From Zanthoxylum bungeanum (taxonomy: Eukaryota; Streptophyta; Magnoliopsida; Sapindales; Rutaceae): DNA of 64,000 bases. The position numbers and the translations under genes are program-made. Below are positions 1 to 64,000 of this stretch, piece after piece (position 1 is the first letter of the stretch; the number at the start of each line of letters is the position of its first letter). Location: assembly GCA_019454045.1 (NCBI GenBank), contig SKCR01025346.1, positions 124,001 to 188,000 on the forward strand, in the 5' to 3' direction. The notes below the pieces were generated by a model that was not told the origin of the DNA, searched no databases, and saw nothing but the letters and a program-made list of their open reading frames with translations.

Positions 1-167
1 GAAAGGTAGTGAATGAAGGAAGACACCAAACCATTACCTAGCCTCAAAATGCCTTTGATTAAACCCTCACTTTATCCACTATAGACACGGTCAATTAAAA
101 CATAAATCCAAACATCACAAGACAATATTTCGGGGCCGATTCTCTATCCCCAGTGGAGTCGCCAGAC
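1..167 (-). mobile_element. Start of an Ogre/Tat-like Ty3 element: primer-binding site and leader
   Basis: Read on the minus strand, an LTR ending in CCCACA (173-168) is followed by three bases and then TGGCGACTCCACTGGGGA (164-147). That is the shape of the primer-binding site in Ogre/Tat-type Ty3 elements. The remaining bases down to 1 look like untranslated leader, and the body of the element lies outside the window. The family call rests on the primer-binding site and the LTR style, not on protein domains. Confidence 0.55.
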
Positions 168-759
168 TGTGGGACACAAGAACTGGGCGACGCATGCTGT
201 CCCGGGCTCGCGGCCCGGTCGGGAGTACGGAGTAGCCACGGGGGACTAAACCGGAGAATAATGGAGTCGCCACCCGGTGTGAACCGGGACAAAGATTTAA
301 GGCCGCACTCACCCCTCGCAAGGGAAGACCTCAAACCGTTGGGTTCGGAATGGTCCCTTACTTATGCCACTTGTAATGAAAGGATTTATATAATAATTTA
401 ATCAGGCTTAAGTAACACTTATTTCTAAGAATATCATGCTTCTAAATTCACATACATACATCAACAAGTTCATCTAAATTTATATGTAACACATATTCGA
501 ATTTGCATACAGCCTATTTGCATGTAATCTATGTCTCAATTTGCATACATAAGGATTATCATACGGCAAGCATACAAGTTAATGACGCATTGGTGGACAC
601 AGAAGCGCAAACAAATAGCATTCTTACTAGCATGCATATTAAGAAAAGATATTTAAGCGCAACAGAAATAGACAACTAGAGAGGTAATACAAATGCATAA
701 CGTAAAAAAGGTAACTATGTGCTAAGATGGACATGTCGTAATGTGATGCAAGAGGATCT

Positions 760-1090
760 GTTTACCGTGGGCGTTCGTGCAGCGTTCGTAGACGCGTTCG
801 AACGGTAAACAGAAGGTTCTCGTTCGAGTAGCGTTCGTAAACGCGTTCGAACGGAAATGAAACAGAATGCTCACGTCGTATGGCGTTTGTGAACGCGTTC
901 GAACGGAAATGAAACAGAATACTCACGTTCGTATGGCGTTCGTTACGCGTTCGAACAGAAATGAAACAGAATGCTCACGTTCGTATGGCGTTCGTGAACG
1001 CGTTCGAACAGAGATGAGACCTGATGCATGATAAGGCAAAATGCATGCGCGTTCGAGTTGCGTTCGTAAACGCGTTCGAACGGGAACAGA
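760..1090. repeat. Tandem array with CGTTCGAACG palindromes
   Basis: About six degenerate units of roughly 55-75 bases, each containing a word like GCGTTCG(T/A)AACGCGTTCGAAC. The core CGTTCGAACG is a perfect palindrome. Related TTCGAA words recur near 3127-3195, at the other end of the same LTR. Confidence 0.8.
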
Positions 1091-1134
1091 CCTGATGCAT
1101 GAAATGGGACGCAATACATAAATGGCAAATAGTA

Positions 1135-1770
1135 CAATGCGAGGCGCGGCGAAGCATCGTGGTAAAGGATTTTAACCTCTTCAATTAGAGGACCTCTCAT
1201 CGCACTTACTAAGCCCATGCGCTCGATCGCATCATGCATACAAACATAAAGACAATCATATCAAACTAAGTATGCCCGATTGAACACATCTTACATCCAA
1301 CCGAACACACATCAACCGGCGCGGCAAAGCATCGTGGTAAAGGGCTTTAACCCCTCCCCATAGGGGATCTTTCATTCCACTTACTAAGCCCATGCGCTCG
1401 ATTGAATCATGCATACAAAGAATAAACACAATCATATCAAACTTAGTATGCCCGATTGAACGTATCTTGCATTCAACCGAACACACATCAACCGGCGCGG
1501 CAAAGCATCGTGGTAAAGGCTTTAACCCCTCCCCATAGGGGATCTTTCATTCCACTTACTAAGCCCATGCGCTCGATTGAGTCATGCATACAAAGATTAA
1601 ACACAATAATATCAAACTAGTATGCCCGATTGAACGTATCTTGCATTCAACCGACACACATCAACCGGCGCGGCAAAGCATCGTGGTAAAGGGCTTTAAC
1701 CCCTCCCCATAGGGGATCTTTCATTCCACTTACTAAGCCCATGCGCTCGATTGAATCATGCATAAATAAG
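1135..1770. repeat. Tandem array, period about 176 bases, 3.5 copies
   Basis: The unit begins near GGCGCGGCAAAGCATCGTGG at about 1141, 1318, 1494 and 1670 and includes a short inverted stretch (ACCCCTCCCCATAGGGG). The second to fourth copies are very similar; the first is more diverged. It lies inside the Ogre-like LTR. No reading frame is conserved through the units. Confidence 0.85.
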
Positions 1771-3439
1771 CAACATACAGAATTCAAGTGACGAAAAATA
1801 AAACCAAAGCAACACAAAACAAAAGAGGGTGCCGTTTACTCAAGCGGTACGTGGAGTTGTGTCCCGAGTACAGATCATATTACCGTCCATTCGGAATCGG
1901 CTATGAAATTTATGTCCGGGTTTCCATCCGATATACCGCGAGAGTTGACACATCTCTCATTTTATTCCACAGCCACAACATACAACATCTCATAATTCAT
2001 GCATATTTATCTACTCAAGGGCCACAACATGCATTTCAACATGACAATCATGCAAGCAATATTTAATAAATAATACAAAAAAATGAGTGTGAAAGATACC
2101 CTCAGGTCTAACCTTTTTGCCAACTTTCAGGCTTGCGTTTCACGGACGTCGGAAGGGTACAGCTCCTCAACTTCTCTGGTTCACTGGTTTAGCGTCCTAG
2201 CTCACTGCTTTGCTGTTTTGCTTGCTGTTTGGACTCCGTTCTGCTACTGTTCGGCCTCTGTTTTGCTGCTCACTGTTCAGGTCACCTGTTTTGACGTTTC
2301 AACGGACTGTTCCGAGTTTTTGTGTGGGTTTTTAGTGTAGTCTTGTGTGATTATTTTAAGGATTATGAATGCAGTTTTTTATGTTATTACTTTAAGGTTT
2401 TTAGGGAATGTTTTAAGTGTATTTTGCTGCTGTTTTAGGGGTTAAATTACTGTTGTTTGGGCGTGATTTAGGGACTGGTTGGGTCAGTTTCGGTTTGTGT
2501 AAGTGGGCTACGGATTGAACTGTTTGGAGATGGTATTGTGCGGCAATGGGAGAGTTTGGAGGTCTCTTGGGCGTGCAGAGAAGGCTTGGAGGAGTGTCTT
2601 AGGCGTGATTTGAGAGATATGTGTGCTTCGGTTATTGAAGGAGGTGTAGGAGAGAAATTTTTTTTACTTCTTTATGCTATTACCGTGAATGAATTGTGTG
2701 AAGGAGAGGATGGCTTTGGTTGGGGGTTGTTTATATAGAGAAGGGTTAGGGCTTCACCTTGTCTCACAAGGAAGGGATTTGGTGCATTAAAGGGAGGATT
2801 TGATTTGGTTGAGCAAGGAAGTCAAAGATTGAGGGGGGACAAATCTTGGCTAGAATAGGAAGTCAATATCTTTAATTTGTTATGATTGATTTTAATTAGG
2901 CATGACATCTTTTTAATTTAGTATGTGATTTGTTTAGTTAGGAAGTTAATATATTTGATTTATCTTCATTAGGTATGATTATATTTTGTGTTTTATTTAA
3001 TTGGTTAATGGTTTAAATATTTTATTTAATATTTAATGTTTAATTTAATTAAATTGGGATGTGTTTTATGGGCTTTGGGGAGCTAATTGGGCTGGGTGCG
3101 AGGGTAGCAGCAAAACCAGAAACACCGACGCCGTTCGAACGCCAATTCGAACGCCACACGAACGTCCGCAATCTGCCTGACGTTCGAACGACGAAGTAAC
3201 GAACGCAGCAATAACGAAGACAGTGAGCTTGTGAAATAACTTGATGACGTACTTATTTCGGATTTCCCCTTCCGACCTCCGTTTCCCGCAATATCCTTAG
3301 CTAAAAAGGTAGTGCCTCCAACTGAGACTCATCATCGGGTTTCACATGCGAAAATGAAATGCCTACAGTCGCCACCACATTTGATGGGACTTGACAGTGT
3401 GTTGACTTTGAACAATCCTATCAAAGTTATGCAATGTAT

Positions 3440-3870
3440 TTCACTTACCTGGCTCGGCTGCTTCCCGAGCTGAGTTGGTGCTTGCAGCGGACCTCGATCC
3501 TGGGAAGCGTCCCGATAATTGCAACCGACAACGGGGGCACCTGACCCTGGGGCACTCGACCCAATATCGTTGACTATAGGGACCTCGCCCTCGAACTGAT
3601 GATGTAGTGGGTACCTCGACCCTGGGACCTCGACCCGGAACTAAAACTGACAACGGCGGCACCTCGACCAAACACCGCTGACTATAGGGACCTCGCCCTC
3701 GAACTGATGATGTAGTGGGTACCTCGACCCTGGGCACCTCGACCCGGAACTACAACTGACAACGGGGGCACCTCGACCCAACACCGCTGACTATAGGGAC
3801 CTCGCCCTCGAACTGTCATGATATGGGCTTCGCCCCCAAGCTGATATGGGCCTCGCCCCTTGGGACTCAT
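3440..3870 (-). repeat. Tandem repeats between a Ty3 pol end and its LTR
   Basis: About three to four imperfect copies of a unit of roughly 110-120 bases, recognisable by the words CTATAGGGACCTCGCCCTCG and CAACGGGGGCACCTCGACC. On the minus strand they sit between the pol terminus (4062) and the putative LTR start (3367). They are open on the minus strand only because the unit lacks stops; I see no domain in the translation. Ogre-type elements are known for minisatellites in their 3' untranslated region, which fits. Confidence 0.75.
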
Positions 3871-4061
3871 CCCAAAACTGAAATTGTGCTGACGCTGCTT
3901 GGCTCATTTCTGCCGCTTTCTCCTTTCTTCAAACCTGCGAACACAAAACGAAAACAAACACAAAGAGAATGTAATGTTACGTGTATGCATGAATGATTTT
4001 CTTGTTCCGTTGGGTTAGGTCTTCTGCTAATTCTCGTGGTGACTGCTCGGTCTTCTCTCCC

Positions 4062-4200
4062 TCAGGCAAAGTATTGCTTCAATCTGTCTACGTTGATCGG
4101 CTCGGTGAACTCGTTCCCCTCCAAGTCTGATAGCTTCACTACTCCATTTCCCATTACCTTCTGCACTATGTATGGCACCTTAGACTTGGTCACATTAACC
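4062..4200 (-). pseudogene. C-terminal fragment of a Ty3 pol polyprotein
   Basis: A minus-strand frame of about 45 codons ends with a stop at 4062-4064. It contains a VVKLSDLEGNEF-type stretch followed by PINVDRLKQYF, the kind of sequence found at the C-terminal end of plant Ty3 integrase/pol polyproteins. All upstream domains are missing: the fragment stops abruptly at about 4200, where the copia element begins. With the LTR at 168-3367 it would give the order pol, repeats, LTR on the minus strand. Ogre/Tat membership is inferred from that context. Confidence 0.6.
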
Positions 4201-4206
4201 TTGACC

Positions 4207-6802
4207 AGATAGATAGACTAATTAAGAACGGAGTTTTAAATCAGTTAAAACTTGGTACTTTACCTGTCTTCGAAACTTGTCTAGAAGGCAAAATGACCAA
4301 GAGACCTTTTACTGGAAAAGGGATAAGAGCCAAAGAAACACTTTAGCTAATACATTCGGACGTTTGCGGACCGATAAATGTAAAAGCCCGAGGTGGTTTT
4401 GAATACTTCGTCACTTTCATTGACGATTATTCCAGATTTTGGTATGTTTACCTAATGCAGCACAAGTCAGATACATTTGAAAGGTTCAAAGAGTATCGTG
4501 CTGAGATTGAGAACCAGTTAGGTAAAAGCATCAAAATTCTACGATCAGATCGTGGTGGAGAATACCTTTATAGAGATTTCGAGGAATTCTTAGTTGAGCA
4601 TGGAATTATTTCACAGCTCACAGCACCTGGAACACCAAAACAAAATGATGTTGCAGGAAGGAGAAATCGCACCCTACTAGACATGATGAGATCAATGTTT
4701 CGTTAGAGCACTTTACCCAGTTCATTCTGGGGGTATGCATTGCAAACTGCAATGTATATCCTGAATGTAGTTCCTTCTAAGTCTGTTTCTAAGACTCCCT
4801 TAGAGTTGTGGAATGGTCGTAAAGTTAGTTTGCGATATTTCCGCATATGGGGGTGTCCGGCACATGTGCTAAAGAATAAGACTACTAAGTTGGAACCAGG
4901 TTCACAGGTGTGCCTATTTGTAGGTTATCCTAAGGAAACTAGAGGTGGATTCTTTTATAGTCCAGAAGATAATAAAATATTTATGTCGACAACTGTTACA
5001 TTCCTTGATGAAGACTATATGAGAGAGTTCAAACCTCGAAGTAAAGTATTACTTGAGGAGTTACTTGCCGGTATGACCAATACACCATTGTCAATTATTG
5101 ACAAAGACATTACACCTTCAACACCTGAAAGTCATATGAAAGTTTATCAGGATACCATACCACCTAGACGTAGTGGGAGGGTTGTAAGACAACCTGAACG
5201 CTATTTAGGAAATGGTGTGGTGCAAGTTGTTGCATCTTGTGATGGTATAGATGATCCATTGACCTATCGTAGTGCAATGGATGATACTGATAAAGAATAA
5301 TGGCTCAAAGCCATGAACCTTAAGATGGAGTCCATATACTCTAACTCAGTCTAGGAACTTATGGACCAACCTAATGGAGTAAAACCCATAGGTTGCAAGT
5401 GGATCTACAAGAGAAAAAAAGGAATAGATGGGAAAGTACAGACTTTCAAGGCTAGGCTAGTGGCAAATGGTTATACCCAAAAACATGGAGTTGACTATGA
5501 AGAAACTCTCTCGCCAGTAGCCATGCTTAAATCCATCAGGATTCTTCTTTCCATTGCCGCATATTATGACTATGAGATTTTGCAAATGGACGTCAAGACT
5601 GCATTCTTAAATGGCAATCTTGATGAGAGTATCTATATGGTACAACCAGAGGGGTTCATTACACAAGGTCAAAAGCAAAAAGTTTTCAAGTTGTAAAGGT
5701 CCATTAATGGACTTAAGCAAGCATCTAGATCTTGGAACATAAAGTTTGATACTACGTTCAAGTCTTATAAATTTGAGCAGAACATCGATGAGCCTTGTGT
5801 CTACAAGCGTATCATTGATGGGAAATTGGTTTTCCTTGTGTTATACGTCGATGATATTTTACTCATTGGGAATGATGTAAAGATTTATCAGATGTGAAAA
5901 TCTAGCTAGCTAACCAATTCCAAATGAAAGATTTGGGAGAGGCAAGTTATGTGTTTGGGATCCAGATCATTTGGGATCGCAAGAAACGACTGTTAGCAAT
6001 GTCTCAAGCAACCTATATCGATAAGATTCTTGTGCGATTTGGTATGCATAATTCCAAGAAATGTAATTTACCTTTCAGGCATGGAATTCATTTGTCTAAG
6101 GAACAGTCTCCTAAGACACCTCAAGGAGTTGAGGAGATGAGACATATACCATTTGCTTCAGCAGTTGGAAGTCTTATGTATGATATGTTATGCACGAGAT
6201 CGGACATCTGTTTTGCAGTGGGAGTAGTCAGTAGGTTTCAATCCAACCCAGGATTAGATCATTGGGTAGCAGTGAAACATATTCTCAAGTATCTTCGGAG
6301 AACGAGAAATTATATGCTTGTGTATACAAGTCAGGATATGATTCTGAGCGGATATACTGACTCTGATTTTCAGACGGATGTCAATTCTAGGAAATGAACA
6401 TCTGGATTAGTGTTCACCCTAGGTGGTGGAGCTATAGTATGGAGGAGCATAAAGCAATCTTGTATTGCTGACTCCACCATGGAGGCTGAATATGTAACAG
6501 CTTGTGAAGCGGCTAAGGAAGCAGTCTGGCTCCGTAAGTTCTTGGCAGATTTGGAAGTTGTTCCAGATATGGATAAACCACTCACACTTTATTGCGATAA
6601 TAGTGGTGCAGTGGCAAACTCCAAAGAACCAATAAGCCACAAGATGGGTAAGCATATTGAGAGGAAATATCACCTCATCATGGAGATAGTGCAGAGAGGA
6701 GATGTCACAATCTCACAGATTCCATCCGCAGACAACCTGGCTGATCCGTTTACAAAGACCTTATCGGCTAAAGTGTTTGAAGGTCACCTAAAGGGTTTAT
6801 GA
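4207..6802 (+). pseudogene. Ty1-copia pol: integrase, reverse transcriptase and RNase H relic
   Basis: Domains in order: the end of the integrase zinc region (about 4207-4320), the integrase core (HSDVCGP near 4355, then DRGGEY near 4548), reverse transcriptase (FKARLVANGYTQ near 5448, LYVDDILLIG near 5845), and RNase H (GYTDSDFQ near 6350, ADPFTKTL near 6740). Damage includes in-frame stops near 4704, 5298, 5694 and 6395 and a frameshift near 5890. The integrase catalytic Glu, normally in a VAERRNRT-type motif, is Gly here (VAGRRNRT near 4650). The order integrase before reverse transcriptase fixes the superfamily as copia; a Tork-like lineage is my impression only. It cannot encode an active polyprotein. 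Confidence 0.9.
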
Positions 6803-6843
6803 TTACATGACATGTCACATTTGCTCTAGTCCAAGTGGGAGAT

Positions 6844-7268
6844 TGTTGGGATTTATGTCCTAGAGATTCATGTATTGTAAATGGAATTGATTATTGTAAT
6901 AATAATAAATGCATTATTCATTTTATCAAAGTTGTTTGATTTATATCGCATATTGTCCAATTGTCTTGTTTACCTTGATTACTATTGTACCTCCAAACTT
7001 AGTGTATGTTTGATGCACAAGAGGATTTAAGCCTGAAGTTAGTAATCCAAATAGTCCATAGAGAGCAAACAAATATGGTACTTTATTTGTGGTTTATCTA
7101 TAGATGCGGTCCATTCTATACTTGTATGACGACCTTGATCCGGGATCGTTCATGTAGTGACATGGGAATGGAGGCACCTTGTATGATGAGATCATATAGG
7201 ATTGGACTCAGATAAATATGAATTTATTTTAATATTCGTTAACCGAAGAAATTCATTTTATCTAATAG
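6844..7268 (+). mobile_element. Copia 3' LTR, first part
   Basis: Starts TGTTGGGATT directly after the polypurine tract. It is interrupted at 7268 by the nested element, whose target duplication is AATAG (7264-7268 and 16688-16692). The sequence continues at 16693. Confidence 0.85.
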
Positions 7269-9877
7269 TGTTGGGGTTGGTGCTCAGAGCGCCAATCCAC
7301 ATCGTATTTATGTCTGATTCATGAATACGATCAATTCATTTTTCATAATATTACTTATTTATGGTTGCACCTCTTGTTTTTCTAAACGTATTCGATCTGA
7401 TTACGAATAGATTGAAACTAAATGTGGTTTAGTGATATGTATATATTAGACAAAGGCCCGATAATATATAATACAATACACAGTTACAAAGGTAGTTTGT
7501 AATTGACATTGGAAGTGTCACTGCTAAATGTATATTATCAAATATAGTTCCTGGTCAAGATTTACTAACACGGGTCGGTTAGTCAAATCGGCTGAGACCA
7601 GTACATGTCGTATATCGAGACTTGGTCCGATGGTTTATCCCAATGAACCATGAGTTTTGGGAGACTCGTATAGACGTGTAGGTGTTTATATTGGATAAAC
7701 ACTTAATGACTCACCGAATATTCTTAGTAAATGGTACACCAACGTCAATAAAAATCTTCTCGGGTTGAGTAGCATAGTGGTCTTTCGACTTGAGATACCA
7801 CTGTGGATGTATGAGACATCCTCCATACTTAGATGGCAGTCACGTCACCGATCAATTTAGATCGGACCTCCGCCTGTTCGTTGGGTGTGGATCGATCCTC
7901 AGGATATCCTGTGTGTATCAAGATAGGATCCGTCTATTCTGTGTACAGAGCATATGTAGTCCATATATGATTAGCAATCAGTTACATCTATGGCCATAGT
8001 ATACTTCGGAAGTGAGTTCAGAATGTTATTTATAGATTGCTAATAGAATCTTCGACGGGATAATACCTATAGAGATTTGACGTTTACATCTATATCTCTG
8101 GGATTATCCGGATACCTGTGACAGAGGTATTATACGTATGCAATGACCTCGACCTGTATGATTCAGCTAGTTTATCTGTCGTCGTCATAATTTACGGATG
8201 GGTAAATTATGGACACGAAATTTGATTTTGTGACGGATAAACCTGAATCTAGAAAGTCTCACTAATGAAATATACTCGTAGAGCACTAGGGCGACTTTTA
8301 TAAATAATGGTGATTATTTATAAATCGTTTAAATGTTAAACGAAAAATACATGCAAACGGGCCGAACCGTCATTTCCTAATTAATGTGTATTTGTATTTA
8401 ATATATGATATTATTAAATACACATTAATAAATTGTCAAATAAATGTATTTGACATATATCATTTATATATGTATTTGAGATATTTAAAGTAAATATGAT
8501 ACATATATTTGAGATATTTGTAATTAATTAATTAATTAATTAATTGTTAAATAATTAATATAATTAAAATATAAATATCTTACCAAATGATAAAGTTAGG
8601 AAATGATTATAAGTGTAAATTGTTGACTTTACATTAAAGGAAAAGGTTGTCAAAATGGTTTTGTCTTCTTAAGATTTTTTGTTTAAATTGTTTGAAAAAT
8701 GAAAATATATTTTTCCTTTATTTTTTGCTAATTTCGGCCAACACCCTAAATAAATATAATTGTTATATTTTTGAGTTGCTTTATTTGACTTTAAGAAAAT
8801 CATTAAATGGTTTGATGATGATTAAAGCAAGTTGATAAAGTAAACTTTAAATGAAATAAAAATATCAAGATATTTGTATATACTACACCAATTTCGGCCA
8901 AGGCTTATTTTGTGGAGTATATATATTGTTTTGTTTCATTTTTTAGGCTTTAACAAGTTCATAAGACACAAATGAAACACAAAATAAGTTGAGAGAAAAG
9001 CTTGAAGGCTAAAGGAAAAAGACTTGGAAAATCTTGGTTTTGTAAGTTTTTTCTTCAAAGTCTTCAACATGAAAATTGTTTCTAACATGCTTGGCATCAT
9101 TTTGTGTTGCTTTGATGTTCTCTCTACTCTTATAGTTTGTGTTTAATTTGTTGTGAACTTGAATGAGAGATGTGTGCATATAAGTAAGCTTGAAATGGTT
9201 TCTAAGGCTTACTTTTGATTCTTTGGAAATCAAGTTGCCATTCTAGAGTTTTTGAGCCACTCCTTGGTGACCTAGAATTGTTCTAGAGTTATTTCAAAGT
9301 GGTGAGGCTTGTTTGGTGAAGTATTGAATGAATTAAAGTGTTGGATTTTAAAGATTTGGTAAAATTACTCAATTTGATGAAATTGAAAGATTAGGGTTCT
9401 TAAACCACTCCAATTTGGGGCTTTTCATATATGTGATGTATTATGGAGTGTATATGATGCATGTAAAATTTTAGGTTGATTGGATTTGATCTTGGCATGT
9501 TTTGAACTAAAGGGACCAAATTGCAATTAATTGAAAATTTTGGGTGGCTCACGACATTACACCAAAAATTGGAGATTTGTGTGAAATCTGATTTTGATGC
9601 ATTAGATGTGTTGAAAAATATTTTAGAAATGATTTAGAATCATCCAAAATTATATTTGACAATTTTTGGACTAAAATGATCAATTTACAAAGTTTTGGGG
9701 TGATTTAGTAATTACCAAGAAATTTGATTTCTTGTGTAATTTTTCAGAATTTGATAATTGGGTAATTAAATAGATAAGTTTATTTAATTGATCCAAGAAA
9801 AATTTTGAAATCAGAAAATATTTTGATTTTCCGCGTTTCAGTTGCGTTACCGATATTCTCCCTTAAAACCTCCATCA
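7269..9877 (+). repeat. 5' LTR of the LARD-like element
   Basis: Begins TGTTGGGG and ends CTCCATCA, four bases before the tRNA-Met primer-binding site. It contains an AATT microsatellite near 8521-8546. It has no coding potential; small open frames near 7790 and 8647 recur in the 3' LTR and are chance. Confidence 0.92.
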
Positions 9878-12800
9878 AAATGGTATCAGAGCTTGTCTGA
9901 TTCTTGGCCCCTAATATGATTAGCCCTTTAAATCTAATGTTTGTTATTGTCTTTGCTTGATACATGCATGCTTTAATTTAATTTGATTAAATTTGAAGTG
10001 TATGACACTTTATGGAATATCCCCGCTTACTAAGGTTTTAAAGTAACTCGTATTTTGAATACTTGTTTCTTGGTTCGCCTTGTCAATATGGTTTATGAAT
10101 ATTTTTCCGTGACTACATCGAGACCGTGCCTCTGCTTTGAGGGTGTAGCCGATAGAGATTTATTTATGTCGGATGTATATTAGATACTAGATAAATTCAA
10201 GCAAAAGCGGAATCCTGAACGTGCCCTAGCTGTCAGGGTTACGCAAGTAGCTTGAGTTTATCATTGACGAGTTTAACCTTGGTACGTCTCCTTCTGGGCC
10301 TGCTTTAGCAGTCACAATAAGAAACGACCAGGACCGGAAACCCAGGAGTCACTATTGAGTGATTGACAAATGAGTTGTCTACCTGATGAATATATGTAGG
10401 CGAGACCGTGCCTCTACTGTCAGTCGAAATATATTCATGGGGTCCACTTCCCATTATGGAATTCGATTTAATTATTGAATTCTCATTTTTCGTTGGGGAT
10501 TACGGTATTACGTAAAATAATGGGAGGCACTGCTAAGTTTAAAATATTCCATTACTTAGGCAGTGTGTATTATTATGGAAATAGCCGCTTGTTCGTTTCC
10601 TTATTCTATTGTTTATATAGAATTGAACTTTTATTCACTACACACATATTTAGATATGTTATCTGACTTGACTCTTGGTTGCATTTATTCTAGAATAGGT
10701 TCTAGATACTATTAGAGTAGGATTTTTTAGATTGATCTAAACCATCGGGAACTGTTGTTCCGTTTTTCCTGAAAAATCAAGATGGTTAGTGACTTAGTTT
10801 CTAAGTCATGACATATAATCTAGATATATATCCCTTTTAGGATATTATTTTGTAGAGAGAATAGTTTCTTGTGCAGTAAGAATTGACACGAATAGGTTCA
10901 TGTCTCGAGATTCTTGACTGGCATTAAGAAAGTCTCATTAGGTATTTGTTTATCTAGTAATGACGTTTCTTAGCTTTAATGACCTTTAGAGGCAATGTGT
11001 CTGACACAATTTGCTAATCAGTTATTTACAATTGTTGTGAATAGTTGAATGCAAATAGTAAAGCTAAAGAAAGGAGATGCGTATAGTTGTGTATAGAAAA
11101 TATCGATTTTCACAATACTACAACTATAGGTATTGGATACTAGATCTCTCGTCTAGTTATTTAAAATAATAGTTAATGATTGTTTTGATATTTGATATCG
11201 GAACTTGGGACTATTGGATAGTTACTTGTTATTTATAAACAATTGTTATATATTTTAAATATAACTAGTAGTGTCATTGACGTAGAGATAAACATTAAGA
11301 AAAATTATTCGGTAAAGTAAATAATTTAGAACGGTGCTTTATGAGATTTTATCACTTAAGCATTGGATGTTTATTCTGTATGGTAAATGATGGTTTGATA
11401 TGAGATCACACAACATATCCTTATCCATTTAATGAATATTGTATTCGGGAAAGTGATTAAAATCTCGTTTAACCAATGATTTGTCATTGGACCACCAGAT
11501 TTATTAAACTGATACATTAGATGTATGTGGTTTAATGAATTGTAATTGCTTAAGGTAGTTTTCTTTACTTCGTAACTTAGTTTATGAATTGTCATAACTT
11601 AGTTACGTGTTTCTGAGGGAACACATATTGAACGTCTTGAAAGTATCAAGAACTTTCAATATGTTCTGATGAAACGTAGATTGAACATTTTTTACTTGTT
11701 CAAATATATTCAATCTGAAGTTTTTTAAGAACTCTATCCTTAAAATTCATTACATGTCTTTGAACTGTTCAAAGATCTTTGATACGATCAAACAAATGAA
11801 TTTAAAGCAATTAGTTCTAAGGTTATTCAGTGAATATGATTCTTATTTAATATTATTCTTCCACGATTCCATCTTGATGGAATTGAGTAGTGTGAGCAGT
11901 CGAATCTTATATGATTTGATTCGTTTGATATTGAATGTTACCGAATTAGTTTCAATACTCTTGGGGATATGCTCCAGTAACACTAGTTCACCCTTTTAAT
12001 TTAGGTTCCATTAATTTCTACAAGTACATATATGATATGTATAGGTAGAAAATCTGAATCTTGAAAAATTTGAGATTTGAATCTTTCTTTTATATAATAG
12101 TTATATAATGGAAATTACTTACACCTCGGAGGTATAAGTAAAAGTTTATCGTTTATTCTGTTTAATAGAATATTATTTTCTATCTGATAGAATATCTTTC
12201 CTACGATCCTAAGTAATAAAATTGTTTTATTACTTGGTGTGTAACATCGGATGTTAACAATTGTAGAAAAGACTTGACTTATTGAAGTCAAATTTGAGAA
12301 TGATAAATTATAAATGGAACTATGTAATTAATAAGATGAAACAACCCTTATACATCTTCTATATAAGTCTAATAGGATATCAGAATCATTTACGAGTATT
12401 TGATACTTAATGGTTCTATTGTTTTCTTACCGAAGAAAATTATCCTATAACTTATAATGGAAGCGATATTTGATATCGATTCTGGAAGTTCACTATTGAA
12501 CCATATATCTAAGATTGTTCGTAGCTTACTACGATCAAGTTTTGAATTTGATTAAGCTTTAATTGTGAATTAGTTCATGATATGTGCTAATTGTTTGCGC
12601 AGCAAAAGCAGTGTGAGCTTATTAAAGGTTTGACCTTTATAGTATGACAGTGAGAAAAGTTATACTCAGCAATCTATTGTAGATTCTGAGAAAACTTATC
12701 TCTAGTCACACTAATTGAACAATTAAAGATATATTGGTTAATGTTGATATTAAACTGTACATTTTAGCTAAAGAATGCAAAATGGCGTTTTTTGAATGAC

Positions 12801-14074
12801 TTATTCAGATAAGAGATCAGTTGTGATTTCTTTGTTTGAAGAGTTCATTCTGGAATGGCCCTAGCATTTGTGTTCTTCTGAGATCGCGGTTTAGTGTGCT
12901 AGCTTATAGAGCCTATTGTAGACTCTGATAAGTCTTCCGGAAATCTGTATTCTCTGTTTTTGATATCGTCAAATTGTCTGCTCTTGTAAAATTATAGAGA
13001 ATACATATGTGATTGAAGGGTTAGTGGGAGCGTACAAATTACTTTCTAGTGTTATATATCCTAACGACATTATCATTATTATGGTAATAATGAGATGTTT
13101 GTAAGGTAAAAGGTTTACCTAAGTCTTCTTTACTCTGTGATAGAATTGGGAGTAGTCTCTATGATATTCGATATAAAGTTTTATATATGATATAAAACTT
13201 GGAGACTTGTGAATACTCATATTAGTCGTACATTAGATATGATCTAATAAAGGACATAACTAGGCTATCTGTATGACAGTTAGTATAATTGTTGGACAGT
13301 TAATGTGTGTCTTATATAAAGTATTCATCTTTCGTAAATGATGATTCCTTTTTCGAAAGAGATATTGATTAGAATGTCTAATCAATCTTATGTATCATTT
13401 GATGATGACATAATAAATACTTTATTATGTGCGATTGTAGATATCGATTTAATCGTAATTGTTACGAGTTATTTTGATATCCTATAGACCATAGAATGGA
13501 TCTAGAAACATGTTCTTTGTGATCTTTGAGATATTAAGAACAAGTTTCTAATTCGTGGAGCATTAAGTCTGTAATCATTTGGGTCAGATTAGTTTTTTGG
13601 TATAATTATGACGCTAGACTGTCTACGTCATAAAGAGTCAGAAAGTTATAGTGGGAGTGTCACACATAATTCTACTATATTAGTGGAATTAGATGCAACT
13701 TATGAAGTATCGACTTATGAAGTTGCATAGTGACATTATAAATTAGAAGTTTTGGATTAGTGTTGTGCTTGCGGTTGTCTTCATAGTATTTTGGATTTGA
13801 TTCCTAAATACTTGGACAACTCAGTAGCTGTAGCACAATATTGATGTAGCATCAGAGTCATATTAATGTATAATTTAGATTCTACAAAATATGAATTATG
13901 CTTGCTATTAGAAACGATTGGGTTTGTTTGACAAACTCAATATATTATAGCGGACCTACTACTCGTTGCTTACCTCTTAAGTGTTAGGTGAGCTTTTGAG
14001 AGCCATGAGTATACGATACACATTTAGATGTGTATATGATACTGTGGATTGGCACAAGAGCAAGTGGGAGAAAT
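9878..14074 (+). other. Non-coding internal region of the LARD-like element
   Basis: The stretch holds the primer-binding site (9881-9892), twice the word GAGACCGTGCCTCT (about 10130 and 10401), and then AT-rich sequence with stops in all frames. I see no protein motif. The polypurine tract closes it at 14062-14074. Confidence 0.8.
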
Positions 14075-16687
14075 TGTTGGGGTTGGTGCTCAGAGTGCCA
14101 ATCCGCATCGTATTTATGTCTGATTCATGAATACGATCAATTCATTTTTCCATAATATTACTTATTTATGGTTGCACCTCTTGTTTTTATATATGTATTC
14201 GATCTGATTACGATTAGATTGAAACTAAATGTGGTTTAGTGATATGTATATATTAGACAAAGGCCCGATAATATATAATGCAATACACAGTTACAAAGGT
14301 AGTTTGTAATTGACATTGGGAAGTGTCACTGCTAAATGTATATTATCAAATATAGTTCCTGGTCAAGATTTACTAACACGGGTCGGTTAGTCAAATTGGC
14401 TGAGACCAGTACATGTCGTATATCGAGACTTGGTCCGATGGTTTATCCCAATGAACCATGAGTCTTGGGAGACTCGTATAGACGTGTAGGTGTTTATATT
14501 GGATAAACATTGAACGACTCACCAAATATTCTTAGTAGATGGTACACCAACGTCAATAAGAATATTCTCGGGTTGAGTAGCATAATGGTCCTTCGACTTG
14601 AGATACCACTGTGGATGTATGAGACATCATCCACACTTAGATGGCAGTCACGTCATCGATCTATTTAGATCAGACCTCCGCCTGTTCGTTGGGTGTGGAC
14701 CGATCCTCAGGATATCATGTGTGTATCAAGATAGGATACGTCAGTTCTGTGTACAGAGAATAGGTAGTTCATATGTGATTTGCAATCAATTAAATCTATG
14801 GACATAGTATACTTCAGAATGAGTTCCGAATGTTATTTATAGATTTCTAATAGAATCATCTACGGGATAATACCTATAGAGATTTGACGTTTACATCTAT
14901 ATCTCTGGGATTATCCGGATACCTGTGACGGAGGTATTATACGTATGCAATGACCTCGACATGTATGATTCAGCTAGTTTATATGTGGTCGTCATAATTT
15001 ATGGGTGGGTAAATTATGGACAATGAAATTGGATTTTGTGATGGATATACCTAAATCTAGAGAGTCTCACTAATGAAATATACTCGTAGAGCACTAGGGC
15101 GACTTTTATAAATAATGGTGATTATTTATAAATCGTTTAAACGTTAAACGAAAAATACATGCAAACGGGCCGAACCGATATTTCCTAATTAATGTGTATT
15201 TGTATTTACTATATGATATTTTTAAATACACATTAATAAATTATCAAATAAAGGTATTTGACATATATCATTTATATATGTATTTGAGATATTTAAAGTA
15301 AATATGATACATATATTTGAGATATTTGTATTTAATTATTTATTTATTTATTTAATTGTTAAATAATTAATATAATTAAAATATAAATATCTTACCAAAT
15401 GATAAAGTTAGGAAATGATTATAAGTGTAAATTGTTGACTTTACATTAAAGGAAAAGGTTGTCAAAATGGTTTAACTTCTTAAGATGTTTTGTTTAAATT
15501 ATTTGAAAAATGAAAATATCATTGTCCTTTATTTTTTGCTAATTTCGGCCAACACCCTAAATGAATATAATTGTTATATTTTAGAGTTGCTTTATTTGAC
15601 TTTAAGAAAATCATTAAATGGTTTGATGATGATAAATCAAGTTGATAAAGTAACTTTAAATGAAATAAATAATCAAGATATTTGTATATACTACACCAAT
15701 TTCGGCCAAGGCTTATTTTGTGGAGTATATATATTATTTTGTTTCATTTTTTAGGCTTTAACAAGTTCATTAGACACAAATGAAACACAAAAGAAGTTGA
15801 GAGAAAAGCTTGAAGGCTAAAGGAAAAAGGCTTGGAAAATCTTGGTTTTGTAAGTTTTTTCTTCAAAGTCTTCAACATGAAAATTATTTCTAACATGCTT
15901 GGCATCATTTTGTGTTGCTTTGATGTTCTCTCTACTCGTATAGTTTGTGTTTAATTTGTTGTGAACTTGAATGAGAGATGTGTGCATGTAAGTAAACTTG
16001 AAATGGTTTCTAAGGCTTACTTTTGATTCTTTGGAAATCAAGTTGCCATTCTAGATTTGTTAAGCCACTCATTGGTGACCTAAAATTGTTCTAGAGTTAT
16101 TTCAAAGTGGTGAGGCTTGTTTGGTGAAGCATTGAATGGATTAAAGTGTTGGATTTTAAAGAATTGGTAAAATTACTCAATTTGATGAAATTGAAAAATT
16201 AGGGTTCTTAAACCCACTCCAAATTTAGGGATTTTCATATATGTGATGTATTATGGAGTCTATATGATGCATGTAAAATTTTAGGTTGATTGGATTTGAT
16301 CTTGGCATGTTTTGAACTAAAGGGACCAAATTGCAATTAATTGAAAATTTTGGGTGGCTCACGGCATTAGACCAAAAATTGGAGATTTGTGTGAAATCTG
16401 ATTTTGATGCATTAGATGTGTTGAAAAATATTTTAGAAATGATTTAGAATCATCCAAAATTATATTTGACAACGTTTGGACTAAAATGATCAATTTACAA
16501 AGTTTTTAGGTGATTTAGTAATTACCAAGAAAATTGATTTCTTGTGTAATTTTTCAGAATTTAATAATTGGGTAATTAAATAAATAAGTTTATTTAATTG
16601 ATCCAAGAAAAATTTTGAAATCGGAAAATATTTTGATTTTCCGTGTTTCCGCTGCGTTACCGATATTCTCCCTTAAAACCCTCATCA
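14075..16687 (+). repeat. 3' LTR of the LARD-like element
   Basis: Matches the 5' LTR along its length with scattered differences (for example GAGTGCC for GAGCGCC near the start). It ends CCTCATCA at 16687 and is followed by the AATAG duplication. Confidence 0.92.
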
Positions 16688-16692
16688 AATAG

Positions 16693-18240
16693 ATGGTCAT
16701 ATATGAATTCGATCTTAATCCTGAGTGTACTACGAACTCTTGTATGACAGGCTATGTCCTTTGATTTACTATGGTGAGGCTGGTGTTGCATTCCCAGCCA
16801 ATAACTACGTATTTTGGAGATATGGTTTGGTATGTAGCTGGGAACGTTTTACATAGATATGGAATTCTTACGAGAAGCAGATGAATATCTCTTTTAAGAG
16901 TTGATTTGGGACTTGAAAAATTTGAGCGCTCAACTTTTCTATTGCGAATAGAAAGTTTTATATTCATAAATGTTATGAATTAATTGTTATATTCATAAAT
17001 GTTATGAATTGATTGTTCATTATAGAATCAATGGTGCTTAAGAGATAAAATATTTAGAGAGGTTTAACGGACTTATGACCCGGCTCTATTTATGAGATAT
17101 TCGTGAAGGGCTATATCCATATGTAATGACTATATCGATGGACACCGAAGTTGTTCAGTTTATTTAATCCATCTACGGTAACGTGAGTTCAACTTCGAGC
17201 TTTTAGTGGAATAACGCGGAGTTAATAATTTGTAATATTTGATTAAAGACTTTAATTAATATTTCGAAATTATTGGAGCTCAGAACCGTAGGTCCATTTG
17301 GTCCCCGTGCTTGCTCGATTAACTGTAGCAAACCTAATATAATTAGATTGTCTAATTATATGCTCACATTATATTTATTTATATATTATTAATGAGATTA
17401 ATAATATTTATTGTCACAAATGAAAACTATGTTAAATTAGTTTAACTTTATGTTTTCTAGAATTCTTTGATTATGAGATAATCAAGTTAGTAATAATTAT
17501 GAGATAGTTACTACAACATAATTGAAGGTAAATAAATCATTATTAATATATTGATTTTTATTTACCATTGGAGACAAAGTAATATGGCTTACCATGTCAT
17601 CCAAACAATTATGTCTATTATGTGGCTTGGATACACCTAATAATTTTGTCATTAGCTAATGCATTTTATACTTTGGTATGGCCTCCACATTTATGTGTTT
17701 GCTATTGAAAGAAAGCATTGAATGCTTAATGACAAAGCCATTGTCTTTAGCTTAACATTTCTTATGCTTTGGTATGGCATTCACATTTTTGTGTTGGCCA
17801 TTGCAAGAAAGCATTAGATGCTTAATGACAAGGTTAGTTGGCTTGTGTAAGAGAATATAATCTCTACCATTTCTCTCACTTCCTAAGGTTAACACTTTGC
17901 ATTCATTCACACAATTGTTGTGATAAAAGATTTGAGAGAAAATAGAGAGAGTTCTAGCATTCACAAGTGTTGTGAAATTCCTAAAGCCAAACACCATTGT
18001 GACATCCTAAATCTCTAAATAGTTTAGAGGTTTAATCCTTGTGAGTAAAGCTCACACTTCGGTTTGTTGGTTTCGAGTCATAGTTCGGAAGATCGAGTGG
18101 TTGATCCAAGTGTTGGACACCAAAGGATTGATCTTGGCTACTACAACAAAGGGAGAAGGCAAAGAAAATTTTGAAGATCCATACCGGATTCGGTGCCACC
18201 ACAAGCAACTTCCGACGCGTAAAAGGAAACGGTTTCCTAC
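16693..18240 (+). mobile_element. Copia 3' LTR, second part
   Basis: Continues the LTR broken at 7268. It contains a tandem duplication of about 90 bases (about 17675-17835, marked by CTTTGGTATGGC and GCTTAATGACAA). The end is placed at GGTTTCCTACA (18240) because that resembles copia LTR ends; with the 5' LTR missing this cannot be verified. The short open frames near 17752-18352 lie in this LTR and look like chance. Confidence 0.65.
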
Positions 18241-18598
18241 AATAATGGTCTATTGCAGAATTCAAAAGAAATGTTATAGTAGCAAGTGTTTCAAGAAAGA
18301 ATACTTCGGTGAAAAAGCCTAAACAATCAACAAAGAAAAATCTCAAGTCCACAACAAAGACAAGATATGAAGGGCGGAAAGCCCGATGAATTGTTTATAG
18401 TAGATTGAAATATGGGACAAGTTGCATGTTTTTAGTTTGCTTTTATTATCTTAGGTCTATAAATGTCTAGGTTAATGTGTTTTGTTTGGTTTTGTAATAT
18501 AATGTTATGTAATATATATATATATATATGTTATAACAGGTATTATAAATGTATAGGCCTTTAAATCCCCCTATAATATACTGTTCTACAGGTACTAT
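18241..18598. repeat. Unassigned AT-rich flank with TA microsatellite and start of a tandem array
   Basis: A plus-strand frame from 18247 to 18387 is Lys/Ser/Thr-rich and ends in a stop; I do not recognise it. From about 18450 the sequence shows words such as GTCTATAAATGTC and TTTGGTTTTGTAATATAA that recur after the Athila-like element (from 26940), so that element inserted into a pre-existing repeat array. A TA run lies near 18512-18530. Confidence 0.5.
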
Positions 18599-20803
18599 TG
18601 ATGAGTGGTATTTATATCACTTATTCTCACTCATTTGACCTAATATTTTGTATAGTTTCTTGAGTTTTGTGAACGTTTTGGATGTGTTTTTCGTGTTATT
18701 TTGCAGATAAATAAAGTTTGGAAAGCATTGGAGGCAATTTGGGGCAAAAATGGACAAAAATGCGTCAACATGGATATTTTGGTTTAATCGCGTCGCGACG
18801 CCAAACTTTCAGCGTCGCGACGTCTAAAATGCGCCGAACAGTGCTAACGTGCACCGGGTCCACAAATCAGAATCTGGGAAAAGTTTGACTTTGCATAAAA
18901 TGCGCCGTGCACGTGTCACCATCACAGCCGATCTGCTAAAATACGTCGTGCACGTGTCAGCATCCTACGGTGCCGACAGTCATCATCGCCACGGTTTCCA
19001 CGTGTCATTCCATGTCATCAGCCACGTCAGCAAGTCAACAAGTCAACATTACCACCTCACCGCCACGTCATCATCAGCCAATCAGAAAGTGACACGTGTC
19101 GAAATTATACGGTGCCGACAGTCTCTTTCCCACGTGTCGCCACGTCGTTGCCACGTCACCGTCACGTCATCGCCACGTCAGCATCAATTATTGGATATCC
19201 TATCCTTATCTGACACGTGGTGGATAAGAATCTCTGCGACCAATCAGAAGCCGCCACGTGTCACAATAATTGAAGCTCAACCACCACGCCACATGTCACC
19301 TTATCAGCTTATCCAGAATCTTCAAACCGGCGAAACCAGAGCGTGCCACATCGACAAATCTGGCGTAGCGACGCTGAGGACCTGGCGTCGCGACGCTGGA
19401 TCCTACAGAGGCCTATAAATGGAGCTCGAGATTTCAGAATTGAATGTACCTTCATCTCTCTTCAATTCTTTCAAAAGAGAGAGTTTCTCTCTCTAGATTC
19501 TTTAGTTTTTAGTTTTTTTTTTATTTTTAGTTTTTAGTTTTGTAAATAATTTTAATTACGTTTTGTAATAATATAATTTAATTTTTACTTTTTACTTTTT
19601 ACAGTTTTTACTATTTACCATGAGGAGGTAACTTCCCAGCTAGGGTGAAAGGTAATTCTTTTACTGTTACTATTTAGATTAATCTCCCTTAAAAATAATA
19701 TATTCACTATTTAAAATATTGACTTAAAAATGATACCGCCAGATTGGTCGGTTGTAATTTATTTTAATCTGTTTAAACCTGACTAATAAAGGATACCGCC
19801 AGATTGGTCGGTTGGTAATTTAATTTTGATTCCGCCTTTATGGCTGGTTGGACTTAATTTGACTTAATCAGGTTATCGCCTATATGGCTGGTTGGAGAAA
19901 GAATCATAAGTTTATATATTATTTTATGGGAGATATCTAAATTAGTAGTAATAAAAGTAGTTCCTTTTACCTTAGCATTTTATTTTATTTTACTTTTCAG
20001 TTTTACTTTATGTCTTTTACTTTTCAGTATTTTTACTTTATGTCTTTTACTTTTAAGTTGTTACTAGCCCTAGTTATGTGTTAGTTATCTGGGGTTGTGA
20101 TGAATTCTAATATCACCGGTTTATAAGGGGTTATTTTATAGTTTGTGGTAATTTAAGGTTTACTTATTAAGTCTTAAGCTAATGCTTCTTGTTGTCTGAT
20201 CACCAATAAGATTGATTGTGGAAATCTAAAATGAACTAGACATAGGGATTTTAGGTTTCAGCCTTAGACTTAATAGCCCACGATCTTCCTTGAGGATAGA
20301 TAACCCTTTAATAGATTTCCTTACAGGATAGGAATATACCTGTCGGGCGGGGGTAGCCATAATTGGAACTTAAACTTAATGAATCCAGATAATTTGTTTG
20401 GCATAGACATATGTTCAATTGGGTTAAACTGAGTATTTGCGTCTGACCATCGACAGAGGCTTTTGCATAATTTAGTGTTCCAGGTTAGTAAACTGATTTA
20501 TTACACAAAATAAAATAACCACTTCATCTTTTAAATGATATTAGAACGATTCACGACCCTAGATCTTTGTGTCTTTTGTTATTTTCCTTAGTATTTTATT
20601 TTGTCTTTTTATTTATTTATTTGTTAAAACCACATTCAACCAATCAAACAATCATTCTCTTCTCCATTTAATTAGATATTTGTAAATAAATAGATTCAAC
20701 AATTAATAACTACAGTAGGAATTAAGTCCTCGTGGGATCGATATTTTTATACTACTTGAACGATACGTGCGCTTGCGTTATACGTGTGTGTTTACGCCGT
20801 TCG
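18599..20803 (+). repeat. 5' LTR of Athila-like element 1
   Basis: Starts TGATGAGTGG. The end is placed near 20803, six bases before the primer-binding site; the last bases (TTCGA) differ from the GGTCA end of the 3' LTR. It contains CGTCGCGACG palindromes, a dense ACGT-core array, a TATA box and four CCW5GG words. The long open frame at 18849-19418 is made by the ACGT array and is matched in the 3' LTR; I do not treat it as a gene. Confidence 0.88.
18849..19440 (+). promoter_or_regulatory. LTR promoter: ACGT-core array, CCAAT boxes and TATA box
   Basis: Between 18846 and 19262 there are about fifteen ACGT cores, about half of them full G-boxes (CACGTG), others CCACGTCA or CCACGTCG. Two CCAATCAG words (about 19079 and 19240) follow the CCAAT-box form. 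A TATA box, CCTATAAATGG, lies at about 19411, and a pyrimidine-rich transcript-start-like region follows. ACGT cores are bound by plant bZIP and bHLH factors, so ABA, stress or light responsiveness is plausible but not shown. The 3' LTR repeats this layout, with its TATA box near 25526. Confidence 0.6.
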
Positions 20804-20929
20804 AGTTTTTGGCGCCGTTGCCGGGGACTTATATTTCTTGAGTTGTTAATTTTGAAGCTATCTAATTTACTTGTATCTAATTTTCTTTATTTTATTTGTA
20901 ATTTTTATTCTTTCTTTTATTTCCAGGTG

Positions 20930-21504
20930 GTTGAAAAAGGGAACACTACTAGGAGATTGAAAGATTACGAGCTTTACAAGAAGATACACCCCACATCTGG
21001 GGCAACAGTCCGGTTTTCTGAGGCATGTTGTCCAGCCCAATGATTATCACTGGATGCCAGAACCAAACAATTTACATTTGCTCAACAGAACGAAATGGGG
21101 AGATGTGTAATATGTGATGGTAACCACCCGAGCGATCAATGTATATACCTTTCAGAGTGGCAGAATTTTCAGAATCATTCAAAGTAGAAAAACCATCACA
21201 TTTTCCATCTTATCCACCATCCATATGCGATTTTCATCAACAAATAAACCATCAGAGGAAGATCAGTTGTTAAACATGCTCAAAGATATGTTCGAGTTGG
21301 ATGCAATGCTTGAAACAAGCCAGAATCAATGGAAAGTATTCAGAGACAATCAGAATTCATTCAGAGGATGACAGATCAAATGAGACAATTCCAGAAAACC
21401 AGGACTACATACCTCAAGAACCAGTTTCAGATGACACTGATGAAGCCTTCGAGTACCAATCATTTCACAATGACACTTCAACAGAGGAGGAGGCTGAGCA
21501 GTAG
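20930..21504 (+). pseudogene. Decayed Athila-type gag with zinc knuckle
   Basis: After the primer-binding site, a frame through 20930-21043 ends in a stop. It is followed by a knuckle-like CVICDGNHPSDQC (about 21103-21141), a CX2CX3HX4C pattern close to the retroviral CX2CX4HX4C. Downstream pieces such as LLNMLKDMFELDA and FIQRMTDQMRQF look like the coiled-coil segment after the knuckle in Athila gag proteins. Stops and frame changes (21041, 21184, near 21300) break the frame. The assignment rests on position and the knuckle and is moderate. Confidence 0.55.
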
Positions 21505-22260
21505 TATCAACAACCAGAGGTATCAATTCAGGAACCCGAACCGGCAAAGTCTCAATTGACTTTTATTATTCAGATTCTGACGAGGATAAAGCTGATCTAT
21601 TTGTACCAACTGCACCAACAACGGAGGATCAAACTTTCAATCCTCAAAATGAAGATCTTGGAGCATACTTTGCAACGATGTTTGAAGAAGATCTTCCTGA
21701 ATCATCCAATCCAGTCATATCAGAGGATGAAGACCTAAAATCTGACATTTCTTTACATCCTCAGGTTGTCAATTTTGAAGCATGTATTTCACAGATGACA
21801 GATGAATAGCTGAATATGGAAATTTTAAAATACATCTGTGAAGAAAAGGTGGTGGAACAAGAAGCAGAGAAAATAGAGGAGCAAATGTCTGACCTTAATA
21901 AAGATCCAGAGCATTCAGGAGAAACATCGCGTTGTTTTTGGGGAGTACAAATCAAAGATATCGCCCAGAAGCTTGACAGAATGGAACTCCCATTCCAAGT
22001 CAAGCACCATACGAGACCTCTGATTTTCTTTCTTCTTTGCAGGAACCACTGGAACAACAAGGAGCAAAAAGGTGGCACGAGCACTGAATGGGACAAACTA
22101 TTTTTGCCACCTTACCGTTGAAGAGGCCCTTCAAAAGCAACGCTCACGGATTGTTTTGATCGGACATCTAAAACGACTTGAAACCTCCTAACAGATGAAT
22201 TTCAGTCACGTCTGGCTGAAGAGACGAAAAATTTAGCGCTAGCAGGGAGGCAACCCATGC
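21505..22260 (+). pseudogene. Unknown acidic coding relic in Athila-like element 1
   Basis: One frame from about 21505 to 21809 is strongly acidic (YYSDSDEDKADLF, FEEDLPESSNP, SEDEDLKSD), and 21816-22121 continues with EEKVVEQEAEKIEEQMSDLN. Stops and shifts separate the pieces. Another frame near 22060-22190 reads NGTNYFCHLTVEEALQKQ. I do not recognise a domain; it stands where pol should be. The stretch ends in GCGCTAGCAGGGAGGCAACC (22237-22256), which also marks the end of pol in the second Athila-like element (59388-59407 on minus). Confidence 0.4.
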
Positions 22261-22726
22261 AATTTGTTGTAATTTCTGTTTTTTATTTTGGTGTATACAT
22301 GTTGTAGAATTTTTTTTTTTTAATTTTGTGTGTTATTTTTGTAGGGAAAAGCACAAACGGAGCATTTTTAGACAGAAGGAATGGTGTTTTGGCAAAAATG
22401 AAAGCTAATTCATTAGCGATGGCTGAATAATGAATGGATTCTTGAAACGCATCCTAATGGATTTATATACCAAACGAGTAGCGTATTGCGCTACACAATT
22501 CTGTTGTCTTAATATTGCTTTGATTCGCTTTTCTATTGTAATTATCTTTATTTTCGTAAACAGGATCCAGACTTTTTGACCTTTCACGATTTCTTTTGTT
22601 GTTTAGCTAACAATCGTCCTTTGGAAGATATTAGTGCTATTATTAATCACCCTTTTCAGGTACTATAAATTCAGCAGTCATTAACTTTTGAAGGCATCCT
22701 GATTTGAAAAAGAAATACATAAAAAA

Positions 22727-23387
22727 ATGGAAGCCACTTCAAGAAGACGAGTTGAAAACATCTGTGTGTTTTGCCGGTGCGTGGTACTAGTGTTGGTACT
22801 AAACCATATACGTAGAAGCAGCACAGAATTGGGTCGAGTCTTAGCAGCAAGGAATATGCACTTAATATATGGCGGAGGGCGGAGGCAATCTCGGACTTAT
22901 GGGGATCGTTCAAAGGCTGTACAGGAAGGAGGCAGTAACGTTTTGGGAATCATCCCACAACCCTGGCAGAGGCAAATCTTATTGGATCATCAAACGGAGA
23001 GGAACTTATCGTGCCAGGTATGTCTGAACGACTGGTAGAAATGATTAACCATGCTGATGCTTTTATCACTTTGCCAGGTGGCTTGGGTACATTGGAGGAA
23101 ATTTTTATAGTTTTATCTTGGGCAAACCTGAACATACACCAGAAACCGCTTGGATTGTTCAAACTTGATGGATTTTATGATTTTCTTTGTGTGTTTCTTG
23201 ATGATGCTCGAGAAAGGGTTCGTGTCAAAACCTTTGAAAGAACTCCTCTTTACTGCCAGAACTGCTCCTGATCTAATAGACCACTCATAGCCTATGAACC
23301 ACAAGTTGACCCTATCCTTTCAAAGATAAATTGGTCCGAGGACGAACGTGGTAAGAAGCGTCGATTAATATGGATATTAACCTTTAA
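22727..23387 (+). pseudogene. LOG-type cytokinin riboside 5'-monophosphate phosphoribohydrolase, retrotransposon-borne copy 1
   Basis: LOG enzymes release active cytokinin bases from their nucleoside 5'-monophosphates in the cytosol or nucleus. Here the N-terminus MEATSRRRVENICVFC, then MHLIYGGG, EGGSNVLGIIP, MSERLVEM and the signature PGGLGTLEE (about 23077) appear in order, followed by SWANLNIHQKPLGLF and a Trp/Asp-rich end near 23340. The length (about 220 codons) matches the family. Frameshifts near 22775, 22880, 22960 and 23215 and a stop near 23288 make it a pseudogene. No introns interrupt it, whereas host LOG genes usually have several. It lies in sense between the former pol region and the polypurine tract. 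PGGLGTLEE resembles LOG10-type more than PGGYGTLEE enzymes, an inference from memory. Confidence 0.88.
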
Positions 23388-24712
23388 TTTCCTGTAGATT
23401 TTCAGCTAACCAGGTACGACCTTCTTAACTCTCATTTTACTGTTTAAGACATTGGGGACAATGTCTCATTTAGGTTTGGGGGAGGAAATTAGTTGATTAG
23501 TACCTTGTTTTTAGTTTGTATGTTGTTTTTATTTTTAGTCCAAAATTTTTCGAAAAATACAAAAAAATTGAAAAATTTTCAAAAAATTACAAAAATATTT
23601 TGCGTTTTTGTATTTTTAATTTGACTAAAAAAGTGAAATTGGTAAGAGATAGCCGAGTAAGGAGTTTCGACTCCTGATACGTATCTCAAGCCTATTTTCG
23701 AAACAAGTTAATTTTTGTTTATTTTATTTTGAATTATTTAATTTGTGAATTCTCCTTAAAACGGACTAAAAGGAATCTGCATATGCTCAATTGATAGATA
23801 TTATCAACATATATAGTAACATACGGACATAAGCTAAAATTGAAAAGTTTGTAATATTCAGTGCTCTAGTTTAATTGGAGGAAACATCTCAAAAAGCAAT
23901 GGAGTAAAAAAAAACGTCCGAGATCCGAGTTATTAAGTTTGTAAGGGTGTTTTAACACCTAGTGCCCTAAAGCCAACTGGTTTGGGAGTCACTGGCCCAA
24001 AGCTCGTTACATGGATCAAAGATTCTGCAAAAATATATATATCTGAAGTCTGGGTAATTAAGTCTGTAGGGGTGTCTTAACACCTGGTGCCCTAAAGCCA
24101 ACTGGTTTGGGAGTCACCGACCCAACACTCGCTACATATACGGAAGATATTGTATATAAATAATAAAAAAATAGAGAAAAGTCAAAGAAAAAATCAGAAA
24201 AATGAGAGAAATTATTCCATTGCTACAAAAGGTGTGAAATCTGATAGAACTTTAGGACAAAAATATTACTCTCTTATCAACTGCACTTATGATTGTTGTG
24301 GGCAAAAATGAGTTGATTAATATTTTGTTGGCTGTGTATATGGAGAATGGTAAAAACAATCGGAGAATTTACTTATTCAGTAATTTAAAATAAAACAAAA
24401 CAACTAGTAACTTGGAGTAGAAGTTTCACCTGATTAGTCACTAACATCTTTATTCTCTTTTCGCTTGTCTTTTTGCTTTTGTGTGCATTAGTTTTAATAC
24501 ATGTTTACTTTTGTAAAATGTTTGTGGGTATCATTGCTGTAAGCCCTCACGAGACTACAACTCGTCCACTAGGGACACCAAGGGGTTTAAAGGCTTGTTG
24601 CATACGCTAAATGCAATCGTGATCCCTACGAAAGTGGCTAGTTAATTTTATTTTCATGTTATTTTATTTTATGTTTTGCTCGAGGACTAGCAAAATGTTA
24701 GGTTTGGGGGTG
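23388..24712 (+). other. Conserved non-coding module between LOG and the polypurine tract
   Basis: Contains the inverted word GACATTGGGGACAATGTC (23451-23468) followed by GGTTTGGGGGAGG, a pair common in the 3' region of Athila elements. Two tandem units of about 125 bases follow (about 23925-24135; marker GCCCTAAAGCCAACTGGTTT), then a block near 24540-24640 (CTCGTCCACTAGGGACACC). Matching blocks occur in reverse order on the minus-strand element at 56380-57770. The final polypurine tract is at 24701-24712. No reading frame is supported. Confidence 0.7.
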
Positions 24713-26935
24713 TGATGAGTGGTATTTATATCACTTATTCCCACTCATTGACCTAATATTTTGTATAGTTTCTGAGTTTTGTGAACGTTTTGATGTATTT
24801 CGTGTTATTTTGCAGATAAATAAAGTTTGGAAAGAATTTGGAGGCAATTTGGGGCAAAAAGGGACAAAAATGCCTCAACAGGGATATTTTGGTCTTAATC
24901 GCGTCGCGACGCCAAGCTTTGAGCGTCGCGACGTCTAAAATGCGCCGAACAGTGCTAACGTGCGCCGGGTCCACAAATCAGAATCTGGGAAAAGTTTGAC
25001 TTTGCTAAAATGCGCCGTGCCACGTGTCACCATCACAGCCGATCTGCTAAAATGCGCCGTGCCACGTGTCAGCATCCTATGGTGCCGACAGTCATCATCG
25101 CCACGTGTTCCACGTGTCATTCCATGTCATCAGCCACGTCAGCAAGTCAACAAGTCAACATTGCCATCTCACCGCCACGTCATCATCAGCCAATCAGGAA
25201 GTGACACGTGTCGAAATTCTACGGTACCGACAGTCTCTTTCCCACGTGTCGCCACGTCGTTGCCACATCACCGCACGCCATCGCCACGTCAGCATCAATT
25301 ATTGGATATCATATCCTTATCTGACACGTGGCGGATAAGAATCTCTGCGACCAATCAGAAGCCGCCACGTGTCACAATAATTGAAGCTCAACCACCGCGC
25401 CACGTGTCACCTTATCAGCTTATCCAGAATCTTCAAACCGGACCGGCGAACCAGAGAGTGCCACGTCGACAAATCTGGCGTATCGACGCTGAGGACCTGG
25501 CGTCGCGACGCTGGATCCTACCGAGGCCTATAAATGGAGCTCGAGATTTCAGAATTGAATGTACCTTCCTCTCTCTTCAATCTTTCTAAAGAGAGAGTTT
25601 CTCTCTCTAGATTCTTTAGTTGTTAGTTTTTTTTTTATTTTTAGTTTTTTAGTTTTGTAAATAATTTTAATTACGTTTTGTAATAATAGTAATTTAATTT
25701 TTACTTTTTACTTTTTACAGTTTTTCCTATTTACCATGAGGAGGTAACTTCCCCAGCTAGGGTGAAAGGTAATTAATTCTTTTACTGTTACTATTTAGAT
25801 TAATCTCCCTTAAAAATAATATATTCACTATTTAAAAATATTGACTTAAAAAGGATACCACCGCCAGATTGGTCGGTTGGTAATTCATTTTAATAATCTG
25901 GTTTAAACCTGACTAATAAAGGATATCGCCAGATTGGTCGGTTGGTAATTTAATTTTGATGATTCGCCTTTATGGCTGGTTGACTTAATTTGACTTAATC
26001 AGGTTACCGCCTATATGGCTGGTTGGAGAAAGAATCACAAGTTTATATATTATTTTATAGGAGATATCTAAATTAGTAGTAATAAAAGTAATTCCTTTTA
26101 CCTTAGCATTTTATTTTATTTTACTTTTCAGTTTTACTTATGTCTTTTACTTTTCAGTATTTTTACTTTATGTCTTTTACTTTTAAGTTGTTACTAGCCC
26201 TAGTTATGTGTTAGTTATCTGGGGTTGTGATGAATTCTAATATCACCGGTTTATAAGGGGTTATTTTATAGTTTGGGTAATTTAAAGGTTTACTTATTAA
26301 GTCTTAAGCTTAATGCTTCTTGTTGTCTGATCACAAATAAGATTTATGTGGTAAATCTAAAATGAACTAGACATAGGGATTTTAGGTTTCAGCCTTAGAC
26401 TTAATAGCCCACGATCTTCCTTGAGGATAGATAACCCTTTAATAGATTTCCTTACAGGATAGGAATATATCTGTCGGGCGGGGGTAGCCATAATTGGAAC
26501 TTAAACTTAATGAATCCAGATAATTTGGTTGACATAGACATATGGTTCAATTGGGTTAAACTGGGTATTTGGCGTCTGACCATCGACAGAGGCTTTTGCA
26601 TAATTTAGTGTTCCAGGTTAGTAAACTGATTTATTACACAAACATAAAATAACCACTTCATCTTTTAAATGATATTAGAATGATTCACGACCCTAGATCT
26701 TTGTGTCTTTTGTTATTTTCCTTAGTATTTTATTTTGTCTTTTATTTATTTATTTTGTAAAACCACATTCAACCAATCAAACAATCATTATCTTCTCCAT
26801 TTAATTAGATATTTGTAAATAATAGATTCAACAATTAATAACAACAGTAGGAATTAAGTCCTCGTGGGATCGATATTTTTATACTACTTGAACGATACGT
26901 GGACTTGCGTTATACGTGTGTGTTTACGCCGGTCA
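24713..26935 (+). repeat. 3' LTR of Athila-like element 1
   Basis: Starts TGATGAGTGG directly after the polypurine tract and ends GGTCA at 26935, followed by the ACTAT duplication. It is close to the 5' LTR with many small indels. The open frame at 24960-25589 is the ACGT array again. Confidence 0.9.
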
Positions 26936-27360
26936 ACTATGTATGTCTATAAATGTCCAGGTTAATAAGTTTGTTTTGGTTTTGTAATATAAGTGATAAT
27001 ATATGTGTGTGTGTGTGTGTGTTAATACAGTTACTATAAATGTTCAGGCCTATAAATCTCCATGTAATATAATGTTCTACAGATATTATGCATGTGTTTA
27101 GTGTGTGTGTGTGTGTGTGTTAATACAGGTACTATAAATGTTCAGGCCTATAAATCTCCATGTAATATAATGTTTTACAGATTTTATGCATGTGTTTAGT
27201 TTGGTTCTCTTCAAGACATGAATTATGCATGTCTATAAATATCCATCACTATGGAATATTGGAATACATTCAAAATGCTTACATGTATTTAGCATTACAA
27301 AATATATCCATCCAGATTTTCTATTGTGAATGATTCCATTTGGACTTACAAGTTTCCATG
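26936..27360. repeat. Tandem array with TG microsatellites
   Basis: Resumes the array seen at 18450-18598. The unit includes GTCTATAAATGTCCAGG, a (TG)n run (about 27003-27022 and 27102-27121) and GGCCTATAAATCTCCATG. A secondary unit of about 113 bases is repeated at 27015-27200. No gene is visible. Confidence 0.7.
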
Positions 27361-27399
27361 AGGCCACCGGTTGGAATATTCACTTCCACTCATCCCACT

Positions 27400-29805
27400 A
27401 CTTGCATTCGAAATGTCATGCCTCAAATCAAATGTAAAACATGGAATATGTGATAAAAACTACTATCAATTGTTCCATTATAACTATGGACACTTATACT
27501 ATGTTCACCTGAATAATCTGAAATATATAATGGAGATGAAACACTACTACCAAATGTTCCATTATAATTACGGACACCAATACTATGTTCACCTGAATAA
27601 TCTTGTTCCTCATTTGAAGGCAGTGTTGGGCATGTACGTTTTGTGTGGCCTATCTGTTGACATTGACTACATTATCGTTTTTTCATACTACCATAATTTT
27701 TTGTTTTGATATCGCATTTGGTCTTCACTACAACTGGGTCTTGAAACTTAGAAACCCCATTATTTAATGGTTTCGCGACATGTCCAGTACCACCTGATGG
27801 CTCAATCTATTTTTCTAATTTTTCAACCTCTTCTAATACTTGTGTGTATACTTGTTCATTCTTACAAGCGAAAAAATATAAATTGTTACATGCTTCTGCC
27901 AATGAGCCAAATCATACAATTTCTAAAATTTCATTATCCATGTGTGGTGCTTTTGCATTCACATGTAGTGAATGAGAATTCCTAACAGATTTCGTCCAAC
28001 ATGAAACAATCAAAGTAGGCAATAATTAAACCATGGACTCTCGCTTCATAACATGAAAAATATTTCTACATGCAATACTATAAGACTCCAACATCTGGCA
28101 TGAACAGTACATTTTAATTTCCTTCAAATGGTATACCATTGTCCATATTGTTTCATTATTCTCAAAATATATAATGGTGTAGACAATCGAATCAGGCAGA
28201 TTCACACATTCGGTCATTATTAGGCCAGCCTCACCAAGTATCTCTTTATGAACCCATTGGAATACTCTCTTTGTTTATATCTCAACAGCGTGATTTTTGA
28301 CGTTGTGCATGTGAGTCGTGAGTACAGGTACAGTGTGATTTGACTCAAACTCATCTTTTACTTTCGTATGTCGAATGTTATATAATGCACAAAGTACTTG
28401 TCGAATGAAATCATATAATTTCATCTTGTGTTGGACAATTAGGGATAAGTAGCTATTGAGGCTCTCACACCTTTGTGTGGTCCTCATTGATGCAAAGAAA
28501 TTCCTCTGCAAGTATGCCTCTACCCATTTCGTACGCTTCTCATACGTCTTTTGCACCCATATATTTTTCTACAAGTCTAATTCAGACACTAGTGTGAACC
28601 ATTTCTTGTGAAATTCATCAACAGACAGAATCTAACATTAAGTGTCGAAATTTTGAAGTGATTACATTTTTTTTACATTTACCTGCGCATTCCTTTCAAG
28701 ATTCCAATAACACAAGTGATGAGCACAACCAACCATAACTGTCTTAATAGCCTTTGACATTGCCTTATCGCGCCATCCGTAATGACAAGCTCATGCTTTT
28801 TATTTTCCATAACAGTAAGGAATGTTTGCAGCAGCCATGTGTATGCATCTACAGTTTCATCTATGAGTAATGCGAATGCAAACACAGTGGTTCATCGATA
28901 ACCAAAGGTTTATTGTACATATTTTTTTATAAGTTGCATCAAACACCAAAACATCCCCAAAATATTGATAGTCATGTCGACAAACACTGTCTGTCGTGAA
29001 TAAATTACATAATCTATTTTCTTCATCCAATGTATATTCATATTGTTCGCCAGGATCTGAATCGGCCTTTACAGCAAGGTATGCAATGGTAGCTTCAGTA
29101 TCTGTATCTACACATTCAGCATGACGACTCATGTCAAGTTGGTTCTGTAAGTCCTTACACATGAAGCCAACTTTATTGAAACCTCCAACTTGGTCAGACT
29201 TGTAGTCTATGAATTGGCAAAGTTTAACACCAACTTGTCCCAAAGCCTTCGCGTAGGCCAAATCATATTCATTTACATGATGATGGGAACACATAAATTG
29301 TGTCTCATATACCGCAGCCAACTCATGACTGTGCTGATTGAATGACCTTCTATCTGTTTCTAGTTGATTCGAAACATAGCTCGACACCTATTATGTGTAA
29401 TAGTCTTCGGTTCCCTCAATCTTTCAGTTATGTCAATGAAATTTTGTAGCCTGAAACCTTGTCCGGAACAAACCCAAGAATAGATAGATACTTATCTAGT
29501 ACAACTATTAAGACGACGATCATCCTTTTATTGGAAAATCCAACCGATTTAGCATACTTGTTATAGCAGGCCTTAACATCTTCAACAAAAATCAATTTGT
29601 CTACCAACTACTGAATTATGCAAAGTATAAGATGTCATTGATATGTCCCCAATATATGCATTAGCTTATGAAGGAGATGATGAACATGTGCCATTCACGG
29701 ACTGCAACCCATGGCCATTAATAGAGCTGTCAGTGGTAGGGGAACATTATTGTGTTGAGACGTCTTCATTTAGGTCAAAACCCCAACTAGAAATGGTACT
29801 CATGT
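27400..29805 (-). pseudogene. FAR1/MULE transposase-related relic
   Basis: On the minus strand, in order: a short start region at 29805, CYNKYAKSVGFS (about 29555, FAR1 DNA-binding type), a long frame 29387-28857 with DYQYFGDVLVFDATYK (MULE transposase core), 28885-28679 with LIDETVDAYTWLLQTFL, 28556-28275 with MRTTQRCESLNSYL, a SWIM-like CSCQMLESYSIACRNIFHVMK (about 28100), and a zinc knuckle CSQCQQIGHTKRTC (about 27617-27658). This is the domain order of FAR1-related, Mutator-derived proteins. Several stops and frameshifts separate the pieces, so it is not a working transposase or FRS protein. I could not fix terminal inverted repeats. Confidence 0.85.
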
Positions 29806-30099
29806 TGGCTCCTAGTAAATATGAATGTAGTTGTTGACATAATATGTGTTATGTATGACTACATTCTACCCTCTGTTTAGGGATGGTGTGGTGAATGAAT
29901 AGAAGTAAATTTGGACTAGACAAGTAGTTGAGGGTTGATGAAGTGATGAAGAAAAAGAATAAATTATTTGAATGGCCTTCAAACTTTCGTGGCCCACTTA
30001 TTTTTTGTTACTCACCAATATTGGATTGTAGCAAGCCCAATAGAAAATATATGCTTTAATTAGAAATTAGAAAATATCAATAATTTTTCTAAGACACGA
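29806..30099. other. AT-rich sequence without a supported gene
   Basis: This is sequence upstream of the FAR1/MULE relic on the minus strand. It has no motif I can name and passes into the AT-rich repeats that follow. Confidence 0.4.
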
Positions 30100-31045
30100 A
30101 ACATACAATTTTAAGCATTAAACATGCAAATTGAAGCATTACACATGATAATTCAGGCAATAAACATGCATTGTACATAAAAATAAGATTTATGTGAAGT
30201 TAATGAGATTGTAATTATAATAAATAATTTTCATGTTCAATGCTTTTATTTTCATTTTTAATGCACAAATTTTCATGTTAATGCTTAAAAATTTCAATAC
30301 ATGTGACTGATTTGATATTTTACACTTGTCTAAATTATTGAATTGAAAATTTAGCAATAAACATGAAAATATTAGCAATAAACATGAAATTTGCGATAAC
30401 AAACATGCAAATATTGTTTAACATGATATTTTATAGCATTAACATGAATTTTTGGCTTTAAATATGAAACGAGTGGCAATAAACATGCAATTACTCAATC
30501 TTCATGTTCAATGCTATTATTTTCATATTTAATATCCCAAACGTCATGTTAATGCTTAATAATTTCATCATAACTTTATTGATTTGACATTTCACACGCG
30601 TCTAAGATTCAAACATGTAAATTTTACAATAAATATGAATTAATACATTAAAATTGATGATTTGGACAAAAAAAACATACAAATATTGCACAACTTGAAA
30701 TTTTATATCGTTAACCTGAAATTTGGGCATTAAACATGAAAATGCTAGCATCAAACTTGGAAAACTTCTTAATTCATGTGCAATGCCCTTTTTTACATAC
30801 TTAATGCACAAAATTTCATAGTAATGTTTAAAATTTAAGCACATGTGATATTGATTTGACATTTCACGCATGTCTAAATTTCAAACATGAAAATGTTGGC
30901 AATAAATATGAAATTAAGGCATTAAACATCAGAATTTTGGCAACAGACATACAAATATTGTCCCATTGAAATTTTATAGTATTAATTTGATATTTTAGCA
31001 ATAAACATGAAAATTTTGGCAACTAACTTGAAATGTGTGCATTAA
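30100..31045. repeat. AT-rich tandem repeats, period about 270 bases
   Basis: Marker words TTCATGTTCAATGCT or TTCATGTGCAATGCC recur at about 30229, 30501 and 30773, with short AAACATGAAAAT-type words throughout. The array continues at 38519 after the inserted Ty3 element. It may be subterminal sequence of the neighbouring MULE relic, though that link is only positional. Confidence 0.7.
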
Positions 31046-31696
31046 TGACAAGAAACCCACATGGATTCGAAATCCAAGCAAACCCCAAGCAACAGACAGA
31101 ACCCCAAGAACCACGAATTTGATTTTGTAGGAACAAAACCCTTCCAAGGCCACAAAGAAGACCCACAAAGAACTTTCCCTTGAGAACCTTTAAGATGATT
31201 CCTTGTAGTGTTTTGCTAGCAATGGAGACGCCACTAAGTTTGCCAAACTTAGATAAGTCGATTTTAACTTGAAAAGGGGAATCCTTCCCTTACAAGAATT
31301 TGGCCATAGCCAAAAAGCATTAAGCTGTAATATTCTCTCAAATTTGTTGATTGTTTTCAAAATGAAAAAGAAAGAAAGCTTAAATAGTGTTACAAAGGGA
31401 AACCCTAAAGGCATAAAGACAACAATGCCCATAAAGGCTAAATTACAAAAATAAAGTCTTCAAGTCTTCAAAGGCCTGTGAATCTTCATTGAAAACTAAT
31501 TTGGGCCAAGTGAAGTGGCTTTGGGCCCTGTCTATTGAAGCCCACATGCGTCTCTATTTGTTTGTTGCAATCGGCCATAAAACTCTGAACTAATCCTGCC
31601 ATTGCTTCTCTAAGTCTTTTAGTCTTCTGCCTCGTAATTGGCCCTTCTGGTACTTGTAATGGGTCTTTTGCTTTGTTGTCGGCCTAGATCATGTCA
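31046..31696 (-). repeat. 3' LTR of the chromovirus-like element
   Basis: 651 bases, close to the LTR at 37874-38518. In element sense it starts TGACATGATC at 31696. The pol frame reads 13 bases into it. Confidence 0.9.
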
Positions 31697-34612
31697 TCCC
31701 CTGACTCTTGAAAAGGATTCGACCTCGAATCTGTACCTGCATCAAAAGGAGTTAAGTCAGAAACATTAAATGTAGCAGACACATTATACTTACCTTGTAA
31801 ATCCAACTTGTATTCATTGTCATTAATCTGTTCCAAGACTTGAAATGGACCATCCCCTCTCGGTTGTAGCTTAGATTTACGTTGTTCAAGAAATCTCTCA
31901 TTGCGCATGTGTACCCAAACCCAATCTCCAGGCTGAAATACCACACGCTTTCTTCCCTTATTAGCATGAGAAACATATTGCTCATTCTTTCGTTGTATTT
32001 GCTCTCTTGCTTTCTCATGTATATGTTTCACCAAATCAGATTTCCTTTTTCCATCTAGCCCCGCATGCTCATCAACAGACAAAGGTAACAAATCTAATGG
32101 TAACAAATTGTTTGGCTGAAAACCATAAACAATTTCAAATGGTGAGTAAGATGTATGGGAATGAATACTACGATTATATACAAATTCAACAAAAGGCAAA
32201 CAATCCTCCCAGGTTTTTAAGTTCTTATTGATAATAGTACGCAATAACTGAGTCAAAGTCCTATTAACAACCTCGGTCTGGCCATCAGCTTGGGGGTGGC
32301 AAGTAGTAGAATACAAAAGTTTAGTTCCCAACTTACCCCATAAAACTTTCCAAAATGACTAAGGAATTTGACATCACGATCTGAAACTATACTCCGTGGA
32401 ATCCCATGGAGTCGTACTACTTCTCTAAAGAACAAGTCAGCAATGTTAGTGGCATCATCAGTTTTATGACATGCTATAAAGTATTCCATCTTACTGAACC
32501 AATCAACCACTACAAAGATGGAATCTCTACCCTTCTTAATCCTAGGTAAACCCAAGATAAAATCCATCGATACATCTACCAATGGCTCACTAGGTATAGG
32601 AAATGGTGTATACAACCCATGAGGCATAACCTTAGATTTAGCATGTTTACAAGTTAAGCATTTATCACACAAATGCTCAACATCTCTCCATATTTTAGGC
32701 CAATAAAAATGTTCACTCAATACCCCTAAGGTTTTGGCAATGCCAAAGTGCCCCATTAAACCTCCCTCATGTGCTTCCCTCACTAACAACTCACGCATAC
32801 TACAAACAGGAATGCATAATCTATTCTCCCTAAACAGAAACCCATCATGTTGGTAGAATTTACTAAAAGCAGACTTTCACATGCAGCATAGATAGTACTT
32901 AAGTCAATATCACTAGCATAAAGTGCTTTAATAAATTCAAACCCAAGCATTCTTGCACTCAATGAAGTAAGTAAAGCATACCTTCGTGATAGTGCATCGG
33001 CGACAATGTTTTCCTTACCTTGTTTGTAGCAGATTACATATGGAAATGTCTCAACAAACTCTAACCATTTTGTGTGTCGTTTGTTCAGCTTACCTTGGCC
33101 CTTCAGATGCTTCAATGATTCATGATCTATGTGGATCACAAACTCTCGAGGCCACAAATAATGCTGCCAAGTCTCAAGGGCTCTCACTAGTGCATACAAC
33201 TCTTTGTCATATGTGGGGTATCTCAAAACTGCTCCATTAAGCTTCTCACTAAAGTAGACAATTGGTCACTTTTCTTGCATAAGAACCGCTCCAATGCCTA
33301 TCCCGGATACGTCACACTCAATCTCAAATGTCTTCTCAAAGTTGGGTAACGCCAAAACTGGTGCATTGCACAACTTCATTTTAAGATCCTGGAATGCACG
33401 CTTATGCTCTTCTTCCCATTTGAAGCCAACAGTTTTCTTCACTACTTCAGTCAGTGGTGCTGCAATACTACTGAAGTCTTTAACAAATCTACGGTAGAAG
33501 CTTGCTAATCCATGGAAGCTTCTGACTTCTGTCACTGTTGTTGGTGTTGGCCAATCCTGAATTGCCTTCACCTTTTCCAAATCTACCTCGATGCCATCTG
33601 CACTCACAACAAATCCAAGGAAAACAATTCTATCCATACAAAAAGTGCACTTATCAAAGTTAGCATACAGTTTTTCCTGCCTTAACACATCAAGAACATG
33701 CTTCAAATGCATAACATGCTCATCTACTGTTTTACTATAAACTAAGATGTCATCAAAATAAACCACAGTAAACTTACCTAAAAATGCACGCATAACATGA
33801 TTCATCAATCTTATAAATGTGCTAGGTGCGTTTGAAAGACCAAATGGCATAACTAACCATTCATACAAGCCATACTTAGTCTTAAATGCAGTTTTCCACT
33901 CATATCCCTCTCTCATGCGAATTTGATGGTATCCACTCTTTAAATCAATCTTATTAAAAATTTTGGAACCATGCAATTCATCCAACATGTCATCTAGTCT
34001 AGGAATGGGGTGACGATACTTTACCGTAATATTGTTGATAGCTCGACAATCAGCGCACATACGCCACGTCCCATCTTTCTTAGGAACTAGAAACACTGGT
34101 ACTGCACAAGGACTCATGTTTTCCCTTACATACCTCTTGTCCATCAACTCTCGTACTTGCCTTTGTAGCTCCTTTGTCTCCTCGGGATTGCTCCTACAAG
34201 CCGGTCTATTAGGAATGACTGCCCCAGGTATGAAGTCTATATGGTGCTCAATACCTCTAATGGGTGGAAGCCCACTAGGTATTTCCTTTGTCAGTATGTC
34301 ACTATAATCCTGCAAAAGAGATAAAATAGACACAGGAAGCAAAGGGTCAGTGTTAGTAAAATATATACGAGACTCCTTATAGACTAACAATAGCATGAGC
34401 TTGCTAGCCTTGAACGCTTTCCTCGCTTCACCATCACCCATGTAGAAACTCTTTTTAACTCTCCATTTTGTTTCCCCCTTACGTGCACTCACATTCCCCT
34501 TGGGAACTCCCACGGCCTTGGCCGTATTTTTCTCACCAGATACATCACTCTCACTAGTCTCACCCAATGTGGTGTTTCCCTTCGCTCTCTCTTTGTCACG
34601 CTCAAGTTGCAA
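31684..34612 (-). pseudogene. Ty3 pol: reverse transcriptase, RNase H and integrase
   Basis: The 448-codon frame 34612-33266 carries reverse transcriptase, with SGYHQIRM and the catalytic [10 protein letters not shown] intact. It ends at a TGA (33263-33265) where relatives have Arg, as expected from a CGA-to-TGA change. RNase H continues in 33226-32783 ([33 protein letters not shown]), broken by a frameshift near 32860. Integrase follows: CDKCLTCK (about 32650), SMDFILGL and SDRDVKFLS, with a shift near 32345, then [11 protein letters not shown] in the last frame. That frame stops at 31684, inside the 3' LTR. Catalytic residues survive but the polyprotein is broken at least three times. Confidence 0.92.
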
Positions 34613-36468
34613 CTTAACCTGATCTTAATGGACTTGTGCAGGTGTAAGTGGGTATAATGTAATGGGTTTTCCCTTATCCTGAAAAGAGTACTTGTTCTTG
34701 AACCCATCATGAATAACCTTCTTATCAAACTGCCACGGTCTGCCCAAAAGAATATGTCATGCAGCATTGGTATCACATCATATAGGACATCATATGTGTA
34801 TGGCCCAATGGTAAAGCTCAATAATACGTGCTTTGTCACACTTATTTCCCCATAATCATTTAACCACTGCAACTTGTAAGGCTTCGGGTGTCTCAAGCAA
34901 CTCAACCCAAATCGCTCAATCAAAGTTGTGCAAGCAACATTAGTACAACTGCCCTCATCTATGATCATACTACACCCATTTCCATTCACACGGCACCTAG
35001 TATGGAATATGTTATCCCTCTGCTGCACACTCTCATCCTCTACAACATGTGCACTCAAAGCACACTTGACAACTAAGGATAAGTTATTCAGCGGGTATGC
35101 AGCTCCCTCATAGTCACTAGCATCCTCCAACTCTAGCATCTCCTCATCAACCTCACTATCGGTAGAGTACACCTCTCCACTCTTTTTATCAATCACTAAG
35201 GTATGCATATTGGGACATTGTGAAGCATAATGTCCCATGCCCAAACATTTGAAACACTTTACATTCTTATTTTTAGTAGCTGCACCATCAGGTTTTGGTC
35301 TAGTTTTGCTCGGTTCTGCATCATCTTTACCCTTGGCACTAGGTTCGGCCCTATGCTTATTAAAGCCTCCACTGAACTCGCCTCTAGGCTTGTCAAAGCC
35401 TACATCTCGCTTCTCATTCGGAACCCATTTTCCCTTTCATGCAGAAGTAGCCTGAGTACCAAATCTGGATGTTGACCTTTTCTTGAGTTGCCTTTATACC
35501 TTGATAGCCATGTGAAGCATATCCTCCAAATCAACATAGTGATGCAACTCCACCTTGTTTGCAATCTCTCTATTCAAGCCCTCTAGAAACTGTGCCATAG
35601 TAGCTTCTGCATCCTCAACTACATTTGCCCTGATCATTGCAACTTCCATCTCGGTGTAATAGTCCTCAACACTTTTGGTCCCCTGATACAGATGTTGTAG
35701 TTTCTGATACAGTTCTCTATAGTAATGGCCGGGTATAAATCTCTTTCTCATGAGACCTCTAAGTTCTGCCCATGTCTGAATCGGTCTCTCATAATTTCTC
35801 CTCCGAGTAGAGACAAGCTGATCCCACCAAATCATAGCATAATCGGTAAACTCAATTGCTTCCAGATTGATCTTCTTCTCGTCTGAGTAGTGATGATAGT
35901 TGAAAATCAATTCTTTTCTTTTCCCATTCTAAATAAGCTTCAGGATCATTCTTGCCGTGGAATGTGGTATCTTGATCTTGATGCTACCTAGATCATCATC
36001 TACATCTCCTCGTCTAACATATCCCATCCTATCATAATCCCCTCTTCTGGCATCAAATGCACCTCTATCATCAAGCTGTTTATCCCTCCTATCATTCCTC
36101 ATACCAAACCTCATATTAGGCCTCCTATCATGCCCAGGCTGAAATCTCTCCTCAACATCATCAAGACCATCAGAATCATCAAACTCATTTTCAGCTTCCT
36201 CTTCATTTGGCGGTACATACTGTGGTGGTACACGGCGAGGTGGCACATTATGAGGTGGTGGTACATTCTGAGGTGGTGGTATATGCTGGGGTGGTGGTGC
36301 TCTGAGACCGCTACCAGTTTGAATACTCTCTACACTCTTGGACAATCTCTCCAAAGCAGTATTCATGTTCTCCATCATATCTGTAAATTTCCTATCCAAA
36401 GCCTCAAGTTTTTCATCAGTGGTTAGACCTGCCATCTCAACACTAAACAAACAGATTAGAAATAACAA
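34613..36468 (-). pseudogene. Ty3 gag and protease
   Basis: Gag starts near 36438-36468 with a coiled-coil-like N-terminus and a proline-rich repeat (PPPQHIPPPQNVPPPHNVPP, about 36310-36230). It stops at 35929 and continues in another frame at 35910-35494 with the capsid-like WWDQLVSTRRR and MRKRFIPGHY. After further stops, a zinc knuckle CFKCLGMGHYASQC (about 35262-35221) leads into the protease frame (35244-34489). The protease active-site triad appears as D-E-G in IIDEGSCTNV (about 34950), where relatives have D-G-G or D-S-G, so the protease is probably inactive. Confidence 0.88.
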
Positions 36469-36984
36469 GAAAGTAAAGCAAATATGTAAATCCTCATAAT
36501 CTCACGTGTTTACACTTGAATGATATCACTCCACTCGTTTTTGCACTATATTGGCTTTTACCCGATATTGTGCTCACAATCACTGCCTTTTACCACTATT
36601 GAGTTCTTCCTCAATTCAAATGTGAATCACACTCAATCCAAGAATACAAAACCAAGTGTAGTCCTCAAGCTAACATGAAACACAACGGACCCAATAATAT
36701 ATATATAGGGCAGGCGGAAACAAAATGCAAACAGGAATAGCAATGACGAAGACTCAATCAATAATACTTAAGCTAGAGTAATTAGAATAAAGAAGTAAAC
36801 AATTAGCACAATTGAAAAAAAAATAAGCATGCAAATTCACTGTCGTATGCAATTTCGGGAGAAAATTTGGCACCTCTATAGAAATTTTGATGGAATAACC
36901 TCCACGGGCACCTAAATGATAATATGGAACAAACTAAATTCAACCAAAAAATTTCACTTTTTTCTCTTTTTTTTTGACAACGTC

Positions 36985-37490
36985 AGATGCTGATACTGTG
37001 GTTCTGATTTCAGAGGTTGATTTAGGTTTTGATTTCAGAGGCTGGTTTTCAGGGTCTGATTTTAGAGACTACTGGTCAGGGTCTGATTTCAGAGGCTACT
37101 GGTGGTCTGATTTCAGAGGCTACTGGTCAGGGTCTGATTTCAGAGGCTACTGGTCAGGGTCTGAATTCAGAGGCTAAGTTTCAGGGTCTGATTTCAGAGG
37201 CTAAGTTTCAGGGTCTGATTTCAGAGTCTGATTTCAGAGGTTAAGTTTCAGAGTCTGATTTCAGAGGTTAAGTTTTAGGGTCTGATTTCAGAGGTTAAGT
37301 TTCAGGGTCTGATTTCAGAGGTTAAGTTTCAGGGTCTGATTTCAGAGGTTAAGTTTTAGGGTCTGATTTCAGAGGTTAAGTTTCAGGGTCTGATTTCAGA
37401 GTCTGATTTCAGAGGTTAAGTTTCAGGGTCTGATTTCAGAGTCTGATTTCAGAGGTTAAGTTTCAGGGTCTAATTTCAGAGTCTGAATCT
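36985..37490. repeat. 28-base minisatellite in the Ty3 leader
   Basis: About seventeen copies of a unit with core GGGTCTGATTTCAGAGG. Unit length is mostly 28 bases, with shorter or compound variants. It lies between the primer-binding site and gag of the minus-strand Ty3 element, i.e. in its untranslated leader. The plus-strand open frames over it are repeat artefacts. There are no unique spacers, so it is not CRISPR-like. Confidence 0.9.
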
Positions 37491-37873
37491 GAAGATTTTT
37501 TTTTAATCACTAGGGTTTTAGAAACAAATCACACAACGCCCAAAGAACATGCTTATTTCTTCAACATATGCTAAAGAACAGAAAGTATATGACGAACTAT
37601 ATGAAGAAGACAACAAAAACCAGATCCAGAAATAAACAAATATGACGAACTGATATGAAGAACATAACAAAAACCCAGAACTGGAACATGATAAAAGATG
37701 AACTGATATGCAAAATACAACAAAACCAAATCCAGAAATAAACAAAACAAAAACAGAAACAAGATCCAACAAGAACTGAAACAAAAATAACAAAGAACAA
37801 AAATAAAAACAGAATCAAACAAAAGTAAAGATAGGAAAATCAGATCTTGGAACCCTAAGCTCTAGATACCAAA

Positions 37874-38518
37874 TGACAAGAAACCCACTTGGATTCGAAA
37901 TCCAAGCAAACCCCAAGCAACGGACAGAACCCCAAGAACCGCGAATTTGATTTTGTAGGAACAAAACCCTTCCAAGGCCACAAAGAAGACCCACAAAGAA
38001 CTTGCCCTTTAGAACCTTTAAGATGATTCCTTGTAGTGTTTTGCTAGCAATAGAGACGCCACTAAGTTTGCCAAACTTAGATAAGTCGATTTTAACTTGA
38101 AAAGGGGAATCTCTCCCTTACAAGAATTTGGCCATAGCCAAAAAGCATAAAGCTGTAATATTCTCTCAAATTCGTTGATTGTTTTCAAAATGAAAAAGAA
38201 AGAAAGCTTAAATAGTGTTACAAAGAGAAACCCTAAAGGCATAAAGACAACAATGCCCCTAAAGGCTAAATTACAAAAATACCAAAGTCTTCAAAGGCAT
38301 GTGAAGCTTCATTCAAAACTGATTTGGGCCAAGTGAAGTGGCTTTGGGCCCTCCCTATTGAAGCCACATGCGTCTATATTTGTTTGTTGCAATCGACCAT
38401 AAAACTCTGAACTAATCCCGTCATTGCTTCTCTGAGTCTTTTGGTCATCTACCTCTTAATTGGCCCTTCTGGTACTTGTAATGGGTCTTTTGTTTTGTTG
38501 TTGTCCTGGATCATGTCA
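37874..38518 (-). repeat. 5' LTR of the chromovirus-like element
   Basis: 645 bases, similar to 31046-31696 with small substitutions and indels. It is followed, in element sense, by the tRNA-Met-type primer-binding site. Confidence 0.9.
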
Positions 38519-39680
38519 ATTAACATGAAAATTTAGAAATTAAATATGAAAATATGGATATTATACATGAAAATTTAGACATGATTTAATATTGATTTGA
38601 CATTCATTTTATTAAATTTATAAATACTTTTTTTATTTTATTTTTATTAATATTATATTATTTTAATAATATTTTATTAATATAATAATATATTTTTTAC
38701 ACCAACCGGTACAAATTACCTGTGGGTAATTTAGAGTGCTTGACTGCCAACACGTCTCTAAAATTGGGTACCCCAATATTGATACCGGGGGTTACCATGG
38801 TCATGCCCACTCTTTCAATGTGGCTTCTTGTTGATTATAGTCTACAGATGACGCTTTGCAACGTTTTATGCTCAGTATTCGCAAGGGTTTATTTTACTAG
38901 CAATAGGATATTAAAAAAAAAAAAAAAAAAAGCCCCAAATTTATCCCAAAATTAGGATCATAAATACATAAAAATTTCGTTTTTTTAGTATATAATATGA
39001 TTTAATATATATTTTTTACCTTTATCGGAATGGGCATAATTTTAATAACTCGCCTAAAACCTTATAAAATTCAAGACAACTCAGAGCCACAGAGCCACCC
39101 GGAGATAAAACAACTCTTAACAATAATATCAATTTTAAGGAGAGAAAGTAGCCAGCCTTGGTCTGGTCTCACAAATTCACCTAATTAGTTTGGTGGTTGA
39201 TTGCAAATCAATTTGCATGGGAGTTGAGGTGAATCTGAGTGAACAGATCCAGAGACAAAATCAAAACAAATAACAGCAAACTGGAGACACAATATAAGCA
39301 ACAATTTAAATATCTTGCACAGATGGGTGTCAATATGTAATTTATGGGCAACTGAAAACTAATCCCTGCAGATGATGTTCTTCTCTTCAATAAAATCATC
39401 CAATAAAATTATGTCACACATCAAAATAGCTGAGTCTATTGAGATGAATGTTGTTTCAGAAAGGTTGATAGGGAAGATCTAAACTGGAAGGCCAATAGGC
39501 GATCAGGTCACCAAGCTCTATGGTTTATCAACTCGCACTTGCTCAGCAATGTATGCCCAAATAACCAGAATAATCGTCTTCCTATTAGTCGTTAATTTCA
39601 CAACATCATATTAACTTCTCTCAACGTTAAAGAATATATGCTAAGCAGAAACATGCAGGAATGCATTTCCATAGCCACAG
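38519..39680. other. Rest of the AT-rich repeat, then sequence without a recognised gene
   Basis: 38519-38600 resumes the AACATGAAAAT array. After that come AT-rich sequence, an A run (about 38912-38930) and a GC-richer stretch near 38750-38810 with inverted GGTACCCC/GGGGGTTACC words. 39060-39680 has no supported frame. Part of it may be 3' flank of the bZIP gene, which is transcribed towards it. Confidence 0.5.
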
Positions 39681-40262
39681 CACTGTTCTAAAACGCGCCG
39701 CCTAGGCGGCGCGCCTAGGCTCGGCGGCCTATGGCCGCCGCGCCTGGCCCCAAATCGTTGGGGCCAGCGTTCGCCGGAATGGGCGGCATTTTCTGCCCAT
39801 TCCGGCAAATTTTGGCCGCGAAATTCGGTGGTCAACGGCCGTTGACCGCCGTTGACCGGCGGTCAACCGCCGTTGACCGACTCAGAATTCAAAATTGATG
39901 ATGTTTTCCGGTCGGATTTTACACCCTAATCTTATCCCTAACCTTAATTTTACAAAACAAACTCTCTAACTCATCAATTTTAAAAATCCCCAATTTGATG
40001 CATAACCCTAATTTTAAAAAACCATAATTTTTTCAATTTTGTTAGTTTCTCATGAAATTGACCCTCTATAAATCTTACCCATTGCTCAAACAACATTTTC
40101 CTATGATTAATTTGTCAAAATCACTCCAAATCTTAAACCTAATTATGAAAAATCTCTATTTCCGATTAGTTTCCTAGGCCCCGCCTAGGCCCCGCGTAGG
40201 CGCCCTAGGCGCTAAGCGCTGGGTCGCCGCCCGACTAGCGCCTAGCGCGTTTTAGAACACTG
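39681..40262. mobile_element. Non-autonomous hAT-type element, 582 bp
   Basis: Terminal inverted repeats CACTGTTCTAAAACGCGC on the left and CAGTGTTCTAAAACGCGC on the right (one mismatch) are bounded by a perfect 8-base target duplication, AGCCACAG (39673-39680 and 40263-40270). The ends are very GC-rich and full of CCTAGG/GGCGCC-type palindromes, with a GTTGACCGCC repeat near 39830-39880; the centre is AT-rich. There is no transposase. Ends of the CA(G/C)TG type and 8-base duplications are typical of hAT. It sits about 460 bases past the bZIP stop codon. Confidence 0.92.
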
Positions 40263-40719
40263 AGCCACAGTGATGGTGAAAGTACATATGCATCAGTTGC
40301 TGCAACTTGCGAACATCAGCAAAGCCAGCCAAGAGGGTAAAACATTACAGCACTACTTAAAGAAAGAGACTCGTGCTTTAATGAAATAAAAGTTGGAAGA
40401 GTTTAAGTTCACCTCTTCTAATGTCATGACAAAGACAAAATATGTCCAAACAATGTTTTACATATCTACCAGACGTAAATAAACATAGCCTTTAACCATG
40501 AGAATATAAATATTACTTTTTAAATATGACTTAATAGCACAATCCGAGATGGATTTGAAATGCAGGTTGAACTTGAAATCACCACGCCCCACGGGCTTTT
40601 GGTGGAGATGCAAGCAAAACCAATGAATGATGCATTGAAGAAACTATCACTGAACATGAATGTAACGAAGACTTGTAAGATAGGTAAACAGGCAGAGGAG
40701 ACCTTTCCATCTTCACGAC

Positions 40720-43700
40720 CTACTGATTTGACTCAGGTTTTGTGGTTGTGCTCCCATTCTGCTGCTGCTGCTGAAAGTTGACTTGGGAATGAGATTGTTG
40801 ATGCTGCTGTTGCAACTGATGGATGTTGAGTTGGGAAGGCTGCTGTTGATGCATCTGATAAATCTGGGAGCTCATGTGATGCTGCTGATTGGCCGTGCCC
40901 TTGGAAGTGTCAGAATCACTAGCAATCTCTTGAGTAGCGAGTTTCAGCCGTCGTACTTCCGCAGTTAGTGCTTCATTTAGAGCTGCCAAATTGAACACTT
41001 GTAAACATCTATTCTTAAAATCATTTTTAAGGCAGTGAGAAAAATAATGCACATGGCTAATCACTGCTACATTAAAAATAAATTATCAAAATTAAGTACA
41101 CATACTAGGAACTACTTAGATTACGTGCAGATACATACCACATGTTCAGAATTAGAGAGTAGGAAGTAGGAACTACATGAAAAGTTGGAAAACTGAAAAT
41201 GTTTACAAGAAAAGGTACAAGCTATCCAAGGAAAACCAAAAAGAACATCATTGTCTATCCACCGTGCCTGAGATAAGAAGGTAGAAAAACTCTCAAATGT
41301 TCATTTAACCATACAATCATCGGAATCCTCCCAAAAATTGGGAGATCCCATCATTGAAAAAGCAGTAAAAACAACCGCAACACCCTAATGCCCAGCCCCA
41401 AGAATCAGCCCACAAAATCTAGAGGAGGATACAAAACACTATGAGGACTATTAAGATCATATGCACATACATGCTGCATAATCTAGAATATTTGAATAGG
41501 AGCTAAATGGAATAACCAATGAAGCATATGCACATCTTCCAAGACAAGTTCAGCAAGCTCAGTCGTTTACCATGTACAAGATAGCATAGAGCAAGCCAAC
41601 AAAAACTTGACCAAAACAAGCAAATTACAGTTAACTGAAAACAATGATTTTGTGACAATCCACATCTAGTTAATAGAAAACAGAAAGTCCATTATTCATT
41701 TGTAAGTCATGAAAATCCACCAATTATATGTCTATCAATTAAATAAGAACCTTGCATGCAAAGACTGTCAAGCACAGCATGCATTATTAATATATATAGA
41801 AATTTTTTTAGATGTGGATGTCCGCACAAAAATTCGGTGCGGACACACGAAAAAGTACATATACTTTCTTGTGCACCCGCAAGAAATTTTCGTGCAGACA
41901 CCTACATGAGAGAAGAACTATTAATATATCATTGTAAGTGGTTAATAAGGTCAATGTAGGAAGCTTTGAGAGTTTTGTTTTCCAGCCATTCTAACATCAC
42001 ATAGCATTTAAGCAAGTGCAATACCATGAGGTTATAGTACCATGTTCAAGCATTAGCAAACAACTTTAAGTAATGTTATGGTAAAACAACCCAAGTTTTC
42101 CTAGAATAAGAGTAATGTCTCGGGTGCTTCCATTTTCTAACCCAGCAGCTTAAAAAACTGTTAAATAGTAAGAGCATGAGGTTAAATCCACTGTTCTATG
42201 GAACTACTGAAGCGAATAATAGTATCTGTCTGTAACCCAAAGTAGGACAAATCACACATCAAATAGAAATGGTACGGACATACAGTTACTTAAGCATTCG
42301 CTTTTAGTGCACAACAATAATAAAGTAATTCTCACTTGAGGTATGTCCATTTAATTAAAGAGAAGACGAGCATAAGATGGGCACCTGACCATTCAGATTT
42401 AACAAGAAAACATCAAGAAAAATACATAAATGAAGATGGAATCTGGAGATGTAGATTAACCAAGGGTTGATGCATAATTCCCAAAAATTGTACCAACAAC
42501 TCTACCAGAAAAAGACTAGGAGGCACAAAACAGCCACTTTGGCTTCCTACAGTCACAGCACAGCATATAGGGAAGAAGCATGTGACACTTGAATTAAGAA
42601 ATGTTATTCGATTTTTATCATCAAACAAGGTAGTCTCAAATATGCACTAAGAAGCCGAAGTGTTCAAGGAGTGGGACAGGTGGCTGTGTTTGCTACCATG
42701 AATTTGAAAAACATACAATGCAAAGAAAACGAGAGAACATAAAGCAGCTTACATAAAAGTCGAACAATAATTTCCTCATACAAGTCAAAACATAAAAAGG
42801 AGTGAATGTTATTTTAAATGCAACACAAATACTTTAATTAAAACAATACCATCTCGAAGTTGTGCCTGTTGCTCCATGGCTTGAAGACGAAACTTCAATT
42901 CATTATTCTGGTTTGTGAGTCCAGCAGAATCTCTCTGGTAGAATTATAAGGAAGAAAAATCAGAGGAATTTTGAGAAACAGAAAGGTAGTGGTAGGGCAA
43001 AATCTCTCAGCACGACAAGTCCTTTACCTGTAAAAGTGTAAGCTGGGCAGACAATGTGGTAGCTTCTGTCTGCAGTGTTTGAACCTTGTGCTCCAACTCA
43101 GAAATATAACGCATCTTCCGCTCTTTGGATCGAGCAGCTGACTGGCGATTTGCCAAAATCCTAGAATGTACCAGTAATTAAAGTAAGGATATACGCAAGA
43201 GTGATGTTGCAATTATAACGGATAGTACTACTAGAGCAATCAAATAGAAGAATAATAATACCTCTTTGCACGTTTTGGATCAGCTAATGCAATCTCTGCA
43301 AGTTTTTCATTAGCCATTATCTTTTTCAGCTCTGCGCCACTAAACTCACCATTCCCAAACTCCAAGCTGAAGGCAGGAGAGTTGGCATCAATTGAATTGT
43401 TAGGTGAGAGTTGTCCTGGACAAGGACCTGGTGAAGGCGGCAGTTTGGGTGATTCATCACCAAAGTTCAACTTTCCCATGAAACTATCCATAGAAACACT
43501 TCTATAATGTCTGGTCGTAAGAGCAACATCTCCCCCCGCAGCCCTTTTAATCCCTTCCTTCTTTTCAGTTGAAGAGTTCATTCCTGCTCTCTGCAAACTG
43601 TTCCCACTTTCGTTGACACTGCTTTCAGCTTCATTGTCACTGCTATCACCTCCATTGGTCTTTGTCCCACTAGCTCTACTGTCCAAATCCTCGCGATTCT

Positions 43701-44571
43701 CATTACCATTCTTGTCATCTGTCCCTGAGGAATTCAACACATCAATGTTATCCAAATTCATGTATGCAGAAAACAAATCATCCACGACTTCCCCTTCAGA
43801 TTTCCTCTCACCCATCCCTTCACCGTTGCTTTCACCACCTCTCTCCCAGCTAGATTCCTTCTTAACTAACTGAGCTGGCTTAGCCGCCCCAGAATACTCC
43901 CTCCCAGAGATCGCCCTGTCCAACCCACCAGCAAGCCTTGGGGAAATAAGCGGCGATGATGATTGCATTACCGTTGAAAACCCAAACGGAATGTCACTGT
44001 TAGATCTTCTATGCTTATTGCGTGGGGGCAAACTCTCACCAATCCGCAAAGCATTACCCTGAGTAAAAGGAGAAGGCGGCAATAATGAATGAGAATTCCC
44101 ATCTCTATCCTCCATTGATACATCAGCGGATACTTGGTCCGACATTGAAGTGCTAGGTGAGTCTCTAAATGGAGACGGGCTTAACGGAGGCAAAGAATCA
44201 AGTGAAAAAAATGACGAAGGTTGGGATAAAGATCGGGAATGGGTAGGCCCCGGGCTAAAATTCTGCGAACCCATTTGCTGGTTACCCGGCCTAGACACAG
44301 GGATCAAAGAATACGGCGATATGGGTGGGATTTGATTAGGGTGTGAAGGTGGTATACCAACTCTTTTGCTACTATCACCACCAAAGTTAGTTGCAAACTG
44401 TGAAAAGTGACGTGCACGTAGTTGATTCGGGTTCAATTGAGGGATATCAAGTTGCTTTGTAGACAATAACGTTTGTTGTTTAGGAAATGAAGACGATGAA
44501 GTACCAAATGATGACTGAATTCTTTGCATCATATCAGTATTACCATTAGCCTCTTCACTATCACCACCCAT
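40720..44571 (-). CDS. Group I bZIP transcription factor (bZIP29/bZIP30/PosF21-like), four coding exons
   Basis: Nuclear DNA-binding factor. Coding exons on minus: 44571-43262, 43160-43028, 42934-42850 and 40982-40720, with GT-AG introns, together giving 596 residues without a stop. Residues 1-430 are Ser/Pro-rich, with RRSNSD (188-193) and RSVSMD (357-362), which resemble 14-3-3 binding sites known in group I bZIPs. The basic region (about 431-455) has NRQSAARSK with Lys at the eighth position after Asn, the group I hallmark. A leucine zipper follows, then a Gln/His-rich tail (about 540-585). I chose the start at 44571 because MGGDSEE fits family N-termini; an in-frame ATG at 44628 would add 19 residues. 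A possible 74-base 5' UTR intron lies at 44739-44812. Confidence 0.93.
40983..42849 (-). other. Large third intron of the bZIP gene
   Basis: Starts GT (42849-42848) and ends TTTGGCAG before exon 4. At 1.87 kb it is much larger than the other introns. A 9-base stem (TGTCCGCAC at 41819-41827 and GTGCGGACA at 41837-41845) forms a perfect short hairpin inside a GC-richer patch, perhaps a small unclassified insertion. No frame is supported. Confidence 0.8.
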
Positions 44572-45350
44572 TTTTTCAGCTCTCAAAATAAAGTCTTTCC
44601 TAATATAATGCCAATCAAAAACCCTCAAAATACAATAAAAATAACCACTTCAAAAGCACAAAAAAATACTTGATTCTAAACAAAGCCACTTCAATTCAAC
44701 CAAAACCCAGATGTCACAACAAATCAAACCACCAGAATCTGCAAAACAATGAGTAAACAAACTGAAACAAGCACAGAGAGTTAAAAAGAGTTAACATATA
44801 AACCAAGAATACCTTATTAAAGCTATTGACGGAAATGGCGAAGAATCAGACACAGCAGGCGCTTTCTCTCTCCTCCTTTTAATGGCTCTGTAAAAATAAA
44901 AAGATAAATCAACTTCAATAATTATATATATTATATTAATTTAATTTGTGAGTTTCTCTATCTCTCTAAAAAGTGTATCTGTGACGACGAAGACTACGAC
45001 ACACGGTTTTCGTGACGAGAGAGAGAGACGAGTGAATTTTAATAATAATTAAAAAAAAATTAATTTGAATTTGAATTTCGAGTGAATTTGAATTTCATTC
45101 CGACGTCATTTGACTTTCTTTTCTTTTCTCTCTCTCTCCCGTGTCTCCGCAGGTTATCTTGCAATGAATTTTGCAACTTTTTATTTGTTTATTATTATTA
45201 TTTTTTTATAATTATTGGATTTTGCTTAATTTCTTTTTATTCTTGTTTAGATTCTAATTAATTTTCAAGAGAGGATTCTGTTGTCTCACGCGCTTTTCAG
45301 GCACGTGAACGTCACTTGAAAAAGAATAAAAAAGTATAAGAAGGAATTTG
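44572..45350 (-). promoter_or_regulatory. 5' UTR and likely promoter region of the bZIP gene
   Basis: Contains the putative short UTR intron (44739-44812) and CT/GA-rich tracts at 44865-44880, 45019-45032 and 45119-45141, common near plant transcription starts. I cannot place a TATA box or start site with confidence. Confidence 0.4.
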
Positions 45351-45906
45351 TGATGATTATGGGTGTGTTTGGGGGTATTTTTCTTTATTTCTTTCTTTCT
45401 TTTTTTCCTTTTTTTTTTTTATACAATTTAATATGTGATTTTGGGGGAAAAAAATTGAAACTAAAGAAAATAACAACAAAGATTCAAACCATCAAACTTC
45501 AAGTAGAGGTAGCCAAAGAGCTAGGCAATTCATTGGACCTATAAGCTCGACAAACGTCTGTACAGTATAGATAATGCATGATATATTTTATCAGGATACG
45601 CGAGTATGGTAAGGCATGGTACGCATGTGGGTTGAACAAACTTAGATTTTAGACATGCGGGTTATTAAGCACGACAAGATTTGAGACATCTCAAAACAAG
45701 ACACGAGAAAAACATGTAAAAAAATACAATTCAAATTTTATAACTTAATTTTAATTGGATTGCACTACTACACTTACATATTTTTCATATAAAAGAATTT
45801 AAATTAACAATATTAGATTAAATGTTTTGTTTCATTTCTATTGAATTAAAACTGTATCATTAACTAATATCATATAAATTATACATTGTTAGAATTGAAT
45901 TGTATT
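45351..45906. other. Intergenic AT-rich sequence
   Basis: T-rich and A-rich runs, and a plus-strand frame of 64 codons (45350-45544) that begins with a Phe-rich stretch from a T run. I see no domain and no repeat structure. Confidence 0.4.
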
Positions 45907-46000
45907 ATAGTATTTAGTGATATATTGTTTGTTTTATTTTCATCTTATTATTATTATTATTTTATTCATTCAATTTTAAATTCTATCATATTTTTTTAAA
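45907..46000. repeat. Left copy of a 94-base duplication flanking an LTR element
   Basis: Begins ATAGTATTTAGTGATATATT and ends near TTTTTTTAAA. The right copy is 48908-49001, directly after the 3' LTR. The copies differ by a few bases, mainly in the ATT run. Confidence 0.9.
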
Positions 46001-46872
46001 ACATCTGTCCCCTAGCTGTTGATGGTGTTTTTAGGCACTATGGTATTTAAGACAGCACGACAGGGGCAAAAGGGTAATTTTCTCCTTGGTCAAGATCATT
46101 AATACCGACCCGACCACATGAGTGAGTGGCCGAGAACTTTATGATCCGATAACCGACCACTTTGGTTCGGATGACCGAGCACTATCAGATCGGTAGCAGC
46201 ATTCTCAGCACAAAGGACCATTATGACCGACCTCATGAAGACCGGGAATATGGCGGGATATGCTCTAGAAGATAAGTTATCCTACTTTCATGGGGAAAAC
46301 TGATGAGTCAGTGTCCAAATAGGATAAAAGAAGTTAATGTAGTTTTAATTAGGAATCCTTATGGGAAAAAGGAATAGTTTTGACTAGGAATCCTTATGGG
46401 AAAATGAAATTGTTTCAACTAGGAAATTCTTGTACAAATGGGAATATGATTTCTTCACCATTATAAATAGGAGGTAGTAGAGTGAGTGTAGAGGAGGAGA
46501 AAGAGAGAACAACAACAAGGGAGAAGAAAAAAGAGAACTAATATCAAAAAATTAGTGATCTGAATCTTCAAGTTCTGACTTGTAGAGACCCAAGAAGAGT
46601 GTTTAAGTAATAAAAGTACCATCTTTTTTGTGTCCGTGGACGTAGGTCGGATCCAAATCCACCGAACCACGTTAAATCTCCTTGGTGATTGGTGTGTTTA
46701 TCTGTTTTCTGCTAAATTTACCTTTGGTCCCCCATAACCAAACAAATTCACTATTGAATGAGGATTTCCTTCGGGAGTGATATTCCAATATTACCCTGAG
46801 ACCAAAATTCGCCGTCAACAGTTGGCGCCGTCTGTGGGGAACTCAACAAAAAGCGGTTAACGTAGTAAGACA

Positions 46873-47061
46873 ATGGCAGAAGGCGGGAATCATCAATCTT
46901 CAGGGAGTCCAGCCACAGATTGGATAAAGAAGATAGAAGAAAGCATAAGGAATGACATGGAGGATAGTCAGGCCCTCCTAAAAACCATGATCGACCGACT
47001 GGAGAGAATGGAATGGGGGAACCGCGAGAAGCCCGAAACCAGAGCTAATCAAAGAAGATGA
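46873..47061 (+). CDS. Short gag-like remnant, 62 codons
   Basis: Starts 33 bases after the primer-binding site at an ATG (MAEGGNHQSSGSPATDW) and contains a charged, probably helical segment (KKIEESIRNDMEDSQALLKT). Position suggests the N-terminus of a gag protein in a shortened element. There is no capsid domain or zinc knuckle, and downstream frames are short. Function unknown. Confidence 0.35.
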   Translation: MAEGGNHQSSGSPATDWIKKIEESIRNDMEDSQALLKTMIDRLERMEWGNREKPETRANQRR

Positions 47062-47559
47062 GAGATAGCAGATGGAAAGAGGGTTGTGGATACAAGTGAG
47101 GACGATGGACTTAGGAGGAGGGGGCCTTACGGGATAAAATCCATAGTTGTGGAAAAAGATTCACAAGCAGAGGACACATGAGAAGAAGAAGAAGAGAGAC
47201 TTTCGACAGATTCCTCTTATGATAGTCTCCGCTACACTAGAAGAGGAGGCACAGAGTACGACGAGACTGTTCGGGAGATCCCAAGGCGTGAGGAACACCA
47301 CACCCGTGGCAACAGACATGAAGAAGAGCGCAGAAGGCGACATGGCGGCCCAAATAGCGAGGTAAAATCTTGGTTAAAGAAAGAGATGACCAAGTGGGGG
47401 CAAGCCTCAAAACAGGTACAGGAGACGCCCGGGATGACAAAGAGGAATCTCCCCTAAGAAGAAATAAAATCAGCAAAATTCCCGAAAAGGTTCAACATGC
47501 CGACCATGACGCCCTACAAAGGCCATATGTTTCTTTCCGGCTCAGGTCTGCTCTTGTAC

Positions 47560-47870
47560 CGCCGAGATCGATGGTTTCTCTCAGCTCGGGGTCGGGTTAC
47601 GTCCCACCGAGTCCGTCCTTTTGGTCTGGGGACGTAACATTCCCCCAGGGCCAAGTGTTCATTTCAGCTCGGGGTCGGATCGTGTCCCACCGAGTCCGTC
47701 CTTTTGGTCTGGGGACGTAACATTCCCCCAGGGCCAAATGTTCATCTCAGCTCGGGGTCGGATCGTGTCCCACCGAGTCCGTCCTTTTTGTCTGGGGACG
47801 TAACATTTCCCCCGGAGCCAAGTGTTCATTTCAGCTCGGGGTCGGGTTACGTCCCACCGAGTCGGTCGTC
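47560..47870 (+). repeat. 83-base tandem array inside the short LTR element
   Basis: Four units marked by CAGCTCGGGGTCGG at about 47581, 47665, 47748 and 47832. Each contains CCCACCGAGTCCGTCC and GGGGACGTAACATT. The open frames over this stretch come from the repeat and I do not treat them as genes. Confidence 0.85.
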
Positions 47871-48907
47871 GTCAGCATAAGGGCAGAGCATTTTTTCCAC
47901 AGGTAGATATCGGGATCCTCGTTAACTGAGCACATGAGGGTGGCAGGAAGGACCAGATTTGCAGCCAATGCATTTTTCTCTGCGATTCCTGGAGTGACCA
48001 CCGACGAATTTATCGGCACACCATCTTTTTTATAGTTCCCGGCATCAACTCGCAAAACTCGTTGTTACCGAGAACTAGGGGACAGATGTTGATGGTGTTT
48101 TTAGGCACTATGGTATTTAAAGACAGCACGACAGGGGCAAAAGGGTAATTTTCTCATTGGTCAAAGATCATTAATACCGACCCGACCACATGAGTGAGTG
48201 GCCGAGAACTTTATGATCCGATAACCGACCACTTTGGTTCAGATGACCGAGCACTATCAGATCGGTAGCAGCATTCTCAGCACAAAGGACCATCATGACC
48301 GACCTCATGAAGACCGGGAATATGGCGGGATATGCTCCAGAAGATAAGTTATCCTACTTTCATGGGGAAAAACTGATGAGTCAGTGTCCAAATAGGATAA
48401 AAGAAGTGAAGGTAGTTTTAATTAGGAATCCTTATGGGAAAAGGGAATAGTTTTGACTATGAATCCTTATGGGAAAAGGAAATTGTTTCAACTAGGAAAT
48501 TCTTGTAAAAATAGGAATATGATTTCTTCACCATTATAAATAAGAGGGTATAGTGAGTGTAGAGAGGAGAGAAGAAAAAGAGAGAACAGCAACAGGGAAG
48601 AAAAAGAGAGAACAGCAACAGGGGGAATCATCATCTGAAATCATCAAGCCCTGACTTGTAGAAAACAAAAAGAGACCCAAAAAAGAGTGTTTAAGTAATA
48701 AAAGTATCATCCTGTTTGTGCCCGTGGACGTAGGGCGGATCCAAATCCACCGAACCACGTTAAATCTCCTTGTTGATTGGTGTGTTTATCTGTTTTTTGC
48801 TAAATTTGCTTTTGGTCCCCCATAACCAAACAAATTCACTATTGAAGGAGGATTACCTCGGAGGTGATATTCCCATATTACCCTGAGACCAAAATCCGCC
48901 GTCAACA

Positions 48908-49001
48908 ATAGTATTTAGTGATATATTGTTTGTTTTATTTTCATCTTCTTATTATTATTATTTTATTCATTCAATTTTAAATTCTATCATATTTTTTAAA
49001 A
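48908..49001. repeat. Right copy of the 94-base duplication
   Basis: Starts ATAGTATTTAGTGATATATT immediately after the LTR end at 48907 and matches 45907-46000 nearly base for base. Confidence 0.9.
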
Positions 49002-49310
49002 AATACATCGATTTAATCAATTAATGTTATGGAAATATTATAATTTTGTGAGCATTTATTATAATTTATATGTCAAAAGTATTTTGATTATTTTAAATTT
49101 TTAACAAGTTATTTAAATATTTTTTATATAAATTTTATATAAAACAATCCACTAAAAATGAAAAAACAAGTCCATGAGTTAGTGGGCATGACCTGCTGGT
49201 CCCGCAAGGCCCGGGCCTATGTTGGCATTCTGGGCCTCCTATTTTTTTTTGGCGGACCGGCATGACATAGCCCACTGATTTCGTGGGTCGTCCCTACCGG
49301 CACCTACGAG
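49002..49310. other. Intergenic sequence
   Basis: AT-rich up to about 49150, then a GC-richer piece with GGCCCGGGCC and GGCGGACCGGCATGAC. No gene or element end is identified. Confidence 0.4.
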
Positions 49311-49922
49311 TAGGGATGGTAAAATCCGAATCCAGACTCGGGTCCGGAAGGATCCGGATCCGGATGCATTTCTGTCGTCCCGGGTCCGAATCTGGACCCG
49401 GGAAAACTCATTCGGTCTGGACCCGGGTATACCTAGAACGGGTCCGGATATACCCAGAACGGGTCCGGGTATACCCGGACCGGACCCGGGATCCGCATCT
49501 TCCTCCACTGTTTTTTTTAAAAAAAAAAAAAAAAAACTCCACTTAACAATAAAAATATAACATATTACATAACAACTTCAACAACAACAACCAAAATTTT
49601 GAACACAGTGAAGATGATGAAGATTGAAGTTGAAGATGATGATGAACTGATGTGATTCCCACTGTTGTTTTTTTTGTTTTCTTTTTTGTTATTTTATAGA
49701 AAGGGAAAAAATAAAATGAAAATTATGATGACGATAAACTGATGATGATGAAGTTGAAGATTAGATTTAGGGAATTTTTGTTATACTTTAATTTTTTTTT
49801 ATTTAATTGGGTCCCGAATACCGGGGTCCGGAATCATCCGGACCCGGTTATAGTCGGGTCTTAATTATAAAGACCCGGGTCCGCAAAACAAATTTGCGGA
49901 TCCGGATCTTTTTGACACCCTA
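49311..49922. mobile_element. hAT-like non-autonomous element with GGGTCCGG-rich ends, 612 bp
   Basis: Ends TAGGGATGG on the left and TAGGGTGTC, read inward, on the right. Flanks CCTACGAG (49303-49310) and CCTTCGAG (49923-49930) are an 8-base target duplication with one mismatch. Both ends are packed with GGGTCCGG, GATCCGGA and CCCGGGT words; the middle is AT-rich with an A run. TAGGG ends with 8-base duplications fit non-autonomous hAT elements. No transposase. Confidence 0.72.
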
Positions 49923-50068
49923 CCTTCGAGCCTTATTTAAACAGACTGTGCGGAGGCGGGTTGACCTGGTGGCCACCTCTAACTTCAAGTATGTGGCAAG
50001 AATGTTAATGTTTGGATCATATACAATATAATATTGTTACAGTATAAACGTTGTATTATATATATATA

Positions 50069-50957
50069 CTAGTTTTTGCCCGTGCTTACGGCACGGTGTT
50101 ACAGTATTTGCTCGTGCCTACGGCACGGTGTTACAGAATTAAATGATTTTATTTTTTAATTAAATGATGTTTGTGCCTACGGCACGGTGTTACAGTATTT
50201 GCCCGTGCCTACGGCACGGTGTTACAGAATTAAATGATTTTATTTTTTAATTAAATGATTTTATTTTAACTTTCTATTTTTTAATTTGAAATTTTGAAAT
50301 TTTTTTACCATTTTCATCAATCAATTCACTTTTTTTCCTCCAATTACCAATGGTGTTTGAGGAAAGAGAGTGTATCCAACGGCTCTCTTTATGTGGCTTA
50401 ATTGACGGCCCGCTGTTATAGTATTTGGCCGTGTCTACGGCACGATGTTACAGTATTTGCCCGTGCCTACGGCACGGTGTTACAGAATTAAATGATTTTA
50501 TTTTTTAATTAAATGATTTTATTTTAACTTTCTATTTTTTAATTTGAAAATTTGAAATTTTTTGACCATTTCCATCAATCAATTCACTCTATTTCCTCCA
50601 ATCACCAATGGTGTTTGAGGAAAGAGAGTGTATCCAACGGCTCTCTTTATGTGGCTTAATTGACGGCCCGGTGTTACAGTATTTGGCCGTGTCTACGGCA
50701 CCGTGTTACAGCATTTGCCCGTGCCTACGGCACGGTGTTACAGAATTAAATGATTTTATTTTTTAATTAAATGATTTTATTTTAACTTTCTATTTTTTAA
50801 TTTGAAAATTTGAAAATTTTTGACCCTTTCCATCAATCAATTCACTCTATTTCCTCCAATCACCAATGAAATGATTTGGGCCGTCAATTAAGCCACATAA
50901 ATAGAGCCGTTGGATACACTCTCTTTCCTCCAACACCATTCTTCTTTATTATATAGA
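50069..50957 (-). mobile_element. Non-autonomous Helitron, 889 bp
   Basis: On minus, the 5' end reads TCTATATAATAAAG after an A (50957 downward). The 3' end has a GC-rich hairpin (CCGTGC...GCACGG), a few A residues, then CTAG (50072-50069) followed by T. TC start, hairpin plus CTRR end and insertion between A and T are the standard Helitron signs. Inside, the 3' hairpin unit is repeated about every 270 bases, and inverted copies of the 5' end segment occur near 50349 and 50609. No Rep/helicase. Confidence 0.75.
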
Positions 50958-50974
50958 TATATGAAATCGTTGGA

Positions 50975-51130
50975 AATCTCGCCGCCAAACCACCCCTTTC
51001 AGGCTTAAGCGGGTAGGAAAAACCTACGGCTGTCCCAGATTCTTACAAGAAACGCACTCTTTGTAATCAAACTCAGAACCTCAAGGTGAGCTCTTGAGCC
51101 CTACACCACCAAGCAACGCCCCTTAGGGAC
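50975..51130 (-). mobile_element. Possible tRNA-derived SINE
   Basis: On the minus strand, TGGTGTAGGGCTCAAGAG resembles an A box, and GAGGTTCTGAGTTTG, about 20 bases on, resembles a B box. The stretch is GC-richer than its surroundings. I see no clear target duplication or A-rich tail, so this is tentative. Confidence 0.35.
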
Positions 51131-51150
51131 AAATGTTGTATTATAATTCA

Positions 51151-51287
51151 CAAAAATGATACACTCACACACATTTTTACTTAAAGTTTTACAAACTTTC
51201 TCACTGTATCTACAGTAAATCACTGTAGATACAGTGAGAGAGTTAGTAAAACTTTAAGTAAAAGTGTGTATGAGTGTATCATTACTC
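51151..51287. mobile_element. Foldback MITE, MULE-like, 137 bp
   Basis: Almost the whole element is one inverted repeat. The arm AATGATACACTCACACAC near 51155 is mirrored near 51282, meeting at CTGTATCTACAGTAAATC in the centre. Flanks TTATAATTCA (51141-51150 and 51288-51297) are a perfect 10-base direct repeat. Duplications of 9-10 bases point to Mutator-like mobilisation. Confidence 0.8.
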
Positions 51288-51419
51288 TTATAATTCATCG
51301 TGATCATCTAATTTTGTTAACCTTCTTTTTATCATTAACAAATAAAAAATAAAAAATAAAAAATGTGTTAACATCAATCTTAATCAATTTTGAAAGTTTT
51401 CTTTCTTTCTAATTTGTGT

Positions 51420-51880
51420 TAGGGGTGTTCACGGGTCGGGTCGGGTCGAGTTTTTTTAATTTTTATGAGACCCGATTGGGTCGGGTCACGTGAAAGTCGG
51501 GTCGCGGGTCGGGTTACGCGGAGGTGAAATCCGATCGGGTTCGGATCGGGTCGGATCGTCGGGTCGGCAAAAAAATTAATGATTTAATTATTTTGAAATA
51601 TAAATATTATTTATTTTATGTCCCGAAAATTCTCATATATATAAAGTTTTAATACAATAAAAGTAATAAATAAATGAAATAATAATAAAAATTTTAAAAA
51701 ATAATAAAATTTTTAGAAAAATAATAAAAATATTATAGGGCCGAGTCCGGTCGGGTTTTAGTATCAAACCTAATAATAAAAATATTATTAGGGTCGGGTC
51801 GGATTGGAATTTTTTTATTTTTTTAAAACCGCGCGGGTCGGGTCGGATCGCGGGTTGACCCGACCCTATGAACACTCCTA
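51420..51880. mobile_element. hAT-like non-autonomous element with GGGTCGG-rich ends, 461 bp
   Basis: Ends TAGGGGTGTTCAC on the left and TAGGAGTGTTCAT, read inward, on the right. GGGTCGGGTC words fill both ends. The expected 8-base duplication is degenerate (ATTTGTGT and ATTTTGCT), so age or a wrong end by a base is possible. It is built like the 49311 element but with a different repeat word. Confidence 0.6.
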
Positions 51881-52503
51881 ATTTTGCTAATTCGCAATTG
51901 TTTTCTGAATTTATATGTGATAGTTAAAGGTGGACATTTGGAATTCTTTCGATATTTATTAAATTTCGATTTGGTTTCGAAACCATTCAATTTAAGAGTT
52001 TGGAATCATTCATTTTTTTGTTAAATTCTGGTTCGTTTTGGTTCGATTTGTTGTTCGATTCAATCTCATTCTATTGGATATTATAACAGATTATATCAAA
52101 TGATGAAATAACATTAACTATATTAATTTACGATGTAAAATGTGTTATTTTGAGATGTTATCATACATTTGTGAATAATTATTTAATTTATAATTAAGAA
52201 TCATGCATCGTAAAAATTATACATCTCTACAAAATTATATGGATTAATCACTTCTATATCTTTTATTTAATTCAATCATCTTTACTAAATAAATATATTT
52301 TGTTAATGAATGAAGAGTAAGGGGATATGACTAGACACGACCACGGTTCCGGTTCAGTTTTGGTTCCGAACCGATTGCAACCGACCAGATTCGGTTCCGG
52401 AATTGTTTTTTTTCGGTTCGGTTAGGGTTAGCCTCTAACCTAAACCGAACGGAACTGGACGATTCCAACGGTTCGAACTGGAACCATTCGGTTCCTGATC
52501 GGC
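51881..52503. other. AT-rich sequence ending in a GGTTCCG-rich fragment
   Basis: 51881-52330 is AT-rich with GGTTCG words. 52335-52503 is dense in GGTTCCG/CGGAACC words, like one end of another small hAT-like element, cut where the Athila-like LTR begins at 52504. Confidence 0.4.
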
Positions 52504-54262
52504 TGAATACACACGCAAGCGCACGTATCGTTCAAGCAGTATAACTGTATCGATCCCACGAGCACTTAACACTAATGTTATTAATTGTTGAAACAAAATG
52601 TCTACAAGTATCCAAATTGATTGTTCGTTGGGTGGTGAATTTACCTAAAACAAACAAGTAAATAAAACCAATGTTGATTTCAAAATTAATAATGATATGT
52701 AAATATCAAGGGTTATGAATCCGACCAATATTCTACTAAAGCTGAGTTTATTACCTTATGTTTGTGCAATGTGCCAGTTTATTAACCTGGAACACGAATG
52801 TATTCATAAGCCTCTTCCGATGGTCAAATGAAAATATTCAAAGTTACTTAATTAACTATATTCCTATGTTAACTAAGAAACTCCAAATTCATTAAGTTTA
52901 AGTTCCAATTGCAGTTACACCCGCCCTACAGGTATATTCATATCCTGAAGGGAAATCCCCCTAAGTGAGATCGTGTGTTATTGAGTCTATGGCTAAACCT
53001 AAAATCTATTTTCCAAGTTCATTTTAAGTTTACCTAATCAATCTTATTGGTGGCCAATTCAACAAGACGCATTAAAAACTAGACTCAAAAAATAAACCAA
53101 AACATCACACAAAACACAAAGTAGCTCAACTTATAAAACCATTGATATTGGTATTCATCACAACCCTAGACAATATGTTTAGTTACAAAACATACCTAAA
53201 ATTATAAAATGCATAATTAAACAAAATAACATAATAGAGAATTAAAAAGTAATGAAAATTACAACAATAAAACAAAATGTTGGAGCTAGCCAGATAGGGG
53301 TTTCACTTTTAATACTTCAAATACAGATTACTCCCTTATCAATTAATCATTTCTTAAATTAATTATATTAAAACCGACCATATAGGTGGTGAATGTCATT
53401 TGTCCAAAGTCCAACCGACCATATAGGCGGTAACAAAATCATATAAACCGACCATGTAGGCGGTAACAATATTAGCACCTAAACCGACCATATAGTTGGA
53501 AATTAAGTCCAATAATATAAAACCGGCCATATAGGTGGTAAATAATTAATTCAAATTACTTATTTAAATTAAGGGCGTAAATCTAAATTATTATATTAAA
53601 AGTTTCACCCCAGACTCCAGCAAAAAGAGATTATCTACTCATGATGTAATTAAAAACACACAAAAAATTATTAAATAAATAAAAAGAAAATACAAGAAAA
53701 CTTAAATAAACATACAAGACACTTTCTTTTAGGTTTTCATGGAGAAATCCCCCAAAGAAAGCATGAAAAATTTTACAAAGTTTGGCTTGGTATTTATAAG
53801 CAAATATAAAGGCTTCCACCAATTTCTCCACCAAACACTCCACCAAACATGTCATGTTTGGTGGAAGTTTGTCAATTTCCATTTTTTTATTTTTTGTTTT
53901 TATTTTTTTGTTTTTGAAAATGACTTTAATAATTATATATAACACACTTTCAGATTTTTCATCAATTTCGGTCATGAAAACCTCAGAATTCGAAATTTCT
54001 ATGAACATCAAAGTTGTAGATCTTTAAGTCTTCTTTCATCTGGAACTTGAATCACCTCAATCCAATATCGGAATAAAAAGTTATGCCAAAATACGAAACT
54101 TGCGCAAAGTTGAAATTTCTGAAATTGTACTTCATTAGAATGCCATATCAAGTTTCCAACCTCCAAAATCCAAATGTCAATTCCAGTTTTTGTCATTCTT
54201 TGTTCCATATTTTATCCTGAATGATTTCATTGAGTTCCAATTTTATTTATCTGTAAAATAAG
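52504..54262 (-). repeat. 3' LTR of Athila-like element 2, main part
   Basis: The end at 52504 and the block up to about 52780 match the R/U5 side of the LTRs at 18599 and 24713. Five CCATATAGG-type words (53375-53540) parallel the four in element 1. The U3 side differs: no ACGT array, a TATAAATA box near 53790 on minus, and a different coding-free leader. The remaining 92 bases of LTR lie at 56282-56373. Confidence 0.8.
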
Positions 54263-56276
54263 TGTTGGACAATTATGACCCATAGCGTCACTATTTGTAC
54301 AGATCATTGTGTTGTTGTACAAATTAACTATGTGACAAAGGAGATTGCACTCTTATCATTTGTGATTAGATCACCTAGATGTATAAATGATGAAAGGTCC
54401 CTATGATTTGTTCCTGGACAGAGAATGATATGAGACATTATCAGTCCACGAAGGATAAATCATTAAATATCCCTAGTCAGAATATTATCGAGATTGGACA
54501 TCGATAAATACGTAAAAGACTAGTATTACACTTGTGCGCGTTTGTGAGAGCACAATGGCATAGTTCTCATATATTTGGGTATAGGATACTCATGCAAGTG
54601 TAATAGGAGGTTGTGTTTCACCGATGGTACGGGAAACAGCTTCACTCTGGATAAGACCCCGCGGAATCCCATTAGTAGTATGACTATGTGTCTATGGGAG
54701 TCCGCAATCAGGGTAGGTGTATTTGGTCTTAACCTGAGACTTGCATCGCTAATGCATACGACAATCTATATACTTTGGTTGAGGTCGTCCAGGGCTTTAA
54801 CAGGTTCTGTGTACGCCAATTCTGGGTATATCGAGAATCGTAGTATGTTGGGTGTGATGTCAAGATGGAAGTGTCACTCCAGTCATATGGAGATGATGGT
54901 CACGTAGGATACGGTACTAGTACTCTTAAATGCTGCAGCTATCGGGATAAAATGACAAGGTCAGGTTTATCCGATTATAGAGACTAGTCACCAGACATCC
55001 GACATGTGCTTCGTACGGGGCAGACACATTTCCAGCCCCAGGCCTAGCACGTGATCATCCGATGCTGGACAGAAATACGCAATACTACGGTATACTACGT
55101 CTGATACAGATCCTTTATTCCTGTAAGGATATTTCCGGAGAATTGGGGAGGCATGGCGCTTTGCTAGAGGCCAATCTTGTCTTGTAATTCGGTATAAACG
55201 TAGTACGAGGTACTTACGTGTTCGGATAGTCTGACGACCGAATTCACTGCCAACATATCCGGGGATCTCATGGGTCGCTTCCCAAAGATTCACCGATGAC
55301 GTATAACTCGCACTCTAAATTAATCTTGGATTAATTAGAAGAGAGAGAAAATTAATCTGGGATTAATTGCGGAGATATTTTATCTGGGATAAAATATCAA
55401 TTAAAGAGAGATAACGATTAATTTGGAATTAATCAATAAATTAATATATTTGATATATTAAACGAAATTGGATTTCGACGCGGAATTAAAATTAGATTTT
55501 AATTCGGGCGAGCGAATTAATTTAGAATTAATTCGTTAGCGACGTGAATAGTGACTTCGCTAGGCGTAATCATTTAATTACGACGCAACAGAAAATTTGT
55601 TAATTTAGAATTAGCGAACCCGAGCCCGAGATGATTTACGAGCGCATTCGTATTTCGAATTCGAGTGCGGCACGTCAAATCAAGCGTCAAATTGCTAGTC
55701 GCATCAATCGTTAAATCACTTGTCACTTTTAGTGATGTGACATGACAAGTTGATGGATTGAGTGATGTGGGTGGTTGGAGGCTTTAATGGTTTGACTTAT
55801 TAAAGCCAAATTCACATGAAATGCATGTGAAATTCAAATGAGTGTATATATTACACAAATTTGGAACCAACAAATCTAATCTCTCTTTTCCCTCTCTTTT
55901 CTTCACGCCATTTTTCTTCTTTTCTGGTTCTGTTATTACCGTGACTGTGGAGGAAGAAAAGGGAAGCAAGAGTTGGGTTTTTGTGGCAAAAACCGCAAGT
56001 GCTAGCACACTACGAGATATGCGAAGGTGATAGGGAAGCTCACCTATGAGCCGGGAACCGTTCGACGAAGCTTGGAGCTTGACGAAGGACCAAAAACGAA
56101 GTCAAAACAGTGAGCAAAAACTGCACTGCAGTTCACGCCAAACCAGTTCGTTTTTGAAGTTTCGTTGCTTGCCGTGTCGCTCAACCGATCGATGTAAGTA
56201 TTCTGCAACTTCTTCGATGTGTATTCGCAATGTTTTCATACTTATAATCGATCCTGGACCTAATTAGAAACCAACA
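54263..56276 (+). mobile_element. Solo LTR, 2.0 kb
   Basis: Starts TGTTGGACAA and ends AACCAACA, with a perfect target duplication ATAAG (54258-54262 and 56277-56281). It has no internal region, so the element was lost by LTR recombination. It sits in the 3' LTR of Athila-like element 2. The same family appears inverted at 62433-64000. Short ends of the TGTTGG...CCAACA type fit a Ty1-copia LTR, but without internal sequence the family stays open. Confidence 0.93.
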
Positions 56277-56373
56277 ATAAGAAAAACACATCAAAACGTT
56301 CATAAAACCTGAGAAACTATACAAAATATTAAGTAAAATGGACGGTAAATATTGATATTTTTTCCGCTCATCA

Positions 56374-57491
56374 CACCCCCAAACCTAACATTTTGCTAGT
56401 CCTCGAGCAAAACAAATGGAAACAAAATGAAATAAATAATAAAGTCTAAATTAACCTAGGTCACTTTCGTAGGGATCACGATTGCGTTTAGCGTATGCAA
56501 CAAGTCTTTAAACCCCTAGGTGTCCCTAGTGGACGAGTTGTAGTCTTGTGAAGATTTACAGCGACGATACCCGCAAACGTTAATGAAATGTACAAAAAAG
56601 CAAAAATACAAAATAAACAAAATAAACAAGCTAGTAACTAAACAAGTGAAATTTCTTATCCAAGTTAGTAGTTGTTTTCTTTCTTTCTAAATTACTAAAT
56701 AAGTAAATTCTCCTATGCTTTTTACCATTCTACATATACACAGCTAACAAGGTATTAATCAATTCATTGTGCCCACAATATTCATAAGTGCAGTTGAAAA
56801 GAGAGTAATATTTTTATCCTAAAGTTATATCAAAATTCACACCTTTTTGGCAATGAAAATTTTTTTTCTCTTTTTTTTTTTTTACAATATCTTCAATCCT
56901 TTTAGTGAGCTTTGAGCCAATGACTCCTAAACCAGTTGACTTTAGGGCACTAGGTGTTAAGACACCCCTACGGACTTAATTACTCAGATCTCAGATGTTA
57001 AAAGCTCTACTGTTTGACGCGAACAATCAATGCTTACTGAGGCAAGATGTCTGGCTACTAAGTAGAAACGTTATTATTATTAACTTAGGCTTTTACCGTT
57101 TGACGCGAACAATCACTGCTTACTGAGGTAAGACGTCCGGTTACTAAGTAAAAACATGGTTAATTATTTATATACACTTTTTTTTTAAATTCCCCTTTTA
57201 GGTGCTACTTCCAACAAATTAGAGTACTGAATATTACAAACTTTTCACTTACAACCCATGTGCATATGTTACCATGTATGTCAATAATATCTGTCAAATG
57301 AGCATATGAATATCAAATTTAGTCAATATTATGGAGAATTTACAAATTTAAATAATTCAAAAAGAAATAATAAGAAATTAACTTGTTACGAATTAAGTTG
57401 AGATACGTCTCAAGAGTGGAAACTCCTTACACAGCTATCTCAAAACAATTCCACTTGGTTAGTCAAGTTAAAAAAATCAAAATCATTAGTA

Positions 57492-57538
<47 letters not shown>

Positions 57539-57587
57539 TATTATTATTATTATTATATTATTATTATTATTATTCGTATTATTATTA

Positions 57588-57633
<46 letters not shown>

Positions 57634-57833
57634 TTATGTTTTTTAGTAATTGTTTTTGAATTTTTGACTAAAAACCAAGCAAAAACAAGACAACGAAAAA
57701 AATAAAATAAGATACTAGTCAATTATTCCCCCCCCAAACCTAATTGAGACATTGTCCCCAATGTCTAAAAAGAAGAAGAAAAATTTAGAAGACAGTACCT
57801 AGTTAGCGTGGACTTGTACATTTAAAAAGAAAA
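56374..57833 (-). other. Conserved non-coding module of Athila-like element 2
   Basis: On minus, after the LOG stop: GACATTGGGGACAATGTC (57766-57749) with GGTTTGGGGGGGG, an AT-rich part with a microsatellite, two tandem units of about 100 bases (about 57005-57160, marker GTTTGACGCGAACAATCA), a block matching the GCCCTAAAG...CTGGTTT module of element 1 (about 56910-56990), the CTCGTCCACTAGGGACACC block (about 56517-56535), and the polypurine tract. No reading frame is supported. Confidence 0.7.
57491..57634. repeat. (ATT)n microsatellite
   Basis: About 48 near-uniform ATT triplets with a few interruptions. It encodes the poly-Leu open frame seen on plus, which is an artefact. It lies between LOG and the polypurine tract of Athila-like element 2. 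Confidence 0.95.
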
Positions 57834-58486
57834 CTAAAGGTTAAGATCCAAATTTATCTGATGCTTCTTACCACAATCATTATCAGACCAGTTTATCTTG
57901 GAAAAGATATGGTCAATTTTTGGTTCAAAGGCTAAGAGTTGGTCAATTAAATCATTGGTTGTTCTGGCAGTGAAGATGATATCTTTTACGGGTTTTGAAA
58001 GGAACCCATTTCTCCGGGCATCTTCAAGAAACACAAAAAGAAAGTCAACAAATCCATCAATATTAAACAGTCCAATTGGATTCTGGTGTATGTTCAAGTT
58101 CGCCAAGATATCACTATAAAAATTTCCTCCATCGTGCCTAAGCCACCTTGCAAAGCAATAAAAGCGTCAGCACGGTTAATCATTTTAACAAGTCGTTCGG
58201 ACATACCTGGCACGATGCATTCTTCTCCGTTTGATTGTCCTATAAGATTTGCGTCCGCCAAAGGTTTTGGGATAATTCTCAAAACTTGACTACCTCCTTC
58301 CTGTACGGCCCTTGAAATGTACCTCATCAGTCCAAAATTGCCACCGCCATATACTAAGTGCATATTTCTCTCAGCCATGACTCTACCCAATTCTTGTGAT
58401 GTCTCTATAAATTCTGGTTTAGATCCAGAACTAGTCCCACAAAACACATAGATGTTAATGACTCGTCTTCTTGAAGTTGCTTTCAA
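57834..58486 (-). pseudogene. LOG-type cytokinin riboside 5'-monophosphate phosphoribohydrolase, retrotransposon-borne copy 2
   Basis: About 217 codons without introns, matching LOG length. In order: YVFCGTSSGSKPEF, MHLVYGGGNFGLM, EGGSQVLRIIPKPL, MSERLVKMINRADAF, QGGLGTMEE where the family has PGGxGTxxE, then (in the next frame) ANLNIHQNPIGLF and INWSDND. The Arg of the MSER stretch and the final Glu of the signature, both important in LOG catalysis, are kept. A one-base deletion near 58102, inside the SWANL stretch, splits it into frames 58486-58094 and 58106-57834. The signature Pro is Gln. The C-terminus ends in LDLNL, an EAR-like form. It is sense to the element and sits where an env-like ORF is expected. 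With only two lesions it decayed less than copy 1. Confidence 0.9.
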
Positions 58487-58640
58487 TTGTTTTTACTATC
58501 TCTCTAATCTGGATGTGTTGAAGAGAGCAATGACGAGCTGAATTTATAGATCCTGAAAAAGGATGAGTAATAATAGCACTAGTACCTGTCAAATGACAAT
58601 TATTAACTAATCAATAAAATAAATCGTGAAAGTCAAAAAG
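58487..58640 (-). promoter_or_regulatory. Conserved segment upstream of LOG in both elements
   Basis: On minus, the bases before the LOG ATG include AGTGCTATTATTA, a CCTTTTTCAG word, and CTATAAATTCAGC about 40-60 bases upstream of the ATG. The same order occurs at 22630-22726 in copy 1. The segment could be captured LOG 5' UTR, a small promoter, or a splice acceptor (TTTTTCAG); the sequence does not decide. Confidence 0.5.
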
Positions 58641-58837
58641 TCTAGATCTTGTCGGCAAAAATGAAAGAAAATAACAAAATAAATCACAATTATTTGTTAA
58701 AGACAAAGAAATCAAAATTATGTACATGTAGTAACGGCTTGAATGACATCTATGTGTCAGGCACAAGCTTCCCATCCAATTTTCTTAAAAATTGGCAAAC
58801 TGTGTCTTTTAAAGTCAGATTCCAGAGATTTAATTAT

Positions 58838-59268
58838 TGTCTTTCTCTTCGAAACTGTGTATGTAAATTGCGAATCGCGTGATACACATATCCACTGGGA
58901 TGCGTCTCAAGAGTCAATGATATGTCATCTAAAGACTCCTTACTCATGTCATCCCTAATGAATTTTATTTTATCTTCGCAGTTATCAGACATTATTCCTA
59001 ATGAACGACAATGAGTATTGCATGTACAACGTTCACATGTATAACAAACACCTAATCATTTAGCTCTTCTTTTCTTAGCATATGTGCTCCTTTCTAAACC
59101 AGGCAGAAATGAAATAAAAGAGTCAGATGACTGACCTGCCAATCGGACTCGTACTTCAATTATCCAACAAATGTCACTATGAATACCTTTGATCATCATA
59201 AGTCTCAATCTTTTAATGCGTGCTTTATAGACTTTCATAAGAGAGTTTTAATGGAGAGAAGGAAAATC
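58838..59268 (-). pseudogene. Unknown Cys-rich frame between pol and LOG
   Basis: A minus-strand frame runs from about 59268 to a stop at 58838, with a single internal TGA at 59056-59058. It starts with a basic stretch (MKVYKARIKRLRLMMIKG), and after the TGA reads VCYTCERCTCNTHCRSLGI, a cluster of six Cys within 14 residues, then an acidic/charged part and HPSGYVYHAIRNL. I know no matching domain. It could be an env-position ORF of the element or a second captured fragment. Copy 1 lacks it. Confidence 0.4.
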
Positions 59269-59499
59269 CTTGTGAAGTTTTGCGAGAACGTCTTCCATCA
59301 TGTCTGTGACTTTTCCTACAAAAATTAAACACACAAAAATAAAACACACCTATCTAAATATATACACAAATTACATGGGTTGCCTCTCTGCTAGCGCTAA
59401 GTTTAACGTCGTCAGCTAGACATGATTGCCCCAACGTTAAGCTGGATCGGCAAGTGTGAGACTTTTTTTTTGTCACTGAAATGAATCTCCCCAATAGTG

Positions 59500-61115
59500 T
59501 TTGACACGTTGGTTGTTGACCATGAATGTGTTGTTGGAGTTGGGGTTATGTATCTCAACTACTCTGTAGGGTAACACTTGGGTAATCACAAATGGACCTG
59601 ACCATCGTGATTTCAGCTTGCCAGGGAAATCTTCAACCTTGAGTTATATAACAACACATGCTGCCCTGGATCCAGTTGTCTTCGCACTATTTTTTTTCCA
59701 TGCCACTTCATGGTCTTTTCTTTATACAGTTTGACATTCTCATAAGCATGGAGGTGAAATTCTTCCAATTCGTTTAGTTGGTGGAGTCGTTTCTCTCATA
59801 CTGCTTGCAGATCAAAATTTAGCTTTTTCAATGCCTAATACGCTTTATGTTCGAGCTCCAAAGGCAAATGGCATGCTTTCCCAAACACCATTTGATATGG
59901 GGACATTCCAATGGGTGTCTTCTAAGCTGTCCGGTAGGCCCATAATGCGTCATCTAATTTTGTGAGTAACTCTGTATTTGGATAGGAGTGCATCGAAGTA
60001 TCTACTGTAGAAGTGTGTGCCATCATCACTTATGATTGCCCGAGGTGTTCCGAAACGAGTGAAAATATTCTTTTTGAGGAATTTTAACACCACTTTGGAG
60101 TCATTTGATGGCAGTGCTATTGCTTCAAACCATTTGGAGATGTAGTCTACTGTAACCAGAATGTACAGGTTTCCATATGATGGAACAAAGGGTCCCATAA
60201 AATCAATCCTGCATACATCAAATATCTCCACTTCGAGAATGCTTTGAAGAGGTCATTCATTTCTCCTCGAAATATTTCCTATTCTCTAGCACCTATCACA
60301 TTGAAGAACGAATAAGTGCGCATCTTTAAATAAAGTGGGCCAGAACAAACCTGATTGTAGGACTTTGGCTGCAGTTTTATCTCCGCTGAAATGTCCTCCG
60401 TATGGTGATGAATGACAATGTTTCATGACAATATTGACCTCATCTTGTGGTACACAACGCCGCAGGCACAATGTTTGAATATGTATGGCTCATCCCAGAC
60501 ATAGTGATTGACTTCTTTGAAGAATTTCTTTTGTTGCTGATGTGTCCATTCAAACGGCCATTTCCCCGATACTATGTAGTTTATATAGTCAGCGTACCAT
60601 GGAACTTCCTATTCCTTGATGGCAAACAACAGTTCATCTGAAAAGTTTCTTTGATTGTCAGCTCAGTGCCAGTTTTATCTCCATTCTCTAGCCTCGATAA
60701 GTGATCTGCCACTTGATTTTTTTATCTCATTCCTATCTCGGATCTCCACGTCAAATTCTTGCAGTAGAAGCACCCAACAGATCAATTTGGGCTTGGAATC
60801 TTTCTTCGATATTAGGTATTTGATTGCTGAATGATCTGTGTAGACCACCACTTTAGGACCCTACAGATAGGGGTATAATTTATCAAAAGCAAACACAACT
60901 ATGAGCAATTTCTTTTCAGTTGTTGTGTAGTTGAGTTGTGATTCATTCAAAGTTTTGATGGCGTAGTAAATGGTGTGAAAAATTTTCGCCTTACGTTGTC
61001 CCAAAACTGCACCTACAACAAAATCACTGGCATCGCACATCACTTCAAATAGAAACATCCAGTCTGATGCTACTATAATGGGGGCAGAGACCAGCTTATG
61101 TTTCAAGATCTCAAA
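59500..61115 (-). pseudogene. Athila-type pol relic: RNase H and integrase
   Basis: From right to left on minus: RNase H start (MCDASDFVVGAVLGQRKAKI near 61040, YTTTEKKLLIVVFAFDK), then [17 protein letters not shown], the integrase zinc region (KHCHSSPYGGHFSG near 60410, LQCDRC at 60286), the integrase core ([13 protein letters not shown] near 60205, [13 protein letters not shown] near 60020), and the C-terminal FPGKLKSRWSGPF (about 59600). This set is characteristic of Athila pol. Stops and shifts lie near 60860, 60470, 60285, 60232 and 59949. It ends near 59490, about 100 bases before GCGCTAGCAGAGAGGCAACC. Confidence 0.88.
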
Positions 61116-62432
61116 TGTAACGACCGGTAATTCTGCTACTGTTATATTATAATACCATGGTATCATAACATACATTATATTGGGACACAGATATACTTAT
61201 GAAACAACTTTGGGGGCAATCGGTAAATTCTTCGGAAGTCCAATACGAGATTCTAAGATATTCCATTCCGGACAGCCCAAGGTATTTAGGTCGTAACTTT
61301 TTCATAAAAACTCTGATTTTTATGAATTCTATATCTTCAAAAAGCTAAGAACAAGATCTACAACTTTCGTATTGAACATTTTTCCAAATTCGGAACTGAA
61401 ATAGGTCAAAAACGTAAGTAAAAAATTCAAATGAATAGTAATTTCGGGTTCAATTGTAAAAATCTCAAACTTTCCACAAACTTCTAAATTTTTCTCCAAT
61501 TATCCAAATATCCAAAAAGCCCTGGTATATAAAGGAGACACTATTCACAAATACTCAAAAAATGAAACAAAAATGAGAAGAGAAAGCAAAAACGTGGGGA
61601 TGAGGAAGGAAGAATAAAGAAGAAAGAAGAAGAGAAGAAGGAAAAAGGAAGAAGAATAAGAAGTGGTAATCAATCATTCATCAATCTAAGAAGAAGAAAA
61701 GCTACCATGGGGGCTTGAGGAATGAAGAAAAGTCCAGAGAAAAAAGGTAAAAGATTTGACCCATAAACTTAGTTGTTAGATTTTAGAAGCATAATGATAG
61801 AATATGGATGTTGGGATGATTATTATGTGTAGGTGATTGGGATGTGATGATGATTGAGATGATAATTGTGTGATTAATCATATGGATTGAAAATTGTTAA
61901 GTTTTGGGTTTAATCATATGGAGTATGTGGAATAGATTGAAAGTTGGTTGATGATGAGATGATGACTTAGTTTATGTGGAATTGAGTGTTATATGATGTT
62001 TTGAGTATTGGTTGTAGTATGGGAATGTTAGGGTTTTGCATTGGGTGAATTGTAATTGAAGAAGAAAATGGCAGAATCCTGGAAAACTGCCTCGTGTCGC
62101 GACGTAAAAGAGATGTGTGTCACGACGCACAAGAGGAAAATGGATGCACGTTTCTGGATGTTGTGAGTCGCGACGCGTAAGGAGCTGCGCCGCGACGCGT
62201 GGCACAAACCTTTCCTGAATAGTTTCAAGCCATCCCAGTTGCACCCGAGCGCTTTAGAGGCTACCATATAAACCTCGTATCAACCCGTATGTATAAAATT
62301 AAGTCATGGCATACGTACTATATGCCTTAGAATTCTAGCCCTTATTTGAATAGGAAAAATTCAATTTGTTTTCGATCTATATATTCTTAGTGTATTTTCT
62401 AATCGAAATTATCGATGGTAGATCATCGCAGG
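61116..62432 (+). mobile_element. Ty3-type LTR inserted into Athila-like pol
   Basis: Starts TGTAACGACCGG at 61116, cutting the Athila RNase H frame. TGTAACGACC starts are common in plant Ty3 LTRs. A TATATAAAGG box lies near 61527 and a purine-rich GAAGAAG stretch near 61600-61700. It contains GTCGCGACG words (about 62096-62206). It is broken at 62433 by another LTR before a TG...CA end can be seen, so its length and family are open. Confidence 0.6.
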
Positions 62433-64000
62433 TGTTGGTTTCTATTAAGGTCCCAAGGATGAAATCAAGCATAAAACGAGTGAATACACAAAGGAGAATG
62501 GCGGAATCATACTCACAATGAACCGATTGGATGCGACGAAGAACACTTCAAGCTCTCCTTCCAAGCTCGGCAGTGAGCAGTCCACTGTCACGGCAGTCCA
62601 CTATTTGGCTCCTCCAAGTATCGGCCATGGATGTCCTCCATGAAAGCTCCAAGCTTGTGTTGATTCCTTGCTCATGAAGTGAGTTCCATATCACCTTAGG
62701 ATGGCTCCTATGTGTGCTAGCACCCAAGAAATTTGCCACAAATTTCTTTAGATTCTCCTTCATCACTTAATCAAACCAGAAAACAGAGGAGAAAAATCGT
62801 GAGAGAGAGGAAGGTTTTTGGCTCCAAAAACGTGAACCATGGAGAGAGAAATGAAAAAGTGTAATAGGTTTTTAATTTCCAAAATCAATTAACCATTTTT
62901 CACTTTTCAATTTCAAAAAAAGTCAAGCATTAAATGCTTGCCATCAACTCACATCAATCAATCAATCAATTGTCACATCACTCAAAGTGACATGTGATTT
63001 GACGCTTGATTTGACTTGCGTGCCGCACTCGAATTCGAAATGCGAATGCGTTCACAAATAATCCCGGGCTCGGGTTCGCTAATTCCAAATTAACAAATTT
63101 TCCGTTGCGACGTAATTAAATGATTATGCCTAGCGAAATCACTATTCACATCGCTAACGAATTAATTCTAAATTAATTCGTTCGCCCGAATTAAAATCTA
63201 ATTTCAATTCCGCGTCGAAATCCAATTTCGTTTAATATATCGAATATATTATTTAATCGATTAATTCCAAATTAATCGTATCTCTCTTTAAATATATTTT
63301 ATCTCTCAGATATCCCAGATAAAATATCTCCGCAATTAATCCCAGATTAATTTTCTCTCTCATTGAATTAATCCCAGATTAATTAAGTGCGAGTCATACG
63401 TCATCGGTGAATCTTCGGGAGCGACCCATGAGATCCCTGAATGTGTTGGCAGTAAATTCGGTCGTCGGACTATCCGAACACGTACGTACCAAGTACGACG
63501 TTTATACCGGTTTACAAGACAAAATTGGCTTCTAGCAAAGCGCCATGCCTACCCAATTCTCCAGAAACATGCTTACAGGAATAAGCGATCTATATCAGGC
63601 GTAGTATACGTAGTATTGTGTATGTCGATCCAGTATCGAATGATCACGTGCTAGGCCTGGGGCTGGAATTTTGTCTGCCCCGTACGAAGCACATGTCGGA
63701 TGTCTGGTGACTAGTCTCTATAATCGGATATACATGACCTTGTCATAATATCCCGATAGCTGCATCATTTAAGAGAACCAGTCCCGTATCCTACGTGACC
63801 ATCATCTCCACTATGACTTGAGTGATACTTCCGTCTTGACATCACACCCAACACACTACGATTCTCGATATACCCAGAAGAGGCGTACACAGAAACTGGT
63901 TAAAGCCCTAGACGACCAAAACCAAAGTATATTGATTGTCGCAAGTATTAGTGGTGCAAGTCTCAGGTTAAGACCAAATACACCTACCCTGATTTCGGAC
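62433..64000 (-). mobile_element. Second copy of the solo-LTR family, inverted, running off the window
   Basis: Read on minus, the sequence ends ...AGAAACCAACA at 62433 and matches the LTR at 54263-56276 over its length, for example around AGATAAAATATCTCCGC (63317-63333) and GGGAGCGACCC (63418-63428). The bases beyond its end are not a primer-binding site, so this is a 3' LTR or another solo LTR. The LTR start lies past 64000. It inserted into the Ty3-type LTR that begins at 61116. Confidence 0.88.

What the first reader, a model, noticed from the sequence alone, without database searches (positions are those of the whole stretch)
22727..23387. An Athila-like retrotransposon carries a LOG cytokinin-activating enzyme gene
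A full-length, intronless LOG-type coding sequence lies in sense orientation inside an 8.3 kb element whose borders are proven by an ACTAT target duplication, a tRNA-Asp primer-binding site and a polypurine tract. A hormone-activating enzyme as cargo in the env position of an LTR retrotransposon is not something I know to be described. If an intact copy exists elsewhere it could alter local cytokinin levels when LTR-driven.
Basis: partly seen in the sequence, partly recalled or inferred. Interest (0 to 1): 0.88.

Follow-up and report, generated by a model that had tools for sequence, protein, structure and literature searches.

The report
Retrotransposon family carrying a LOG-like enzyme
A jumping-gene family in a large plant genome carries a copy of a plant hormone-pathway enzyme gene that natural selection has kept intact in many copies, and whose protein has a new tail that looks made for the cell nucleus and for switching genes off.

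Summary
Window 18599-26935 is an 8.3-kb LTR element (TSD ACTAT, PBS, purine tract) with a sense, intronless LOG-type sequence at 22727-23387. This copy is broken, and no RT, RNase H or integrase core was found in the element. A second, older element on the minus strand has RNase H and integrase upstream of LOG, so LOG sits in the env position. The window's genome (3.96 Gb) holds many copies: 125 of the 150 best-scored LOG matches have no stop. LOG is under purifying selection (pN/pS 0.25 among 19 open copies; 0.35 among 13 pol-less copies, 8 of them broken). LOG-type ("YgdH") domains in Gypsy elements of Citrus and Populus are already in print (PMC9289625), so the cargo is no first. Apparently new: related LOGs end in LxLxL (EAR-like) in 44 of 55 non-redundant non-canonical sequences against 0 of 35 canonical ones, usually after a basic cluster. 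They keep the catalytic Arg/Glu but have lost most prenyl-pocket residues, so "cytokinin-activating" is doubtful. I favour a nuclear, corepressor-recruiting LOG-derived accessory protein. A carlavirus-like nucleic-acid-binding ORF lies upstream of LOG at 23 of 30 genome loci.

The parts
18594..18598 (.). target site duplication ACTAT, left copy (element A)
18599..20804 (+). 5' LTR of element A
   Evidence: pairs with 24713-26935, 2132 of 2189 aligned bases identical
20810..20827 (+). primer-binding site TGGCGCCGTTGCCGGGGA (complement of a tRNA-Asp 3' end, recalled)
20905..22165 (+). remnant of a gag-like ORF (418-420 codons open in genome loci L009, L015, L024; zinc-knuckle-like CVICDGNHPSDQC, by recall); no Pfam gag hit here
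22536..22726 (+). element leader before LOG, shared with element B (151 of 185 aligned bases identical), with candidate 3' splice sites
   Evidence: the splice sites are my reading of the sequence, not predicted by a tool
22727..23387 (+). LOG-like gene of element A, broken by indels
24700..24712 (+). purine-rich tract next to the 3' LTR
24713..26935 (+). 3' LTR of element A
26936..26940 (.). target site duplication ACTAT, right copy
60678..61196 (-). element B RNase H (two pieces)
   Evidence: RT_RNaseH_2 69.7 bits, RT_RNaseH 54.1 and 32.2 bits
59953..60489 (-). element B integrase zinc domain and core
   Evidence: Integrase_H2C2 41.1 bits, rve 53.2 bits
59616..59795 (-). element B integrase C-terminal piece (recalled motif; no Pfam hit)
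   Evidence: matches 21 of 30 genome LOG loci
58837..59247 (-). element B carlavirus-NABP-like ORF, one stop inside
   Evidence: 46 of 62 identical to the genome ORF P0248, which reaches the PF05515/PF01623 cut-offs; the window pieces themselves stay under them
57837..58486 (-). LOG-like gene of element B: first codon not ATG, one frameshift and a changed PGG motif seen, tail INLDLNL kept
52513..56373 (-). 3' LTR of element B, interrupted by about 2 kb of other sequence

Best explanation
An Athila-like LTR retroelement lineage captured a LOG gene, probably from an mRNA, in the env position, and kept it as a true accessory gene. Shown: element location and env position; many stop-free intronless copies; purifying selection between the two window copies, among open genome copies and within a pol-less derivative family; retained catalytic residues; a derived C-terminal tail (basic cluster + LxLxL); a changed substrate pocket. 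One capture for the window copies is shown by shared element flanks. Inferred: LTR-driven, possibly spliced, expression of a nuclear LOG-fold phosphoribohydrolase. It would act on a nucleotide other than, or besides, prenylated AMP, and its EAR-type tail would recruit TOPLESS-type corepressors to dampen host genes that restrain the element (defence, silencing or cytokinin-response genes). Because pol-less copies also keep LOG under selection, the benefit probably falls on the copy or cell that expresses it.
For: Anatomy. Copies: 125 of 150 best-scored matches stop-free; 7 of 21 places found by DNA similarity fully open. Selection: A versus B dN/dS 0.29 (bootstrap 0.19-0.45), no in-phase stop in 205 codon pairs; 19 open copies 0.246 (0.18-0.33); 13 pol-less copies 0.35 (0.24-0.51), 8 of them broken. 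Tail: LxLxL in 44 of 55 non-redundant non-canonical proteins, 0 of 35 canonical; shuffled tails of 51 of them end so in 322 of 51000; 17 of 19 open genome copies end in LxLxL. The tail is low-confidence, disorder-like, in the AlphaFold model. Fold: 2a33 TMt 0.94. Catalytic Arg kept in 46 of 51 and Glu in 49 of 51. Clade: window copies inside the mostly EAR-tailed clade, 100/99 support, apart from canonical LOG7.
Against: Both window copies are broken, as are 14 of the 21 places. No expression data. EAR and NLS function rest on motifs only. Selection estimates use simple counting on non-independent pairs; the sample is biased towards intact copies. Gene conversion from pol-bearing copies, or repeated origin, could mimic selection in pol-less ones. 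Element flanks are less diverged than LOG synonymous sites, so neutral rates are uncertain. In other plant species the LOG genes were not shown to lie in elements. The canonical set is LOG7-like only.
Confidence: 0.6

Rival explanations
1. One reading: the cargo is an ordinary cytokinin-activating LOG, and its expression raises local cytokinin and cell division, helping the element reach meristem or germline cells.
For: LOG fold, PGGxGTxxE motif and catalytic Arg/Glu mostly retained; purifying selection.
Against: The residues matching CgLOG His97, Lys100 and Glu125, proposed to bind the prenyl group (PMC4979012, passages read), are Ser, Leu and Ile in 19 of 19 open genome copies, while Met96 and Trp129 are kept. 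It does not explain the new tail.
Confidence: 0.22
2. The protein is a pseudoenzyme: the LOG fold only binds a nucleotide or dimerises, and the work is done by the EAR tail.
For: Pocket changes; tail conserved though disorder-like.
Against: Catalytic Arg (46 of 51), Glu (49 of 51) and the phosphate-binding glycines and threonine (50-51 of 51) are kept.
Confidence: 0.12
3. LOG is a passive passenger (transduplicated gene fragment) with no function.
For: Many copies are broken: 14 of 21 places, and both window copies.
Against: pN/pS 0.25-0.35, few second-position changes, and stop-free frames in 125 of 150 best-scored copies.
Confidence: 0.04
4. The LOG is a multicopy host gene, and the element only happens to surround it.
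For: Host plants do have LOG gene families (recalled).
Against: 16 of 16 fetched stretches have LTR sequence downstream and 14 of 16 also upstream; the element flanks are shared between A and B at 151 of 185 and 115 of 143 bases.
Confidence: 0.02

Closest known systems
Gypsy elements with a YgdH/LONELY GUY domain (Citrus, Populus; PMC9289625, citing Steinbauerova 2011)
   Same: LOG-type domain as an extra domain in Ty3/Gypsy elements of flowering plants.
   Different: In the section read it is only listed in a screen; position, selection, tail, pocket and pol-less derivatives are not described there.
Orchid Gypsy elements with an m6A RNA demethylase-like domain (same paper)
   Same: A captured host enzyme domain fixed in a Gypsy lineage.
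   Different: A 2-ODD enzyme in Tat-family elements near Ogre, not LOG.
Athila env-position ORFs
   Same: Extra ORF between integrase and 3' LTR, tRNA-Asp type PBS, 5-bp duplication.
   Different: LOG-derived instead of an env-like or ORF-1 protein. PF03078 was not among the hits of the ORFs scanned.
Canonical plant LOG (At2g37210, LOG7)
   Same: Fold, PGGxGTxxE, catalytic Arg and Glu.
   Different: Canonical ones keep His/Lys/Glu of the prenyl site and have no LxLxL tail (0 of 35).
Pathogen effectors with EAR motifs that bind TOPLESS (HaRxL21 PMC7446885, Jsi1 PMC8126959; search listing only)
   Same: A parasite protein with an LxLxL-type motif.
   Different: No sequence relation was tested; TPL binding is untested here.

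Membership tests
LTR retrotransposon (Ty3/Gypsy) | LTR pair, TSD, PBS, PPT | tested here: met
LTR retrotransposon (Ty3/Gypsy) | RNase H before integrase, then 3' region | tested here: met
   element B only; none of these, nor RT, in element A
Athila lineage | Position in an RT/RH/INT tree | not tested
   No tree of pol domains was made; no RT match in window 56000-64000 with an RT query
Athila lineage | PBS complementary to tRNA-Asp | tested here: inconclusive
   The sequence is there; its match to tRNA-Asp is recalled, and the window has no tRNA gene. PMC6317226 passages list tRNA-Asp among primers of non-chromoviruses
Athila lineage | Athila ORF-1 (PF03078), found in 16% of Athila elements (PMC6317226) | tested here: not met
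   Not among Pfam hits of the ORFs scanned; not a required feature
LOG (cytokinin riboside 5'-monophosphate phosphoribohydrolase) | PGGxGTxxE motif and catalytic Arg/Glu | tested here: met
   window A keeps PGGLGTLEE, window B has a Pro-to-Gln change in it
LOG (cytokinin riboside 5'-monophosphate phosphoribohydrolase) | LOG fold | tested here: met
   model of intact relative P0001, pLDDT 84; best PDB match 2a33, TMt 0.94
LOG (cytokinin riboside 5'-monophosphate phosphoribohydrolase) | NCBIfam equivalog NF058542 at its cut-off of 300 bits | tested here: inconclusive
   Only pieces were scanned: best 73.6 bits; the broader TIGR00730 is passed by the B piece (106.9 against 96.35)
LOG (cytokinin riboside 5'-monophosphate phosphoribohydrolase) | Prenyl-group pocket Met/His/Lys/Glu/Trp | tested here: not met
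   His, Lys and Glu replaced in 19 of 19 open copies; Met and Trp kept
LOG (cytokinin riboside 5'-monophosphate phosphoribohydrolase) | Releases free cytokinin | not testable with these tools
   -
EAR-motif protein | LxLxL or DLNxxP | tested here: met
   consensus from abstract starts of PMC6283911 and PMC9956375 (listing)
EAR-motif protein | Binds TOPLESS/TPR, represses transcription | not testable with these tools
   -
Carlavirus nucleic-acid-binding protein (upstream ORF) | Pfam PF05515/PF01623 at or above cut-off | tested here: met
   Both reached in L017, L019 and L020, some only just; not in the L013 ORF tried nor in the two window B pieces

The most novel reading that the evidence does not exclude
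An endogenous plant retroelement lineage has evolved a two-gene accessory cassette, a carlavirus-like nucleic-acid-binding protein plus a LOG-derived nuclear nucleotidase with a corepressor-recruiting tail. It would manipulate host transcription, nucleotide pools or silencing, much as accessory genes do in true retroviruses. LOG is so useful that even derivatives that shed pol keep it.
Probability: 0.33. Interest if true: 0.92.

Novelty: new variant of a known kind. Interest (0 to 1): 0.78.

Why it matters
Extra genes in plant retroelements are common, but their function is mostly unknown. Here one is tied to a known enzyme fold, is under measurable selection in many copies, and carries a short motif with a known, easily tested partner (TOPLESS). 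It makes the question "do plant retrotransposons carry host-manipulating genes?" directly testable. It also warns that some plant genes annotated as LOG may be element genes of different function.

Tried and rejected
Viral contig scans with P0002 and P0190 found no relative. Rfam (gathering threshold) and tRNA scans of the window were empty. Steinbauerova 2011 is not held. A paper search needing retrotransposon, lysine decarboxylase, gypsy and ORF together gave none. A search for at least three of LONELY GUY, EAR motif, TOPLESS and cytokinin riboside gave 11 papers, 10 listed, none joining LOG and EAR in the title or abstract start shown. A search for at least three of carlavirus, cysteine-rich, retrotransposon, nucleic acid binding protein and Athila gave 22 papers, 15 listed, none joining carlavirus and retrotransposon in title or abstract start. 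Considered and rejected: host gene caught by chance between LTRs; passenger pseudogene; frameshifts as proof of death (open copies exist). Control: wrong frames gave ratios 0.55 and 1.74, so one wrong frame is also below 1. The label count on the tree was not obtained (script error at the end). Host LOG genes of this genome were not seen: a canonical LOG7 query returned 150 scored matches at 51-53% identity. My first counts treated 21 loci as distinct; one search shows that L003, L004 and L009 agree over 3653 bases at 99.9% or more, and L036-L038 at 100%, so some may be duplicated contigs.

Full report
What is in the window. LTR identity is 2132 of 2189 (K2P 0.0265). The LOG stretch 22727-23387 is sense and intronless, and its second half is unmistakably LOG (Pfam PF03641 85.9 bits; 2a33 E 6e-23); the first half alone stays under Pfam's cut-off. 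It is broken: the frame from ATG ends after 103 residues, and twelve gap events inside it separate it from the window's second copy. Four internal ORFs scanned gave no pol domain, and RT, RNase H and integrase queries found none in the whole element. The LTR pair shows 35 gap events beside 57 substitutions, so part of the indels may be assembly error.

A second element. A window self-comparison showed a reverse-strand copy of LOG plus flanks at 57.6-58.7 kb, 794 of 1028 aligned columns identical. In that element (B) RNase H and integrase domains precede LOG, and the 3' LTR follows, interrupted by about 2 kb. LOG therefore sits where env sits. No RT was found in 56000-64000 with an RT query, so B is incomplete in the window. 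B LOG keeps one 132-codon open piece and the C-terminal LDLNL. Its first codon is not ATG, it has a frameshift, and its PGG motif has a Pro-to-Gln change, so this copy looks dead.

Selection in the window. Between A and B, 205 codon pairs (10 skipped) give dN 0.148, dS 0.508, ratio 0.29 (bootstrap 0.19-0.45), with no in-phase stop in either copy. Wrong frames give 0.55 and 1.74. The shared flanks (151 of 185 and 115 of 143 identical) show that the two copies descend from one capture. The flanks are as similar as LOG as a whole (527 of 645) and less diverged than LOG synonymous sites, so they may be constrained too.

The genome. The window's genome (3.96 Gb, 51709 contigs) answered three searches. 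With the window LOG DNA, the 40 scored matches are 92-100% identical over the query (5891 first-look candidates, which is not a copy count). With protein P0001, 125 of 150 scored matches have no stop (12 of the first 30 rows, 113 of the other 120), two of them shown at 100% identity. With a Citrus LOG7, the 150 scored matches are 51-53% identical over about 198 residues in one exon, 144 without a stop. I take these as element-type copies from their identity and their overlap; they were not fetched. By my reading of the two lists six places are shared, so roughly 260 stop-free places are seen. The lists are capped and ranked by score, so they favour intact copies, and duplicated contigs may inflate them. 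Of 21 of the 40 places that I examined, 7 are fully open; three of the broken ones (L003, L004, L009) are near-identical.

Context. Sixteen 10-kb stretches show LTR sequence downstream of LOG in 16 of 16 and upstream in 14 of 16. Twelve share element A's layout. B's RNase H and integrase pieces and an RT from another Gypsy element of the window match none of the 16 elements; their only matches in these loci lie outside the LTRs of L010, which appears to sit inside a related element. That RT query is from another lineage but did find the RT beside L010 (34% identity, E 7e-28), so it is a usable control. I call these copies pol-less. The other four of the 16 differ upstream, with gag (PF03732 in L017) and a protease-like stretch fused to an integrase C-terminal tail (both by recalled motifs). 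LTR K2P in five pol-less copies is 0.016-0.027. At recalled plant rates of 0.5-1.3e-8 per site per year this means about 0.6-2.7 million years. Among the 30 loci, an integrase C-terminal match lies upstream of LOG in 21 and the pre-LTR region downstream in 24.

Selection in the genome. pN/pS is 0.247 among the 7 open copies, and 0.246 (0.18-0.33) among 19 open copies, namely those 7 plus 12 of the 30 loci (two of the 30 were not read by the script). It is 0.35 (0.24-0.51) among 13 pol-less copies including the window's, of which 8 are broken (0.41) and 5 open (0.27). Copies that shed pol kept LOG under constraint. Gene conversion or repeated origin from pol-bearing copies is not excluded.

The protein tail. 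Three database searches (each lists only its best 120) gave 247 proteins, of which 176 are 203-232 residues long. I grouped these as 35 canonical (defined by PGGYGT and MHxRKAEM; LOG7-like only), 8 Acer/Xanthoceras type (defined by a basic tail without LxLxL, so their tail counts are circular) and 133 others; after removing those over 88% identical: 7, 4 and 51. Of the 51, 44 have LxLxL within the last 8 residues, that is 44 of 55 if the Acer/Xanthoceras type is counted in; canonical 0 of 35 before removal. The three leucines are invariant, by selection of the set, in the 43 that end in LxLxL, while the residues between them vary (1.9 and 2.3 bits). LxLxL occurs elsewhere in these proteins at 2 of 10461 positions, and shuffled tails end so in 322 of 51000. 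A K-[KR]-x-[KR] cluster lies in the last 17 residues of 38 of 51 and of 0 of 35 canonical proteins. Exceptions to the tail include truncated or shifted ones (P0009, P0022, P0135, P0147) and altered ones (P0010, P0023, P0139). In the genome, 17 of 19 open copies end in LxLxL and 19 of 19 have a basic cluster.

The tree and the pocket. In a tree made without tails (51 rows), canonical LOG7 stands apart (100/100), Xanthoceras and Acer types branch next, and the mostly EAR-tailed clade with both window copies has 100/99 support. So the basic tail seems to precede the EAR tail. PMC4979012 (passages) names Arg99 and Glu122 of CgLOG as catalytic and Met96, His97, Lys100, Glu125 and Trp129 as the proposed prenyl site. 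In the 51, Arg is kept in 46 and Glu122 in 49; Lys is replaced in 48 and Glu125 in 49; His is kept in 22. In the 19 open genome copies the site reads Met, Ser, Leu, Ile, Trp, with Arg in 18 and Glu122 in 18. P0134, the first branch of the EAR clade (its place has only 88/73 support), still has His, Lys and Glu, which suggests that the tail came before the pocket change. The AlphaFold model of P0001 (pLDDT 84.1, tail 203-217 under 50) matches At2g37210 best (TMt 0.94).

Neighbour gene. At 23 of 30 genome loci an ORF related to a 151-residue query lies about 0.35 kb upstream of LOG. Three such ORFs reach the cut-offs of Pfam Viral_NABP and Carla_C4, the carlavirus nucleic-acid-binding protein, some only just (best L017, 31.5 bits against 23). 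One other ORF tried (L013) and the two window B pieces do not. Among 16 gapless copies pN/pS is 0.445, among the 9 stop-free 0.43 (the 16 may include the identical loci L036-L038). Element A kept only its last codons. Carlavirus relatives are reported (recalled, no call) to act in silencing suppression and cell proliferation.

Known or new. PMC9289625 (section 12) already reports the YgdH/LONELY GUY domain in Gypsy elements. The tail, the pocket change, selection in pol-less derivatives and the carlavirus-like neighbour were not met in my searches, which cover open-licence papers only and of which I saw listings, not full texts. I therefore class it as a new variant of a known kind.

Noticed in passing
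window 58837-59247 (-); L020:3191-3697; L017:3058-3552; L019:3363-3761: ORF upstream of LOG related to carlavirus nucleic-acid-binding Cys-rich proteins (PF05515, PF01623), with matches at 23 of 30 genome LOG loci; exchange with an RNA virus lineage is possible.
   Followed up: partly
window 18452-18598 and 26942-27200: Element A sits inside a tandem-like repeat: the flanks match each other at 78% and a 98-bp unit is repeated next to the right end.
   Followed up: no
window 18599-20804 versus 24713-26935: 35 gap events against 57 substitutions between the LTRs: unusually many indels, perhaps assembly error in repeats.
   Followed up: partly
L010:1-10000: This LOG element appears inserted in another element: integrase-core match at 3-65 on the left, integrase zinc, RNase H and RT matches at 8440-9943 on the right, outside its LTRs.
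   Followed up: no
window 7269-9879 and 14075-16689: A 2.6-kb direct repeat pair at 95% identity, perhaps LTRs of another element.
   Followed up: no
window 31684-36468 (-): Another Ty3/Gypsy element with long open frames (RT 138.8 bits; ORFs).
   Followed up: no
window 43240-44628 (-): Open 462-codon frame without a Pfam match, bZIP-like by recall only; perhaps a host gene.
   Followed up: no
window 54700-55692 and 62997-64000: Inverted repeat pair at 90%, the first copy inside the interrupted LTR of element B.
   Followed up: no
P0121-P0137 (Xanthoceras, Acer proteins): Multi-member LOG groups with canonical pocket residues and a basic tail without LxLxL; whether they are element-borne is unknown.
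   Followed up: no
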